From NCBI GenBank assembly GCA_020624805.1, contig JAHKVW010000029.1:1-64000 (forward strand): a stretch of DNA of 64,000 bases, in the 5' to 3' direction. The notes beneath the pieces are model-generated. The model made no database searches and had not been told where the DNA came from. It was given only the letters and a program-made list of their open reading frames with translations. Positions within the stretch are counted from its first letter, which is position 1. Each line of letters starts with the position of its first letter. The DNA comes from a bacterium (GTDB lineage: Bacteria > Bacillota > Clostridia > Oscillospirales > Acutalibacteraceae). Made by a program: the position numbers and the translations under genes. Below, piece after piece: positions 1-64,000 of the stretch.

Positions 1-95
1 AACCCTTTTGTCCGCTTCGCGGACATTTCCCCTATCAGGGGAATCTCCCACTGTCACTTCGTGACGTCTCCCCAACGGGGAGCACCCCTCCCCTA
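1..95. repeat. Intergenic modular palindromic repeat (hairpins GTCCGCttcGCGGAC, CCCCTatcAGGGG)
   Basis: Shares modules with 11640-11740 and 19190-19290 (gtccgcNNNgcggacatttcccctNNcaggggaatctcc; ccccaacgggg). Confidence 0.6.
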
Positions 96-137
96 CACAA
101 TTTGACGGAAACGTCGCGTTCTCGTAATGAAAACAAA

Positions 138-165
138 AAAAGACACATGGAATCCATGTGTCTTT
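138..165. terminator. Bidirectional intrinsic terminator-like hairpin
   Basis: AAAGACACATGGAatCCATGTGTCTTT. Confidence 0.55.
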
Positions 166-249
166 GATCGATGCCTTTATTGAGAAAAAAGATAAGGGCA
201 CGCGTGCCCAAACTAAAAGCGGAGGACTATTGCCCTCCGCCTTTAGTGC

Positions 250-414
250 TTACTGTATTGAATAATCGAGGTATTCCTCAAGTTCTTCTTCTTCTCTCTT
301 CTGCTTCTCTTTTATGACAAAGAAAGCGGTAACCGCAGCTGTGATAGCTGCTACTGCGGCAGCAATCCAGATAATCCACTTTACAGTTTTTTTACCATCG
401 CAATTATTACACAT
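250..414 (-). CDS. Small single-TM membrane protein (54 aa), not in the supplied ORF track
   Basis: Reverse complement translates to MCNNCDGKKTVKWIIWIAAAVAAITAAVTAFFVIKEKQKREEEELEEYLDYSIQ*; SD AGGAGG 6 nt upstream of ATG; GC-rich hairpin (GCGGAGGactattgCCCTCCGC) just downstream. Confidence 0.7.
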   Translation of the reverse strand: MCNNCDGKKTVKWIIWIAAAVAAITAAVTAFFVIKEKQKREEEELEEYLDYSIQ

Positions 415-717
415 ACCGTGCCTCCTGAATCTTAATGTAATACAATGTATAAGAAAATAATACCAGAAATTTTGAAAAAGTCAATATATTGTATGTAAGT
501 TTCTGAAAACTTTCATCATTTGCGGTACATATTGGGGTGATCGGACAATATCAGTTACCGTGACAGCGTTATTATTGCCGTGGATGGGGCAAATATGCGG
601 CGTCTGAGGTTTGTCATTAAATGCTCTGCCGCAGGACGTCGAACACGCGTGTTCAAACGTCGTCCCCTACAAAAAGAGGCTACCACATCATAAAAGTGAT
701 AGCCTCCGGTCATTCTG

Positions 718-2502
718 TTATTCCGCGTCCTCCAGCTCGGCGGTATCGTATACCAGCGGCATGTGATACTCGCGCTCGTAGATATCTTTCCACAGCTGAT
801 AGTTGCGGTCGAGCATATCCTTGACGCTCTCGCGGTAGGACAGATCGGGATTCGGATAGATCGGCTCGCCGATGTGGATGGTATATTCCTGTACAAAGAA
901 GCCGTCCTCGCCCATGATGTCGGAATCCTGCATGGTGATGAAGCACGGCAGGACGGGTACGTTGTTGCGTACCGCAAAGCTGTAAGCGCCGTTCTTGAGG
1001 GGCTTGGGCTTGCGATAGTTCCACCACATGGACTGCTCGGGATAGACGAGGATGAAGTCGCCCTTTTGCAGGAGCATATCCACGCCCTTCATGAACTTCT
1101 TCATGGTGCGCAGGTTCGAGGAAAGGGGCAGGGTGTTGCAGTTGCGCATCAAAAAGCCGTAGAAACCGGGGAACGAGGTATAGTTGCCCTCGCGGATCAC
1201 GCGCCAGAAGGTGCGGTCGGGCTGCTGTGCCGCGTCGTATGCCAGCTGGATCGCAAAGCTGTCGAAGGCGTTGAAGTGGTTGCAGGTGATGATCGCGCCG
1301 CTGTTCAGATTGCGGAAGTTCTCGATGCCCTTGATATCTTTGATGATCAGCTTTTTGTCCGCGATCAGATAGTTGACGTAGCGGCGTGCCGCGGCAAAGG
1401 CTACCTTGCTCTTCATCTTCTTGGTGATGCCGCGCTTGCCGTACTCGATCTCGTCGGGCATGAGGGTACGTGAGGGCGGATCGTCCTCAACGTCGACGTC
1501 GAAGCGACCCTCGCGCTCGAGCTGAGCGATCTTTTCGAGTATTTCAACTCTGTCCTTGGCGCGGACGTAGCTGTCGAGCTGTTTTTGGTAGTTATCGTCA
1601 CGATCGGTTTCAAATTTCGCCAATGCTAACAAGTTGTCCATGACCTCCGCATCATTTATTCTATCTTCATCGGTGAAGTTATCGAGCACCGCCTTGATCT
1701 CGTCATACACCTCGGTCTCTTCGGCATAATGCCAGAAGATCTCGCCGCCGGTGCAGTCGGGATAGTGCCACGGCTTGCTGACCATGATATAGTGGATGAT
1801 TTTTGCTTCTTCGATCGGATAGGGGAAGGAGCAGTATGCTTCGGTGTTCCAGCGCTGATCGAGCCACAGGATGTGATCCTTGCAGATCAGGTTGAGGTAA
1901 TCCTCGTCCTGGGTGACGACGAACTGGTATTCAGCCAGACGGTCGGCAAAGCGCTTGAGGATCTCTTTTTCGCGGAAGAGCTTGGCGTTGATCAGCAGCA
2001 GTCCCGCGTTGAAGAAGTTATGGCGCGATACGCCGACGACCTTTTCGGCATAGGTGCCGTAGTGGTCGGTCTGCACCATTGCCTGCTCGTGACACGCGCC
2101 GATCCATTTGTCGCCCAGATCGGTGTTGTACAGCTCGCTGATATCGCCCTGCACAACAGTGTCGCCGTCGATATAAATGACCTTGTCGTACTCGGGGAAC
2201 ATATCCGCGATGAACAGGCGGAAATAGGTGGTATTGCTGTAATAATCGCGCACGGGCAGCGCGTCGGTGATGGCATGCAGACGCTCGCTGACGTCGGTGA
2301 AGATGACGTCAAAATGCTCGTTGCCCTCAGCGAGCTTGGTCGCCTTTTTCTGCGTTTCTTCAGAGATACCCGCGTGCAGAATATAGATGCAGTAGTGATA
2401 ATCGGGTGAAGCGTTCACCATCATCGAGTGGATGGATACGACGGAATACTTGATAAAGCCTTCGTCACACGCGTAAAAAATCGGGATAGTTTTCTTGTTC
2501 AT
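718..2502 (-). CDS. GT8-family glycosyltransferase fused to a C-terminal PlsC-type 1-acyl-glycerol-3-phosphate acyltransferase domain
   Basis: N-terminus has GT8 features (YIDGDTVVQGDI, NAGLLLIN); C-terminus has acyltransferase features (TCNHFNAFDSF, VYPEQSMW). Confidence 0.85.
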   Translation of the reverse strand: MNKKTIPIFYACDEGFIKYSVVSIHSMMVNASPDYHYCIYILHAGISEETQKKATKLAEGNEHFDVIFTDVSERLHAITDALPVRDYYSNTTYFRLFIADMFPEYDKVIYIDGDTVVQGDISELYNTDLGDKWIGACHEQAMVQTDHYGTYAEKVVGVSRHNFFNAGLLLINAKLFREKEILKRFADRLAEYQFVVTQDEDYLNLICKDHILWLDQRWNTEAYCSFPYPIEEAKIIHYIMVSKPWHYPDCTGGEIFWHYAEETEVYDEIKAVLDNFTDEDRINDAEVMDNLLALAKFETDRDDNYQKQLDSYVRAKDRVEILEKIAQLEREGRFDVDVEDDPPSRTLMPDEIEYGKRGITKKMKSKVAFAAARRYVNYLIADKKLIIKDIKGIENFRNLNSGAIITCNHFNAFDSFAIQLAYDAAQQPDRTFWRVIREGNYTSFPGFYGFLMRNCNTLPLSSNLRTMKKFMKGVDMLLQKGDFILVYPEQSMWWNYRKPKPLKNGAYSFAVRNNVPVLPCFITMQDSDIMGEDGFFVQEYTIHIGEPIYPNPDLSYRESVKDMLDRNYQLWKDIYEREYHMPLVYDTAELEDAE

Positions 2503-2507
2503 AGCTC

Positions 2508-3341
2508 TTACTCCGGTTTACTCTTCGTCATAATCGTGAGGTATTCGTTGAGGATGTCGTCAAATTGGTAGTAGCCGAAAACATTGTGAACCTTGTCGAC
2601 CTGCCACTGCTTGATGTTTTCGGTGTGGGGGTAGGGGGTGTAGAACAGACGCTTGGAAAAATGTCTGACCACCGTGTGCGGGTGGAGGAATTTTTGGTCG
2701 TTGAAGCGCTGGGGCAACAGCTTTTTCTTTGTCGTCGCGTGGATCAGCGCTGTCTGGTCGGCAAAAAGGAATTTCTTTCGCCTTAATTCGCGGCGCGCCT
2801 TTTCAAATAAGCCGTTCTTGATGGATTCTTTCATGTTGAACAGTATAACGCCGGCGTTGACATAGTTGGGATACAGGAGATATTTGCCGTAATGGTCGCG
2901 TGCCGCGGCGTATTCATAGCCCTCAAGGTCGATATCGTACAGCAGATGCACGTCGCGCTGGAAGAGGATATCCGCGTCGAGGTACAGCAGCTTATCGTCC
3001 TTGGGGATGTCGTCGACCAGGTCGGCGAGCAGCCGCAGCAGGGTGTAGGGCGAGCAGTAGGCGCCCTCGTTGGGACAATAGGCGAACTCCTGCTCGTACA
3101 GGGCGGTGACGTCGATGACCTTCAGGGTGTTTTCGGGATTATATTTTTGTACGGTTTTGCGGAGCAGTTCAATGTGCTCCTCGGGAACACCGGTATATTT
3201 GGGATTCAGTCGGGGCAATTCCATGGTAAAGATCCGGAACGCAAAGGGTTCGTCGGATTTCGTGCGCTTCATCAGCGATAAGGCGCAGGTGAGAAATCCG
3301 TCGAAAACACCGTCGTTTCCGCAGAATAGTACGTTTACCAT
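2508..3341 (-). CDS. GT8-family glycosyltransferase
   Basis: LLYLDADILFQRD, YVNAGVILFNM. Confidence 0.85.
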   Translation of the reverse strand: MVNVLFCGNDGVFDGFLTCALSLMKRTKSDEPFAFRIFTMELPRLNPKYTGVPEEHIELLRKTVQKYNPENTLKVIDVTALYEQEFAYCPNEGAYCSPYTLLRLLADLVDDIPKDDKLLYLDADILFQRDVHLLYDIDLEGYEYAAARDHYGKYLLYPNYVNAGVILFNMKESIKNGLFEKARRELRRKKFLFADQTALIHATTKKKLLPQRFNDQKFLHPHTVVRHFSKRLFYTPYPHTENIKQWQVDKVHNVFGYYQFDDILNEYLTIMTKSKPE

Positions 3342-3392
3342 GATATACCTCCGTTGATTGATGATGGTTTCTCGCAGACTATTGTCTGCTCG

Positions 3393-3461
3393 GGCATTTA
3401 TGCAATCCCTCAGTCAGCGTGACGCATGCGTCTGCTGACAGCTCCCTTTACCAAAGGGAGC
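3393..3461. repeat. Intergenic repeat of the TTTATGCAATYCCTCAGTC...ACAGCTCC(C/T)TTTACCAAAGGGAGCC family
   Basis: Closely similar copy at 37754-37813 and related modules at 19104-19295; internal hairpins differ. Confidence 0.65.
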
Positions 3462-4238
3462 CTATGACTCTTTTTTGATGTATCGGATGACCTCGACGTT
3501 GGAGAGCTCGGCGCGTCGGCACATCTGCTCATACACCTCGTCGCGCAGCTTTTTGCGGCGCTGCTTGAGGGGCAGCTCCATATCGGGGTAAAAAGGCCCG
3601 TCGATGTAAGTGGTCATGCGCGGTTTGCGCTTGTTGCCGCGCTTTTGGTAGGTGTTGACAAAGCAAAACACCGGCGTTCCGTCCTTGGCGGGATAGCCGA
3701 AGGAGCCGTCGGGGAATGGTCGGATATGGGTGTAGTACGGCCAGATATGCGCCTCGGGATAGATCACCACGGCGTGATGCTTTTCGATGCGGCCCGCGAT
3801 GCAGTCCTGAAAGTTGCGATAGGCATCCCGCGTATCGGGCAGCGGGATCGCGCCCAGCGAGGGGTTGATCCGTCCGAGATACGGCATCGATACGTTGTTG
3901 GCGTGCACGATGAAGGATACCCGTTTGGGAAAGCAAAAGACGTTGGGTGTGAAAGGATCGCCGATCGCCTGCGTATGGTTGCCGTACAGGTAGATACCCT
4001 GCTTGCGAAAGGGCTTGAGCTTTTCGCGTCCGACCGACCGCTGGTGCAGACTGAGCTTGGCATACAGGAACGCGATCGGCGTCGCGACGATGCGATACCA
4101 GAAGAAGCGGGTGAACGCGCGGACGGGTCCCTTGCGGTCATAGACATAGTCGCCGTCGATCTTCTTTGCTTCGATGACCGCCGTGGAGAATTCATCGTTG
4201 AGTTCATCCTGATAGTATATCACCTTGCGGTTATCCAC
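3462..4238 (-). CDS. Lysophospholipid acyltransferase family (PlsC-like)
   Basis: YGNHTQAIGDPF and VIYPEAHIWPY acyltransferase motifs. Confidence 0.8.
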   Translation of the reverse strand: MDNRKVIYYQDELNDEFSTAVIEAKKIDGDYVYDRKGPVRAFTRFFWYRIVATPIAFLYAKLSLHQRSVGREKLKPFRKQGIYLYGNHTQAIGDPFTPNVFCFPKRVSFIVHANNVSMPYLGRINPSLGAIPLPDTRDAYRNFQDCIAGRIEKHHAVVIYPEAHIWPYYTHIRPFPDGSFGYPAKDGTPVFCFVNTYQKRGNKRKPRMTTYIDGPFYPDMELPLKQRRKKLRDEVYEQMCRRAELSNVEVIRYIKKES

Positions 4239-4862
4239 GAACAGCCTCCTTTATGCAAATTCCGTCGGCATGACGCTTTATGATACGCCGGGTGGTTACG
4301 GCGTTTTTCGGGAATCATTATAGCAAAGTTGTGCAGCGTTGAAAAGTAACTGTCGCCCCAAAACTGTCTACAACTGAACGCGATGGTTCTACAAAGCTCT
4401 CAACAGCGGGTAGAACGGGCTCTACCGACAGTAGAACACACCGAAAAAACGCACTGTTCATGCGGCTTTTCCGCAAAAACAGCACTCTACCGACCGAATC
4501 CGGGGGATTTAGACCGAATCTGCCGCTCATGGCAGAAAAAACGACTCCGCGATGATCGGAGCCGTTGTATCAAAAAGCAATAAAATAACACGATCTATTG
4601 CAAAAAATCCATATCGCTGCATTGTCGGCAAACAGGCGTCAATCATAAAATTATTATAACAATACAGAATAATAAAATCAATAGGAAAGTCCTATCCGAA
4701 ACGTAAAAAGATGGAATTTTTTAAGGGAATTCTCGATTAATCGGGATAGTCGTTACGAGGCGCCCGACAATCGTGTCAGACCCGCGGCGACCTCAACCGG
4801 GAAAAGGGTTCGTCAAATGAAACACTCAGCATCATTTGCGGAAAGTTTCGCGCAGGGTAAGA

Positions 4863-5006
4863 TTACTTTTTGTGACAGGGGTAGGGGCAGTTTTCGCAGG
4901 AGCAGGAACAGCTTTTCCCCTTGCGTTTTCTAAGGACAATGAAAACCACCGCCGCGATCACAGCCGCCGCGATCGCGCAGATGATCAGGATATCGGCAAG
5001 GTTCAT
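4863..5006 (-). CDS. FeoB-associated Cys-rich small membrane protein (47 aa)
   Basis: MNLADILIICAIAAAVIAAVVFIVLRKRKGKSCSCSCENCPYPCHKK; directly downstream of feoB; C-terminal Cys cluster. Start trimmed from the ORF at 4863..5105. Confidence 0.8.
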   Translation of the reverse strand: MNLADILIICAIAAAVIAAVVFIVLRKRKGKSCSCSCENCPYPCHKK

Positions 5007-5008
5007 AT

Positions 5009-7351
5009 TCAGCCTCCCATTCCGCACAGCACACAAATCAGGTGAACGATCGTGGTGACGAGGTAGGCGACGACGCACTGCCAGATGACCACGCCGATCG
5101 CCCATTTGTGTCCCAGCTCACGCTTGACGGAGGCAATCGCCGCCACACAGGGTGTATAGAGCAGGCTGAATACGAGGATGGAAATCGCAGTCAGGGCTGT
5201 CATCGCCGAGCCGATACCGCCGGTGTAGAGGATCTTTAAGGTGGAAACGACGCTTTCCTTCGCCATCACGCCGCTGATCAGTGAGGTGACGATGCGCCAG
5301 TCGCCCATGCCGAGCGGTGCGAATATCGGCGCGATCAGCCCCGCCAGTTGAGCGAGGATGCTGTCCTGTGAGTCGGTGACCATGTTGAACTGCAGATTGA
5401 AGTTTTGCAGGAACCAGACGATGATCGTAGAGATGAAGATGACGGTGAACGCGCGCTGGATAAAGTCCTTTGCCTTATCCCACAACAGGCGGATCACGTT
5501 CTTCGCGCCGGGCATACGATAGTTGGGCAGCTCCATGACGAACGGCACCGCCTCACCCTTGAAGATCGTTCTCTTATACAGCATCGCGATCAAAATACCG
5601 ACGATGATGCCCAAAAGGTAGAGTCCGGTGAAGATCAGCCCTCGGTACTGAGTGAAAAAAACGCTGACAAAGAAGCCGTAGATCGGCAGCTTAGCCGAAC
5701 AGCTCATAAAGGGAGTGAGCAGGATGGTCATTTTGCGGTCGCGCTCACTGGGCAGGGTACGCGTCGCCATGACGGACGGTACGGTACAGCCAAAGCCGAT
5801 CAGCATGGGCACGATACTGCGCCCCGACAGGCCGATCTTGCGGAGCAGTTTATCCATAAAGAACGCGACGCGCGCCAGATAGCCGCTGTCCTCCAGGATC
5901 GACAGGAACAAAAACAGCGTGATGATGATCGGCAAAAAGCTGAGCACGCTGCCGATGCCCGTAAAGACGCCGTCGGTGATCAGCCCGGTGAGGATCGGGT
6001 TGACGTTGGCGCTTTCCATCGCGTTTTTCGTGATATTGGTCAGATTGGAAATCCCCGCATCCAACAGGTTTTGCAGGTTGCCGCCGATCAGATCAAAGGT
6101 CAGCCAGAAGATCAGCCCCATGATCAGGATGAACATCGGGATGGCGGTGAACTTGCCTGTCAGGATGCGGTCGATCTTGACGCTGCGGCGATGCTCGCGG
6201 CTTTCGGCGGGTTTCGTCACGGTGCGGGAGCAGACCTTGTGGATGTAGGAAAAGCGCATATCCGCGATGGCGGCGTTGCGGTCCAGCCCGCATTCCTTTT
6301 CCATCTGGGTGATGATGTGCTCGAGCATTTCCTTCTCGCCGCTGTCGAGGTCCAGCTTTTCGAGGATGAGCTCATCGCCGTCGACGACCTTGCTCGCCGC
6401 GAAATGCAGGGGGATGTCGGCGTTTTTAGCCTTATCCTCGATCAAATGGCGCACCGCGTGCAGGCATCGGTGTACCGCGCCGCCTTTTTCATCGGCGGAG
6501 CAAAAGTCCTGCCGCATGGGTTTTTCCTGATAATGCGCGATGTGGATCGCGTGTGTGACCAGCTCGTCCACGCCCTGATTCTTGGCGGCGGAGATCGGTA
6601 CGACAGGTACGCCGAGCAGAGATTCGAGCTGATTGATGTCCACGGAGCCGCCGTTGGCGGTCAGCTCATCCATGATATTCAGCGCGACGACGACAGGGGT
6701 ATCCATCTCGAGCAGCTGCATGGTCAGGTAGAGGTTGCGCTCGATATTGGTCGCGTCGACGATGTTGATGATTGCGCGGGGCTTTTCGTCCAGCACAAAG
6801 CTGCGCGAGACGATCTCTTCATTGGTATAAGGCGACATCGAGTAGATGCCGGGCAGATCGGTGATGAGGGTGTTTTTGTGACCCTTGATGACGCCGTCCT
6901 TGCGGTCGACGGTCACGCCGGGGAAGTTGCCGACATGCTGATTGGAGCCTGTCAGCTGATTGAAGAGCGTGGTTTTGCCGCTGTTCTGGTTGCCGACTAA
7001 GGCGTAGGTCAAGATCGCGTCATCGGGCAGAGGATCGCCGCTGCCCTTGGGGTGGAATTTACCGCCCTCACCTAAGCCGGGGTGGTCGCTCTTGGTCTTT
7101 TTAGGATGAGATATCTGATTGGTTTTTTCGATCGGTTCGACCTCTATTTTTTCAGCTTCGGCAAGGCGCAGGGAAAGCTCATAGCCGTGGAGCGTGAGCT
7201 GCATGGGGTCGCCCATGGGGGCGAGCTTGACCAGCTTGACCTGTGTGCCGGGGATCACGCCCATATCCAGAAAATGCTGGCGTAGCCGTCCTTCGCCGCC
7301 TACCGCCGTGATGACGGCGGATTGTCCTGTTTTCAGTTCCTTTAATCGCAT
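5009..7351 (-). CDS. feoB: FeoA-FeoB fusion ferrous iron transporter
   Basis: N-terminal FeoA domain (GGEGRLRQHFLDMGVIPGTQVKLVKLAPMGDPMQL), then GTPase G1 GNQNSGKTTLFNQLTG and the FeoB membrane region. Confidence 0.93.
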   Translation of the reverse strand: MRLKELKTGQSAVITAVGGEGRLRQHFLDMGVIPGTQVKLVKLAPMGDPMQLTLHGYELSLRLAEAEKIEVEPIEKTNQISHPKKTKSDHPGLGEGGKFHPKGSGDPLPDDAILTYALVGNQNSGKTTLFNQLTGSNQHVGNFPGVTVDRKDGVIKGHKNTLITDLPGIYSMSPYTNEEIVSRSFVLDEKPRAIINIVDATNIERNLYLTMQLLEMDTPVVVALNIMDELTANGGSVDINQLESLLGVPVVPISAAKNQGVDELVTHAIHIAHYQEKPMRQDFCSADEKGGAVHRCLHAVRHLIEDKAKNADIPLHFAASKVVDGDELILEKLDLDSGEKEMLEHIITQMEKECGLDRNAAIADMRFSYIHKVCSRTVTKPAESREHRRSVKIDRILTGKFTAIPMFILIMGLIFWLTFDLIGGNLQNLLDAGISNLTNITKNAMESANVNPILTGLITDGVFTGIGSVLSFLPIIITLFLFLSILEDSGYLARVAFFMDKLLRKIGLSGRSIVPMLIGFGCTVPSVMATRTLPSERDRKMTILLTPFMSCSAKLPIYGFFVSVFFTQYRGLIFTGLYLLGIIVGILIAMLYKRTIFKGEAVPFVMELPNYRMPGAKNVIRLLWDKAKDFIQRAFTVIFISTIIVWFLQNFNLQFNMVTDSQDSILAQLAGLIAPIFAPLGMGDWRIVTSLISGVMAKESVVSTLKILYTGGIGSAMTALTAISILVFSLLYTPCVAAIASVKRELGHKWAIGVVIWQCVVAYLVTTIVHLICVLCGMGG

Positions 7352-7483
7352 GAAGGGTACTCCTTTGTGTGTCTATTAAAAATGATACCGAATGACTTGC
7401 CGTTTGTCAACAATATATGGCGACAGTCGGGCGTTTTTATTCCGATTATGGGATCAATTCATCAAAATCGGTTGTGATCCCGC

Positions 7484-7512
7484 TTGACAAACGTTTAACA
7501 TAGGTATAGAAT
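7484..7512 (+). promoter_or_regulatory. SigmaA-type promoter upstream of the TPP riboswitch
   Basis: TTGACA, 17 nt, TAGAAT. Confidence 0.65.
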
Positions 7513-7523
7513 AAATGCAGAAA

Positions 7524-7620
7524 ACACCACAGGGGGGCTGACGCGAAGTCGGCTGAGAGTAGAGCTGAGGCGCTCTTGACCCTTATACCTGATACGGATA
7601 ATGCCGTCGTAGGGAGCTGT
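7524..7620 (+). promoter_or_regulatory. TPP (THI-box) riboswitch
   Basis: GGGGGGCTGACGCG...GGCTGAGAG...GACCCTTATACCTGATACGGATAATGCCGTCGTAGGGAG conserved core. Confidence 0.95.
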
Positions 7621-7635
7621 CATCAAGTTGATCTG

Positions 7636-7663
7636 GCACCATGCGGAGGCGTGGTGCTTTTTT
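7636..7663 (+). terminator. Intrinsic terminator, probable TPP riboswitch expression platform
   Basis: GCACCATGCggagGCGTGGTGC followed by T6, immediately 3' of the aptamer. Confidence 0.75.
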
Positions 7664-7676
7664 ATTATTGTTTTGC

Positions 7677-7696
7677 GGGAGGAGCAAGCCCCTCCC
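7677..7696. repeat. 20-bp hairpin repeat GGGAGGAGCAAGCCCCTCCC
   Basis: Exact reverse complement occurs at 26633-26652; both lie in intergenic DNA. Confidence 0.6.
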
Positions 7697-7725
7697 CTAC
7701 AAATAAACGTATAGGAGGTATTTGT

Positions 7726-8022
7726 ATGAACGCAAGTGTAGCGATCCAGACGCTGCCCGAGGCGCAGAACGATGAGGAGCTGATCCGCATCGTTGACGAG
7801 GTCATCGCGTATATCAAGAGCACGGGGCTCAAATGCTATGTCGGTCCCTTTGAGACCGCGATCGAGGGCGATTATGACGAGCTGATGGATATCGTCAAGG
7901 AATGTCAGCATATCGCCATCCGCGCGGGCGCGCCGTCTGTGCTGGCGTATATCAAGGTCGATTACCGACCGGAGGGGGATGTACTGACGATTGAGCGCAA
8001 AGTTACGAAGCACCATCAGTAA
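7726..8022 (+). CDS. Thiamine-binding (MTH1187/YkoF/DUF77-like) protein
   Basis: 98-aa small alpha/beta protein; first gene after the TPP riboswitch. Confidence 0.75.
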   Translation: MNASVAIQTLPEAQNDEELIRIVDEVIAYIKSTGLKCYVGPFETAIEGDYDELMDIVKECQHIAIRAGAPSVLAYIKVDYRPEGDVLTIERKVTKHHQ

Positions 8023-8782
8023 GGTCGCGCCGCGTGTCGGGATCTTTTTGCTGATACTGGCGATATGGTACTGCGTGTGCCGTTTTACGGGGATCCCCAA
8101 GTTCGTCCTGCCCTCGCCGGGGGATGTGATCGGGGCGTTCAAGGAGGATTGGCAGCTGATGCTCAGTCACGCGCGCGTGACGCTGACCGAGACCATGATC
8201 GGTCTGTTTGTCGGCATCCTGATCGGCTTTTTGACGGCGGTGCTGATGGATCGGTTCGCGCTCGTTCGCAAGACGGTCTATCCGCTGATCGTCGTCAGTC
8301 AGACGATACCTACCGTGGCGATCGCGCCGATGCTCGTCATCTGGATGGGCTATCAGATGCTGCCGAAGATCGTGCTGATCGTGCTGGTCGTGTTCTTTCC
8401 GATCGCGATCAGCCTGCTGCAGGGTTTTTCCGAGGTGGACAAGGATACCGTCAATCTGATGCGTTCGATGGGCGCGAATCGGATGCAGATCTTTCGCTAT
8501 GTCAAACTGCCGAATTCGCTGGGACATTTCTTTTCCAGCTTGAAGATATCGGTATCATACGCGGTCGTCAGCGCGGTCGTATCGGAATGGATCGGAGGCA
8601 CGGAGGGTCTGGGCTGTTACATGACCAGAGTCCGCAAGTCGTTTGCCTCCGACAAGATGTTCGCGGTGATCATCCTGATCTCCGTGATCAGCCTGATCCT
8701 GATCTGGTTGACCGAGTTGATCCAGCACGCGTGTATGCCGTGGGAAAAAGCACAATATCATCACAGGAGGAGTAAAGAATGA
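7991..8782 (+). CDS. thiX: ABC transporter permease, thiamine precursor type (ThiX-like)
   Basis: SsuC/TauC-like permease, LPSPGDVIGAF motif; TTG start; within the TPP-controlled operon. Confidence 0.8.
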   Translation: MSAKLRSTISKVAPRVGIFLLILAIWYCVCRFTGIPKFVLPSPGDVIGAFKEDWQLMLSHARVTLTETMIGLFVGILIGFLTAVLMDRFALVRKTVYPLIVVSQTIPTVAIAPMLVIWMGYQMLPKIVLIVLVVFFPIAISLLQGFSEVDKDTVNLMRSMGANRMQIFRYVKLPNSLGHFFSSLKISVSYAVVSAVVSEWIGGTEGLGCYMTRVRKSFASDKMFAVIILISVISLILIWLTELIQHACMPWEKAQYHHRRSKE

Positions 8783-9795
8783 AAAAACTGATTGCTGTTA
8801 TTTTAGTATGTTTATTGGCGATGGCGGCCGTAACGGGCTGCGGATCGCAGAAAACCGAAACCGATAAGTCGACCGCGGATTCCGCTGAAAAGACAAAGAT
8901 CTCCTTTGTCCTCGACTGGACGCCCAACACCAACCATACCGGGCTCTATGTCGCAAAGGATAAGGGTTATTTTGAAGAAGCCGGTCTGGATGTCGAGATC
9001 GTCCAGCCGCCCGAGGACGGCGCAGAGATGCTGGTCGGTTCCGGTAAGGCGCAGTTCGGCGTGTCGTTCCAGGATTACCTGCCCCCCGCGTTGGCAGGCG
9101 CAGACGCGATCCCGATCACGGCTGTCGCGGCGCTTGTCCAGCACAACACCTCCGGCATCATTTCGCTGAAAGGAAAGGGCATCGACAGCCCCAAGGGTCT
9201 GGAAGGCAAGAAGTACGCGACCTGGGATCTGCCGATCGAAAAGGCGACCTTGAAGAAGGTAGTCGAGGATGACGGCGGCGATTTCAGCAAGGTCGAGCTG
9301 ATCCCCTCTACCGTGACCGATGAGGTGTCCGTGCTGCAGTCGGGTACCGTTGACGCGATCTGGGTCTATTACGGCTGGGCAGGTATCGCGACGGAGCAGG
9401 CAAATCTCGAAACCGATTTCTTCGCGTTCAAGGACGTCGATCCGGTATTTGACTATTATTCTCCCGTTGTCGTCGGCAATAACACCTGGATCGAGGAGCA
9501 TCCCGACGAGACAAAGGCGTTCCTCTCCGCGTTGAAGAAGGGCTATGAATACGCGATCGACGATCCCGACGGCGCGGCGGATATCCTGCTGAAAAACGCG
9601 CCCGAGCTGAACGCCGAGCAGGTCAAGGCGAGCCAGAAGTATCTGTCGAAGGAATATATTTCCGACGCAAAGCGCTGGGGCTTTATTGACGCCGCGCGCT
9701 GGAGCGCTTTCTTCAAATGGATCAACGATAACAAGCTGTCTGAGACCGAGGTTCCCGAGAACGGCGGCTTTACCAACGAATATCTTCCCGAGTAA
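8779..9795 (+). CDS. thiY: ABC transporter substrate-binding lipoprotein, NMT1/THI5-like (ThiY-like)
   Basis: Lipobox (AVTGCGS), LDWTPNTNHTGLYVAKDKGYFEEAGLDVEI. Confidence 0.88.
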   Translation: MKKLIAVILVCLLAMAAVTGCGSQKTETDKSTADSAEKTKISFVLDWTPNTNHTGLYVAKDKGYFEEAGLDVEIVQPPEDGAEMLVGSGKAQFGVSFQDYLPPALAGADAIPITAVAALVQHNTSGIISLKGKGIDSPKGLEGKKYATWDLPIEKATLKKVVEDDGGDFSKVELIPSTVTDEVSVLQSGTVDAIWVYYGWAGIATEQANLETDFFAFKDVDPVFDYYSPVVVGNNTWIEEHPDETKAFLSALKKGYEYAIDDPDGAADILLKNAPELNAEQVKASQKYLSKEYISDAKRWGFIDAARWSAFFKWINDNKLSETEVPENGGFTNEYLPE

Positions 9796-10550
9796 TGGCG
9801 GAACTGGAAGTCAGAAATGTCACGTTCAGCTATGACGGCGTGAACAAGATCCTGAATAACGTGAATCTCAAGCTGAACGACGGTGAGCTGGTCTGTCTGC
9901 TCGGTGTGAGCGGCGGCGGCAAAACGACGCTGTTCAACATCATCGCGGGGCTTTTGGAGCCGCAGCAGGGACAAGTACTCTTAAACGGCGAGGACATCAC
10001 GGGGCAGAGCGGCAAGGTCAGCTATATGCTACAAAAGGATATGCTCCTGCCGTACCGCACGGTCGAGGATAATGTGGCGCTGCCGCTGATCATCAAAGGC
10101 ATGAAGAAGAAAGAGGCGCGTGAGAAGGTCGGCGGCTACTTTGAGGAGTTCGGCATCGAGGGAACGCAAAAGCGCTATCCTGTCGAGCTGTCCGGCGGTA
10201 TGAAGCAGCGTGCCGCGCTGCTCAGGACGTATCTGTTCTCGGCGCAGGTCGCCCTGCTGGATGAGCCGTTCAGCGCTCTCGATACCCTCACCAAAAGCGA
10301 GATGCACCGCTGGTATCTGGACGTGATGGACAGGATCAGGCTCTCGACGCTGTTCATCACCCACGATGTGGACGAGGCGATCCTCTTGTCCGACCGCATC
10401 TATCTGTTGGATGGTCACGGCGGTCTCACCGATGAGATCGTCATCACAGAGCCGAAACCGCGCCGCAAGGAGTTTGTCCTGTCGGAGGAATTCCTGCAGT
10501 ATAAGCGCGATATCATCGCGAAGATCTATGCGGAAAAAACGGACGCTTGA
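9795..10550 (+). CDS. thiZ: ABC transporter ATP-binding protein (ThiZ-like)
   Basis: Walker A GVSGGGKTT, ELSGGMKQR signature, Walker B VALLDEP; TAATG overlap with the upstream gene. Confidence 0.88.
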   Translation: MAELEVRNVTFSYDGVNKILNNVNLKLNDGELVCLLGVSGGGKTTLFNIIAGLLEPQQGQVLLNGEDITGQSGKVSYMLQKDMLLPYRTVEDNVALPLIIKGMKKKEAREKVGGYFEEFGIEGTQKRYPVELSGGMKQRAALLRTYLFSAQVALLDEPFSALDTLTKSEMHRWYLDVMDRIRLSTLFITHDVDEAILLSDRIYLLDGHGGLTDEIVITEPKPRRKEFVLSEEFLQYKRDIIAKIYAEKTDA

Positions 10551-10582
10551 ACGATTCTTTCACCAATCGTGAATACTCAATC

Positions 10583-10619
10583 GTCATTGCGAACCTCCGT
10601 CAGGAGGTGTGGCAATCTC
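10583..10619. repeat. REP-like repeat GTCATTGCGA...GTGGCAATCTC
   Basis: Same termini at 18106-18204 and 21641-21684; inverted relative at 11274-11407. Confidence 0.65.
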
Positions 10620-10650
10620 CACCGAAAAACCACGGAAAGAAGGTCATGGG

Positions 10651-11265
10651 ATGAACCGATGCTTTATCTTCGGCGCGCTGGAAGTGAGCCGTTTGCCGAT
10701 CAAGCCTGAGTCCGGCGATTTCATCATCGCCGCCGATAAGGGCTATGATACGGCGCTGTCATTGGGGATCGATCCCGACCTTGCGGTGGGGGATTTTGAT
10801 TCTCTCAACAGGATCCCCGACGCGAAAAACGTCGTCACCCTGCCTGTCCGCAAGGACATGACCGATGTGGGCTATGCCGTGGAAAAGGGCTATGAGCGCG
10901 GATGCGCGGAGTTCATCATCTACGGCGCTGTGGGCGGCGCGTTGGATCACACCTTTGCCAACGTCGCGATCGCGCACGATATCGCCCGCCGCGGCGCAAG
11001 GGCGCTGATGATCGGCGAGGAATACTCCTTCACCGTGCTGCATGGATCCTCATTCACGTTTGAAGCGCGTGAGAGCGGCAGGATCTCGGTATTCGCCCTT
11101 GGCGGTACCGCACAGGGTGTTACGATCCGCGGACTGGATTATGAGGTTGCGGACTGTTCGATCGAAAGCAGCGCTCATATCGGCGTGAGCAACGCCTTTG
11201 TCGGCAAAGAGGCGACGATCTCCGTCCGACAGGGCGAGCTGTTGGTCGTCTGGCAGACGGAATAA
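10651..11265 (+). CDS. thiN: Thiamine pyrophosphokinase
   Basis: AADKGYDTALSLGIDPDLAVGDFDS, DMTDVGYAVEKG, GALDHTFANV; downstream of thiXYZ. Confidence 0.88.
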   Translation: MNRCFIFGALEVSRLPIKPESGDFIIAADKGYDTALSLGIDPDLAVGDFDSLNRIPDAKNVVTLPVRKDMTDVGYAVEKGYERGCAEFIIYGAVGGALDHTFANVAIAHDIARRGARALMIGEEYSFTVLHGSSFTFEARESGRISVFALGGTAQGVTIRGLDYEVADCSIESSAHIGVSNAFVGKEATISVRQGELLVVWQTE

Positions 11266-11273
11266 TATAGGTT

Positions 11274-11407
11274 GAGATTGCCACTCGTCGTCGCTCGCCG
11301 TATTCGCTGAGAGCAGTCATGATCGACTGCTCTGGTGCTCATGTGGCGACTCCTCCTCTCCCCATAACTCGGGGAGTTATGGGGACCCCAGAGGGCTTCA
11401 CAATGAC
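11274..11407. repeat. REP-like composite repeat (GAGATTGCCAC...CACAATGAC) with internal hairpins
   Basis: Termini match the 10583 family in inverse orientation; internal palindromes GAGCAGTCatgatCGACTGCTC and CCCCATAACTcgggGAGTTATGGGG. Confidence 0.55.
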
Positions 11408-11479
11408 AATGAATAAGAACAGGGAGCTGTCGCAGTTGATACGACAGCTCCCTGTTTAGCTTTCCCTTCGGGATAAAAA

Positions 11480-11740
11480 AGCCTTCCCCTCGGGGGGGAA
11501 GGTGTCGACCATCGGGAGACGGATGAGGGGATAACCTTTCCTATAGATGTATGTCTCGGTGAGGATGTTTGCTGACCGAGGATTGAGGAAAAGTCTCACA
11601 CTCTTTGTTAAGATAATCTTCCGGATAAGTAAGCCCCTCATCCGACTCGGCTTGTGCCGAGCCACCTTCTCCTCGCCGGAAGCGGCTCCCCCCTTGTCCT
11701 TCGGACATTCCCCCAACGGGGGTACCCCGAGGGGAAGGCT
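11480..11740. repeat. MITE-like element, 261 bp, with 16-bp perfect terminal inverted repeats
   Basis: AGCCTTCCCCTCGGGG at 11480-11495 and its reverse complement CCCCGAGGGGAAGGCT at 11725-11740; second internal inverted pair (GAAGGTG...GGATGAGGGG / CCCCTCATCC...CACCTTC). Confidence 0.6.
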
Positions 11741-11833
11741 TGCTTTATCTGTTACATATGTATAAAGGAAACAGTTTGCGTTTCAGTGATACGAAAAAAG
11801 GCGCACGCGCCCCCGGAGAGGAAGGCTTTTATA

Positions 11834-12487
11834 CTATGAATGGGCGGATTTTCGGAACATGACGATCATCCAGATGTACATACAGGTTTTCGGGAGCATC
11901 AGCATACCGATCAGGGGGATCGCCTGTGCCCACAGCACGACGGGCAGATAGAACAGAAAGCTCAGTGTGACCGCCGGCCACATCCATTTCAGCGGCTTAT
12001 CCTGCTTTGCGGAGCGCAGCCAGAGGATCACGGTCATCACGCCCATGATGACGAACGGGATGTTGCGCAGGAGTCCCCACAGCAGGGACGGCTCGGCGCT
12101 TGTCCAGCCGTTTTGCGGAAAACAGCACAGGACGATGCGGCTGATCGCGCAGATCCACAGGATGATGAGGATCGGCTTTTCGCCATCGATATGATAGCGT
12201 TCACGGCGCGCGTACTCCATCAGCAGATAGAAGAGCGTCATCGTGACGGAGGTGACGAGCTTGCCGATACCGAGCGCGGCGGTGAAGTCGCCCTCGATCC
12301 AGTAGTTGAGGATACGCGGCACCAGATGGAACGCGTCGCCGCAGCCGAGGATCAGCGCCATCCAGCCGAACAGGCGGATGTCCTTTCTGCCGTTGGCGTA
12401 TTTGAGCAGACGGATACCGCTGACGATGGCAAAAACCAGATAACAAACGTCAAAGATACTTTCCGGTAAAGCGGGCATCAGGCGCAT
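11834..12487 (-). CDS. Polytopic membrane protein of unknown function
   Basis: About 7 hydrophobic segments; start set at MRLMPALPES with SD AGGAG. Confidence 0.65.
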   Translation of the reverse strand: MRLMPALPESIFDVCYLVFAIVSGIRLLKYANGRKDIRLFGWMALILGCGDAFHLVPRILNYWIEGDFTAALGIGKLVTSVTMTLFYLLMEYARRERYHIDGEKPILIILWICAISRIVLCCFPQNGWTSAEPSLLWGLLRNIPFVIMGVMTVILWLRSAKQDKPLKWMWPAVTLSFLFYLPVVLWAQAIPLIGMLMLPKTCMYIWMIVMFRKSAHS

Positions 12488-12600
12488 GGGGATGCTCCTT
12501 TCTTTCATAGGCTGAGATCGCGGTTCGTTACAAGATCGATAAAACAATCCGATAATCGAACGAGAGCCCGATTATCGGAAAACGTCAGCAACCGTCATGA

Positions 12601-13074
12601 TTATTTGAGGGTAATGGAATTGAGCACCTCTTGGAACGCGGGGAGATTCGCGCTCGCGTTCACCTTGCGGGTGACATAATACACGGAATAGAAGTGCTTT
12701 TTATATTTGAAGGCGACCAGATCGCAGACCTGTACCAGTGCCGCGTCCTTGACCCTGTATTCAAAGCGGATGGCATATGCCTTTTTCTTGCCGATCTTCA
12801 TTTTGTAATCGGTGACGCGCTGGTAGTTGGGCAGATTACGGCGGAGAAAGGCTTCTACGTCGATCATATAGGATTCGGCGTCGGTGAAAAGATGCATGAA
12901 GCCCGCCTTTTTCCAGTTGACGGAAAGAATGATGTGCTTGTCGGCGTTATACACGCCCCAGCGGTCGGCGGGTGTGCGGAAATAGCGGATCAGCTCTTCT
13001 TCACCCATCAGGTCGAAGCCGTCGGGATAGGTCAGGTTGACCTCGTTGTTGATCTGGATACTGTTCATCTTCAT
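12601..13074 (-). CDS. Hypothetical protein
   Basis: ORF with SD GGAGG before MKMNSIQINNEVNLTYPDGF. Confidence 0.65.
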   Translation of the reverse strand: MKMNSIQINNEVNLTYPDGFDLMGEEELIRYFRTPADRWGVYNADKHIILSVNWKKAGFMHLFTDAESYMIDVEAFLRRNLPNYQRVTDYKMKIGKKKAYAIRFEYRVKDAALVQVCDLVAFKYKKHFYSVYYVTRKVNASANLPAFQEVLNSITLK

Positions 13075-13282
13075 CCTCCGTTCCCGCGTAATACACGTAT
13101 AGTTTAAACCATTATACATCATGGCGAATCGTTTGTCACGAAAAAAATGCAAAAATATCTTGTTTTTTGATCACGAGGCATTTGTCATGGTTTTGTCATG
13201 GTATATATGTTATAGTAAGAGTATAACAGAGAGAAGCGCTCTCTGATACGATAGATCATTTTGTAATCGGAAGAAAGGAGAG

Positions 13283-14179
13283 ATGATGATGAACACGATA
13301 CTGACAACACAAAATCTGACGAAGAAATACGGCGACAATATTGCCGCCGGCAACATCAATATCCATATCCGGGAGGGTGAGATCTACGGACTGATCGGCA
13401 GGAACGGCGCCGGCAAGACGACGATCATGCGGATGATCAGCGGACTGTCCTCTCCGACGAGCGGCAGCTATGAGATCCACGGCGATCACAGCCGCGGGGT
13501 CGGCGTGCTGATCGAAAGCCCCGGCGTATATAACAATCGCTCGGCGTTTGATAACCTGAAGATCAAATGTATCGCGATGGGTTGTTACTCCAAGGAATAT
13601 GTCGACGGTCTGCTGAAAACGGTGGGTCTTGAGGATACCGGAAAGAAGAAGGTAGGCTCCTTCTCACTGGGAATGCGCCAACGTCTGGGTATCGCCCTCG
13701 CGCTGGCGGGAGATCCGAAGCTCATTGTCCTCGACGAGCCGATCAACGGTCTTGACCCGCAGGGTATCGCCGAGGTCAGAGAAACGCTCGAGAAGCTCCG
13801 GGATGAGAAAGGGATCACCGTGATGGTGTCCAGCCATATCCTCGAGGAGCTCGGCAAAGTAGCGGATTCGTTCGGGATCATCAACAACGGCGAGCTGATC
13901 CAGGAATTCACCGGTGAAGAGTTGGAACGCCGCTGCGGACAGTATATCACCGTCAACACCGACGATAACGAGAAAGCGATGGAGATCATCCGATCGCTCG
14001 GGATCGAAAACGCGGTGCTCAGCGGCAACAAAATACGGATCGACGAGCATCTGGATCAGACCGCGGCGATCAACAAAGCGCTGGTAACGGCGGGCTTAGC
14101 GGTCGACGAGATCCATACAACCAATATTTCGCTGGAGGATTACTATCTCAGCCTGACGGGAGGGAAGCATGATGACTAA
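13283..14179 (+). CDS. ABC transporter ATP-binding protein (bacitracin/lantibiotic exporter-like)
   Basis: GRNGAGKTT, SLGMRQRLGIA, LIVLDEPINGLDP. Confidence 0.88.
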   Translation: MMMNTILTTQNLTKKYGDNIAAGNINIHIREGEIYGLIGRNGAGKTTIMRMISGLSSPTSGSYEIHGDHSRGVGVLIESPGVYNNRSAFDNLKIKCIAMGCYSKEYVDGLLKTVGLEDTGKKKVGSFSLGMRQRLGIALALAGDPKLIVLDEPINGLDPQGIAEVRETLEKLRDEKGITVMVSSHILEELGKVADSFGIINNGELIQEFTGEELERRCGQYITVNTDDNEKAMEIIRSLGIENAVLSGNKIRIDEHLDQTAAINKALVTAGLAVDEIHTTNISLEDYYLSLTGGKHDD

Positions 14180-14936
14180 TTTGTTAAAAATGGAATGGTA
14201 TAAGCTCAGAACATCCAGGCTGTTTATCGTTTTATTGATCGTGACCTTTGCGCTCAATGCATTGCTTCTCGCGGCACTGCCGTTTGCCTCTTCGGCTTTG
14301 GGACAGGAGATGTCCGCGACAAACCTCTCCGCCATCCTCGCCTCTCCCTTTGCGCTGGGACTGCTGATGATACCGATCTTTATCTCGGCGGTATCGTTTC
14401 TATATCTGGACTTTTCGGGAGGCTACATCAAGAATATCGCGGGTCAGCTGCCCGACCGGGGCAGTATCGTATTCGCGAAATTCATCATGATCGGCGTCCA
14501 TAACCTGATCTTCTTCATCGTTGCCGCGCTGTCCGCTGTCCTCGCGTCAGCCGCGACAAGCGGACTCGTCATGGATGAAGCGATAGGGGGCGGTGTGCTG
14601 ACGTTGCTGCTTAAATGGCTGTTATCCCTGTCCATTTGTACGATCCTGATGTTCTTTGCGGTCGGACTGAGAAACAAGACCCTCGCGATCATCATGGCGG
14701 TGGTATTCTCGACAGGCGCGCTGTCACTGCTTTATCTGGGTATTAATTCGGGTATCACGGCGCTCTTCAAGGTCGAGAACGTCAGCGTCGGCGACTACCT
14801 GCCCGATTCCTTGATGGGCTCCGTGAACGCGATCACAGGCGATCTGGTGGTCAACGCGATCATCGTAGCCGTCGTATTCATCGCGCTTTTCCTGAGTCTG
14901 ACATATATCATGTTCAAAAAGCGAGACGTCAAGTAA
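14169..14936 (+). CDS. ABC transporter permease (ABC-2 type)
   Basis: About 6 TM segments; overlaps the upstream ATPase gene. Confidence 0.8.
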   Translation: MMTNLLKMEWYKLRTSRLFIVLLIVTFALNALLLAALPFASSALGQEMSATNLSAILASPFALGLLMIPIFISAVSFLYLDFSGGYIKNIAGQLPDRGSIVFAKFIMIGVHNLIFFIVAALSAVLASAATSGLVMDEAIGGGVLTLLLKWLLSLSICTILMFFAVGLRNKTLAIIMAVVFSTGALSLLYLGINSGITALFKVENVSVGDYLPDSLMGSVNAITGDLVVNAIIVAVVFIALFLSLTYIMFKKRDVK

Positions 14937-14963
14937 AGAAATATCAAATCACCGAATCAACAA

Positions 14964-15000
14964 AAGCCTTTTCTCCATCGTTGAGAAAAGGCTTATTTTA
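14964..15000 (+). terminator. Intrinsic terminator
   Basis: AAGCCTTTTCTCcatcgttGAGAAAAGGCTTATTTTA. Confidence 0.75.
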
Positions 15001-15120
15001 TTGCGGATTTTTGTAAATTAGGGAATGACAACGCTGATTTTTTGTGTTATAATGAATCAGATTAAGCTGTAAACGGCAGTTCCGCATACAGCTTTGGCAG
15101 TTTTGAGGTGACAAAAAAAG

Positions 15121-16614
15121 ATGAAAGAAAAAGCAAAAAAAATAAAAAAGAAGAGCGACAAAAGATTTTTGATCCTGAATATCGCTATCATCGCCGTGAT
15201 CGTTTTTGCGTTCGGATATGTCTGGACGGTCGGCGATGATTATACCCTGCACACGAACTTTTATCCGGAGGACGGGACCACCAAAAATGTGGTGGTCGAC
15301 GTCAAGGATGACGACGTTGTGGAATTTGTCAACGTGCGAACCGAAAAGGGTGAGCTCGTGGCGGATTTTCGGTCGGATAACCGCGGTAAGACGGATGTGC
15401 TGATCAGCTACAGCATCGGCGATACGAAGATGGAACCGAAGGTGTTCAATCTGGAGGTCAACGAGTTCGACACGATCATCGACCATACCATGGGCTCGGT
15501 CCGTTTTAACGGCGATAAGGCTGTGATTATCTCGATCATCGTCCTGTTGGTGTTGGCGGAGATCATGATGCTCTGGATGTATATCGATTACCGCAAGCAC
15601 GGCAAATTCTCTTATTCGATGATAGCCTGCGGCGGCTTGAGTATCTTCAACGCGATCCTGCTGGCGTATGTCATCTATTACCTCATCAACTGGCCGACGC
15701 TTTCGATCGGCGATTTCCTGATGCTGGTCACGGGCGCGGGCACGATCATGCTGGTCATCCTGTTCCCGCTGATGCTGCTGCTCTCGATCCTTTTGGCGAT
15801 CAGCAATATTTGGCTGATGAAGCACGAGGGTTATCGACCCGTCAACGCGCTGGGTATCTTCTTCGCGGTCATTTGGGCATTAGGCACATTGTGGACGTTA
15901 GGGTTCTACTTCATCCCGTATGACAGCCTCGGCAGCGGAGGGGACAATTATAAGATATATAATCTGATCCTGATGGTACTGGTTTACATTATCGGCTATC
16001 TGGAGTGTATGTTTATCTCCACGGTCGCGTGCTCCTTCCTCGCGACCAAGTACAAGGTGCCGATGGATCGTGACTTTATCGTCATCCTCGGCTGTGCGAT
16101 CCGCGGCGATGGTTCGCTTACCCCGCTGCTCAAGGATCGTGTCGACAGCGCTGTTGCCTTTGAGAAAAAGCAGTATCGCACCAACGGCAAGCACGCGGTC
16201 TTTGTCCCCTCGGGCGGACAGGGCGCCGATGAGGTGATCTCCGAGGGTGAAGCGATGGAGAATTATCTCAAGAGCATCGGTATCCCCGAAGATCGCATCG
16301 CGCGTGAGGACAAGAGTACAAGCACCCTGGAGAATATGAAATTCTCCAAAGTAGTCATTGACGGCTTGTCCGACAGCGAGGATAAGAAGATCGCGTTCGC
16401 GACTTCGAGCTATCATGTCTTCCGCGGCTACATCATGGCGAGGAAGAATGATATGGAAGCCAAGGGTATTTCCGCAAAGACAAAGCCCTATTTCTTCCCG
16501 AACGCTTTCCTCAGAGAATTTGTCGGTCTGTTGGTCGACAAAAAGTGGAGTCACATCGTGTTCGTTCTTGCGATCGTGGCGTTCTTTGGTACCTTAGCTT
16601 ATCTGATTTTTTAA
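15121..16614 (+). CDS. Membrane protein with C-terminal YdcF/SanA-like (DUF218) domain
   Basis: DFIVILGCAIRGDGSLTPLLKDRVDSA...SGGQGADEVISEGEAM...EDKSTSTLENM. Confidence 0.85.
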   Translation: MKEKAKKIKKKSDKRFLILNIAIIAVIVFAFGYVWTVGDDYTLHTNFYPEDGTTKNVVVDVKDDDVVEFVNVRTEKGELVADFRSDNRGKTDVLISYSIGDTKMEPKVFNLEVNEFDTIIDHTMGSVRFNGDKAVIISIIVLLVLAEIMMLWMYIDYRKHGKFSYSMIACGGLSIFNAILLAYVIYYLINWPTLSIGDFLMLVTGAGTIMLVILFPLMLLLSILLAISNIWLMKHEGYRPVNALGIFFAVIWALGTLWTLGFYFIPYDSLGSGGDNYKIYNLILMVLVYIIGYLECMFISTVACSFLATKYKVPMDRDFIVILGCAIRGDGSLTPLLKDRVDSAVAFEKKQYRTNGKHAVFVPSGGQGADEVISEGEAMENYLKSIGIPEDRIAREDKSTSTLENMKFSKVVIDGLSDSEDKKIAFATSSYHVFRGYIMARKNDMEAKGISAKTKPYFFPNAFLREFVGLLVDKKWSHIVFVLAIVAFFGTLAYLIF

Positions 16615-16662
16615 TCAATGATTTTGATTAAGTAAAAATAGAGTGATGAAAGGAGAATATCA

Positions 16663-17805
16663 ATGAAAGAAAAGAAAAAGAATCCGACCCTCCCGTGGAA
16701 AGTCGTTTCGGGCATTTTGGTCGTCGCGTTGATCGTGATGTCCGTGCTGTATTTCTCCGGTGCGGGTAAGAACAACAATGCGCAGCCCTCAGCCGAGCCG
16801 ACAACTGTAAGCGAGTCATCTGCGGGTGATTCACAGAACGCGCTGTCGCTGTGGACAGAATCCGCGCCGTTGAAATCGGAGCTGACGAGCTATATGAAGA
16901 CGATCACCGACGAGAATTCAAAGGACTTTATCCCCGTCGAGAACCGTATCGCGGTATTTGACATGGACGGTACGCTTTGCTGTGAGACCGATCCCGGCTA
17001 CTTTGACCATAAGCTGCTGTATCACCGCGTCATGGAGGACGAGAACTATAAGGATAAGGCGTCTGAGGAAGAGAAGGCGACCGCCGCGATCGTCAAGGAA
17101 TACTTTGACACCGGCGAGTATCCCAAGGGTCTGGACGTCAAGCACGGCACTGCCGTCGCTACATCCTTCAAGGGCATGACGCCCGAGGAGTTTGACGCGT
17201 ATGTCAAGGATTATAAGAACACTCCGATGAACAGCTATACCAATATGACGAACGGTCAGGCGTTCTACAAGCCGATGCTGCAGGTCGTCGACTACTTACA
17301 GGCGAACGACTTTACCGTTTATGTCATCAGCGGTACCGACCGACTGATCACACGCGGTCTGTGCGACGGTGTGATCGACATTCCGAAGAGCCAGATGATC
17401 GGCTCCGATGAGAGCTTTGTCGCTACCAATCAGGGCGACAAGGACGGACTGGAGTACACCTTCTCTCATGATGACAAGGTCATCACCGGCGGTGAGTTCA
17501 TCATCAAGAACCTCAAGATGAACAAGGTCAGCGTCATCGAGAGAGAGATCGGCGAGCAACCCGTGCTGTGCTTCGGCAACAGCTCCGGCGACGCGGCGAT
17601 GGCGAACTTTACCATCACCAACAATAAGTATAAGAGCGGCGCGTATCTGCTCTGCTGTGACGATCTCGAACGCGAGAACGGCAACATCGAAAAGGCGGAT
17701 AAAATGCGCGCGAGCTGTGAGGAAAACGGCTGGACGGCGGTTTCCATGAAGGACGACTGGACGACCATCTACGGCGACGGCGTGACCTACAGTAAAAGTA
17801 AATAA
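16663..17805 (+). CDS. Membrane-anchored/secreted HAD-family phosphatase (phosphoserine phosphatase-like)
   Basis: N-terminal TM; IAVFDMDGTLCCE; ISGTD; FGNSSGDAAM. Confidence 0.8.
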   Translation: MKEKKKNPTLPWKVVSGILVVALIVMSVLYFSGAGKNNNAQPSAEPTTVSESSAGDSQNALSLWTESAPLKSELTSYMKTITDENSKDFIPVENRIAVFDMDGTLCCETDPGYFDHKLLYHRVMEDENYKDKASEEEKATAAIVKEYFDTGEYPKGLDVKHGTAVATSFKGMTPEEFDAYVKDYKNTPMNSYTNMTNGQAFYKPMLQVVDYLQANDFTVYVISGTDRLITRGLCDGVIDIPKSQMIGSDESFVATNQGDKDGLEYTFSHDDKVITGGEFIIKNLKMNKVSVIEREIGEQPVLCFGNSSGDAAMANFTITNNKYKSGAYLLCCDDLERENGNIEKADKMRASCEENGWTAVSMKDDWTTIYGDGVTYSKSK

Positions 17806-17818
17806 GTTTGATACAACA

Positions 17819-17849
17819 AAAGGGTTGGCGTTTTGCCAACCCTTTTTTC
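17819..17849 (+). terminator. Intrinsic terminator
   Basis: AGGGTTGGCgttttGCCAACCCTTTTTT. Confidence 0.8.
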
Positions 17850-17853
17850 AATA

Positions 17854-18090
17854 TCAAATCCCGTTATGTCGGTCGACCATCTCCCGCAGCTTTTGCAGCA
17901 GCTCGTCGGTTGAAAGTCCCGCTTTCTCGCTCAGGTCGGCGAGGGTGGCGTTTTTGATCATCATCTTTCCGATCGGCGTGTTCACGATCTTAAAGCGGCT
18001 GTCGAGCTTGATCAGCTCTTCGGGCAGCCACGGATACTCAGCGAGGATATCGGTCAATTTTGTTTTGTCGTTATAGTTCATGTTCTTCAT
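17854..18090 (-). CDS. DUF1858-like protein
   Basis: KTKLTDILAEYPWLPEELIKLDSRFKIVNTPIGKMMIKNATLADLSEKAGLSTDELLQKL. Confidence 0.75.
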   Translation of the reverse strand: MKNMNYNDKTKLTDILAEYPWLPEELIKLDSRFKIVNTPIGKMMIKNATLADLSEKAGLSTDELLQKLREMVDRHNGI

Positions 18091-18105
18091 CCTTTATTAT
18101 GAATA

Positions 18106-18204
18106 GTCATTGCGAAGGGCGCATAGGTTAAGGTGGAGATTGCCACGTCGGAACGAAGTTCCTCCTCGCAATGACGATCTGAAATGCGCCCTGTGGCAAT
18201 CTCA
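18106..18204. repeat. Nested REP-like repeat: outer GTCATTGCGAAGGGCGCAT...ATGCGCCCTGTGGCAATCTC interrupted by an inverted unit
   Basis: Inner GAGATTGCCACgtcggaacgaagttcctCCTCGCAATGAC at 18136-18175 lies between the two halves of the outer palindrome. Confidence 0.65.
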
Positions 18205-18210
18205 ACTGAA

Positions 18211-18999
18211 TTATTTGATGCCGCGCAGGTTGATTTCATCGATAGTCGCGGGTGTGATCCCGCGCTTTAAGAGGTTTTGCTCACATTCGCGGTAGATCTC
18301 GTCATTCAACAATACCTCCGGCGTATGCGCGTCATAGCCGATGACCGCCTTAGCTCCTGTCTGCGCGACGATATCCCAGAATGTCGGGTTCGGGTAACAG
18401 CGCTTGTTCAGGAAGCCGAGGATGTTGTACTCCAGCGGGATGTCATGCGCCCCCGCAAAGCGGCAGAGCTCGGTCATCTGCTCAATGTAAAAATCGGGAT
18501 CGCCCTCATACCAGACGGTGTCGGGATGCGCCAGATAGGTGAACGCGCCTGTCGATAAGCCCTCCTTGACCTGGGCGACGTACTGCGCGAGGTAATCTTC
18601 CTTTTTGCCTTTACCGGCGACATAGTACGAGCCTTCATCGTATTCGTTGCCGACGAAATGCTGACCCATAATCATGTAGTCGAGGTGCAGGGGTCGGACG
18701 AATTCGATCAGCTTGTCAAAGGTCTCGGGGTAATATTCCGTTTCAAATCCGAGGAGGATGCGGATGTCGGAGGCGTATTCCTTTTGCAGGGCGCGGATGC
18801 TCTCGGCGTATTCCTGCGCCTGTTCGGGGAACATGCGGAAATGGCTGTAATAGTCATCGACAGGGAAGAACTGGGGGCAGTGGTCGGCGAAGCCGAGTGT
18901 TTTGAGCCCTGCCTTGATCGCCGCCTCGACATATTCTCTGTCCTCGCCCACGGCGTGATGACAGCGTGTGGTGTGCGTATGCAGATTGTAATTCGCCAT
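18211..18999 (-). CDS. PHP-domain histidinol-phosphatase family protein
   Basis: NLHTHTTRCHHAVG, GFADHCPQF, FETEYYPE, YLAHPDTV, GYDAHTPE. Confidence 0.82.
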   Translation of the reverse strand: MANYNLHTHTTRCHHAVGEDREYVEAAIKAGLKTLGFADHCPQFFPVDDYYSHFRMFPEQAQEYAESIRALQKEYASDIRILLGFETEYYPETFDKLIEFVRPLHLDYMIMGQHFVGNEYDEGSYYVAGKGKKEDYLAQYVAQVKEGLSTGAFTYLAHPDTVWYEGDPDFYIEQMTELCRFAGAHDIPLEYNILGFLNKRCYPNPTFWDIVAQTGAKAVIGYDAHTPEVLLNDEIYRECEQNLLKRGITPATIDEINLRGIK

Positions 19000-19103
19000 T
19001 TTCTTCCCCCTTTCGTCTGAAACTGATTGTATCATAACAAAAACAAGAAGGTTTGTCCAGAGGATATTACGCTTGTTGTTGATACAACGCAGTATGATTG
19101 AGA

Positions 19104-19295
19104 TACTCGCTTCGCTCAAACAATTTAATACAATCCCTCAGTCCTCTTTCGAGGACAGCCTCCTCGCCGGAAGCAGCTTCTTCTGCGAAGACAGCCGACC
19201 CTTTTGTCCGCGTTGCGGACATTTCCCCTAACAGGGGAATCTCCCCTTGTCCTTCAGACATTCCCCCAACGGGGGTACCTTTACCAAAAGGAGCC
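19104..19295. repeat. Modular intergenic repeat cluster
   Basis: CGCTTCGCTCAAACAATTTAATACAATCCCTCAGTCC..., GTCCGCgttGCGGAC..., TTTACCAAAAGGAGCC; modules shared with 1-95, 3393-3461, 11640-11740, 37635-37813. Confidence 0.6.
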
Positions 19296-19331
19296 TAAAA
19301 ACGGCATCTCATATTTTTGATCTTATTTTCT

Positions 19332-19363
19332 AAAAAAAGAGACTCCCGAAAAGGGAGCCTCAT
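19332..19363 (-). terminator. Intrinsic terminator of the beta-helix lipoprotein gene
   Basis: On the minus strand: GAGGCTCCCttttcGGGAGTCTCTTTTTTT. Confidence 0.75.
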
Positions 19364-19388
19364 GAGGGGATGTATCATGAAAAGATGA

Positions 19389-20837
19389 TCAGTTATCGGG
19401 TTTTGCGGGAGGAGTATCGCTGTCGGATCCGCTGTTGCCGGGCTTGTCGGGAGGGGTACTGCCGCCGCCGTGACCGCTGCCGGTCGATACGACCGCGATC
19501 GCTTCGCCGGTGGACGCGGTGCCCGCGGTGTAGGCGTCGCCGTCGACATAGAGGGTATGACCGTTCAGGTCGATGCTGTCCGCGTCGCAGGTCAGCGAGG
19601 TGATGTAGCTGTCGGATGTGAGCGTCCACTTTGCGCCGCTGCTGAGATCGACAAAGACTTCGCCTGCCTGACCGGAGCTGTTGATCGCGCCGGTGAATAC
19701 GGAGCTGTCGGACAGATAGAGGTTGAGGTGGGACACATCATCCACTACCATGTCGCCGTTGATGGTCTGCTGTTTGGCGTTCAAGGTGACCTGACCGCCG
19801 TTTTTGCCGTCGCTGCCCCAGCCGGCTGCTGCCGCTCTGAGGAATACGCCTTCCGTATCGTTGTTGGTGATGGTCGCGCCGGTCAGGTTGATATCGGTCG
19901 CGGTGTTGTTGACGAAGAAAATATCGCCGTTTTCATTGGTGAGCGTACCGCCGTTCATGGTAAAGGACGAGGTACCCTCTGCCGCGTCGCCGGACATGCT
20001 CTGATAGATCATGACCGCCTGATACCAGCTCGATTTGTTGCTGTTTTTCTTGTTGTTATCGGCATTGAGGTTGACGCTATTCAGCGTGACGCTGTTCTTG
20101 CCTTCGACCACGACGCCCTGTGAGGCGGTGGACGCCATTTCGGCATTGGATACCGTGATATCGGCGGTAGAGTAGATGACCGGTGAGCCGGTGCCCGAGG
20201 TGGTATAGTAACCGCCGCTTACGTTGACGGTACCGCCGCCGCGGTCGGATCGGATCGCCGCGGAGGAGTTGCCCGAGGTGTTGATGGTGAGGTCGGTGGC
20301 GTTCATCGTGCCGCCGCCGGTCGTCATCAGACCGCCTGAGCAGTTGCCTGCGGTCTCGATGTAGGAGTCCTTGATGTTGACGGTCGTGCCCTCGCCGTAA
20401 CTGAATACGCCGTTCGCGTGCGTGCCGTCGGATTTGACAACGATATCGCTGAGGTTGAGTGTGCCGCCGTTAGTGGCAAAGATCGTGGCGTTATCGCCGT
20501 AGAAGTCGGCTTTGTCGCTCTCACTGCTGTCGCCGCTCTTGATGACCTTGACGTTTTGGTAGTTTGCCGATTCTCCGTCGGCTGTGATCGCGTGCTCGCC
20601 GTCGGCGGTATTCTCGATGGTTTGGGTGGTGGTGACGTCCGCTTCCGTCAGCTTTTTGGCGGATGTTCCCGATTGATCCGGCGTGCTTGCCGCGGTGGAG
20701 TGGACGGCTTCATCGATAGTAGCGACAGCCGCCTGTGTCGCCTCGGTACTGCCCTTTTGATTGCCGCATGCCGCGAGCGGTAACGCCATGAGCGCCGCTA
20801 AGATGATCGCGGTGCTTTTCTTCGATAAAAATTTCAT
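19389..20837 (-). CDS. Secreted lipoprotein with right-handed beta-helix-like repeats
   Basis: Lipobox LPLAACGN; repeated T/G/N/S-rich rungs (GGTLNLSDIVVKSDGTHANGVFS, GGTMNATDLTINTSGNSSAAI); Pro/Gly-rich tail. Confidence 0.7.
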   Translation of the reverse strand: MKFLSKKSTAIILAALMALPLAACGNQKGSTEATQAAVATIDEAVHSTAASTPDQSGTSAKKLTEADVTTTQTIENTADGEHAITADGESANYQNVKVIKSGDSSESDKADFYGDNATIFATNGGTLNLSDIVVKSDGTHANGVFSYGEGTTVNIKDSYIETAGNCSGGLMTTGGGTMNATDLTINTSGNSSAAIRSDRGGGTVNVSGGYYTTSGTGSPVIYSTADITVSNAEMASTASQGVVVEGKNSVTLNSVNLNADNNKKNSNKSSWYQAVMIYQSMSGDAAEGTSSFTMNGGTLTNENGDIFFVNNTATDINLTGATITNNDTEGVFLRAAAAGWGSDGKNGGQVTLNAKQQTINGDMVVDDVSHLNLYLSDSSVFTGAINSSGQAGEVFVDLSSGAKWTLTSDSYITSLTCDADSIDLNGHTLYVDGDAYTAGTASTGEAIAVVSTGSGHGGGSTPPDKPGNSGSDSDTPPAKPDN

Positions 20838-20915
20838 AGGATGACCCCCTTGATCTTGGATTGTGGTATTATCATAACAGATGATATTGAAGATCGTTTG
20901 AACGCTGTGTGATGA

Positions 20916-21203
20916 TTATGTGAAAAATGATGGGGAACCTCCTTGTCGGATCAGGTCGATCTTCTCCTGTCGGGTCAGCTGCTTGATCCGATACTCGCGG
21001 CTCATCGCCTCCTGCTTGGTCGCGAACTGCTCAGTGTAGACGATCTCGACAGGTCGGCGAGGCGCTGTGTATTTTGACGCTGTGCCCGCGTTATGGGCGG
21101 CAAGGCGTTTGGCGAGGTCATTGGTCCATCCGCAGTAAAAGGTGCCGTCGGCGCATTGCAGGATATAGGTGTAGTTGGTTTTATCGTTTTGTTTCGTCAT
21201 CAT
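20916..21203 (-). CDS. GIY-YIG nuclease domain protein
   Basis: YTYILQCADGTFYCGWTNDLAKRLAAHNAG...YTAPRRPVEIVYTEQF. Confidence 0.88.
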   Translation of the reverse strand: MMTKQNDKTNYTYILQCADGTFYCGWTNDLAKRLAAHNAGTASKYTAPRRPVEIVYTEQFATKQEAMSREYRIKQLTRQEKIDLIRQGGSPSFFT

Positions 21204-21288
21204 TTCTCCGTCACAATCATTTTTTTATCCATATGATACACGAAAAACATCGATTTGTCCAATCGGCAGATCATGTGTAAATCGGTAC

Positions 21289-21317
21289 TTGACAAAAAAG
21301 AAAAAGGCTGATATAAT
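21289..21317 (+). promoter_or_regulatory. Consensus sigmaA promoter of the feoA-feoA-feoB operon
   Basis: TTGACA, 17 nt, TATAAT. Confidence 0.8.
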
Positions 21318-21368
21318 TGATTGAGTAAGGCAAGGCTAACCGCTAAGCCTTGTTATTATCCCCTATGG

Positions 21369-21402
21369 TTAGCTTTAGCTAATCAAGTTAGCAAAACTTA
21401 AC
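21369..21402 (+). promoter_or_regulatory. Tandem TTAGC-type palindromes, candidate metalloregulator operators
   Basis: TTAGCTTTAGCTAA (21369-21382) and GTTAGCAAAACTTAAC (21387-21402); related GTTAGCAAAAACTAAC just before feoB at about 22038-22053. Confidence 0.6.
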
Positions 21403-21425
21403 TCATTGCAATAAAGGAGATCGCT

Positions 21426-21635
21426 ATGCCGCTCACCTTAGCCGTTATCGGCGAAGAACTCATCATCAAAAGAATCGGCGGAAACGCGGAGGTCAGGATC
21501 CACCTGCAGAATCTGGGTTTTGTATCCGGTACCGCAGTGACGGTTGTCAGCTCTATGGGCGGCAACCTGATCGTGAATGTCAAAAATACACGTATCGCCA
21601 TCAGCAAAGAGATGGCGCAGAAGATCATGGTATAA
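21426..21635 (+). CDS. feoA: FeoA-domain protein
   Basis: RIGGNAEVRIHLQNLGFVSGTAVTVVSSMGGNLIVNVKNTRIAIS; upstream of feoB. Confidence 0.85.
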   Translation: MPLTLAVIGEELIIKRIGGNAEVRIHLQNLGFVSGTAVTVVSSMGGNLIVNVKNTRIAISKEMAQKIMV

Positions 21636-21640
21636 ATATA

Positions 21641-21684
21641 GTCATTGCGAACCCCGGGCATGAGGTCGGGGTGTGGCAATCTCA
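21641..21684. repeat. REP-like repeat between feoA1 and feoA2
   Basis: GTCATTGCGAACCCCGGGCATGAGGTCGGGGTGTGGCAATCTC. Confidence 0.65.
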
Positions 21685-21739
21685 ACCGAGTATTATGTTG
21701 ATGATTGTCCGTGATGACAGAATATAAAGGAGGAAGAGT

Positions 21740-21961
21740 ATGAAAACACTGAAAGAGGTCGCGATCGGCGACACCTGCAAGGTCAAAAAGCTCCACGGTG
21801 AAGGCGCGGTCAAGCGCCGTATCATGGATATGGGCATCACCAAGGGCGTCGAGATCAAGGTGCAGAAGGTCGCTCCCTTGGGCGATCCGATGGAAGTCAC
21901 CGTGCGCGGCTATCAGCTGTCGATCCGCAAGGCGGACGCCGAAATGGTCGAGGTAGAATGA
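21740..21961 (+). CDS. feoA: FeoA-domain protein (second copy)
   Basis: KKLHGEGAVKRRIMDMGITKGVEIKVQKVAPLGDPMEVTVRGYQLSIRK. Confidence 0.9.
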   Translation: MKTLKEVAIGDTCKVKKLHGEGAVKRRIMDMGITKGVEIKVQKVAPLGDPMEVTVRGYQLSIRKADAEMVEVE

Positions 21962-22060
21962 CGCGGATGCGTGCGTCTATATTTGACTGACAGCAACGCG
22001 GATTGGATCCAAACAAACACTTTATTTTTTATCCAATAGTTAGCAAAAACTAACCAAGAA

Positions 22061-24550
22061 ATGAGGTATCATATGAACATCAAGATAGCCTTGGCGGGTA
22101 ACCCGAACAGCGGTAAGACCACCTTGTTCAATGCCCTGACAGGCGCGAATCAGTTCGTCGGCAACTGGCCCGGCGTAACGGTGGAGAAAAAGGAAGGTAA
22201 GCTCAAAAAGCACAGCGACGTGACCATCACCGACCTGCCCGGTATCTACTCGCTCTCACCCTACACGATGGAAGAGGTCGTGGCGCGTAACTATCTGATC
22301 GATGAACGCCCCGACGCGATACTGAACATCGTTGACGGCACCAACTTAGAGCGCAACCTGTATCTGACCACCCAGCTCTGCGAGCTCGGCATCCCTGTCG
22401 TCATCGCCGTCAATATGATGGACGTTGTCGAAAAAACAGGCGTTCAGATCAACACCGAGGAGCTCAGCCGTCAGCTGGGCTGCAAGGTCGTTTCGATCTC
22501 TGCCTTAAAGGGCAAGGGAGTGATGGACGCCGCCGAAGAAGCGATCAAGGCGGCGGAAGAAAAGAAGCCCGTACCGAAGCATCCGTTCGACGGTTCGGTG
22601 GAGCACGCGATCGCGCATATCGAAGAAGCCTGCGTCCATGATATGCCCGAGGAGGAGCAGAGATGGTACGCGGTCAAGATATTTGAGCGTGACGATAAGG
22701 TCGTGGAAAAGCTCAACCTGAGTAAAGAGACCCTCGATCATATCGAAAAGGATATCAAGGCTGTTGAGGAAGAATATGATGATGACGCGGAGTCGATCAT
22801 CACCAACGAGCGTTATGTCTATATCGGCAAGATCATCAACAGCGTTTATAAGAATAAGCAAAAGGGTCAGCTCTCGACCTCCGACAAGATCGATAAGATC
22901 GTGACCAACCGCTGGCTGGGTCTGCCGATCTTCATGGTCGTCATGTTCCTCGTGTACTACATCTCGATGGTAACGGTCGGAACCGCCGCGACTGACTGGA
23001 TGAACGACGGCGTGTTCGGCGACGGCTTCCATCTGTTCGGTATCGGCACCGCGCAGTATGAGGAACACGCTGACGCGATCGGTAAGCTGACCGGCGCCGC
23101 CGAATCGGCAGGCAACGAAGATCTGCTCGCGGCGCTGGACTTTGAATCGGAAAAATATGACGCTGATAAGGCGGTGACCTCCGTCAAGAGCTTTGCCGCA
23201 AGCGTCAAGGACAGTGATGAATTCACCTTTGAAGTCGAAGATGAGGAGACCCTCGAGGTCAAGAACAAGACCATCACCGGTAAGGATGTCAAAGACGCGG
23301 CGGAAATCTTCGTCAAAAACGAAGGCAAGCCCGACGACCCCGCCGAGTTCGGCGTATGGGTACCCGGTATCCCAGTCATCGTCGGCAACTGGCTGGAAGC
23401 CGCCAACGCTCCCGAATGGCTGTCGAGCCTGATCCTCGACGGTATCATCGCCGGCGTGGGCGCGGTACTCGGATTTGTACCGCAGATGCTCGTCTTGTTC
23501 CTGTTGCTCGCGTTCCTCGAATCCTGTGGCTATATGGCGCGTATCGCCTTTGTCCTCGACCGTATTTTCCGCCGCTTCGGTCTGTCGGGGAAGTCTTTCA
23601 TCCCGATCCTGATCGGCACAGGCTGCGGTATCCCCGGCATCATGGCGTCGCGTACCATCGAGAATGAGCGCGACCGCCGCATGACCATCATGACGACCAC
23701 ATTCATCCCCTGCGGCGCGAAGGTACCCTTTATCGCGATGATCGCGGGCGCGATCTTCGGCGGCTCTCCGTGGGTGGCGACAAGCGCGTATTTCATCGGC
23801 ATGGCGGCGATCATCATCTCCGGTATCATGCTCAAAAAGACCAAGCCCTTTGCGGGCGAACCCGCTCCGTTCGTTATGGAGCTGCCCGCGTACCACTGGC
23901 CGACCCTCGGCAACGTGCTCCGTTCCATGTGGGAGCGCGGCTGGTCGTTCATCAAAAAGGCGGGTACCATCATCCTGCTCTCCACCATCGTTCTGTGGTT
24001 CCTGAGCCGCTTCGGATGGGTCGACGGCGCCTTTACCATGCTGGGTGAAGAGGAGATCGGCAACAGCATCCTTGCTGTGATCGGCAACGGCATCGCATGG
24101 ATCTTCGCACCGCTCGGCTGGGGCAACTGGCAGGCGGCTGTCGCCTCCATCACCGGCCTGATCGCCAAGGAGAACATCGTCGGCACGATGGGCGTGCTCT
24201 ACGGCGGCGGAGAAATGTCCACATGGGCGGCGCTCGCGAGCGTCTTCACCGGTGTGACCGGTTTCTCGTTCCTCGTATTCAACCTGCTGTGCGCGCCGTG
24301 CTTTGCGGCGATGGGCGCCATCAGACGGGAGATGAACTCCGGCAAGTGGACGGCGTTCGCGATCGCGTATCAGTGCGGCTTCGCGTATGTGATCGCGCTG
24401 TGCATCAACCAGATCGGCGGCGCCTTCACCGGTAACTTGAATGTCATCGGTCTGATCGTCGCGATCCTGCTGATCGCCTTCATGCTGTATATGCTCTTCA
24501 GACCGTATAAGGAAGCCAATAAGCTGACCAAAAAGGTCAAAATTAAATAA
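22061..24550 (+). CDS. feoB: Ferrous iron transporter FeoB with a large extracytoplasmic-type insertion
   Basis: GNPNSGKTTLFNALTGANQFVGNWPGVTVE; FeoB membrane core; extra acidic segment of about 110 aa between the first TM and the second TM block. Confidence 0.93.
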   Translation: MRYHMNIKIALAGNPNSGKTTLFNALTGANQFVGNWPGVTVEKKEGKLKKHSDVTITDLPGIYSLSPYTMEEVVARNYLIDERPDAILNIVDGTNLERNLYLTTQLCELGIPVVIAVNMMDVVEKTGVQINTEELSRQLGCKVVSISALKGKGVMDAAEEAIKAAEEKKPVPKHPFDGSVEHAIAHIEEACVHDMPEEEQRWYAVKIFERDDKVVEKLNLSKETLDHIEKDIKAVEEEYDDDAESIITNERYVYIGKIINSVYKNKQKGQLSTSDKIDKIVTNRWLGLPIFMVVMFLVYYISMVTVGTAATDWMNDGVFGDGFHLFGIGTAQYEEHADAIGKLTGAAESAGNEDLLAALDFESEKYDADKAVTSVKSFAASVKDSDEFTFEVEDEETLEVKNKTITGKDVKDAAEIFVKNEGKPDDPAEFGVWVPGIPVIVGNWLEAANAPEWLSSLILDGIIAGVGAVLGFVPQMLVLFLLLAFLESCGYMARIAFVLDRIFRRFGLSGKSFIPILIGTGCGIPGIMASRTIENERDRRMTIMTTTFIPCGAKVPFIAMIAGAIFGGSPWVATSAYFIGMAAIIISGIMLKKTKPFAGEPAPFVMELPAYHWPTLGNVLRSMWERGWSFIKKAGTIILLSTIVLWFLSRFGWVDGAFTMLGEEEIGNSILAVIGNGIAWIFAPLGWGNWQAAVASITGLIAKENIVGTMGVLYGGGEMSTWAALASVFTGVTGFSFLVFNLLCAPCFAAMGAIRREMNSGKWTAFAIAYQCGFAYVIALCINQIGGAFTGNLNVIGLIVAILLIAFMLYMLFRPYKEANKLTKKVKIK

Positions 24551-24579
24551 TCTTATTCAGATAAAAAGGAGTTGAATGT

Positions 24580-24756
24580 ATGTTTACATGGATATCGAAT
24601 AACATCGGCACGATCATTATCTGTGCGGTGCTGATCGCGATCGTCACGGCGATCATCGTCAGCATGATCAAAAAGAAAAAGCAGGGTAAGTCGGTGGTAT
24701 GCAGCTGCGGCAACTGCAAGCATTGCGCGATGTCCGGCTCCTGTCATAAGCAATAA
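24580..24756 (+). CDS. FeoB-associated Cys-rich small membrane protein (58 aa), not in the supplied ORF track
   Basis: MFTWISNNIGTIIICAVLIAIVTAIIVSMIKKKKQGKSVVCSCGNCKHCAMSGSCHKQ*; SD AAAGGAG. Confidence 0.85.
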   Translation: MFTWISNNIGTIIICAVLIAIVTAIIVSMIKKKKQGKSVVCSCGNCKHCAMSGSCHKQ

Positions 24757-24768
24757 TCGTTTTCCTCC

Positions 24769-24803
24769 GGTACCGAGCGCTCCGTGCGCTCGGTACCTTT
24801 TTG
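24769..24803 (+). terminator. Intrinsic terminator of the second feo operon
   Basis: GGTACCGAGCGCtccgtGCGCTCGGTACCTTTTT. Confidence 0.85.
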
Positions 24804-25061
24804 TCAGATGACTGTTTACAGCGGAGACGATTTCAGTTTCCGTACCCTACGGAATAATTGATTTGCTCCGCATTTGAACGACATATTTCGGATAGATTTC
24901 GGGATGTCGCAAGCGTCATCCCCTACAGAATAATGGATTTGACGTTTTTAATGGATATATCCGCCGTTCTGCAGGTCGTCGAGGGCGCCGACCCCTACAG
25001 GTATGACCTGCTTTGCTTGAAAAAGAATGAAAAAATATTGAAAAAAGGAATAAATTCCCCT

Positions 25062-25119
25062 TGACAAACTCATTTATGTTTGATACAATATAGTTGCACA
25101 AGAGATAAAGGAGTGCAAC
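25062..25119 (+). promoter_or_regulatory. SigmaA promoter plus inverted repeat upstream of the OhrR-like gene
   Basis: TTGACA (25062-25067), N16, TACAAT (25084-25089); GTTGCAC (25093-25099), N13, GTGCAAC (25113-25119). Confidence 0.7.
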
Positions 25120-25123
25120 AGAA

Positions 25124-25567
25124 ATGGAAATGAGCTATAAAGAAGAAATGAAGCTCGAAAATCAGCTTTGTTTTCCGCTGTACGCGGCGGCACGGAGTGT
25201 GACCGCTTTGTACACGCCGTACCTCAAGCCGTTGGGGCTGACCTATACCCAGTACATCGTTTTTCTGGTGCTGTGGGAAAAGGACGGCATCCCCGTGGGT
25301 GAGCTCGGCAAGCGGCTGATGCTCGACAGCGGCACGCTCTCACCGCTTCTCAAAAAGATGCGGCAGGTGGGTTATATCGAAAAGCGCCAGAGCGCGGAGG
25401 ATGAGCGATCCTTTCTGATCACCCTGACCGACAAGGGCAGAGCGCTGCAGGAGCAGGCGAGGGAGATTCCGCGCAATGTCGGCGGCTGTATCGCGCTCAG
25501 TCACGAAAAAGCCGCTCAGCTATATCAACTGCTGTATGAGCTTCTGGAACACACAAACAGTAACTAA
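25124..25567 (+). CDS. MarR-family regulator, OhrR-like
   Basis: LENQLCFPLYAAARSVTALYTPYLKPLGLTYTQYIVFLVLWE with the conserved N-terminal Cys; LLKKMRQVGYIEKRQSAEDERS wing. Confidence 0.85.
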   Translation: MEMSYKEEMKLENQLCFPLYAAARSVTALYTPYLKPLGLTYTQYIVFLVLWEKDGIPVGELGKRLMLDSGTLSPLLKKMRQVGYIEKRQSAEDERSFLITLTDKGRALQEQAREIPRNVGGCIALSHEKAAQLYQLLYELLEHTNSN

Positions 25568-25585
25568 CCGAAAGGAGAATGACAA

Positions 25586-26131
25586 ATGAAAACAGTATAT
25601 GATTTTACGGTAAAAGACAGAAAAGGTAACGACGTGAGCCTGTCCGATTATAAGGGTAAGCTGCTTTTGATCGTCAACACGGCGACCGGCTGCGGATTCA
25701 CCCCGCATTATGAGCCGCTCGAAGCGATGTACCGCGATCTGCGCGATAAGGATTTTGAGATCCTCGACTTCCCGTGCAACCAGTTCGCGAATCAGGCGCC
25801 CGGAGATGAGGAGGAGATCCACAACTTCTGCACGCTGAAATTCGGTGCTGATTTCCCGCAGTTCAAGAAGATCGACGTCAACGGCGAGGATGCCGATCCG
25901 CTGTTTGCGTTCCTCGCGACAGAAAAGCCGTTTGAGGGCTTCGGTAAGGGTCTCAAGAACAAGGCGCTGAACAAGTTTGCCGACATGAACAACAAGGCGT
26001 TCGGCGACAAGGCATATATCAAATGGAACTTCACCAAGTTCCTCGTTGACCGCGAAGGTAACGTCATCGCTCGTTTTGAGCCGACCGTCGACATGAAAGA
26101 CGTCAGAAAAGCGGTCGAAGAAGCGCTCTGA
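25586..26131 (+). CDS. Glutathione peroxidase family protein (Cys type)
   Basis: IVNTATGCGFTPHYEPLEAMY, DFPCNQFANQAPG, KWNFTKFLVD. Confidence 0.9.
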   Translation: MKTVYDFTVKDRKGNDVSLSDYKGKLLLIVNTATGCGFTPHYEPLEAMYRDLRDKDFEILDFPCNQFANQAPGDEEEIHNFCTLKFGADFPQFKKIDVNGEDADPLFAFLATEKPFEGFGKGLKNKALNKFADMNNKAFGDKAYIKWNFTKFLVDREGNVIARFEPTVDMKDVRKAVEEAL

Positions 26132-26139
26132 GGTGTCAT

Positions 26140-26553
26140 ATGAAAGTTGCAGTCAGATATTATACCAAAACCGGTAATACCGAAAAGCTGGCGAAAGCGG
26201 TCGCCGACGCGGTAGGCGTCAAGGCGCTGCCGATCAGCGAACCGATCAACGAGCCGGTCGACATCCTCTTTCTCGGTAACTCCTATTATGCGTTCAGCAT
26301 CGACCCCGAGGTGAGGGATTATATCCGCAGGCTTGAGAGCACCAAGGTGAAGCGTATCGTTAATTTCGGCTCCGCCGCCATGCTCAACTCCACATGGAAA
26401 AAGGTGAAGGCTGAGGCGGATAAGGTCGGCATCAAAATGGACGACCGTGAATTCCACTGCAAGGGTGAGTTCAAGGGACTGCATAAGGGCAGACCCAATG
26501 AGGACGATCTGAAGAAAGCTGCTTCCTTCGCGAGGAAGATCGTCAAGGCATAA
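26140..26553 (+). CDS. Flavodoxin-like protein
   Basis: VRYYTKTGNTEKLAKAV FMN phosphate-binding motif. Confidence 0.8.
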   Translation: MKVAVRYYTKTGNTEKLAKAVADAVGVKALPISEPINEPVDILFLGNSYYAFSIDPEVRDYIRRLESTKVKRIVNFGSAAMLNSTWKKVKAEADKVGIKMDDREFHCKGEFKGLHKGRPNEDDLKKAASFARKIVKA

Positions 26554-26573
26554 GCATCTTCTGAATATAACAA

Positions 26574-26615
26574 GAACCGGTAACTGATCATAGATCGTCA
26601 GTTACCGGTTTTAAT
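26574..26615. terminator. Bidirectional intrinsic terminator
   Basis: AACCGGTAACTGAtcatagatcgTCAGTTACCGGTTTT between convergent genes. Confidence 0.8.
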
Positions 26616-26632
26616 ATATCAAAGATTTTTGT

Positions 26633-26652
26633 GGGAGGGGCTTGCTCCTCCC
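26633..26652. repeat. 20-bp hairpin repeat GGGAGGGGCTTGCTCCTCCC
   Basis: Exact reverse complement of 7677-7696. Confidence 0.6.
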
Positions 26653-26689
26653 GTGTACAATCAACAGCCAAAGGTAGAGAAAAGGATGA

Positions 26690-27829
26690 TCATTCCAAGT
26701 ATTGACATTCTTTGATCAGAGAAATGATCGGTAAATGCTGGGGACACGCGTCCTCACACTGACCGCACGCGATGCAGTCGCTCGCCTTGCCCTTACCCTC
26801 GGTCGCGATCCGATAGGCGTTTCTGCCGCCGTCCCAGTTGCCGGTCTCCTTATTCTTGACGGCAAAGACCCCGGGGATGGCGATATCCATCGGACAGCCG
26901 GAGACGCAGTATTTGCAGGCGGTACAGCCGATGGAGTTGTCCTTTTGCAGCTCCTTTTGCGCGGCGGCGATGACCTTGTATTCCTCGTCGCTGAGGGGCT
27001 GAAAGTCCCGCATATACGAAAGGTTGTCCTCCATCTGTTCGAGGTTGGACATGCCCGAAAGCACCGTGATAACGCCCTCGAGCGACGCGGCATAGCGGAT
27101 GCCCCATGACGCGTACGACAAATTGGGACGCGCTTCTTTGAACAGGCGCTTGATATCATCGTTCGGATTCGCGAGGGCGCCGCCCTTGAGCGGCTCCATG
27201 ATCGTCATGGACACATTGTGCCTGCGCGCGATCTCGTAACATTCCCCGGACGCGACGCCGGGATTATCCCAGTCGGCATAGTTGATTTGCAGCTGAATAA
27301 AGTCCACGTCGGGATGCTCGGTCAAGAGCATATCGAGCAGCATCGGGTCGCCGTGGAACGAGAAGCCGTAGTAGCGGATCAAGCCCTCCGCCTTTTTCTC
27401 ACGCGCGAAATCCCAGATCCCGAAATCCTCATACTTTTTATAATTGTTCCTGTCGAGCGCGTGCAGGAGATAGTAGTCGAAATAGCCCGCGCCGGTGCGC
27501 TCAAGACTGGTGTAGAACTCCTGCTTCGCGGTTTCTTCCGTCAGTCCCGGCATCGAAGCGTTGAGCTTGGTGCACAGGGTGAAGCTCCCGCGCGGATGAC
27601 GGTCGATCAGCGCTTCTTTGGTCACGCGCTCACTGTCGCCGTTATCATAGACAAAGGCGGTGTCAAAGTAAGTGCCGCCCGCTTCAATAAAGCGGTCGAC
27701 CATCTCTGCGACCCGCTCGGTATCGTTCGAGCCGTCCTCGCGTTTAGGCAGGCGCATCAGCCCAAAGCCGAGCTTGAATACCTCTTTTCCGAACCAATCA
27801 GACATGTTTTGCTCCTTTCCGTAACTCAC
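26690..27829 (-). CDS. Aldo/keto reductase with C-terminal 4Fe-4S ferredoxin domain
   Basis: AKR features (YFDTAFVYDNGDSE, DYYLLHALD); CTACKYCVSGCP and CIACGQCEDACP. Confidence 0.88.
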   Translation of the reverse strand: MSYGKEQNMSDWFGKEVFKLGFGLMRLPKREDGSNDTERVAEMVDRFIEAGGTYFDTAFVYDNGDSERVTKEALIDRHPRGSFTLCTKLNASMPGLTEETAKQEFYTSLERTGAGYFDYYLLHALDRNNYKKYEDFGIWDFAREKKAEGLIRYYGFSFHGDPMLLDMLLTEHPDVDFIQLQINYADWDNPGVASGECYEIARRHNVSMTIMEPLKGGALANPNDDIKRLFKEARPNLSYASWGIRYAASLEGVITVLSGMSNLEQMEDNLSYMRDFQPLSDEEYKVIAAAQKELQKDNSIGCTACKYCVSGCPMDIAIPGVFAVKNKETGNWDGGRNAYRIATEGKGKASDCIACGQCEDACPQHLPIISLIKECQYLE

Positions 27830-28226
27830 TCAGGCGCTTTTTGAGCGCGATATATCCCTCTTCGGGATCGTCGATCCGGGCGACCGTCTGTTCCATCGGA
27901 CAGACGCCGTCACCCTTGCGGTTGATGATCTTTTCCGTTAATGTGGCGTAGGCGCAGGGGATCGCATACTGTTGCAGAAGGTCATAGCCTGCCCTCGACA
28001 TCACCTCGCCGTACACCTCGCGGATACCCGCTTTGATGAACAGCAATGCCGCCGCCTTGCCGACGATGATATCCGCGACAGCATAGCCGTGCAGATCGCG
28101 ACCTTCCTCCATAAAGCGGATCATCGGCGAGATACCCCGACCGTCATCGGTGAAGAATCTGCCGTCCCTGCACAGACAAATGCTGTGGCCGTCAAGGTTC
28201 GACTTCGCGATCTCGATATCAGTCAT
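27798..28226 (-). CDS. DUF1893-like protein
   Basis: ICLCRDGRFFTDDGRGISPM...GYAVADIIVGKAAALLFIKAGI. Confidence 0.7.
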   Translation of the reverse strand: MTDIEIAKSNLDGHSICLCRDGRFFTDDGRGISPMIRFMEEGRDLHGYAVADIIVGKAAALLFIKAGIREVYGEVMSRAGYDLLQQYAIPCAYATLTEKIINRKGDGVCPMEQTVARIDDPEEGYIALKKRLSELRKGAKHV

Positions 28227-28800
28227 CTTTCTTTACCAAAATCGCGCGGATGGCGATGATCAGCAGCGGTACGACGATCGCCTGGATCAGCAGTCCGAAC
28301 CATCCCGCGCATATCTGTCCCCATATCATCTCCACAGAGAACGGCGCGACGCTTTGGAAGATCGCGACCATTCCGAGGAACACGGCGCGACCCGCGAGCT
28401 GAGCGAGGATCACGGCGGGGAATGCCCACAATCCGTTTTCATAGATCCTCTTCGAGAACAGTCCCGATACCAGCGCGAATACGGCGAGCTCCGCCATCAT
28501 GAACGGCAGTCTGGGCAGAGCGGGCATCGGATCGCCCATCAGCGAGGTGAACACAAAGCTGACGACGGGAGAGAGTACGCCGACAGCGAGCGCCCATTTC
28601 CATCCGAGCAGACAGCCGCCGATCAGTACCGGAAGGTACATCGGCAACAGCTGAACGCCGCCGGGTTGTCCGAGCGCGATATGGACGATCTGCGGCAGGA
28701 CGACCGCCAGCGCGATCAGACCGACGGACAAGATGGCGTTCAGGGTGAGCTTCTTTCGGGCAGTCGCGTTTTGTTTGGTCAATACGTTTTCTAACATCAA
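28219..28800 (-). CDS. ECF transporter S component-like membrane protein
   Basis: GVQLLPMYLPVLIGGCLLGWKWALAVGVLSPVVSF; about 6 TM. Confidence 0.75.
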   Translation of the reverse strand: MMLENVLTKQNATARKKLTLNAILSVGLIALAVVLPQIVHIALGQPGGVQLLPMYLPVLIGGCLLGWKWALAVGVLSPVVSFVFTSLMGDPMPALPRLPFMMAELAVFALVSGLFSKRIYENGLWAFPAVILAQLAGRAVFLGMVAIFQSVAPFSVEMIWGQICAGWFGLLIQAIVVPLLIIAIRAILVKKDD

Positions 28801-28983
28801 TATTCTCCTCTCGTCTTAGAAATCAGTATCATAATATGAATATATGATAACAAAGATCATTCGTCCGTGCAAGTGATTTTTGCCCGGTTGATGACGGAAA
28901 GTTGCGGGTTATTCATATTTATTGACTTTGACGGTGAAATCACTTAAAATTGAGGTATCTGATTATCTCTATGAGGTGGGATT

Positions 28984-29532
28984 ATGAACATAAAAAAATG
29001 GAACGCGCGGCTGTCGCTGTTAACGGTCGTGCTGTTTTTGATACATGAAGGGTATCAGCTGTATGCCTACACCACCATGTATTACAACCCGGTTTTGTCA
29101 AAGGTCACGGGCTACGCGCTCACCGGCGCAATGGCGCTGCACGTGATCCTGTCGTTGATGAGCGTGTTCATCCTGCATGACGCAAAGAAGGTTGCTTACA
29201 AAAAGCTGAATATCAAAACCGTGCTGCAGCGCATCAGCGGGGTATTGATCGTACTGCTTTTGCCGCTGCATATTTTTTCATTCGGTATACTCAAAAGCAG
29301 TATCGGCGGGGTCGGGTACATCCTGACGGAGATCGCTCAGATCCTGTTTTACGCGGCGCTTTGTTGTCATGTCGCGTTATCCTTTTCCAATTCGCTCGTT
29401 ACACTGGGATACCTTGCGGATATGCGCAAAAAGCGTATCATCGACGTCATTGTCACCGTCATCAGCGTGATAATGTTTATCGCGGCAAGCGTGATCATCA
29501 CGTCGGCGCATACTATGATATTCAAAGGTTAG
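28984..29532 (+). CDS. Cytochrome b-like membrane subunit of a fumarate reductase/succinate dehydrogenase-type complex (predicted)
   Basis: Five TM segments with four membrane-embedded His (FLIHEGY, ALHVILS, LPLHIFS, CCHVALS); directly upstream of FrdA- and FrdB-like genes. Confidence 0.6.
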   Translation: MNIKKWNARLSLLTVVLFLIHEGYQLYAYTTMYYNPVLSKVTGYALTGAMALHVILSLMSVFILHDAKKVAYKKLNIKTVLQRISGVLIVLLLPLHIFSFGILKSSIGGVGYILTEIAQILFYAALCCHVALSFSNSLVTLGYLADMRKKRIIDVIVTVISVIMFIAASVIITSAHTMIFKG

Positions 29533-29543
29533 GCGGTGCTGAA

Positions 29544-31178
29544 ATGAAACATGTATTAGTGATCGGAAGCGGCATCGCCGGACTGAGCTGTGCCATCAAC
29601 TGCGCGCAAAAGGGGATGCAGGTCACGATGGTATCGCCGTTTCCCTCGGAGCGAGCCCAGTCTGTTTTAGCGGCGGGCGGTATCAACGCCGTGACCGCTT
29701 CCTGTGAGGTGGGCGACAGCGTTGACAGTCATATCGACGACACCCTCAAAGGCGGTTGTGATATCGCGGGCAAAGAGGCTGTCAGAGGCTTGTGCGAGAG
29801 CGCGCCCGACATCATCGATTGGCTCAAAAAGAACGGTACGGTCTTTACGACCGATGCCGACGGCAATGTCAGCAAACGCGCGTTCGGCGGTCAATCCTAT
29901 CGGCGCTCCTGTTTTTGCGGCGCCTCTACGGGCAAACAGATCGTGACCGCGCTCGTGATGGAGGCGAGAGGCTTTGAGGGCACGGGCAGGATCAAGCGTC
30001 GGCTTTGGGCGGATTTTTACAGTGCGCTGATCAAAGACGGCGAGTGCTTCGGCGCCGTATTATATAATGAAGCGACAAGAAAGCCCGAGGCGATCACAGC
30101 GGACTGCGTCGTCATCGCGACAGGCGGACAGAACGCGCTGTTCGGTAAGACGACAGGCTCCACCCAGTGCGACGGCTATGTTGCCGGAAAGCTCCTGACG
30201 CAGGGTGTGGAGCTGAAAAACCTCGAATTCATCCAATACCATCCCACGACCATCGAGACCGCGCAGAAGAGGATGCTGATCTCTGAGGCGGTCAGGGGAG
30301 AGGGCGGCAGGCTCTATATAGAAGAAAACGGTCGGCGCGTCTATTTTATGGAGGACAAATACGGTGAGCGCGGCAACCTCATGCCCCGCGATATCGTGTC
30401 GCGCTGTATCGAGGAAACCGGAAAACAGGTCTATCTGGATATCACCTTCCTCGGCAAAGAAAAGATATTGCAAAAGCTGCCCGAGGTCTATGAGCTGTGC
30501 AAAAAATACCGCGGGATCGACATCACCAAAGAGAGCATCCCCGTCACACCGTCGGTGCACTTTTTCATGGGCGGTATTGCGGTGAAGAACAACCACGAAA
30601 CCAATATCAAAAACCTCTACGCGATCGGAGAATGTGCCTCTATCTACCACGGCGCGAATCGTCTGGGCGGTAATTCACTGCTCGCGGCGATCTACGGCGG
30701 CAAGGTAGCGGCAAATTCCATCGAACAGGCGGAATCGAACGATACACCCAACGATTGGTCAAAGGAATTGAAAGAAGCGGAGGAAAAGCTGCGTTCTCTC
30801 AAAGGCTCCAAAAGCCCCTATCCCGTCAAATATATCCGCGATATGCTTGCCGAGACGATGCAGGAGGATCTCGGGATCGTCCGCGACGCCGATAAGTTAC
30901 AGAAGGGGATCGACGATGTGTCGTTCTATCTGTCCGTTGCGGATAAGATCCGCTTCGACAGCTCCGAGATGGCGTACTTCGGCTATAGCCTGAAGGATAT
31001 ATTGACGCTCGCCAAGGCGACCCTGCTCTGCGCGCTGAGTCGAAAGGAAAGCCGCGGCGCGCATTACAGAAGTGACTGTCCGGCGGCGTCGGACGCATAC
31101 AAAGCCGCCACTATCATTCGTTATGATAACGGCGAATTCACCACCTACCTCGATACGGAGGACAAGTATGAGAATTAA
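29544..31178 (+). CDS. Fumarate reductase/succinate dehydrogenase flavoprotein subunit
   Basis: VLVIGSGIAGLSCAINCA; SVLAAGGINA; FIQYHPTTI; GECASIYHGANRLGGNSLLAAI. Confidence 0.88.
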   Translation: MKHVLVIGSGIAGLSCAINCAQKGMQVTMVSPFPSERAQSVLAAGGINAVTASCEVGDSVDSHIDDTLKGGCDIAGKEAVRGLCESAPDIIDWLKKNGTVFTTDADGNVSKRAFGGQSYRRSCFCGASTGKQIVTALVMEARGFEGTGRIKRRLWADFYSALIKDGECFGAVLYNEATRKPEAITADCVVIATGGQNALFGKTTGSTQCDGYVAGKLLTQGVELKNLEFIQYHPTTIETAQKRMLISEAVRGEGGRLYIEENGRRVYFMEDKYGERGNLMPRDIVSRCIEETGKQVYLDITFLGKEKILQKLPEVYELCKKYRGIDITKESIPVTPSVHFFMGGIAVKNNHETNIKNLYAIGECASIYHGANRLGGNSLLAAIYGGKVAANSIEQAESNDTPNDWSKELKEAEEKLRSLKGSKSPYPVKYIRDMLAETMQEDLGIVRDADKLQKGIDDVSFYLSVADKIRFDSSEMAYFGYSLKDILTLAKATLLCALSRKESRGAHYRSDCPAASDAYKAATIIRYDNGEFTTYLDTEDKYEN

Positions 31179-31842
31179 AATATTGCGCCAAATGTCGCCT
31201 GTCACGGAGCCGTATTGGCAGGAGTTCGAAGGCGATTTTGCAAAGGATCAGTCCGTCGCGGGTATGCTCGACGAGCTGAATTACAAGGATGATCTGTTCG
31301 ACGTCAACGGCGATCCCGCGCCGAGGATCCAGTGGGAGTGTTCGTGCCTGCAGGGAATGTGCGGCGCGTGCGCGATGGTCATCAACGGCAGACCCGCCCT
31401 CGCCTGTGAGGTCTTTTTGAGAGATATCAAGGGCGATACCGTGGTTATCGAGCCGCTGAAAAAGTTCGCGACCATCTCCGATCTGGTGGTCGACCGCGGC
31501 ATTATCCATCAAAATCTGAAAAAAGCGAATGTGTATATCGGAGAGTACGAGGGCGCCGATCCTAAGGAGTATGACCACATGTACGCGGCGGGCAAGTGCC
31601 TCAAATGCGGCTTGTGTCTGGAGGTTTGTCCCAACTATTCTGACGGCAGCAGCTTCTACGGCGCGGCATTCGCCAACGACTGCTTCCTGATCGCGTCACG
31701 CAGCAAATCCCGTAAAAAAGCGATCACGAAGTCATATCAAAAGAACTTTGAGCAGGGCTGTTCCAAGGCGCTGTCTTGTGTGGACGTCTGCCCGATGAAG
31801 ATCCCGACCCTCGCGTCGATCGCGAAGATGAACCGCAGATAA
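31168..31842 (+). CDS. Fumarate reductase/succinate dehydrogenase iron-sulfur subunit
   Basis: WECSCLQGMCGACAMVINGRPALAC (2Fe-2S), CLKCGLCLEVCP, CSKALSCVDVCPMKI; overlaps the upstream gene by 11 nt. Confidence 0.9.
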   Translation: MRIKILRQMSPVTEPYWQEFEGDFAKDQSVAGMLDELNYKDDLFDVNGDPAPRIQWECSCLQGMCGACAMVINGRPALACEVFLRDIKGDTVVIEPLKKFATISDLVVDRGIIHQNLKKANVYIGEYEGADPKEYDHMYAAGKCLKCGLCLEVCPNYSDGSSFYGAAFANDCFLIASRSKSRKKAITKSYQKNFEQGCSKALSCVDVCPMKIPTLASIAKMNRR

Positions 31843-31853
31843 CGGGTGGCAAC

Positions 31854-32303
31854 ATGAAAATAACGTGTCAAAAACTGGACGATCATCATATACATGACCT
31901 TGCACAGCTATCGGGAGCACAGGGATTTCCGTATCCGATAGCGGAGGATACCGCGCGGATCTATTGCCGAAATCGGGACGCGTCCGATCCCGGTGTACAG
32001 ACCTACGGCGTTTTTGAGGAGGGTAAGCTCGTCAGCGTGATGACCGCCACCTATTGCGTGGTGTTTCCGTGCGACGACTCGCCGAGCGGTCGGATCGCGC
32101 ATATCAGCGGCGCGTATACACTGCCCGCTTATCGGCACAAGGGCTATGCGACCGAGCTGTTGACGGCGATCCAAGCGGACGCTGTCGCGTTCGGCGCGGA
32201 TTATCTGTGCTGTGACAGCACGGCGGACGGTCTGTACCGCAGCTTCGGGATGTACCCGACGTCGGATGACGAAACAAGAATGTGGAAAAAGCTCAATGAA
32301 TGA
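31854..32303 (+). CDS. GNAT-family N-acetyltransferase
   Basis: ISGAYTLPAYRHKGYATELLTAI acetyl-CoA binding motif. Confidence 0.8.
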   Translation: MKITCQKLDDHHIHDLAQLSGAQGFPYPIAEDTARIYCRNRDASDPGVQTYGVFEEGKLVSVMTATYCVVFPCDDSPSGRIAHISGAYTLPAYRHKGYATELLTAIQADAVAFGADYLCCDSTADGLYRSFGMYPTSDDETRMWKKLNE

Positions 32304-32315
32304 GGAGGAAAACAT

Positions 32316-33812
32316 ATGATAGAAACAGGCTGGGTATCGATCCTGCCGCCTTTGATCGCCATCGTGCTCGCGCTGGTGACCAAAGAGGTGTACTCGTCGC
32401 TGTTCCTCGGCGTTTTGTCGGGAATGGTGATCTATGTCGTATCGGCGCAGGAGCCGTTTATGGCGGTGTTCTCTCGTATCTTCGACATGATGGCGCAAAA
32501 GATCGCGGACAACGCCTATATGATCATCTTTTTGGCACTGCTGTGGGCGGTGATCACGCTGGTCGGAAAATCCGGCGGCACGGCGGCTTACGGACGATGG
32601 GCGGAAAAACGGCTCAAGAATAAGCGCGCGACACTGCTGACGACCGCGTTGTTGGGTATTCTGATCTTCATCGACGACGGCTTCAACTGCCTGACGATCG
32701 GCACGGTCATGCGCCCGGTCTATGACCGCCAGCGTATCTCGCGTGAAAAGCTCGCCTATATTATCGACGCGACCGCGGCGCCGATCTGCATCATCGCGCC
32801 CGTGTCCTCATGGGCGGTAGCGGTAGCGTCGGAGGTCAGCGATACCAACGGCTTTCAGACGTTTTTGTCCACCGTTCCCTATAATTTATATGCACTGCTC
32901 ACGATCATGATGGTCGCGTTCATCTGTATCACGGGGCTCGACTTCGGCAAGATGCGCAAGGCGGAGGAAAAGGCCCAGCTCGAGGGCAACGGCGACACTA
33001 TGACCGAAGAAAAGGATGACACGCAAGAGAGCAAGGGTCGGGTCATCGATCTGGTTCTGCCCATCCTCGTGCTCATCGTCTGCGCGATCCTCGGCATGGC
33101 GTATGTCGGCGGCTTCTTCAGCGGCACGCCCTTCTCTGAGGCGATCGGCGCGAATCCGACCGCGGGCTTGTCCCTCGGTGCGTTCGCGGGTCTGGTGACA
33201 GCCTTCATCCTGTATATCCCCCGCAAGATTATGAAGCCCAAGCAGTTTGCGGGCAATATCGTCAGCGGTATCGGCAGTATCGTACCGCCCATGCTGATCC
33301 TGATCCTCTCTTGGACGCTCGGCGGCGTATGCCGTGAGCTGATCGGCACCGGCGAGTTCATCTCCGGCTTTATCGCGTCATCGAACGTGCCGCTGCAGCT
33401 GCTGCCCTTCGTGGTATTCGTGATCGCGGCGCTGATGTCCTTCTCGATGGGTACGTCATGGGGCACCTTCGGTCTGCTGATCCCCATCGTGACCATGATC
33501 TGTTCGGCGACTGCCGGCAGCGAGCTGTTGGTTCCCACTCTGGGCGCGACGCTTGCCGGTTCTGTTTACGGCGACCACTGCTCACCGATCTCCGATACGA
33601 CGATCCTCGCCTCCACCGGCGCGCAGTGTGAGCATATCCGCCATGTAGAGACCCAGATCCCCTATGCGACCTTGACCGCCGTTGTCTGCGCGGTCGGCTA
33701 CTTGATCATCGGCTTCACCAATATGCCGTGGATCGGTCTGGGCGTAAGCGCGGCGCTGTTGATCGGCGCGATGCTGATCCTCCGTAAGGTCTATCGACCG
33801 AAGGAAGCGTAA
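32316..33812 (+). CDS. Na+/H+ antiporter NhaC-family protein
   Basis: TALLGILIFIDDGFNCLTIGTVMRPV; SWGTFGLLIPI; GDHCSPISDTTILAS. Confidence 0.88.
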   Translation: MIETGWVSILPPLIAIVLALVTKEVYSSLFLGVLSGMVIYVVSAQEPFMAVFSRIFDMMAQKIADNAYMIIFLALLWAVITLVGKSGGTAAYGRWAEKRLKNKRATLLTTALLGILIFIDDGFNCLTIGTVMRPVYDRQRISREKLAYIIDATAAPICIIAPVSSWAVAVASEVSDTNGFQTFLSTVPYNLYALLTIMMVAFICITGLDFGKMRKAEEKAQLEGNGDTMTEEKDDTQESKGRVIDLVLPILVLIVCAILGMAYVGGFFSGTPFSEAIGANPTAGLSLGAFAGLVTAFILYIPRKIMKPKQFAGNIVSGIGSIVPPMLILILSWTLGGVCRELIGTGEFISGFIASSNVPLQLLPFVVFVIAALMSFSMGTSWGTFGLLIPIVTMICSATAGSELLVPTLGATLAGSVYGDHCSPISDTTILASTGAQCEHIRHVETQIPYATLTAVVCAVGYLIIGFTNMPWIGLGVSAALLIGAMLILRKVYRPKEA

Positions 33813-33830
33813 ACATCATACCGTATGAAA

Positions 33831-33872
33831 AGACCACCCGTTTTGATTTGATGAACGGGTGGTTCGTTTTAT
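33831..33872 (+). terminator. Intrinsic terminator
   Basis: ACCACCCGTTttgatttgatgAACGGGTGGT then T-rich. Confidence 0.7.
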
Positions 33873-33959
33873 GCAAATTCTCACTAACAAAAAATCGGTA
33901 ACCGGCGGTGTGCCGATTACCGATATTTTGTCTTATTCTGTTTTAGACTCTACGAGCGA

Positions 33960-35225
33960 TCATGCCGGTTTCTTTTTTGTGATCGCTTTGTAAACAGGCT
34001 TCATCGTCAGACCCTGGATGACCGTGGTGAAGAATACGACGGCATAGGTACAGCCGAGGATGATGTAATAGACCTTTTCGGGCACCATATCCCTGGTGCT
34101 CATCGCAAGGGCGACGGACAAGCCTCCTCGCAGTCCGCCCCATGTAAACAGTGTGATGAAGCCGCCTCGGGAGAATCCGTCGGGGATCTCGCCCATGAAC
34201 AGCGAAGAGATCGACAGACTGCTGACGCGGGAGATCAGGTTTGCGGCGATCGCGATGAACGAAAGCAGCAGGACGCTCTCCATTTTGAGGATGCTGACAA
34301 ATGACAATCCCAAGAGCACATACAGGATCGAGTTGAAGAATACGTCGAGCGTCTCCCAGAAGGAGTCGAACAGCTCCGCGTGCTCCTTTTCCTCGGATTC
34401 CGCGTATTTGGAGCGCAGGTGAGAGAACAGGATACCGCAGATGACGGATGCGATCGCGCCGGAGCAGTGGAACACTTCGCACAGCGAATACGCCAGAGAA
34501 ACAGCCAGTAGGCTGATAAAGATCTTGAGCTGCGGATGCTTCGAGAAGCGGAACATCAAGAAGCAAATCAGTGTGACGATAACGCCGATAGCGACCGCGC
34601 CGAGTACCTCGCGGAGCATCACGGTGAGGAAGCCCTGTTCCTCAGAACCGCTTGCCTTTACCATGCCGGAGAAGCAGACGAACAGCGCGACGCCGATACC
34701 GTCGTTGAACAGGGATTCACCCTGGATCAGGAAGGAGGTATCCTTCGGCAGACCGAACTTGCTGAGGATACCGGTGGCGGCGATGGGATCGGTGGGGGCG
34801 ATGATACTGCCGAACATCAGGCATACGGGCAGGGAGAGATTGAGTCCGAGCAAAAGGCTCGCGCCGTAGATCAGCATACCGTAGAATACCGCGCCGAGCA
34901 GGGTACATACCAACGAGAGCACGGTGATCTGTCTTGCCATCTTTTTGAAGTCGGATAACTTCATATGGCAGGAACCGGCGAACAGCATGAAGCACAGCAC
35001 GCCGTTCATCAAGAAGTCGTGGATATCGAACCCCTGTATTTCTTTGAGGACGTTTCCGACGCTGGTGTCGTTGAATACCGCTATACCGATCAGCAGAACG
35101 ATACCGAGGATGGTCGAAAACAGCATGAGTCCGATCTCGTAGGTCAGCTTGGTGACCTTCTCGTTAAAGAATCCAAGGATACATACCAAAGCGATGATTC
35201 CGGCAAACATATATAATGTTTCCAT
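33960..35225 (-). CDS. CPA1-type cation:proton antiporter
   Basis: FMLFAGSCHMKL, GSIIAPTDPIAATGIL, LIQGESLFNDGIGVALF, TLFTWGGLRGGLSVALA; start set at METLYMFAG. Confidence 0.88.
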   Translation of the reverse strand: METLYMFAGIIALVCILGFFNEKVTKLTYEIGLMLFSTILGIVLLIGIAVFNDTSVGNVLKEIQGFDIHDFLMNGVLCFMLFAGSCHMKLSDFKKMARQITVLSLVCTLLGAVFYGMLIYGASLLLGLNLSLPVCLMFGSIIAPTDPIAATGILSKFGLPKDTSFLIQGESLFNDGIGVALFVCFSGMVKASGSEEQGFLTVMLREVLGAVAIGVIVTLICFLMFRFSKHPQLKIFISLLAVSLAYSLCEVFHCSGAIASVICGILFSHLRSKYAESEEKEHAELFDSFWETLDVFFNSILYVLLGLSFVSILKMESVLLLSFIAIAANLISRVSSLSISSLFMGEIPDGFSRGGFITLFTWGGLRGGLSVALAMSTRDMVPEKVYYIILGCTYAVVFFTTVIQGLTMKPVYKAITKKKPA

Positions 35226-35450
35226 ATATTTCTTTTCCTCCTTTTTCTTTTGGTTGCCCCTCATATTTTGACGGCGATGACGGAATCCGCACAGCTGTAC
35301 ACAAGGCACTGCCGCTGCGCGGATACGACCTTTCATGACGCCGTATATGCCGATTTTTATACATTATAGCATAAAAACAGCGGCTTGAAAACCCGTAAAA
35401 TAGAAATTTTTACAAAAGATTGCCGGGTTCATCTTACACACGCCGCCCTT

Positions 35451-35537
35451 TGTAGCAGATGTAGCAGCAAGAAATGGTTGTTTTCAGAAAAGCTCTTTTT
35501 TAAGAGAGTTTACTTTTTACCTGCTACATCTGCTACA
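35451..35537. repeat. Perfect 17-bp inverted repeat TGTAGCAGATGTAGCAG with a 53-nt loop
   Basis: Left arm 35451-35467, right arm 35521-35537; each arm is itself a near-tandem TGTAGCAG(A). Confidence 0.8.
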
Positions 35538-35653
35538 TCGAAAATTTTTGTGTTTTGATCCGTGAAATGCAGTGCGAAACTCTTGTCATCAAAATGAACA
35601 TATGCTATACTCATAAAAAAGAGATCCATATGATCGGAGAAGGAGTGAAAGAG

Positions 35654-36064
35654 ATGAAAGAGCTGACCGTTGACGCTGTAGTAGGGAACATTGAGACCAT
35701 CACCGATTTTGTCAACGCGGAGCTGGAGCTCCTCGACTGTCCGCTGAAGGTACAGATACAGATCGACGTCGCGATCGACGAGCTGTTCGGCAACATTGCT
35801 CACTATGCCTACGGGAATATCATGGGCAAGGCGACGGTGCAGATCGCCTTTGACGAGGCATCACACACTCTGACACTGACCTTTATCGACAGCGGTACGC
35901 CCTTTGATCCGCTCAAAAAGACTGATCCCGATACCACGCTCTCCGCACAGGAGCGCAGCATCGGCGGCTTGGGGATCTTTCTCGTCAAAAAGTCGATGGA
36001 TCATATGGAATACCGTTATCAAGACGGACACAATATACTCTCTATCATGAAAAAATTGGGGTGA
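35654..36064 (+). CDS. Anti-sigma regulatory factor (RsbW/SpoIIAB-like HATPase)
   Basis: QIDVAIDELFGNIAHYAYG, IDSGTPFDPL, GGLGIFLVKKSMD. Confidence 0.88.
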   Translation: MKELTVDAVVGNIETITDFVNAELELLDCPLKVQIQIDVAIDELFGNIAHYAYGNIMGKATVQIAFDEASHTLTLTFIDSGTPFDPLKKTDPDTTLSAQERSIGGLGIFLVKKSMDHMEYRYQDGHNILSIMKKLG

Positions 36065-36069
36065 TTATT

Positions 36070-37518
36070 ATGGGAAAAATCAAAGAATACTTTAAGATCT
36101 ATGAATCGGAAGAGACCAAGGCGGTTTTTGAACAAAACGATTATGAAGGAAACCGCCTGTCTTATTATGTCATTCTCTCCTGCGCGGTGATCCTGCTCAT
36201 CTCGTGGGGCCTCAATCTGGCAGGGGTCTTCACTGTCCCTAAGGTCAGGATGAATGTCCTCGCCGTATTGGGCTTGATTGAGTTCGCTATTCCGGTCGTG
36301 CTGTATCTCAAGTTCAAGGGACAACGGCGCTGGCTCAAATATGTGATGGTCATCGCCCTGCTGTTTGCCTGTACCCAGCTGTTCAGCATCCTTAACCATA
36401 ATGTTATCCTGATCATGGTTCTGCCCGTCATGCTGTCGAGCCGTTATTTTTCCAAGGGCTTTACGGTGATGATCTCGATTTTGACGGTGATTTTCGCCAC
36501 TGTCGGCAGCATCATGACGGTACTGTTCGGTATCATCGACCTGAACTTCTATCCCTCGCCCGAGAAAGGCACGGTCATCGTCATTGAACAAAAGCTGCGT
36601 GAAGCGATCGTAGCCCTGGGCATCGATCCCTCCAAAGCGGTGATCAGCATGATGGTCAACGGCTTTTTGCCGCGACTGCTGGCGTTCACCGTCATATGCT
36701 TCATCTCGATCTATATCGCTAAGCGCGGTCATGATATGGTACTCAGACAGAATGAGATCGCCCGCGCTTCCGCTAACGTCAAGGCGGAGCTGAACACCGC
36801 CACCCAGATCCAGAACGGTATGGTTCCCAGCATCTTCCCCGCTTTTCCGGGACGCAAGGAATTTGACATCCACGCCGGCATGTACACCGCGAAGGAGGTC
36901 GGCGGCGACTTCTACGACTTTTTCCTGATCGATGAGAAACACCTCGCGATGGTGATCGCGGATGTCTCGGGAAAGGGCGTTCCCGCGGCGCTGTTCATGA
37001 TGGCTTCTAAGATTTTGATCAACGACAGAGCGCTCATGGGCGGCACCCCCGCCGAGATCCTCCAATTCGTCAACGATCGTATTTGCAGCAATAACCAGGC
37101 GGAGATGTTCGTCACCGTATGGTTGGGCATCCTCGATCTCGAAACAGGCGATGTGATCGCCGCCAACGCAGGTCATGAATACCCTGTGATCCGCAAAGAC
37201 GGCGGAAAATACGAGCTGCTCAAGGACAAACACGGCTTTGTCGTCGGCGGTATGGAAGGTATCAGATACAAGGATTATGAGTTCAAGCTCGGCAAGGGCG
37301 ATTCCATCTTCCTTTATACCGACGGCATTCCCGAGGCGAACAACATCGAAGAGGAACAGTTCGGCACCGACAGGATGGTGGACGCGCTGAACATCAAGCC
37401 CGAAGGCACGCCGGAAGAGGTTCTGATCAATGTGAAAAACGAAGTCAACACCTTTGTCGGCGACGCGGTCCAGTTCGATGATCTGACCATGCTTTGCCTG
37501 CGTTTTAACGGCGAATAA
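36070..37518 (+). CDS. Multi-TM SpoIIE/RsbU-type PP2C protein phosphatase
   Basis: AKEVGGDFYDFFLIDEKHLAMVIADVSGKGVPAALFM; FLYTDGIPEANN. Confidence 0.9.
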   Translation: MGKIKEYFKIYESEETKAVFEQNDYEGNRLSYYVILSCAVILLISWGLNLAGVFTVPKVRMNVLAVLGLIEFAIPVVLYLKFKGQRRWLKYVMVIALLFACTQLFSILNHNVILIMVLPVMLSSRYFSKGFTVMISILTVIFATVGSIMTVLFGIIDLNFYPSPEKGTVIVIEQKLREAIVALGIDPSKAVISMMVNGFLPRLLAFTVICFISIYIAKRGHDMVLRQNEIARASANVKAELNTATQIQNGMVPSIFPAFPGRKEFDIHAGMYTAKEVGGDFYDFFLIDEKHLAMVIADVSGKGVPAALFMMASKILINDRALMGGTPAEILQFVNDRICSNNQAEMFVTVWLGILDLETGDVIAANAGHEYPVIRKDGGKYELLKDKHGFVVGGMEGIRYKDYEFKLGKGDSIFLYTDGIPEANNIEEEQFGTDRMVDALNIKPEGTPEEVLINVKNEVNTFVGDAVQFDDLTMLCLRFNGE

Positions 37519-37545
37519 ACATTGTTCTTCTTATAAGAAAAAGAT

Positions 37546-37583
37546 AAGCACATTCGACTGAAAATGCCGAATGTGCTTTTTTG
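37546..37583 (+). terminator. Intrinsic terminator
   Basis: AAGCACATTCGactgaaaatgcCGAATGTGCTTTTTT. Confidence 0.8.
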
Positions 37584-37634
37584 ATTGCTTCAACGATTCG
37601 CGTTGCTTTAGAGTGTAGAAAAACCTGTAAAAGC

Positions 37635-37813
37635 CTTCCTTGGTGCCTCCGAATGGAGGCGGATGAATTGCATCAAATGTTTGAGCAAAGCGAGTTACCA
37701 TTAGAATAGTGTTGATCAAGCCTTAATAATTTGTAGGTTTCTCCCTTCGGTCGATCAATTTATGCAATTCCTCAGTCGCCTACAGGCGACAGCTCCTTTT
37801 ACCAAAAGGAGCC
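37635..37813. repeat. Modular intergenic repeats
   Basis: 37635-37697 is the inverse of the CGCTTYGCTCAAACA-TTT-ATRCAAT module at 19104; 37754-37813 matches 3393-3461. Confidence 0.6.
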
Positions 37814-37863
37814 TTGGAAATCGACTGCTCAAATTATATTGATACTTTTTCGACACGCTCGGA

Positions 37864-38928
37864 TCAACGTTTTGCGTTGATCTTTTGTTTTTCCTGATAC
37901 AGCAGTTGATCCGCCTGTGTCAGATATTCAAAGAATTCCGTGGGATCTTTCGGACATGCCGTCACGCACCCGAAGCAGCATCCCAGTTTTGAGTCGACAT
38001 CCGAGATCTTGAGCGCTGAAAACCGCTCGTTGACCTGTCTGAGCTTTGCGTTTAATCCGTCGAGGTCGTTGTTTTTCTCGATGATCAGGAACTCGTCACC
38101 GCCGAAACGGAACACGCTGTCGGCGGGGAAGATCTCTACCAGAATATCGGAAAAGCCCTTGAGCACGTCATCGCCCACACGGTGACCGTAGGTGTCGTTG
38201 ACGGCTTTGAAGCTGTTGATATCGCCGATCGCGATACAGATGTCATTGCCGATATAGTCGGGGACATGCTGATTCAGCGCGTAGCGGTTCTGCAATCGCG
38301 TGATGCTGTCGTGGTTGGCGATGATCTCCAGCGAGTCGTTGAGCAGATTTGCCTTGTTCTTCTCTGAGATATAGCCGACGGTCATGCGATAGTTCATGAT
38401 AGCGCCCACGACCGACAGTGCCGCGAACATCAGATAATTATACGGGTTGATCACACCCTCCTCAAATCCGAAATTCAGGATCAGATAGTTGAGGATGTAG
38501 GAGCCGAAGATGACCGTCGTCGTAAAAGCGGGATGGAGCTTGACGAACAGGACGAGGATCAGTCCTATGGTATAGAAGGTGAGGAGCTGTTGGTGATTGA
38601 TATAATTCCATACCGATACATACATGCTCCAGATGATCAGCAGAATGACAAATCCGCCGATAAACACCTTGACGCCCATCGGGTGCTGTTTGACGGTGTC
38701 GGGCCGCTTCATCAGGCTTCCCGCGATAAAGTAACCCAGCAGGCACAGAAAGACGCTCAGGCCGACTCTGATCGCGGCGCCGATGACTTCCGTGTCGGTG
38801 ATTCTGTTGTGGTTTATGATAAAGAATAAGATCAAAGAGATGAGCTGTACAACTCCGACAACGAGCGAAACATAGTGAATGGTTGTAACATTCAGCGAAT
38901 CGATCTCGTTTTTGGTCTCTCTGCTCAT
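37864..38928 (-). CDS. Membrane-bound GGDEF diguanylate cyclase
   Basis: N-terminal TM segments; GDINSFKAVNDTYGHRVGDDVLK...RFGGDEFLII (intact GGDEF). Confidence 0.9.
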   Translation of the reverse strand: MSRETKNEIDSLNVTTIHYVSLVVGVVQLISLILFFIINHNRITDTEVIGAAIRVGLSVFLCLLGYFIAGSLMKRPDTVKQHPMGVKVFIGGFVILLIIWSMYVSVWNYINHQQLLTFYTIGLILVLFVKLHPAFTTTVIFGSYILNYLILNFGFEEGVINPYNYLMFAALSVVGAIMNYRMTVGYISEKNKANLLNDSLEIIANHDSITRLQNRYALNQHVPDYIGNDICIAIGDINSFKAVNDTYGHRVGDDVLKGFSDILVEIFPADSVFRFGGDEFLIIEKNNDLDGLNAKLRQVNERFSALKISDVDSKLGCCFGCVTACPKDPTEFFEYLTQADQLLYQEKQKINAKR

Positions 38929-39124
38929 GGCAGGGAAGAACCAATCTTTGATCCATTCTGTTCTTTTTTTTCATTCCATCACCTCTGAAGGATAAAACCA
39001 TGGATAAGGGTATTAACTCCAAAGCAGTTCGTGGTTGAATAAAAGCATTTTAACTGTGTTTGAGTAAAAAATCAATGGTAATAATGCCCAAAAATCAAGG
39101 AGATCACCCATATACAGGCTGAAA

Positions 39125-41245
39125 TCACGGCTCCAGATTGAGCTTTGCGATGCGGCGAACCTCATCCTCCGCGTCCAGAAATGCCTTCGCGACAAGAGGA
39201 TCAAAGTGCGATCCCGCGTCCTCGCGGATGATGGAGAGCGCCTTCTCGATGGGGAACGGCTCCTTGTAGCTGCGGCGGGATACCAGCGCGTCAAACACAT
39301 CCGCCACCGCCATGACACGTGCCGAAAGCGGGATCTCTTCGCCCTTGAGACCGGCGGGATATCCCTTGCCGTTCCACTTCTCATGGTGGTAGAGGGCGAG
39401 GTTTTTCGCTTCGGTCAGGTAGCCCGTGTCCTCGTCCACGATCGACATCGCCTTGTCGATGATCTTGCCGCCCTCGACGGTATGGCTCTGCATGATGCGG
39501 AATTCTTCGTCGGTGAGCTTGCCGGGCTTGTTGAGGATCACATCGGATACGGTGATCTTGCCCACATCGTGGAGCGGCGCGGAGTTGACGACCTCCGTGA
39601 TGTATTCTTCGGTCAGCTGATCGCTGTAGATGCCTTCCTTGAGCAGCTGACACAGGATGATTTCAGTATATGCGGCAGTTTTGAAAACATGATCGCCCGT
39701 GCACTGGTCACGGCTCTCGACCATATCGGCGAGCACCATGATCAGCCCGTTTTGGAGCCTGGTGAGCTGTTCGCTCTGATGCTGGAACTCTTCGATGTAG
39801 CGAACGGTATTATGCGCCGCTCTTTTGTAATCCTCATAGAGGGTCTCGATCTCGTCGCCGGTGCGGATATCCAGCGCGTTGAGCATACGGATCCACTTCT
39901 CTCTCGCCTCGGGAGTATCATAGCCCGAGTGACGCGATACATGGGCGATGGCGTTGATCGGCTTGACGATATGGCGCTCCGCCAGCCAGACCGCGTAGGT
40001 GCGGATCAAAAGCAAAAAGCCGAGGAACAGGGAGATGATCTTGGCGAGGAAGGCGATCTCATCGGAGCGCAGACGTCCCATGTCCATATCGATGCCGATA
40101 TAGCACTTCACCTGACCGGCGCTGTTTTTGACGGGTTCATAGACCGAGAGCAGCCATCCGTCCTCATCGATCGAGATGTCGGTGGGGATCTCCTCACCCG
40201 CTAAGAACCGATCCTTGTATTTTTTGATCGAACTATCGTAGCGGATGACCTCGCCGGGATCGTCAGCCTCGACAGTTTCGGAGTCGACGTCAAAGATAAC
40301 ATGGGTACCGTCCTCGCTGATGCGATAGATATAGGCGAACTTGATGTCGGGTGATACGTTGACGATCGTGCTGAGGAGCTCCTCGATGTGGGTGTACCCC
40401 TCCGCTTTTCTGCCCTTCTCCAGATATTCATCGATCCGATCACGATCCAGCTTGTCGGCGATGACATGGATGGCGTGGTGACCGTCCTCTTCAAATTCGG
40501 CGACGGTCGAATCATGATACTGCAAAACGCTGATACCGATCGCTGCCGATACCACCAGGGTAGTGGAGACCGCGACAACAAGCGTTACTTTCCAGCGCAG
40601 GGAAAGCCGCTTGCGGTTATGCGGATTGCGCCGCTCTATCAAGGTGACATAATACCAGCTTCGTGTCTGGACATAGTCAAGAACGCTTGACGGAAGCAGC
40701 TTGTAGATGATCAGCGAGAGCGCGGTGACCAGCGCCTTGTCGGCAAAATCGATCAAAAAGTTCGATGTCATGTTGGACATGAAATAGCCCATCGGGATCA
40801 CGTTGTTGATCTTTTCCGCAAAATCGACGGCAACACCCTCGCCGAAGGTCAGCCCATTGATGAACCATGTCAGAAATCCGCCGACAATACCGCCCCAAAA
40901 CGCGAAGAACACGATCGAGAGCAGGATATACGGTATCTTGAGTCGTCGCAGTTTTTCGGCGAAAGAAACCGCCGTCACCGCGATGAGCACGCTGATGATG
41001 CAGTAATAGATCGAAGAAGGGCTCGAGAAGCCGTTGATGATATTCGTAAAGAAGCCGACGGTGATACAGGGGATGTAACCGCCCGCCATCGCGGACAGGA
41101 TCGTTCCGACATTGTCGAGATAAAACGGAAGCCCCAGTACTTCGTTCAGCTTGATGCCGAGGATGTTCAGCAGGACGCCTATGACGATGACGCCGAAAAG
41201 CGACGCCCCGGTTTGCAGAGTTTTTGATCGCAGTTTCGTTGCCAT
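39125..41245 (-). CDS. HD-GYP phosphodiesterase with membrane sensor region
   Basis: N-terminal ECF-S-like TM block (LGLPFYLDNVGTILSAMAGGYIPCITVGFFTNIINGF), extracytoplasmic segment, HD-GYP (LHDVGKI...YHHEKWNGKGYPAGLKGEEIPL). Confidence 0.9.
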   Translation of the reverse strand: MATKLRSKTLQTGASLFGVIVIGVLLNILGIKLNEVLGLPFYLDNVGTILSAMAGGYIPCITVGFFTNIINGFSSPSSIYYCIISVLIAVTAVSFAEKLRRLKIPYILLSIVFFAFWGGIVGGFLTWFINGLTFGEGVAVDFAEKINNVIPMGYFMSNMTSNFLIDFADKALVTALSLIIYKLLPSSVLDYVQTRSWYYVTLIERRNPHNRKRLSLRWKVTLVVAVSTTLVVSAAIGISVLQYHDSTVAEFEEDGHHAIHVIADKLDRDRIDEYLEKGRKAEGYTHIEELLSTIVNVSPDIKFAYIYRISEDGTHVIFDVDSETVEADDPGEVIRYDSSIKKYKDRFLAGEEIPTDISIDEDGWLLSVYEPVKNSAGQVKCYIGIDMDMGRLRSDEIAFLAKIISLFLGFLLLIRTYAVWLAERHIVKPINAIAHVSRHSGYDTPEAREKWIRMLNALDIRTGDEIETLYEDYKRAAHNTVRYIEEFQHQSEQLTRLQNGLIMVLADMVESRDQCTGDHVFKTAAYTEIILCQLLKEGIYSDQLTEEYITEVVNSAPLHDVGKITVSDVILNKPGKLTDEEFRIMQSHTVEGGKIIDKAMSIVDEDTGYLTEAKNLALYHHEKWNGKGYPAGLKGEEIPLSARVMAVADVFDALVSRRSYKEPFPIEKALSIIREDAGSHFDPLVAKAFLDAEDEVRRIAKLNLEP

Positions 41246-41258
41246 GATGATCCTCCGA

Positions 41259-41603
41259 TCAGTCGGCGCACAACGCGCCGAGCGTATCTCTCTTTGTCAA
41301 AAGGTCTTGCAGGAGCGGGGTGTAATCCATTTCGGTACGCGCGCGCAGCAGCTCTGTTATCTCGACGGAAACCTGATACATCGGGGTCAGCGAAAGATTG
41401 CCCAAAACGCCCTTGAGCGCGTGAGCCGCCTCAAACGCGCTGTCAAGATCGCCTGCTTGTAACGCGGCTTGCAGCTTATCGAAATTCGCTTCCGCGGGGA
41501 TCATGCCCACCAGCTTAAGATACAGCGCTTCATTGCCGGCGCATCTGCCGAGACCTTCTTCGGTATTTGCTCCGAAATCGTTCAGCTTTTCGATCGTTAA
41601 CAT
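41259..41603 (-). CDS. Hpt-domain phosphotransfer protein
   Basis: AFEAAHALKGVLGNLSLTPMYQVSVEI. Confidence 0.85.
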   Translation of the reverse strand: MLTIEKLNDFGANTEEGLGRCAGNEALYLKLVGMIPAEANFDKLQAALQAGDLDSAFEAAHALKGVLGNLSLTPMYQVSVEITELLRARTEMDYTPLLQDLLTKRDTLGALCAD

Positions 41604-43303
41604 GATGTTTCTTCCTTTCCTTGACATTCCTGATTGATCAATTCGCCGAAGCGCTCAGCGGGCAGCGGCGGCGAAAAATAATAACCCTGTACGATATCAC
41701 AGCCCATTTGCCGCAGCACGTTGAGCTGTTCTTCTTCCTCTACGCCCTCCGCCACGACGGGGACATGAAGGAACCGAGCGATATCCATCACCAGTCTGAC
41801 GAGCCCGAGCTTTTTGTCATCCAACAGCATCCGGCGGATGAACTGCATATCGATCTTCAATACGTCGATCGGGATCTCGGTCAGCATATTCAGTGAGGAA
41901 TAGCCGGCGCCGAAGTCGTCCATCTCGATCTTGAAGCCCTTATCTCTCAGGCTGCCGACCACCTCGATCAGCCGATCCGCGCTGTCGGAATAGGCGGACT
42001 CGGTGATCTCGAGCATCAGCTCATCGGGGGTGAGGGAGAACTCGTCGAGGATATCGCAGAGCTTTTTCTCCAGCTCGGGGTCGAAGATATCGACGCGCGA
42101 CACGTTCACCGAGATCGGGACGGTCACATCGTATTGCTCGCGCCAGCGCTTGATCTGCTGCGCGGCACAGCGCCAGACATAGTGATCCACCCGACGGATC
42201 AGACCGTTCTGTTCAAAGAGCGGGATGAACTCGCCCGGACTGATAAATCCGAGCTCTGGATGGATCCAGCGGATCAGCGCCTCGGCGCTGGTGAGCACGG
42301 GACACTCACCCTGTATTTGATATTTCGGCTGAAAATAGACGAAAAAATCACCGTTGTCGATCGCGGCGTCGACGTCGCCGATCAGCCGTTCATGAAAGAC
42401 CGTGCGTTCATACAGCTCGTTGTTGTAGCGGGTCGTCAAAGAGCCGTATTGACCGCGGATGCGATCGCATGCCAGCTTGGCGCGGCCGAACCACGACTCG
42501 GGCTCGCCCTCATTCCCTTCACAGGAATAGACGCCCGCCCTCAGGCGCAGACTGCGCGATCCGGCAAATTCCGCGAGCTTCTTTTGCATCTCTTCCAACA
42601 GCGGCTCATATTCCTCCTGCCGTTCGCAGAAGATGAAGAAGGTGTCGCTTTCACTGCGGCAGGCGATACCGCGCAGCTGTGTGAGCTTTTCATCGATCAT
42701 CCCGCCGATGCAGGCGAGCACGCGGTCGCCCTCGCCGCGGCCGAACAGCTCGTTGATGAGATGGAAGCGGTCGAGGTTGAGCACCAGCGCGTCCATCGGG
42801 CGATCGAGCCGATGGATCATCCGACGCAGGTACACGAAGAAGAAACTGCGCGTATACAGCCCCGAGACCTTGTCGCGCTCGGTGGAGCGGATGATGCTCT
42901 TGTCCTCGCTCAGCTCGATGATCCTCTCACATCGCGCGAGGATGACCTCGGGCATGTCATAGGGCTTGGTGATGAAATCCGCGGCGCCCATACGGATGCT
43001 GCGAACCTCGGCGGATTTTTCGGACGTCATCACGATGATGGGGATCCGCTTGAGCGCTTCATCCGCCTGACAGCGCTCGATCACCTCAAAGCCGTCCATC
43101 ACGGGCATCAGCAGATCGAGCAGGATCAGCGAATAATCCGCGTCGGGCTGTGTCAGCATCATCATGGCTTCCTGACCGTCGGACGCGGTTGCGATCTCAA
43201 AGGTCTGTGACAGCATCGCGCCGAGCAGTTCCCGGTTGATCAGTTCATCATCGACAATCAGCACGCGGCGTTTGATACCGCTTGCTGTCATATAATTCTT
43301 CAT
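41597..43303 (-). CDS. Response regulator with REC, degenerate GGDEF and EAL domains
   Basis: REC (RVLIVDDELINRELLGAML..LILLDLLMPVMDG..VMTSEKSA); EAL (SAEALIRW, MDDFGAGYSSLN, VAEGVE, QGYYFSPPLP). Confidence 0.92.
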   Translation of the reverse strand: MKNYMTASGIKRRVLIVDDELINRELLGAMLSQTFEIATASDGQEAMMMLTQPDADYSLILLDLLMPVMDGFEVIERCQADEALKRIPIIVMTSEKSAEVRSIRMGAADFITKPYDMPEVILARCERIIELSEDKSIIRSTERDKVSGLYTRSFFFVYLRRMIHRLDRPMDALVLNLDRFHLINELFGRGEGDRVLACIGGMIDEKLTQLRGIACRSESDTFFIFCERQEEYEPLLEEMQKKLAEFAGSRSLRLRAGVYSCEGNEGEPESWFGRAKLACDRIRGQYGSLTTRYNNELYERTVFHERLIGDVDAAIDNGDFFVYFQPKYQIQGECPVLTSAEALIRWIHPELGFISPGEFIPLFEQNGLIRRVDHYVWRCAAQQIKRWREQYDVTVPISVNVSRVDIFDPELEKKLCDILDEFSLTPDELMLEITESAYSDSADRLIEVVGSLRDKGFKIEMDDFGAGYSSLNMLTEIPIDVLKIDMQFIRRMLLDDKKLGLVRLVMDIARFLHVPVVAEGVEEEEQLNVLRQMGCDIVQGYYFSPPLPAERFGELINQECQGKEETSC

Positions 43304-43330
43304 GGCACTCTCCGTATCAATCTTTCGGAA

Positions 43331-46291
43331 TCATTCTGCTTTGATACAATCGGCGAGCGTCGCGATCAGCTCGTCGGGGTTAAAGGGCTTTGCGACGTGG
43401 GCGTTCATTCCCGCGTCAAAAGCCTCTTGTCTGTCATCTTCAAAGGTGTTCGCTGTAACGGCGATGATGGGGATGCGGGCGTTCTCACCCGCCGATTCAC
43501 GGATCCTGCGCGTCGCGTCATAGCCGTTCAACACGGGCATCTGGATATCCATCAGGATCGCGCTGTAATAGCCCGCATCGGACTGTTCGAGCATCTCGGC
43601 GGCGACCTGTCCGTTTTCGGCGACGTCTACGATAAAGCCCTCCTGCGTGAGGATCATGCAGGCGATCTCGCTGTTGATCGGGTTATCCTCCGCCAAAAGG
43701 ATCCGAACGCCGCTGAAATCGATATGTTTCGATTCTGCCTGAGCAATGGGCGCATGGACATCTTCCTCTTTCGCGAGCGGGAAGCGCAATCGCACCGTAA
43801 AGGTCGTGCCCTTACCCTGCTCGGTTTGGACAAAGATCGTACCGTTCATCATCTCGACGAACCTTTTGGTGATCGCCATCCCCAGACCCGTACCCTGGAT
43901 CGCGTTGACGGTTTGACTGCGTTCGCGCTCGAACGAGTCAAAGATATGCTCGGCGAACTCCGGGCTCATGCCGATGCCCGTGTCGCTGACGCTGATCTCA
44001 TAGGTCGTTTCTGTTGCGGTCGTCTCCGGCTCTGTCAGCCTGACGCTGACGCTGCCGCCGGAGGGTGTGTATTTATAGGCGTTGGAGATCAGGTTGAGCA
44101 GGATGCGGTTGAGACGGTTTTTATCACAGACGACATAGCGGTGCTTGACGTCGCTGTGATCCACCGTGTAGGTCAGCGGCTTTGCCTGCATTTGTATATC
44201 AAAGATATGACAGGTCTCGTCGAGGATCTCGGTCAGATCGGCAGGCGCCGGATCCAACTCCATCTTGCCTGATTCGATGCGGCTCATATCGAGGATATCG
44301 TTGATCAGTGAGAGCAGTTGTTTTCCCGAGGTATCGATCTTTTCCAGATAGGAGCGGGTCGATTCGGGCACGCCCTCCTCCTTCAGCGCCAGCGCCGTGT
44401 AGCCGGTGATCGCGTTCATCGGCGTGCGGATATCGTGGCTCATGTTGGAGAGAAAGGCACTCTTGGCGCGGCTGTTTTCTTCCGCAAGAAGCCGTTCGGC
44501 TTCGATGAGCTGTTCCCGCTTTTTGATGATGGAAAAGATGCTGAATATCAGGAGCAGTGATCCGAGCAGCAGACCGCCGAGGATCAGGATATTTTTTCTG
44601 ACGGTCTGGGCAAATCCGTTGAAGCGTTCATCCAGAAATCGGTTCGTCTGTTTGACGCTGTCGTTGTGGGGTTCCAATCCCGCCTGCCCGGCAAGATCGG
44701 TGTGTACCTCCTGCACCTCCTGCGTGACTGCCTTTGCGTGATCGAGGGTGGTGCGGTTCACCCATGATACGGATACCAGCAGGATCAGACAGAACAGGAT
44801 GATCCAGACCACGGTGCTCTTACCGATCAGTCGTGTTTTGTCGCGCCGCATCAGCACGCGGAACAGGATCATACCGATCAGGCTCCACAATATCAGGATC
44901 ATATAGGATTCCGCCGCCAGCTCACTTTGTGACTGGATATGCGGCAGCAGATAGAACACCGCGAAAATCACGGCGATCACGGCGCCGATCACACCGAACA
45001 GGAGCGTGGAGATCTTTTTCTCTCGTTTGCCGATCACAGCGGCGCAAATCGAAACATAGGCGTAGACGACGGTCGCGCCGATGGTGGTGACGTCGACGAT
45101 CCAGCCGATCGCGGTTCTGCCGAAGAACGGGATGATCATGGAGATAATTGCGACAGACCACAGCGCGCGTGAGGGGATCCCCTTTTTGTTGAGCTTTCCC
45201 ACTTGTTTGGGAAGCATTTCGTCGGCGGACATACGATAGATCAGGCGGCTCAGCGCGATCATATTGCCGATCAGACCGGTGAAGATGCCGCAGAAGGAGG
45301 CGACGCCCAAGATGATCAGACCCGCCGTTCCTATGGCGTTTTGCGCGGCGTAGAAGGTCGGCAGACCGCGGATGCCTTCTATGTCGGATAATACACCGAT
45401 GTATTCGCTCCAGCTGTAAAAGCCGTCGGGGGTAGCCGCGGCAGCGCACAGCGTGAGCATGATATACGCGAGCGCGCCGGTGGCGAGCGCCGCGATCAGG
45501 ATCAACAGGACTTTTTTCTGTCGAAAACGAAACTCTTCGGCAGAATGGGAAATCGACTCAAAGCCGATGAATGCCCACGGAGCGAGGAGCACGATCGCCA
45601 TGATCTGGGATACGGGCTCACCCTGTGACGAGAAAGCGGGCGTGATATCGCCGAGCCCTCCGCGTCGGACAGCGATCATGACACAGCACACGGCGATCCC
45701 CGCGAAGAGCAGAATCGCGCAGAGCGTCTGTACAAATGCCGAAAGGCGTTTTCCCGCGACACAGACCAGACACGCGGCGGCGATGATCGCGACGGACAAC
45801 AGCACTTCGCCCATGTAGACGGTGTAGCCCGCGATCTGATAAGAAAAGCCGAAGCAGAATACGTCGCCGAAAAGGAATCGGACGATCAAAGAAAGCGCCG
45901 TGCTGTTCGCCCAGATGATCGCGGCGTAGGTCAACAGCAGCATCCACGCGCACAAAAAGCCGTGGTCGCTTCCGAGTACCTTGGCGGCAAAGGTATAGGA
46001 GCCGCCGGCGTCGGGATACCGCGCCATCAAAACGCGGTAGCTCAGCCCGATGATCAGCATGATCGCCGCGCCGATCAACAGTCCTGTCACGGAGCCCCAC
46101 GGTCCCGCGATGGGCAGGAAGGTGGTGCCGGGCATGACAAAGGCGCCCCATCCGACAGCGCTGCCGAAGGCGAGTGCCCATACCGCGACAGGGGAGAGGT
46201 ATTTGCTCAGCCCGCCGGTATTCTGTTGTGTGTCCTGAATACGAATCATGGTATGCTCCATCAAATTATGGTTACGGATGGATCCCTCCAT
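43331..46291 (-). CDS. Amino-acid permease (APC)-like domain fused to a hybrid histidine kinase (HisKA-HATPase-REC)
   Basis: About 450 aa APC-like (GSAVGWGAFVMPGTTFLPIAGPWG, YPDAGGSYTFAAKVLGS, PWAFIGFESISHSAEEF); H-box SNMSHDIRTPMNA; HATPase DTGIGMS, GTGLGMAI; REC LLAEDNPINSEI..LMDIQMPVLNG. Confidence 0.92.
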   Translation of the reverse strand: MEGSIRNHNLMEHTMIRIQDTQQNTGGLSKYLSPVAVWALAFGSAVGWGAFVMPGTTFLPIAGPWGSVTGLLIGAAIMLIIGLSYRVLMARYPDAGGSYTFAAKVLGSDHGFLCAWMLLLTYAAIIWANSTALSLIVRFLFGDVFCFGFSYQIAGYTVYMGEVLLSVAIIAAACLVCVAGKRLSAFVQTLCAILLFAGIAVCCVMIAVRRGGLGDITPAFSSQGEPVSQIMAIVLLAPWAFIGFESISHSAEEFRFRQKKVLLILIAALATGALAYIMLTLCAAAATPDGFYSWSEYIGVLSDIEGIRGLPTFYAAQNAIGTAGLIILGVASFCGIFTGLIGNMIALSRLIYRMSADEMLPKQVGKLNKKGIPSRALWSVAIISMIIPFFGRTAIGWIVDVTTIGATVVYAYVSICAAVIGKREKKISTLLFGVIGAVIAVIFAVFYLLPHIQSQSELAAESYMILILWSLIGMILFRVLMRRDKTRLIGKSTVVWIILFCLILLVSVSWVNRTTLDHAKAVTQEVQEVHTDLAGQAGLEPHNDSVKQTNRFLDERFNGFAQTVRKNILILGGLLLGSLLLIFSIFSIIKKREQLIEAERLLAEENSRAKSAFLSNMSHDIRTPMNAITGYTALALKEEGVPESTRSYLEKIDTSGKQLLSLINDILDMSRIESGKMELDPAPADLTEILDETCHIFDIQMQAKPLTYTVDHSDVKHRYVVCDKNRLNRILLNLISNAYKYTPSGGSVSVRLTEPETTATETTYEISVSDTGIGMSPEFAEHIFDSFERERSQTVNAIQGTGLGMAITKRFVEMMNGTIFVQTEQGKGTTFTVRLRFPLAKEEDVHAPIAQAESKHIDFSGVRILLAEDNPINSEIACMILTQEGFIVDVAENGQVAAEMLEQSDAGYYSAILMDIQMPVLNGYDATRRIRESAGENARIPIIAVTANTFEDDRQEAFDAGMNAHVAKPFNPDELIATLADCIKAE

Positions 46292-46305
46292 ACCGGTTAT
46301 TTCGA

Positions 46306-49134
46306 TTATAAATCAGCGTCGATGAGCTCCATCAGCGTATGGTGAAGCTGATCGGGCTCGACGGGTTTTGACAGATGAGCGTTCATGCCCGCCTGCAAGG
46401 ATCGCTGTACATCCTCATCAAACGCGTTTGCCGTCAGCGCGATGATCGGGACGCTTTTGGCGTCCTCGCGGGGCAGCGCACGGATCGCGGCGGCGGTCTC
46501 CAGACCGTCCATGACCGGCATGCGCACATCCATCAGCACCGCGTCATAGTAATGCGGCTCGCTGTCGCTGAACAGCCTGAGCGCGATCTGTCCGTTTTCG
46601 GCGTGGTCGGTCGCCATGCCCTTGATGGACAGCAGCTCCTTGATGATCTCGGCGTTGATCGGCAGATCTTCGGCGAGAAGGATCCTTCTGCCTGCCAGCT
46701 CAACGCGGCTCTTCGCCGCCTTGACGGGCAGGTGCATGACGCGTTCGATCTCACGGCTGACTACCACGGGGAACTCCGACTTCGGGATAAAGCCGTCGAC
46801 TCCCGCCGCGATCGCCTCATCCATGACGTCGACGCTGTCATAGGCGGTCAGCGCGATCACGCGGGTCTCGTTGCTGTATCGTCGGCGGATCTCACGCGTG
46901 ACGTCCGCGCCGCCGCGATAGGGCATCCGCCAATCCACCAGCACAAGGTTATAGGGCTCCTGTTTCGCGTGATGGATCTCGATCGCCGAGATCGCCTCAT
47001 CCGCCGAGGATACGGCGTCCGCCGAAACGCCGATGTCATCGAGAACGATGCCGGCGTGTTCCAGCGCGATCGGATCGTCATCCACGACCAGCGCTTTGAT
47101 CGCCGAGTAGTCGAACGCCTTGGTATTGCGTTTGCCGTTTTCACAGTTTTTGAGCGTAACGGTCACTGTGAAGGTCGAGCCTTCACCCTTCTTCGACGTG
47201 ACGTCGATGGTGCCGTTCATCATTTCTACGATGCTTTTGGTGATCGCCATCCCCAGTCCCGTACTGCCGTATTTGTTCCTGCGGCTGGCGTCCTCTTGCG
47301 TAAAGGGGTCAAAGAGCTTCGGCAGATAGTCCCTGTCCATTCCGATACCGGTATCGCGCACGGTAAAGCGGAGCGTTGTCTGGCGGTCAAAGCAGGCGAT
47401 CTGATCGACCGTAAAGGTCACATTTCCCGGCGCGTCGGTGAATTTGATCGCGTTGCTCAGGATATTGATGATGACCTGTTTGAGCTTGGTATCGTCGCCG
47501 AAGTACCAGTCGTCGACCGCGCCGTTGATATGACATTCAAAGCTCAGGCCCTTGTCGTCGCACTGGGATTGGACGATGGTGTTGATCTGTTCCAGCATTT
47601 CCGCCAGATTGAATTCTTCTTTATGGAGCGTCAATCTGCCCGATTCGATGCGGCTCATATCGAGGATATCGTTGATCAGGTTGAGCAGATGACCCGCGCT
47701 TTCGCCGATCTTGAGCAGATAATCCTTTGTCTTTTCGCTGAGGGTCGGATCCTTCAGCGCGATGCTGTTGAGCCCGATGATCGCGTTCATCGGGGTGCGG
47801 ATCTCGTGACTCATGCTGGACAAAAAGGCGGTTTTGGCGACATTGGCGTGCTCCGCTTCTTTCAGCGCGAGCGCCAAAATGTCGTTCTGCTCACGCTCAT
47901 GTCGGAGCACGTCGGTCACGTCGGACTTGAGCAGCAGGAAAAAGCGCGTTTCTCTGTCGATGACATAGTAGGTGAACCGTTTGTAATAGGTCGCGCCGTC
48001 GATCTCACAAGTCACGTTGATGGTATAGGACTCGTTGTCCTCCAGATTCTCCGCGATGGTGTCGATCGAAAGCGCCTCTTCCAGCGCCGCGATATCGTGC
48101 ATGCTCTCAGACGCCGCGGGCAACACCTGATCGTGGATATAGTCGGCATATAAGCCGCTGTGGTGCTTGGGAAAGATACTGCCTTTCCCTATCTTGGAAG
48201 CGTCGCCGATCACGACGCTGTAGTTGTTGTCGACGATATAGGTGACCATATCGTACTGCTGTGCGAGAACCTTCTCGTTGAGTACCTCGGCGACCTTCTC
48301 GTTGTTGTATTCGCTCTCCGTGCCGAAGAGGATCAGATCGCCGCTCGTGGGCGCATGGGCGACCGAACGTGTAAAGTGTACAAAGCACTGCCGCCCCGAT
48401 TGCCGACGGCAATAGGCGACAAAGGTCGCGGGCGGAGCGCCCTTATAAAAGCGATCCATCAGCTGCTCGATACGGAAGCATTCTTCATATTTCTCTCTGT
48501 CGCCGTCGACGAGCAGACTCTCCCGACGAACCCGTTCCGCGTCCTCAAACAGTACGCCTGCCCGATCTGTTTGGTAGAGATCGACGCCGTGTGCTTCTTC
48601 GATCAGTCCTGTGGTCAGGTTACTGCGAAAAACGGTCAGGCTGGTATCGGCGGCAGAGTGGAGCTGTTCGAGCATCGAGTTGTAGACGCCCGCGCGGCGG
48701 TAGCTTTCTTCCTTGGCGAGATACTGCTCGGTGATATCGCTGATGAACACATAGAACACATCACCGTAACCGGGGAACTGGGCGAAATGGCCGTAGTCGT
48801 CGACCCATCGGATACTGCCGTCCTTGCGGATGATGCGGTACTCCACGTGATCGCGGTTTGCCGCCTTTTGATCGTGGATCTGCTCCTCAATCGACTGATC
48901 GATCGACTCATAGTCGTCGGGATGCACCATACCCTTGAAGGTGTATCCGGTCAGCTCGCGAAACTCTTCATCCGTGTCGCAGCCGTACATGATCCGCACG
49001 GCGCTGTTGACATACAAAAGCTCCATCTCCGCGTCGGCGCGGTAGATGAAAAATCCTCCGGGGATCTGTTCTCCGATCCACTCGATCGCAGAGGTCATAT
49101 ATCCGCTTTGAAACAGTTCGTTCGGTGTCGACAT
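46306..49134 (-). CDS. PAS-containing hybrid sensor histidine kinase with two receiver domains
   Basis: PAS (RIIRKDGSIRWVDDYG), H-box SSMSHEIRTPMNA, HATPase, REC1 LVVDDDPIAL..LVDWRMPYRGG, REC2 LLAEDLPINAEI..LMDVRMPVMDG. Confidence 0.92.
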   Translation of the reverse strand: MSTPNELFQSGYMTSAIEWIGEQIPGGFFIYRADAEMELLYVNSAVRIMYGCDTDEEFRELTGYTFKGMVHPDDYESIDQSIEEQIHDQKAANRDHVEYRIIRKDGSIRWVDDYGHFAQFPGYGDVFYVFISDITEQYLAKEESYRRAGVYNSMLEQLHSAADTSLTVFRSNLTTGLIEEAHGVDLYQTDRAGVLFEDAERVRRESLLVDGDREKYEECFRIEQLMDRFYKGAPPATFVAYCRRQSGRQCFVHFTRSVAHAPTSGDLILFGTESEYNNEKVAEVLNEKVLAQQYDMVTYIVDNNYSVVIGDASKIGKGSIFPKHHSGLYADYIHDQVLPAASESMHDIAALEEALSIDTIAENLEDNESYTINVTCEIDGATYYKRFTYYVIDRETRFFLLLKSDVTDVLRHEREQNDILALALKEAEHANVAKTAFLSSMSHEIRTPMNAIIGLNSIALKDPTLSEKTKDYLLKIGESAGHLLNLINDILDMSRIESGRLTLHKEEFNLAEMLEQINTIVQSQCDDKGLSFECHINGAVDDWYFGDDTKLKQVIINILSNAIKFTDAPGNVTFTVDQIACFDRQTTLRFTVRDTGIGMDRDYLPKLFDPFTQEDASRRNKYGSTGLGMAITKSIVEMMNGTIDVTSKKGEGSTFTVTVTLKNCENGKRNTKAFDYSAIKALVVDDDPIALEHAGIVLDDIGVSADAVSSADEAISAIEIHHAKQEPYNLVLVDWRMPYRGGADVTREIRRRYSNETRVIALTAYDSVDVMDEAIAAGVDGFIPKSEFPVVVSREIERVMHLPVKAAKSRVELAGRRILLAEDLPINAEIIKELLSIKGMATDHAENGQIALRLFSDSEPHYYDAVLMDVRMPVMDGLETAAAIRALPREDAKSVPIIALTANAFDEDVQRSLQAGMNAHLSKPVEPDQLHHTLMELIDADL

Positions 49135-49460
49135 AGGCTCTCTCCGTTCCGTAGGCAACACCGCAAGAAATCTTGCGTGTTTGCCTTAACATCTTAACCA
49201 ATTTATTATAAACTATCACCACAAAAAATACAACAATTATACGAAAAAAAGGTGGCTTTTTCCGACTGTCTGTGCACTCCGAAGCGTACAACGGCGCCGT
49301 GAGGAAAAAAATACCGTTTTATCTTGTGTAGATTTCATAAAATCTGCCATATAATTATATGACTAATTCCGATTTTATGGCTGCCATATTGAAAAAATTG
49401 CCGAAAAATACTATGATTAGTTTGAATTCCCGGCGATTTGTTAAAGGAAAGGTAACGGTC

Positions 49461-52028
49461 ATGGACACTGGTTTTTTCGATCTGCTGAAGCATGTCAGAC
49501 AGCCCGAAACAATCGTGCGATTTCTCGACAATTCATCCTATGATGAGCTGCTCGAGATCAATGTGAAGCAACAGACTTTCAAGAGTGTTTTTCACGTTTC
49601 AAAAAAATATGCCATGCCGCTGACGAAGGGCAGTTACAGAGAGGTTTTCATCGGTATGTCCGAGGAACTGATCCATCCCGCTGAGCGCGAAAGATTTATC
49701 GAGCTGATGAATCCGGAAACGATCCTCTACCGTCTGTCCGATTCCGAGCTCCCGGGATTGTGCTGTGAAGAATACCGTTTTCGGCTGATCGTCGGAAACT
49801 GGCATTGGGTGGAAATGGTGCTGATCGCGGGAGAGGAGTACGGACTGGAACCCAATGTCGTCCGTATGTATATCTTTGACTGTCAAAGCCGAAAGATCCG
49901 CGAGCTGGGTCTGACCGACACAGCGGTATATGCCGACAACAACCGCAACGAGATGACCGGACTGCTGAAGAAGCGCGCCTTTGTCAAGGACGTACAGCAG
50001 CGTATCAAGAACACCGATACGGAATGGTGTCTGGTCAGTATCGATATCGATAATTTCAAGCTCTTCAACGAGTGGTACGGTCACAGCGAGGGCGACCTGT
50101 TGATGATACAGATCGGCGCGACGCTGCTCGAAGCCGGCGAGCGTACCGGCGGCTCGGCGGGCTATTTCGGACAGGATGATTTCTGTCTGCTGATCCCCTA
50201 CGACATGGAGCTGATCGGTCATATCTATGAGGATATCTCTGCATTGATCGGCTCGCGCGGCAACAGCTCGAGCTTTTTGCCCGCGTTCGGCATTTGTATC
50301 GTCAAGAGAGAGTACGAGCTGATGGATATGCTCGACCGTGCGCTGTTGGCGGCACAGGTCGCGAAGGAAGGCTACCACAGCCGCATCCGTATATTTGAAA
50401 AAGGGATGTATTCGCGCACCAACGCGGAGTATCGCGTGCTGACGGATTTTTCACGGGCGCTCAAACAGCATGAGATCGTCTTTTATCTGCAGCCGCAGTG
50501 CCGCGCGTCATCGGGAAAGATCGTCGGCGCCGAGGCGCTGGCGCGCTGGATCAAGCCCGACGGCACGGTCATCCCGCCCGACACGTTTATTCCCGTGCTC
50601 GAGAAGCGCGGACTCATTTCCGATCTGGATCTGTATATCTGGGATGACGTCTGCCGCTGGCAGCATGAGTGGATCAAGAGCGGTCACACGCCGCTTCCCG
50701 TTTCGGTGAATGTATCGGTCTCCGATATCCTGCACACCGATCTTCCCGCTATCTTTGAAAACCTGATCAAAAAATATGAATTGGAGCGCAACCTGCTCAA
50801 GATCGAGATCACCGAATCCTCCTATATCACCAACACGGCGCTCGTCATGGAGACTGTCCGTTCGTTAAGGGAAAAAGGCTTTACGGTATTGATGGACGAT
50901 TTCGGCAGCGGCAGCTCCACGCTGAACATGCTCAAAAACCTGAATATCGACGTCATCAAGCTCGACGCGCAGTTTTTGAACATGAATGAAAGCAACGAAG
51001 AAAAGAGCATCCGGATCCTGGAATCGGTCACTAACCTGACCAAGACGATCGGCGTGCCGATCATTGTCGAGGGCGTTGAGACCAAGGAGCAAAAGGACTT
51101 TTTGATCGATATGGGTTGCCGCTATATCCAAGGGTATTATTTCTTCCGCCCGATGCCGATCACGGATTTTGAGAGCCTGATCGACGATCCCGACAAGATC
51201 GATACCTCGGGTATCTCGTTTAAGGCGAACCAGCAGTTCCGTCTGCGCGAACTGCTCGATAACAACATCTACAGCGATACCATGCTCAACAGCATCCTCG
51301 GTCCGTGCGCGCTGTACTCGTGGCACGGCGACGACGTGGATATCGTGCGATACAACGAACAGTTCTATGAGGCGGTCGACGTACCCGATTTTTCGGAACG
51401 GCTGGTCTGCATCCAGCGCTTTCTGCCTAAGGCGGATATTCCGCGCATGACCGAGCTGCTGCGGCTGGCGCAGCGCGATCGGCTGAACGGCTCCAAGGGT
51501 CTTTTGCATTTCTACAAGACCGACGGAACGCTGACCACCTTCGACATGCACTTCTACTATCTGCACAGCGAGGGTGAGGAGAAGATCTTCTACGGCTCCG
51601 TGCGCAATATCACCAAGCTGAGTAACCTTGAAAAGCAAATGACGCTGCTCTCTCATATCTCGACAGATACGGTGCTCTTTTTGTCCCGCACCTCCGAGGG
51701 TGATATTCGCTTTACCGTGCTGTTCAACGGGCTTGAGAACATTATCGGCATCAGCGCGCATGAGTTGGAAACCGAGTTGAACGGTGAGAACTTTATCGAC
51801 AGGATCGGTTCCGAAAACGACCTGTCCGTCTATAAAGAGGTTTTGGAACACATCCAAAAAACCGAACCGTTCTCGACGACGGTGAGTATGAGAAACGCCA
51901 ACGGAGATCGCGTGACGCTGAACGCGGTCGGCAACTACATCCCCGACGAGACCAACACGATGGATTACATCATCATCCTGAGCAAACCGACGGAGGAAGA
52001 GCAGCCGGTCAGTTCGCCGGAATCTTAA
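49461..52028 (+). CDS. Degenerate-GGDEF/EAL protein with C-terminal PAS-like region
   Basis: FGQDDF in place of GGDEF; EAL GAEALARW, MDDFGSGSSTLN, VEGVET, QGYYFFRPMP; start placed at the SD-preceded MDTGFFDLL. Confidence 0.88.
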   Translation: MDTGFFDLLKHVRQPETIVRFLDNSSYDELLEINVKQQTFKSVFHVSKKYAMPLTKGSYREVFIGMSEELIHPAERERFIELMNPETILYRLSDSELPGLCCEEYRFRLIVGNWHWVEMVLIAGEEYGLEPNVVRMYIFDCQSRKIRELGLTDTAVYADNNRNEMTGLLKKRAFVKDVQQRIKNTDTEWCLVSIDIDNFKLFNEWYGHSEGDLLMIQIGATLLEAGERTGGSAGYFGQDDFCLLIPYDMELIGHIYEDISALIGSRGNSSSFLPAFGICIVKREYELMDMLDRALLAAQVAKEGYHSRIRIFEKGMYSRTNAEYRVLTDFSRALKQHEIVFYLQPQCRASSGKIVGAEALARWIKPDGTVIPPDTFIPVLEKRGLISDLDLYIWDDVCRWQHEWIKSGHTPLPVSVNVSVSDILHTDLPAIFENLIKKYELERNLLKIEITESSYITNTALVMETVRSLREKGFTVLMDDFGSGSSTLNMLKNLNIDVIKLDAQFLNMNESNEEKSIRILESVTNLTKTIGVPIIVEGVETKEQKDFLIDMGCRYIQGYYFFRPMPITDFESLIDDPDKIDTSGISFKANQQFRLRELLDNNIYSDTMLNSILGPCALYSWHGDDVDIVRYNEQFYEAVDVPDFSERLVCIQRFLPKADIPRMTELLRLAQRDRLNGSKGLLHFYKTDGTLTTFDMHFYYLHSEGEEKIFYGSVRNITKLSNLEKQMTLLSHISTDTVLFLSRTSEGDIRFTVLFNGLENIIGISAHELETELNGENFIDRIGSENDLSVYKEVLEHIQKTEPFSTTVSMRNANGDRVTLNAVGNYIPDETNTMDYIIILSKPTEEEQPVSSPES

Positions 52029-52047
52029 TTAACCATATGATACAGTT

Positions 52048-52082
52048 AACCCCCTGCCTGAGCGATCAAGCAGGGGGTCGTG
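52048..52082. terminator. Bidirectional intrinsic terminator
   Basis: ACCCCCTGCctgagcgatcaaGCAGGGGGT between convergent genes. Confidence 0.75.
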
Positions 52083-52112
52083 TTATATGTGGGACAGTGC
52101 TTTGTTTATCCT

Positions 52113-56472
<4,360 letters not shown>

Positions 56473-56476
<4 letters not shown>

Positions 56477-57885
56477 TGTTCAAACTCCTTACGCTTGATC
56501 TTGCCCCATGTTTTACGGAGCTTTCGGTATTTGATGATACCTTCCACACGGAAGATGGTGATGATCTGTCGGTAGCCGAAGTTCTCGAGGATCGCGTATA
56601 CGGAGATCGCGATACTCTGCTTGGCAGTCATCGCGGCGCGGTGGGTATACTGCTCCAGCACGAGGCTGCCCTCGGAGAGGATGACGCCCAAGGATACCGA
56701 TAACAGGAAATAGATGACGAAGAAGAACATATTCAACTCGCCCATGATCAGTGTGAACGGTATCAGGAAATAACCGATCGTCTCGACCAGCGCGCCGAAC
56801 AACTCAAAGATCCAGTTGTAGGGCATCGATACCAGTCCGACAAAGCCGTAGCGCGGGTTGAAGGTCATGCTCGCGTGCGAGATCAGCGTATCCATCAGAC
56901 CGATCTGCCAGCGGCGGCGCTGGCTGCGGATGTCGTTGAGCGACATCGGGCCCTGTGTCCAGCAAACCGAAAATTCGTTGAATTTGACCTTATATTTTCT
57001 GCGATGCTTGCGCATATAGTGGTGGATACGGACGACGATCTCCATATCCTCGCCAATGGTGTTCTTCTTGTAGCCGCCCACCTCGATAACGGTCTGCTTT
57101 CTGAACAATCCGAAAGCGCCCGATACGATGAGCAGAGAGTTGGACGCCGCCCAAAAGACACGTCCCATCAAAAAGGAACGATAGTACTCGACGATCTGGA
57201 AACGCTCGATGAGCTTTTTGGGCATCGTAAAGCCCTTGAGCTCGCCGTCGACGATCTTGGAGCCGTTCGCGATACGCACGATACCGCCCGCGACGACGGT
57301 GCGGGAATCCTTGATGAACTCCATCGACAGGCGCAGCAGCGCGTCCTTCTCGATACGGGAGTCAGCGTCCAGACAGGTGAACAGCGGATATTTCGAGATA
57401 TTGATGCCGGCGTTCAGCGCGTCGGACTTACCGCCGTTTGCCTTTTGTACATACAAAAGGTTGGGGTAGGTCTTGCTGTAATAGACCGCCTCGATCTTCT
57501 GGGTCGGGATCTGGTAGCGGATCGAGGTCTCGATCTTGTGCATATGAAAGGCTTCGATGACCTTATCGCCCGTTTTGTCCGTCGAGCCGTCGTTCACGAC
57601 GATGATCTCAAAATGCGGATAATTCAGCTTCATCAGCGAGCGGACGTTCTGCACGATATGCTCCTGCTCGTTGAACGCGGGGATGATCAGCGAGATGGGC
57701 AGGAGATTTTCGCTGTCCTCATAGCTGAGATAATCATCGGAAAAGGTCTTGTTATAGTTGCGGTTTACGCGGAAAAAAGACACAAACAGCTGGACGATGT
57801 ATATTAAGTTGAGCAACAGCGTAAAAGCCATGCAGAAGTAATTGAAAAAAACGATAAAGTGGCGTATCGCATTCAAAAATCCCAC
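56473..57885 (-). CDS. Processive family 2 glycosyltransferase (membrane polysaccharide synthase type)
   Basis: IVVNDGSTDKTGD, TCLDADSRIE, TIGEDMEIVVRIH, QRRRWQIG; flanking TM segments; no PilZ tail visible. Confidence 0.9.
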
Positions 57886-57974
57886 AGTCTGTTCCTCCTA
57901 ATCAGATACTTTGCGTTAACGGATCGTCAATAGGCGTGCCTAAACGATCATAAAAAGCTTGTGTAGATAAAAGA

Positions 57975-59045
57975 TCACGTGTCGACCGTCTTATACAGGA
58001 CGTTCTTCATCGCGTCGGCGGCAAAACGGTCGTATCCGCCTAAGATCTCTTCCAGATCCTTGGGCGAGATATCCATGCGGGTGATCGACTGAGCCGCCGT
58101 CTGGCGCACCCACCATTCCTTGTCGCCCAGCGCGTGCTTGACGGTATTGAGCGCGCTTTGCGTCTTTAAGAGCGACAGTCCTCTGACTGCCGAGGAACGG
58201 ATCACCCAGTCCTTATCGCCCGCGGCGATCTGCAGGATCTGCTCATCCTCAGGATAGCCGAACGCGGCAAGCGCCTTGACGCAGGCGATTTTCAGCTGGG
58301 TGTCGTTGCCCGACGCGCCCTCGATATACATGGTTCTGAAGCCGTCGATCTTGTACTGCGCGATCGTCTTGATGACCGTACACTTCATGTACTTGTTGCA
58401 TTTTTCAAAGAGCTTAGCCGCGAGCTCCTCTCTGTCGCCGGTGAACTGGGCAAAGAACTCGTTGACGATCCTGCCCGAATACTGGGTATCGTTCTCGATG
58501 CTCAGCAGGTACTCGGCGACCTCATAGACGTCGCCCATCTGACACAGCGCCATCGCGGCGTTATAAGCCAGATCTCTGTCCTTGCTGCCGACACATTCCT
58601 TGATCTTATCGCGATACTCCATCGCCTCCAGATCGGCAAGCCTTCTGCAGGCATAGCCCTTATGGTAGACGTCGCCCTCGTCGAGCATCTTGGCGTACAT
58701 CGCGACAGGATCGACCTGCGTGTTGATGCGCTCGATCAGCTTCTCTTTTGCTTCATCATCAAAGCCGGAGCCCTGATGATCTTTGATTTCCTTGACAGCC
58801 ATCTCATAAACGGTGAAATCTCCGTTTATCTCGTCGGCCAATGCGGTTATCTCGGCGTTACGGCTGCCCTCGGTGGGTGCATAGAGCACCCCTTCCACGT
58901 GGATATCAAGCCTGCGCCTGATGTTATCGTTGCGGGCTGTATGCTCATCCTGCAGTTCAGCCAAACGATAAAGAAGAATGTACTCTATGCCGATGATCAG
59001 CAGGCACAGCAGTAACCCGATAACGCTTAACAGTTCGATCTTCAA
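57975..59045 (-). CDS. Membrane-anchored HEAT-repeat protein
   Basis: N-terminal TM; tandem helical repeats (LKIACVKALAAFGYPEDEQILQIAAGDKDWVIRSSAVRGLSLLKTQSALNTVKHALGDKEWWVRQTAAQSITRM). Confidence 0.82.
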   Translation of the reverse strand: MKIELLSVIGLLLCLLIIGIEYILLYRLAELQDEHTARNDNIRRRLDIHVEGVLYAPTEGSRNAEITALADEINGDFTVYEMAVKEIKDHQGSGFDDEAKEKLIERINTQVDPVAMYAKMLDEGDVYHKGYACRRLADLEAMEYRDKIKECVGSKDRDLAYNAAMALCQMGDVYEVAEYLLSIENDTQYSGRIVNEFFAQFTGDREELAAKLFEKCNKYMKCTVIKTIAQYKIDGFRTMYIEGASGNDTQLKIACVKALAAFGYPEDEQILQIAAGDKDWVIRSSAVRGLSLLKTQSALNTVKHALGDKEWWVRQTAAQSITRMDISPKDLEEILGGYDRFAADAMKNVLYKTVDT

Positions 59046-59128
59046 GCGATTATCTCCTGATTGTCGGCCTCCCCGTCAGCCGTACTATTACGGCTGACGG
59101 GAGGTGGGGCTTTTCTCAAGCCCCTTGT

Positions 59129-62100
59129 TTATTGTCCCGAAAAATATTGTTTGAGTATATCAAAGCTCTCCTTGTGGCGGGAGGTGTATTTGACGGTCTC
59201 CCATTTGCTCCACTGGAATACTTTGTATCCGGGGTCGTGCTTATCCATGGGGAAGGCATACATGACGTCGCCCTCCTTGCGCTCGCCGATCATGACGGAG
59301 ATCAGCGCGCCGTTGGTAGTAACGGTCTTGGCGGTATCTCCCTTGAACGAGTCGTCGTTGATCACGAGCTTTTTGGACGGATCGGCGACGTTGAGCCATG
59401 TCCACGGCAGGCGGATATAGATGGTCGAGCCGGTCTGGTAGAACTGGGTATCACCCGAGGTAAAGCCGCCGTAGCTCAGATCCGCCACCTTGTTGTAGTC
59501 GCCGGTGTAGCTTTCTTCCGTATATGCTCTGTCTTTGCTGCGGTCATAGGTATCGATAACGTACAGCGCGGCGTTTTGCTTGCCCTCAAAGCGGAGAGAA
59601 TACTCCATACCGGAGAGGGAGTTCGCCGTGAAGTCGTCGGCGTAGTAATACTCGCCGTCGTTGCGCTGGAAGGTATCCAGACCGATGAACATGGCGTTAT
59701 CTTTGTAATCGATCTCCTGCAACAGCTGCAGGGTGATATACAGATATCCCGCGTCGCTGTACATAGAGACCGCCTGCGCCATGTCGTCGTCGGAGAGGAC
59801 CAGACCGGGCGTTTCCGGCATCACGCTGTCCATGGCGATCAGACCGGACATCTGTTTGCTGTCACAGGTGTTGTGCCACAGATAGCTGTCGGAAACGGAG
59901 GTATAGAATTCCATATCCTCGCTGACCTCGCTCCAGCTGTCGTTCAGGTCATATACGGTCGCGCCTAAGATACCGCTGTCCTTTGCGGCCTTCAGCGCCG
60001 AGGTGATCCGCTCGCCCTGCTGTGTTTCGGTGACAGCGTCCTGATCGTAAACAGCGTTTACGTCCGAGAACGATACACCCGACGCAAGTACAGGCGAGGT
60101 GACCTTTTTGAGCTCATTGAAAGCACTCATATACTTTGATTCTATGGTGTCGGAATTCTTGCCGCCGCCGGCGATCTTATCGTTATCAAGATCGATATCA
60201 CAGAAGTAATATTCCTTGCAGTCGGCAGAGACGATGTCGTTGAAGACATACGCGTTTTTATCTTTTACGCCCGACATGCCCTTGATCATATTATAAGAAC
60301 CGCAGACGGAGATGGGCGTATAGTAATCATAATCGTCGTAGGAGACCTTTTGAGCGGTATCGTACAGATACGCCGCAAAGCCCTCGACACCCTTGCTGTC
60401 CTTGACATATTCGCCGCTGTAGGAGTAGTCGGAAAGTCCGGCTATCGCCGCGACGTTCTTTGAGGTCAGCGCGGGATCGATGCTCACGCCCAGTACATAC
60501 TCCGATACATCGATAAAGTAGGTAGCCGCGCCGAGCTTTTCACTCTGCGCGTGACCGTTGCCGTGGAGGGCGTTGATCGACGTCGTGACGGCGTCCTTCC
60601 ATTTTTCCAGACCGTCGGATTTCAGATAATCCTCGGCGCTGAGCTCATCGGGGACGTTGACGCGCTGGAGGATGTAGATCGTGCCGTTCTCCGGATTCTT
60701 GTTATAGCGGCTGACTGCCGCGTAGAATTCCGGCGGCAGAAGATCCTTTGCCACAAGACAGTTGATTCCCATCTCACCGGCGGATTTGATCAGATCCTCA
60801 TAGAAGGTGAAATCGCGCGAATAGGTCGCCTTGCCGGGCTCCTGCGCGTTCAAAGCGGCTGCCTTGAGCGTCATGCCGCGCCATTTTTCGTCCTCGAGTA
60901 TCTGGAAGCTGCCGTTATTGACGCGAGCGACCTCCGCGTGATTCTCCTTCTCCTCCACATACTGCTTGCTCTTGGTATCGGACAGGATATGGCGGATCAG
61001 CGGATTATAGAACCGCCAGTAAAAGTTGGAGATATCGCCCTGTCTGTCATAGGACAGGAATTTGAAAAACTGATTGGAAAACAGGAAATCGCCGTAGCGG
61101 TCGCCGTTGACATAGTCGTTGCAGTCGCCCGCGAAGTAGTAGACGGGCGCGTAGCCCTCCTCCTGATTACGGGAGACCGCGCAGAAGCGCGGCGTTTTGC
61201 TGATCTCACTGATCTTTTCCATACCGGTGGCGTTGAGGTCAAAATCAAAGGTCGCTATCGTCTCGACGCCGTAGTTCGGTTCGACCAGCTCGAACCAGTT
61301 GTAGAAGTTGCATTTATCACAGCCGGAGAATTCCTTGCGGTATTCTTCGTTGATATAGATCCTAAGAAGATCCTTGGATAAGAAATCCGTGTTTTGTTCC
61401 AGAATGATGATCTTGCCGTCGGACGATACCAGCAGGATACCGGGGCCGGTAAAGCGCCATTCGACGCCTTCCTGCTGCTCATACATCGGAGGCGCCCAGT
61501 CGGGAACGTCGGTAAAGTCCTCCAGATCGACGATATATCTGCCGATCCACTTGGTCGGATTGACGCCGGTGAGCGCGATCAGCTGAGCGCGTACCGAGTC
61601 GGACAGCGGGGAGCTGAAGAAGGTGCTTTCCGTGATGATCGGCGCGCCGCTCTCATGCGCAAAGGAGATGTACGACATATCGTCTTCCGAGATACCGCCG
61701 TTGAGCGGAGAACCGCCGTTATAATGGCCGAAGGTATCGTTGCCCAGCCCGTAGGCATCGGACAGATACAGCAGATCGGGCGTAGACTCCGCGTCCTTGA
61801 GCTCGACGTTGTGGTCGAAGTTGCCCTCTTCATCGAGCATCGGGCCGAAGTAATCCTTTTTATAATCGTAGAACTGTCCCTCGGGATTGACATACCGCTG
61901 CTGATGCAGGATCCAGTAAAAGCCCTGATGCTTACGGTAGACGGTATGCTTGATGATGTTTTCGTCATCCGCGTAGGCGAGCACGGTTTTGTCCAGTACC
62001 GCGACATTCATCACTTTTTTGGGGATCAGATGCCATATGCCGAACAGCAGGATGAGGAACAGGACGATGACGGCAGCCACGATGTGGTACCATTTGAATC

Positions 62101-62221
62101 GTTTGATATAGAACTTGACCTTTGACTTGCGCGCGTCCTGTTGCTCTTCAAAAGCCTTTTCCTCAGGCGTGGTCGGGACATAGTCATTCTGTTTATTCTT
62201 TTTTTCTTTTGACATGAACAC
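59129..62221 (-). CDS. Large membrane-anchored protein: unassigned N-terminal extracytoplasmic domain plus catalytically degenerate GH-A-like paralogue region
   Basis: TM at about residues 45-65; C-terminal half aligns by eye with 52113 and 54236 products (INALHGNG vs [16 protein letters not shown] vs VLGLEYP, DGEYYYADD, IYIRLPWTWLNVADPSKK vs VELRIPWQLLNVMDPSSK). Confidence 0.65.
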   Translation of the reverse strand: MFMSKEKKNKQNDYVPTTPEEKAFEEQQDARKSKVKFYIKRFKWYHIVAAVIVLFLILLFGIWHLIPKKVMNVAVLDKTVLAYADDENIIKHTVYRKHQGFYWILHQQRYVNPEGQFYDYKKDYFGPMLDEEGNFDHNVELKDAESTPDLLYLSDAYGLGNDTFGHYNGGSPLNGGISEDDMSYISFAHESGAPIITESTFFSSPLSDSVRAQLIALTGVNPTKWIGRYIVDLEDFTDVPDWAPPMYEQQEGVEWRFTGPGILLVSSDGKIIILEQNTDFLSKDLLRIYINEEYRKEFSGCDKCNFYNWFELVEPNYGVETIATFDFDLNATGMEKISEISKTPRFCAVSRNQEEGYAPVYYFAGDCNDYVNGDRYGDFLFSNQFFKFLSYDRQGDISNFYWRFYNPLIRHILSDTKSKQYVEEKENHAEVARVNNGSFQILEDEKWRGMTLKAAALNAQEPGKATYSRDFTFYEDLIKSAGEMGINCLVAKDLLPPEFYAAVSRYNKNPENGTIYILQRVNVPDELSAEDYLKSDGLEKWKDAVTTSINALHGNGHAQSEKLGAATYFIDVSEYVLGVSIDPALTSKNVAAIAGLSDYSYSGEYVKDSKGVEGFAAYLYDTAQKVSYDDYDYYTPISVCGSYNMIKGMSGVKDKNAYVFNDIVSADCKEYYFCDIDLDNDKIAGGGKNSDTIESKYMSAFNELKKVTSPVLASGVSFSDVNAVYDQDAVTETQQGERITSALKAAKDSGILGATVYDLNDSWSEVSEDMEFYTSVSDSYLWHNTCDSKQMSGLIAMDSVMPETPGLVLSDDDMAQAVSMYSDAGYLYITLQLLQEIDYKDNAMFIGLDTFQRNDGEYYYADDFTANSLSGMEYSLRFEGKQNAALYVIDTYDRSKDRAYTEESYTGDYNKVADLSYGGFTSGDTQFYQTGSTIYIRLPWTWLNVADPSKKLVINDDSFKGDTAKTVTTNGALISVMIGERKEGDVMYAFPMDKHDPGYKVFQWSKWETVKYTSRHKESFDILKQYFSGQ

Positions 62222-62237
62222 ACCGCCTTACAGTCGG

Positions 62238-63986
62238 TTATTGCGCGGCTGCCGGTTTCTTGGCTTCCGCTTCTTCGCCGATGAACGCAATGAACTTCTC
62301 GCAGATATCGGGATCGAAGAGCTTGCCTTCGTTCTCCTTGAGGTAATGCATCGCGTCCTCTTTGCTCCACGGCTTTTTATAGGTTCTTTCGGAGATCAGC
62401 GCGTCATATACGTCGCAAACCGCGACGACGCGCGCCTCGATGGGGATCTCCTCACCCTTGAGGCCGTTGTTGCCGGTACCGTCGTAGCGCTCGTGGTGAT
62501 AGCGCGCGATCACGGCGGCTGTGGCGAGGATGGGGTCGTCATCATACGCCGAGAGGATCGTATAGCCGAACTCCGTGTGGCTGTTGATCATCACGCGCTC
62601 TTCCTCGGTCAGCCTGCCTTCCTTGTGGATGATGTCCTTCGGTACGGCGATCTTGCCCAGATCGTGCAGCTCCGAGGCGATGGAGATATGCTCGGCTCTT
62701 TCTTCGTCGATGCCGATCCTCAGGCACAGCTCACGGCTGTTGTTTCTGATATTGATCAGGTGATCGACGCTGCAGCCGTTATCGAGCTCTGTGTTTTCGG
62801 CGAGCTCGGCAAAGATCACGTTGATATCGCGGTGGGTGCCGTCGGTGAAGATATCTTCATAGGTGGTCACCAGACCGCAGTAGGTCGCTTCGATCATGCT
62901 TATGAAGAAGACGTCCATACCGTCTTTGATGTTTTCAAAGTGGAAGATGGCGCCGACTTCGTCTTTGTTTTTGAGGATATATTCAAAATATGTTCCGGCA
63001 AACAGACATTCCTTATCATTCTTTCGTCCGTTTTGCTCGATCATCTCATAGTTGCAGGACGATATGCCGTTGTTGACCACTTCCGTGTATGTATCACCGT
63101 CTTTTACGGCGACGCAGTAGCGGATATCGGTGTTGTCCGGATTATACTTGACGATCAGGTCAAGGATCTCGCGGACAGCTGTATCGTAAAACTTCGATTT
63201 GTCGCGGCAGTCGAGCATATTGCGGATAAACTGCGAGATACCCTCTACCGATTTACTGTATTTGACGCTCTGATCGCGCACATCGATGGTCTGCTGTTCC
63301 AGCCGGAAATCGTGGATGTAGATGTATTCGAGCACGCACATGATGACGATCGAGGAGATCGTGACGTTATAGATATACAGGAACCTCTGGCGGGTGCTCA
63401 TAAAGATCGCCGCGAGTACCATGACCATCACGCAGAATACGCACATCACAAAGACGGGCGCCGCGTATTGGATACGTCTGTCGAGCTGTACCATCGCCGT
63501 GCGGGCAACATACACCGCGGCAGCCGTGGTGAGCAGGCACATCAGCAGGATGGCGAGCTTGACGGTCAGCGGATTGAACGCTACCAGCACCGCGATCGCG
63601 GAGATCCCGGACGCGAACAGGATGGCGATCGCGGTTTTGCGCGATTCCTTGAACAATCCGTTCAGGCACAACAGCACGACCATAAAGGTGAGGTGTACGG
63701 GCAGAGCGGTAATGTTCATCCACTTCGGCGTGTTGAAGAGATAGGTGACCTCAGGCAGCATATACAGCGCCAGAGCGAGTCCGACATAGAACAGCAGTCC
63801 CGATACGATGATCGAGCGGAACAGGCGTTTTTTGACTGCCGAGAGGATCCCGAAGACGATTGCCGCCAACAGTCCGGCTCCCATCATGATCAGTCCGATC
63901 ATAAAGCCGGGCATATTGGTGAATGCCGGGTCACCCGGAGGATTCAGATAGGTTTCAAACCGCACTGAGAGGGGCAGCTTGAGCAT
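62238..63986 (-). CDS. Multi-TM HD-GYP-family protein with GNN in place of GYP; 5' end may lie beyond the window edge
   Basis: IASELHDLGKIAVPKDIIHKEGRLTEEER...YHHERYDGTGNNGLKGEEIPIEARVVAVCDVYDALIS; no in-frame stop between 63987 and 64000. Confidence 0.85.
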   Translation of the reverse strand: MLKLPLSVRFETYLNPPGDPAFTNMPGFMIGLIMMGAGLLAAIVFGILSAVKKRLFRSIIVSGLLFYVGLALALYMLPEVTYLFNTPKWMNITALPVHLTFMVVLLCLNGLFKESRKTAIAILFASGISAIAVLVAFNPLTVKLAILLMCLLTTAAAVYVARTAMVQLDRRIQYAAPVFVMCVFCVMVMVLAAIFMSTRQRFLYIYNVTISSIVIMCVLEYIYIHDFRLEQQTIDVRDQSVKYSKSVEGISQFIRNMLDCRDKSKFYDTAVREILDLIVKYNPDNTDIRYCVAVKDGDTYTEVVNNGISSCNYEMIEQNGRKNDKECLFAGTYFEYILKNKDEVGAIFHFENIKDGMDVFFISMIEATYCGLVTTYEDIFTDGTHRDINVIFAELAENTELDNGCSVDHLINIRNNSRELCLRIGIDEERAEHISIASELHDLGKIAVPKDIIHKEGRLTEEERVMINSHTEFGYTILSAYDDDPILATAAVIARYHHERYDGTGNNGLKGEEIPIEARVVAVCDVYDALISERTYKKPWSKEDAMHYLKENEGKLFDPDICEKFIAFIGEEAEAKKPAAAQ

Positions 63987-64000
63987 GACCTCCAGCTGTC

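Follow-up and report, generated by a model that had tools for sequence, protein, structure and literature searches.

A putative membrane receptor kinase with an APC-family permease as its input domain, encoded in a run of c-di-GMP signalling genes of a Clostridia genome

The stretch of DNA analysed here, called the window below, comprises 64,000 nucleotides of a contig from a member of the Acutalibacteraceae. Positions 43331-46291 are filled exactly by a minus-strand open reading frame of 986 codons without interruption; a plus-strand reading of the same interval was ruled out by its eight stops. This gene stands second in a run of minus-strand signalling genes with the order PAS-HK-REC-REC, APC-HK-REC, REC-GGDEF-EAL, HPt, S-component-like HD-GYP and then membrane GGDEF. 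The genes of the run, and the parts of the central one, are as follows.

46306..49161, minus strand: PAS-HisKA-HATPase-REC-REC hybrid kinase, 951 aa, the upstream neighbour (Pfam)
43331..46291, minus strand: APC-permease / hybrid histidine kinase ORF, 986 codons, likely translated from the ATG at 46249 (972 aa)
44843..46198, minus strand: its 12-TM APC permease domain, residues 32-483 (Pfam AA_permease_2, hydropathy, AlphaFold model, Foldseek match to AdiC/GkApcT)
44480..44836, minus strand: its coupling unit, TM13, an extracytoplasmic hairpin of ~55 aa and TM14, residues 486-604 (hydropathy, model)
44267..44467, minus strand: its HisKA/DHp domain, residues 609-675, with phospho-acceptor His619 at 44435-44437
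43781..44125, minus strand: its HATPase_c domain, residues 723-837, with invariant N, G1 and G2 box residues (Pfam)
43355..43702, minus strand: its receiver domain, residues 864-979, with invariant Asp915 (43547-43549) and Lys968
41597..43303, minus strand: REC-GGDEF-EAL response regulator, 568 aa (Pfam)
41259..41627, minus strand: HPt phosphotransfer protein, 122 aa (Pfam Hpt, 2e-10), overlapping the end of the REC-GGDEF-EAL gene
39125..41245, minus strand: protein with an S-component-like membrane domain and HD-GYP, 706 aa, the downstream neighbour (Pfam)
37864..38928, minus strand: membrane GGDEF protein, 354 aa, with an intact GGDEF motif, ~200 bp further downstream (Pfam)

An earlier sequence-only reading of this DNA had given the interval of the central gene exactly, and is to be amended as to the strand, which is minus, and the start. 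The ORF probably begins 14 codons too early, with translation starting at the ATG at 46249, because GGAG lies six bases before that codon and several close homologues begin there. That reading had further described a single 986-aa frame in which an APC-type permease is joined to HisKA, HATPase and REC, and the ORF check and Pfam agree with it. AA_permease_2 (PF13520) matches residues 32-447 with an E value of 2.9e-32 (112.6 bits against a cut-off of 27), HisKA residues 609-675 (2.8e-21), HATPase_c residues 723-837 (7.6e-29) and Response_reg residues 864-979 (5.9e-25); all four score far over their cut-offs, and the AA_permease model matches as well. The catalytic residues of a hybrid kinase, H619, N733/N737, D770/G772/G774, G800/G802/G804, D915 and K968, are invariant in 40 homologues.

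Hydropathy yields TM segments that fit a 12-TM APC permease, with one predicted window in a re-entrant or split region, then an Arg/Lys-rich cytoplasmic loop (RRDKTRLIGKS) that separates the permease from TM13 (~493-511), a loop of ~55 residues and TM14 (~568-586). The twelve segments of the permease had been recognised from the sequence, but only a single further segment had been expected between permease and kinase, where hydropathy and AlphaFold both give two and the intervening loop. The AlphaFold model, a monomer built from 40 homologues (mean pLDDT 82.5, pTM 0.61) in which the relative placement of the domains is uncertain, has the APC fold, a long TM13 helix (494-536) and a helix (544-637) that is continuous from TM14 into the first DHp helix. 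Best Foldseek matches of the permease part are AdiC (TM-score by target length 0.81-0.82) and GkApcT (0.76-0.78), and ShkA, GacS and HK853 are among the best for the kinase part. The same plan, again with the APC fold by Foldseek, appears in the model of an APC-GGDEF relative in L058 (pLDDT 84.9), whose TM13 spans 475-516 and whose unbroken TM14-linker helix (520-584) runs into GGDEF. TM13 and TM14 follow the permease in 89 of 89 fused members; the loop between them has mostly 45-60 residues, and 12-32 in some kinase fusions.

The window comes from a fragmented genome of 139 contigs, so that one might suspect an assembly or frameshift artefact that fused two genes, and an assembly error near 44.5-44.7 kb had been named beforehand as the place to look. 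This explanation is refuted because full-length homologues exist: frames without interruption, at 40-86% identity, are found in many independent genomes and assemblies. In addition, dN/dS against the two closest orthologues (Nei-Gojobori) is 0.16-0.17 for the whole ORF, below 0.3 in all four segments, and 0.05-0.09 across the TM13-loop-TM14 junction, values that indicate purifying selection along the entire length of the gene, the junction included. The ORF is genuine, and we regard the probability of an artefact as negligible. A same-genome match with an "856 aa open frame" proved to be an ordinary 469-aa permease and not another fusion.

The kinase is present in 12 of 60 genomes of the same genus, and a match within a frame of fusion length occurs in 7 of 391 genomes drawn evenly from the class. 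Of the 80 loci that a scan of GTDB genomes yielded, the majority encode an APC-type fusion protein; they come for the most part from MAGs of the rumen and gut, assigned to Clostridia, Selenomonadales, Erysipelotrichaceae, Coriobacteriales and Treponema. In these relatives the 14-TM unit, that is, the 12-TM APC permease with its two-TM hairpin, is also joined to outputs other than kinases: to GGDEF in 22 proteins, every one of which keeps the GGDEF motif intact, to GGDEF-REC-GGDEF-EAL in 12, and to HD-GYP in L057. Kinases with two RECs follow it in L041 and L066, the latter with an added PAS. APC fusions also stand in tandem, two each in L025 and L039 and three in L041, where the trio (7956-18052, plus strand) carries HK-REC-REC, GGDEF-REC-GGDEF-EAL and a partial GGDEF lacking the motif. 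The earlier claim that an APC-type permease, rather than an SSS one, is fused to the kinase stands, but the protein is no isolated oddity; it belongs to a large family, modular and associated with the gut, that has several types of output. Tandem pairs of APC-kinase fusions of 810-838 aa were also seen in another Bacillota family (L131, 396-6601, and L132, 4507-10519, both minus strand); they match HATPase_c without a HisKA or REC match in Pfam and adjoin a CheB-type methylesterase, and their output is perhaps chemotaxis-like.

In a maximum-likelihood tree of 105 permease domains, fused and sampled stand-alone, the fused permeases form one group apart from the stand-alone ones (SH-aLRT 99), with one change between fused and alone, and ten changes of output type are needed within it. 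The tree indicates common descent of the 14-TM module across the fused proteins, and a single clade with about ten output changes suits a portable sensor. L046, the apparent exception, is actually a kinase fusion that its contig carries in interrupted form. Sequences from Actinomycetota and Spirochaetota are interspersed with those of Bacillota, which could reflect transfer between gut bacteria, a reading that MAG binning and paralogy make unsure.

The sequence-only reading had placed the kinase in a c-di-GMP phosphorelay. This is borne out, and the relay is more complete than was claimed, since the HPt gene, which had been overlooked, supplies the missing step: the window encodes together all the parts of a His-Asp-His-Asp relay, namely the hybrid kinase, an HPt and a c-di-GMP enzyme with a receiver. 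The REC-GGDEF-EAL protein is most likely a phosphodiesterase that degrades c-di-GMP, because its GGDEF motif is degenerate (SESDTF) and its EAL motif intact (EALIR). A close orthologue of this regulator occurs in 13 of the 60 congeners, including 12 of the 12 that have the kinase (hypergeometric p ~9e-12, where such co-occurrence values ignore shared ancestry and are inflated by it), and HPt is found in 11 of those 12. In G824 the two genes are unlinked and both kept, the kinase on C9 (70-73 kb of a 117-kb contig) and the regulator on C22 (39-41 kb of a 51-kb contig). HPt homologues were found at 15 retrieved fusion loci, distant lineages included. The phosphorelay partner is not universal among APC kinases: within the stretch retrieved around each of 46 APC-kinase loci, HPt is present at 12 and a REC-GGDEF(-EAL) gene at 11, which leaves 34-35 of the 46 without one or the other. 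The PAS-HK-REC-REC kinase recurs upstream of fusions at 11 of 77 loci; it is no strict partner, as in several congeners that have the APC kinase it finds only partial matches elsewhere, or none that reach the threshold.

Other genes of the window touch on the same subject. The membrane domain of the HD-GYP protein (39125-41245, minus strand) matches an ECF S-component model (CD3073 family, E 2.9e-10) and is a second transporter-fold sensor within the same gene run. Divergent to the phosphorelay genes and adjoining them, 49359-52028 (plus strand) encodes a GGDEF-EAL-PAS protein of 889 aa, by Pfam a further c-di-GMP enzyme. The region 52113-62221 (minus strand), which adjoins the c-di-GMP genes, holds genes for a Family 2 glycosyltransferase (57885-56473) and a HEAT-repeat protein, and three large ORFs that match nothing in Pfam; the region may be an exopolysaccharide locus on which the signal acts. 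Two FeoB ferrous-iron transporters lie elsewhere in the window (5009-7351, minus strand, and 22061-24550, plus strand), one with an N-terminal FeoA domain.

Within the fused group, positions of the TM1/TM6 hinge region (G43, G47, W48 and G49; P238, W239 and G243) are invariant, as are N129 and E162, and most invariant core positions are common to the stand-alone relatives. A permease core conserved in this way points to a functional input domain and not to a remnant. Five positions, D109, E245, Y297, P311 and F313, are near-fixed in the fused proteins and mostly different in the stand-alone ones; E245, for example, is Asp in 14 of 15 stand-alone permeases. Three of the five belong to the TM7-TM8 stretch, the part of LeuT-fold transporters that contains the extracellular lid EL4. 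They would fit an altered gating cycle, though this interpretation was made after the fact and from few positions.

The 72 operonic neighbours of the fused loci belong mostly to unrelated housekeeping families and give no hint of the ligand, and NCBIfam models for BcaP and other permeases match far below their cut-offs. Stand-alone relatives adjoin genes for sulfoacetaldehyde acetyltransferase, an omega-aminotransferase-like protein, alanine dehydrogenase, methylmalonate-semialdehyde dehydrogenase and lysine 5,6-aminomutase; these neighbours hint at amines, omega/beta-amino acids, taurine or lysine, in permeases too distant (31-39% identity) for an assignment. At L127 (4756-11706, plus strand) two tandem stand-alone sister permeases lie between a sulfoacetaldehyde acetyltransferase gene (Xsc, above the NCBIfam cut-off) and an aminotransferase gene, and are candidate taurine-pathway permeases.

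We lean towards the view that the protein is a membrane receptor kinase with an APC-family permease as its input, controlling c-di-GMP through the phosphorelay. The TM1/TM6 pocket would hold a small solute, which is probably an amine or amino acid, and the motion of the LeuT-fold core would pass to the TM13-hairpin-TM14 unit and, along the TM14 helix that is predicted to continue unbroken into the DHp helix, alter the autophosphorylation of His619. Phosphate would then move from His619 to Asp915 of the protein's own REC, to the HPt histidine and to the REC of the REC-GGDEF-EAL protein, and the phosphorylated regulator would set the EAL phosphodiesterase and hence the level of c-di-GMP; in the relatives, the same 14-TM module may drive GGDEF, GGDEF-REC-GGDEF-EAL or HD-GYP outputs directly. 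The architecture, the intact catalytic motifs, the conservation, the common descent of the module and the association with c-di-GMP genes can be read from the sequences themselves. Ligand binding, dimerisation, the sign of the response and the order of phosphotransfer are steps that we infer.

The readings that compete with this one differ in what they ask of the permease. It might be a true transceptor that still transports, so that flux through the transport cycle and not mere occupancy sets the state of the kinase, as has been proposed for CbrA. That CbrA transports histidine (PMC7096432) speaks for it, as does the finding that conservation at the TM1/TM6 motifs and most core positions equals that in the stand-alone relatives; the five positions that set the fused clade apart, three of them in the TM7-TM8 lid region, and the loss of transport in the related case Ks-Amt5 (PMC5764959) point the other way, neither decisively, and we hold a transceptor to be possible though rather unlikely. 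Coupling might also run in reverse, the state of the phosphorelay gating the permease and the fusion being a regulated transporter, since either direction is physically possible in a fusion. The module has, however, been swapped among kinase, GGDEF and HD-GYP outputs that share only the need for a helical, probably dimeric input, which favours a role as sensor over one in regulated transport, and the kinase and cyclase active sites are intact; a regulated transporter is thus improbable.

Little more can be said for a permease that has lost ligand binding and only places or dimerises the kinase, with the signal entering through the TM13-TM14 hairpin or elsewhere. One subgroup does have a very short TM13-TM14 loop, and the variation in loop length implies that details of coupling differ, but neither the strong conservation of the pocket motifs across 89 diverse members nor a dN/dS of 0.15-0.23 for the APC domain (two closest orthologues) is expected of an anchor, and we give a passive role a correspondingly small chance. 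Returning to the receptor kinase, a wider and more tentative proposal is that it belongs to a dedicated superfamily of gut-bacterial receptors, largely retired from transport, in which the APC permease with its TM13-TM14 coupling hairpin may be plugged into histidine kinases, diguanylate cyclases, cyclase-phosphodiesterases and HD-GYP enzymes alike, to sense amino acids or amines that come from the diet or the host.

Few bacterial receptors built from secondary transporters are known (the SLC5-STAC kinases, an Amt kinase and the S-component-fold receptors). Across gut bacteria of at least three phyla, an APC permease seems to have been adopted as an interchangeable sensor. This suggests that a little-known kind of nutrient receptor governs c-di-GMP, and that c-di-GMP signalling in Clostridia of the rumen and gut responds to nutrients. 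With one fused clade and its stand-alone sister permeases, the change from transporter to receptor becomes directly testable, as does the way in which alternating-access motion reaches a kinase or cyclase, and the APC-GGDEF relatives offer a one-protein readout. In the open-access literature we found no description of an APC or amino-acid permease fused to a kinase or to a GGDEF/diguanylate cyclase, where absence is no proof, as subscription papers, TCDB and InterPro architecture lists were outside its scope.

The nearest in kind are the SLC5-STAC sensor kinases CbrA, CrbS and RpuS (PMC7096432, PMC13022988, PMC5715377, PMC9100948) and the ammonium sensor kinase Ks-Amt5, and the protein belongs to neither. 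Like the former, it carries a LeuT-fold secondary transporter N-terminal to a histidine kinase in one chain, with nutrient sensing proposed, and like CrbS it is a hybrid kinase. Their transporter, however, is of the SSS/SLC5 family and is followed by a cytoplasmic STAC domain, whereas ours is APC (AA_permease_2) and is followed by the TM13-hairpin-TM14 unit; in our case the kinase is predicted to feed a c-di-GMP relay, and the module is coupled to outputs other than kinases as well. Membership of the CbrA type was ruled out by the lack of SSF in Pfam and of STAC: residues 478-605, a TM hairpin, gave no STAC match even at E 10. Pfam likewise finds no Amt domain in the protein, which separates it from the Ks-Amt5 type. 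Both recruit a transporter fold as sensor and fuse it to a kinase without HAMP, PAS or STAC, but the fold of Ks-Amt5 is the trimeric Amt, whereas ours is APC and carries an additional TM hairpin, and our protein would be expected to dimerise in the manner of a kinase. The S-component-fold (5TMR) receptors (PMC11109136) resemble the module in offering a transporter fold as portable input for kinase, GGDEF, EAL and other outputs, though theirs is the unrelated, small ECF S-component fold and not a 12-TM APC permease. AdiC, GkApcT and CAT1/CAT4 (PDB 5j4i, 6f34/5oqt, 9uat, 9sqh) share both fold and sequence family with our input domain, but stand alone, without signalling domains or the TM13-TM14 coupling hairpin. 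Sensors made from transporter folds are already known; what is new here is the transporter family, the coupling unit and the several outputs.
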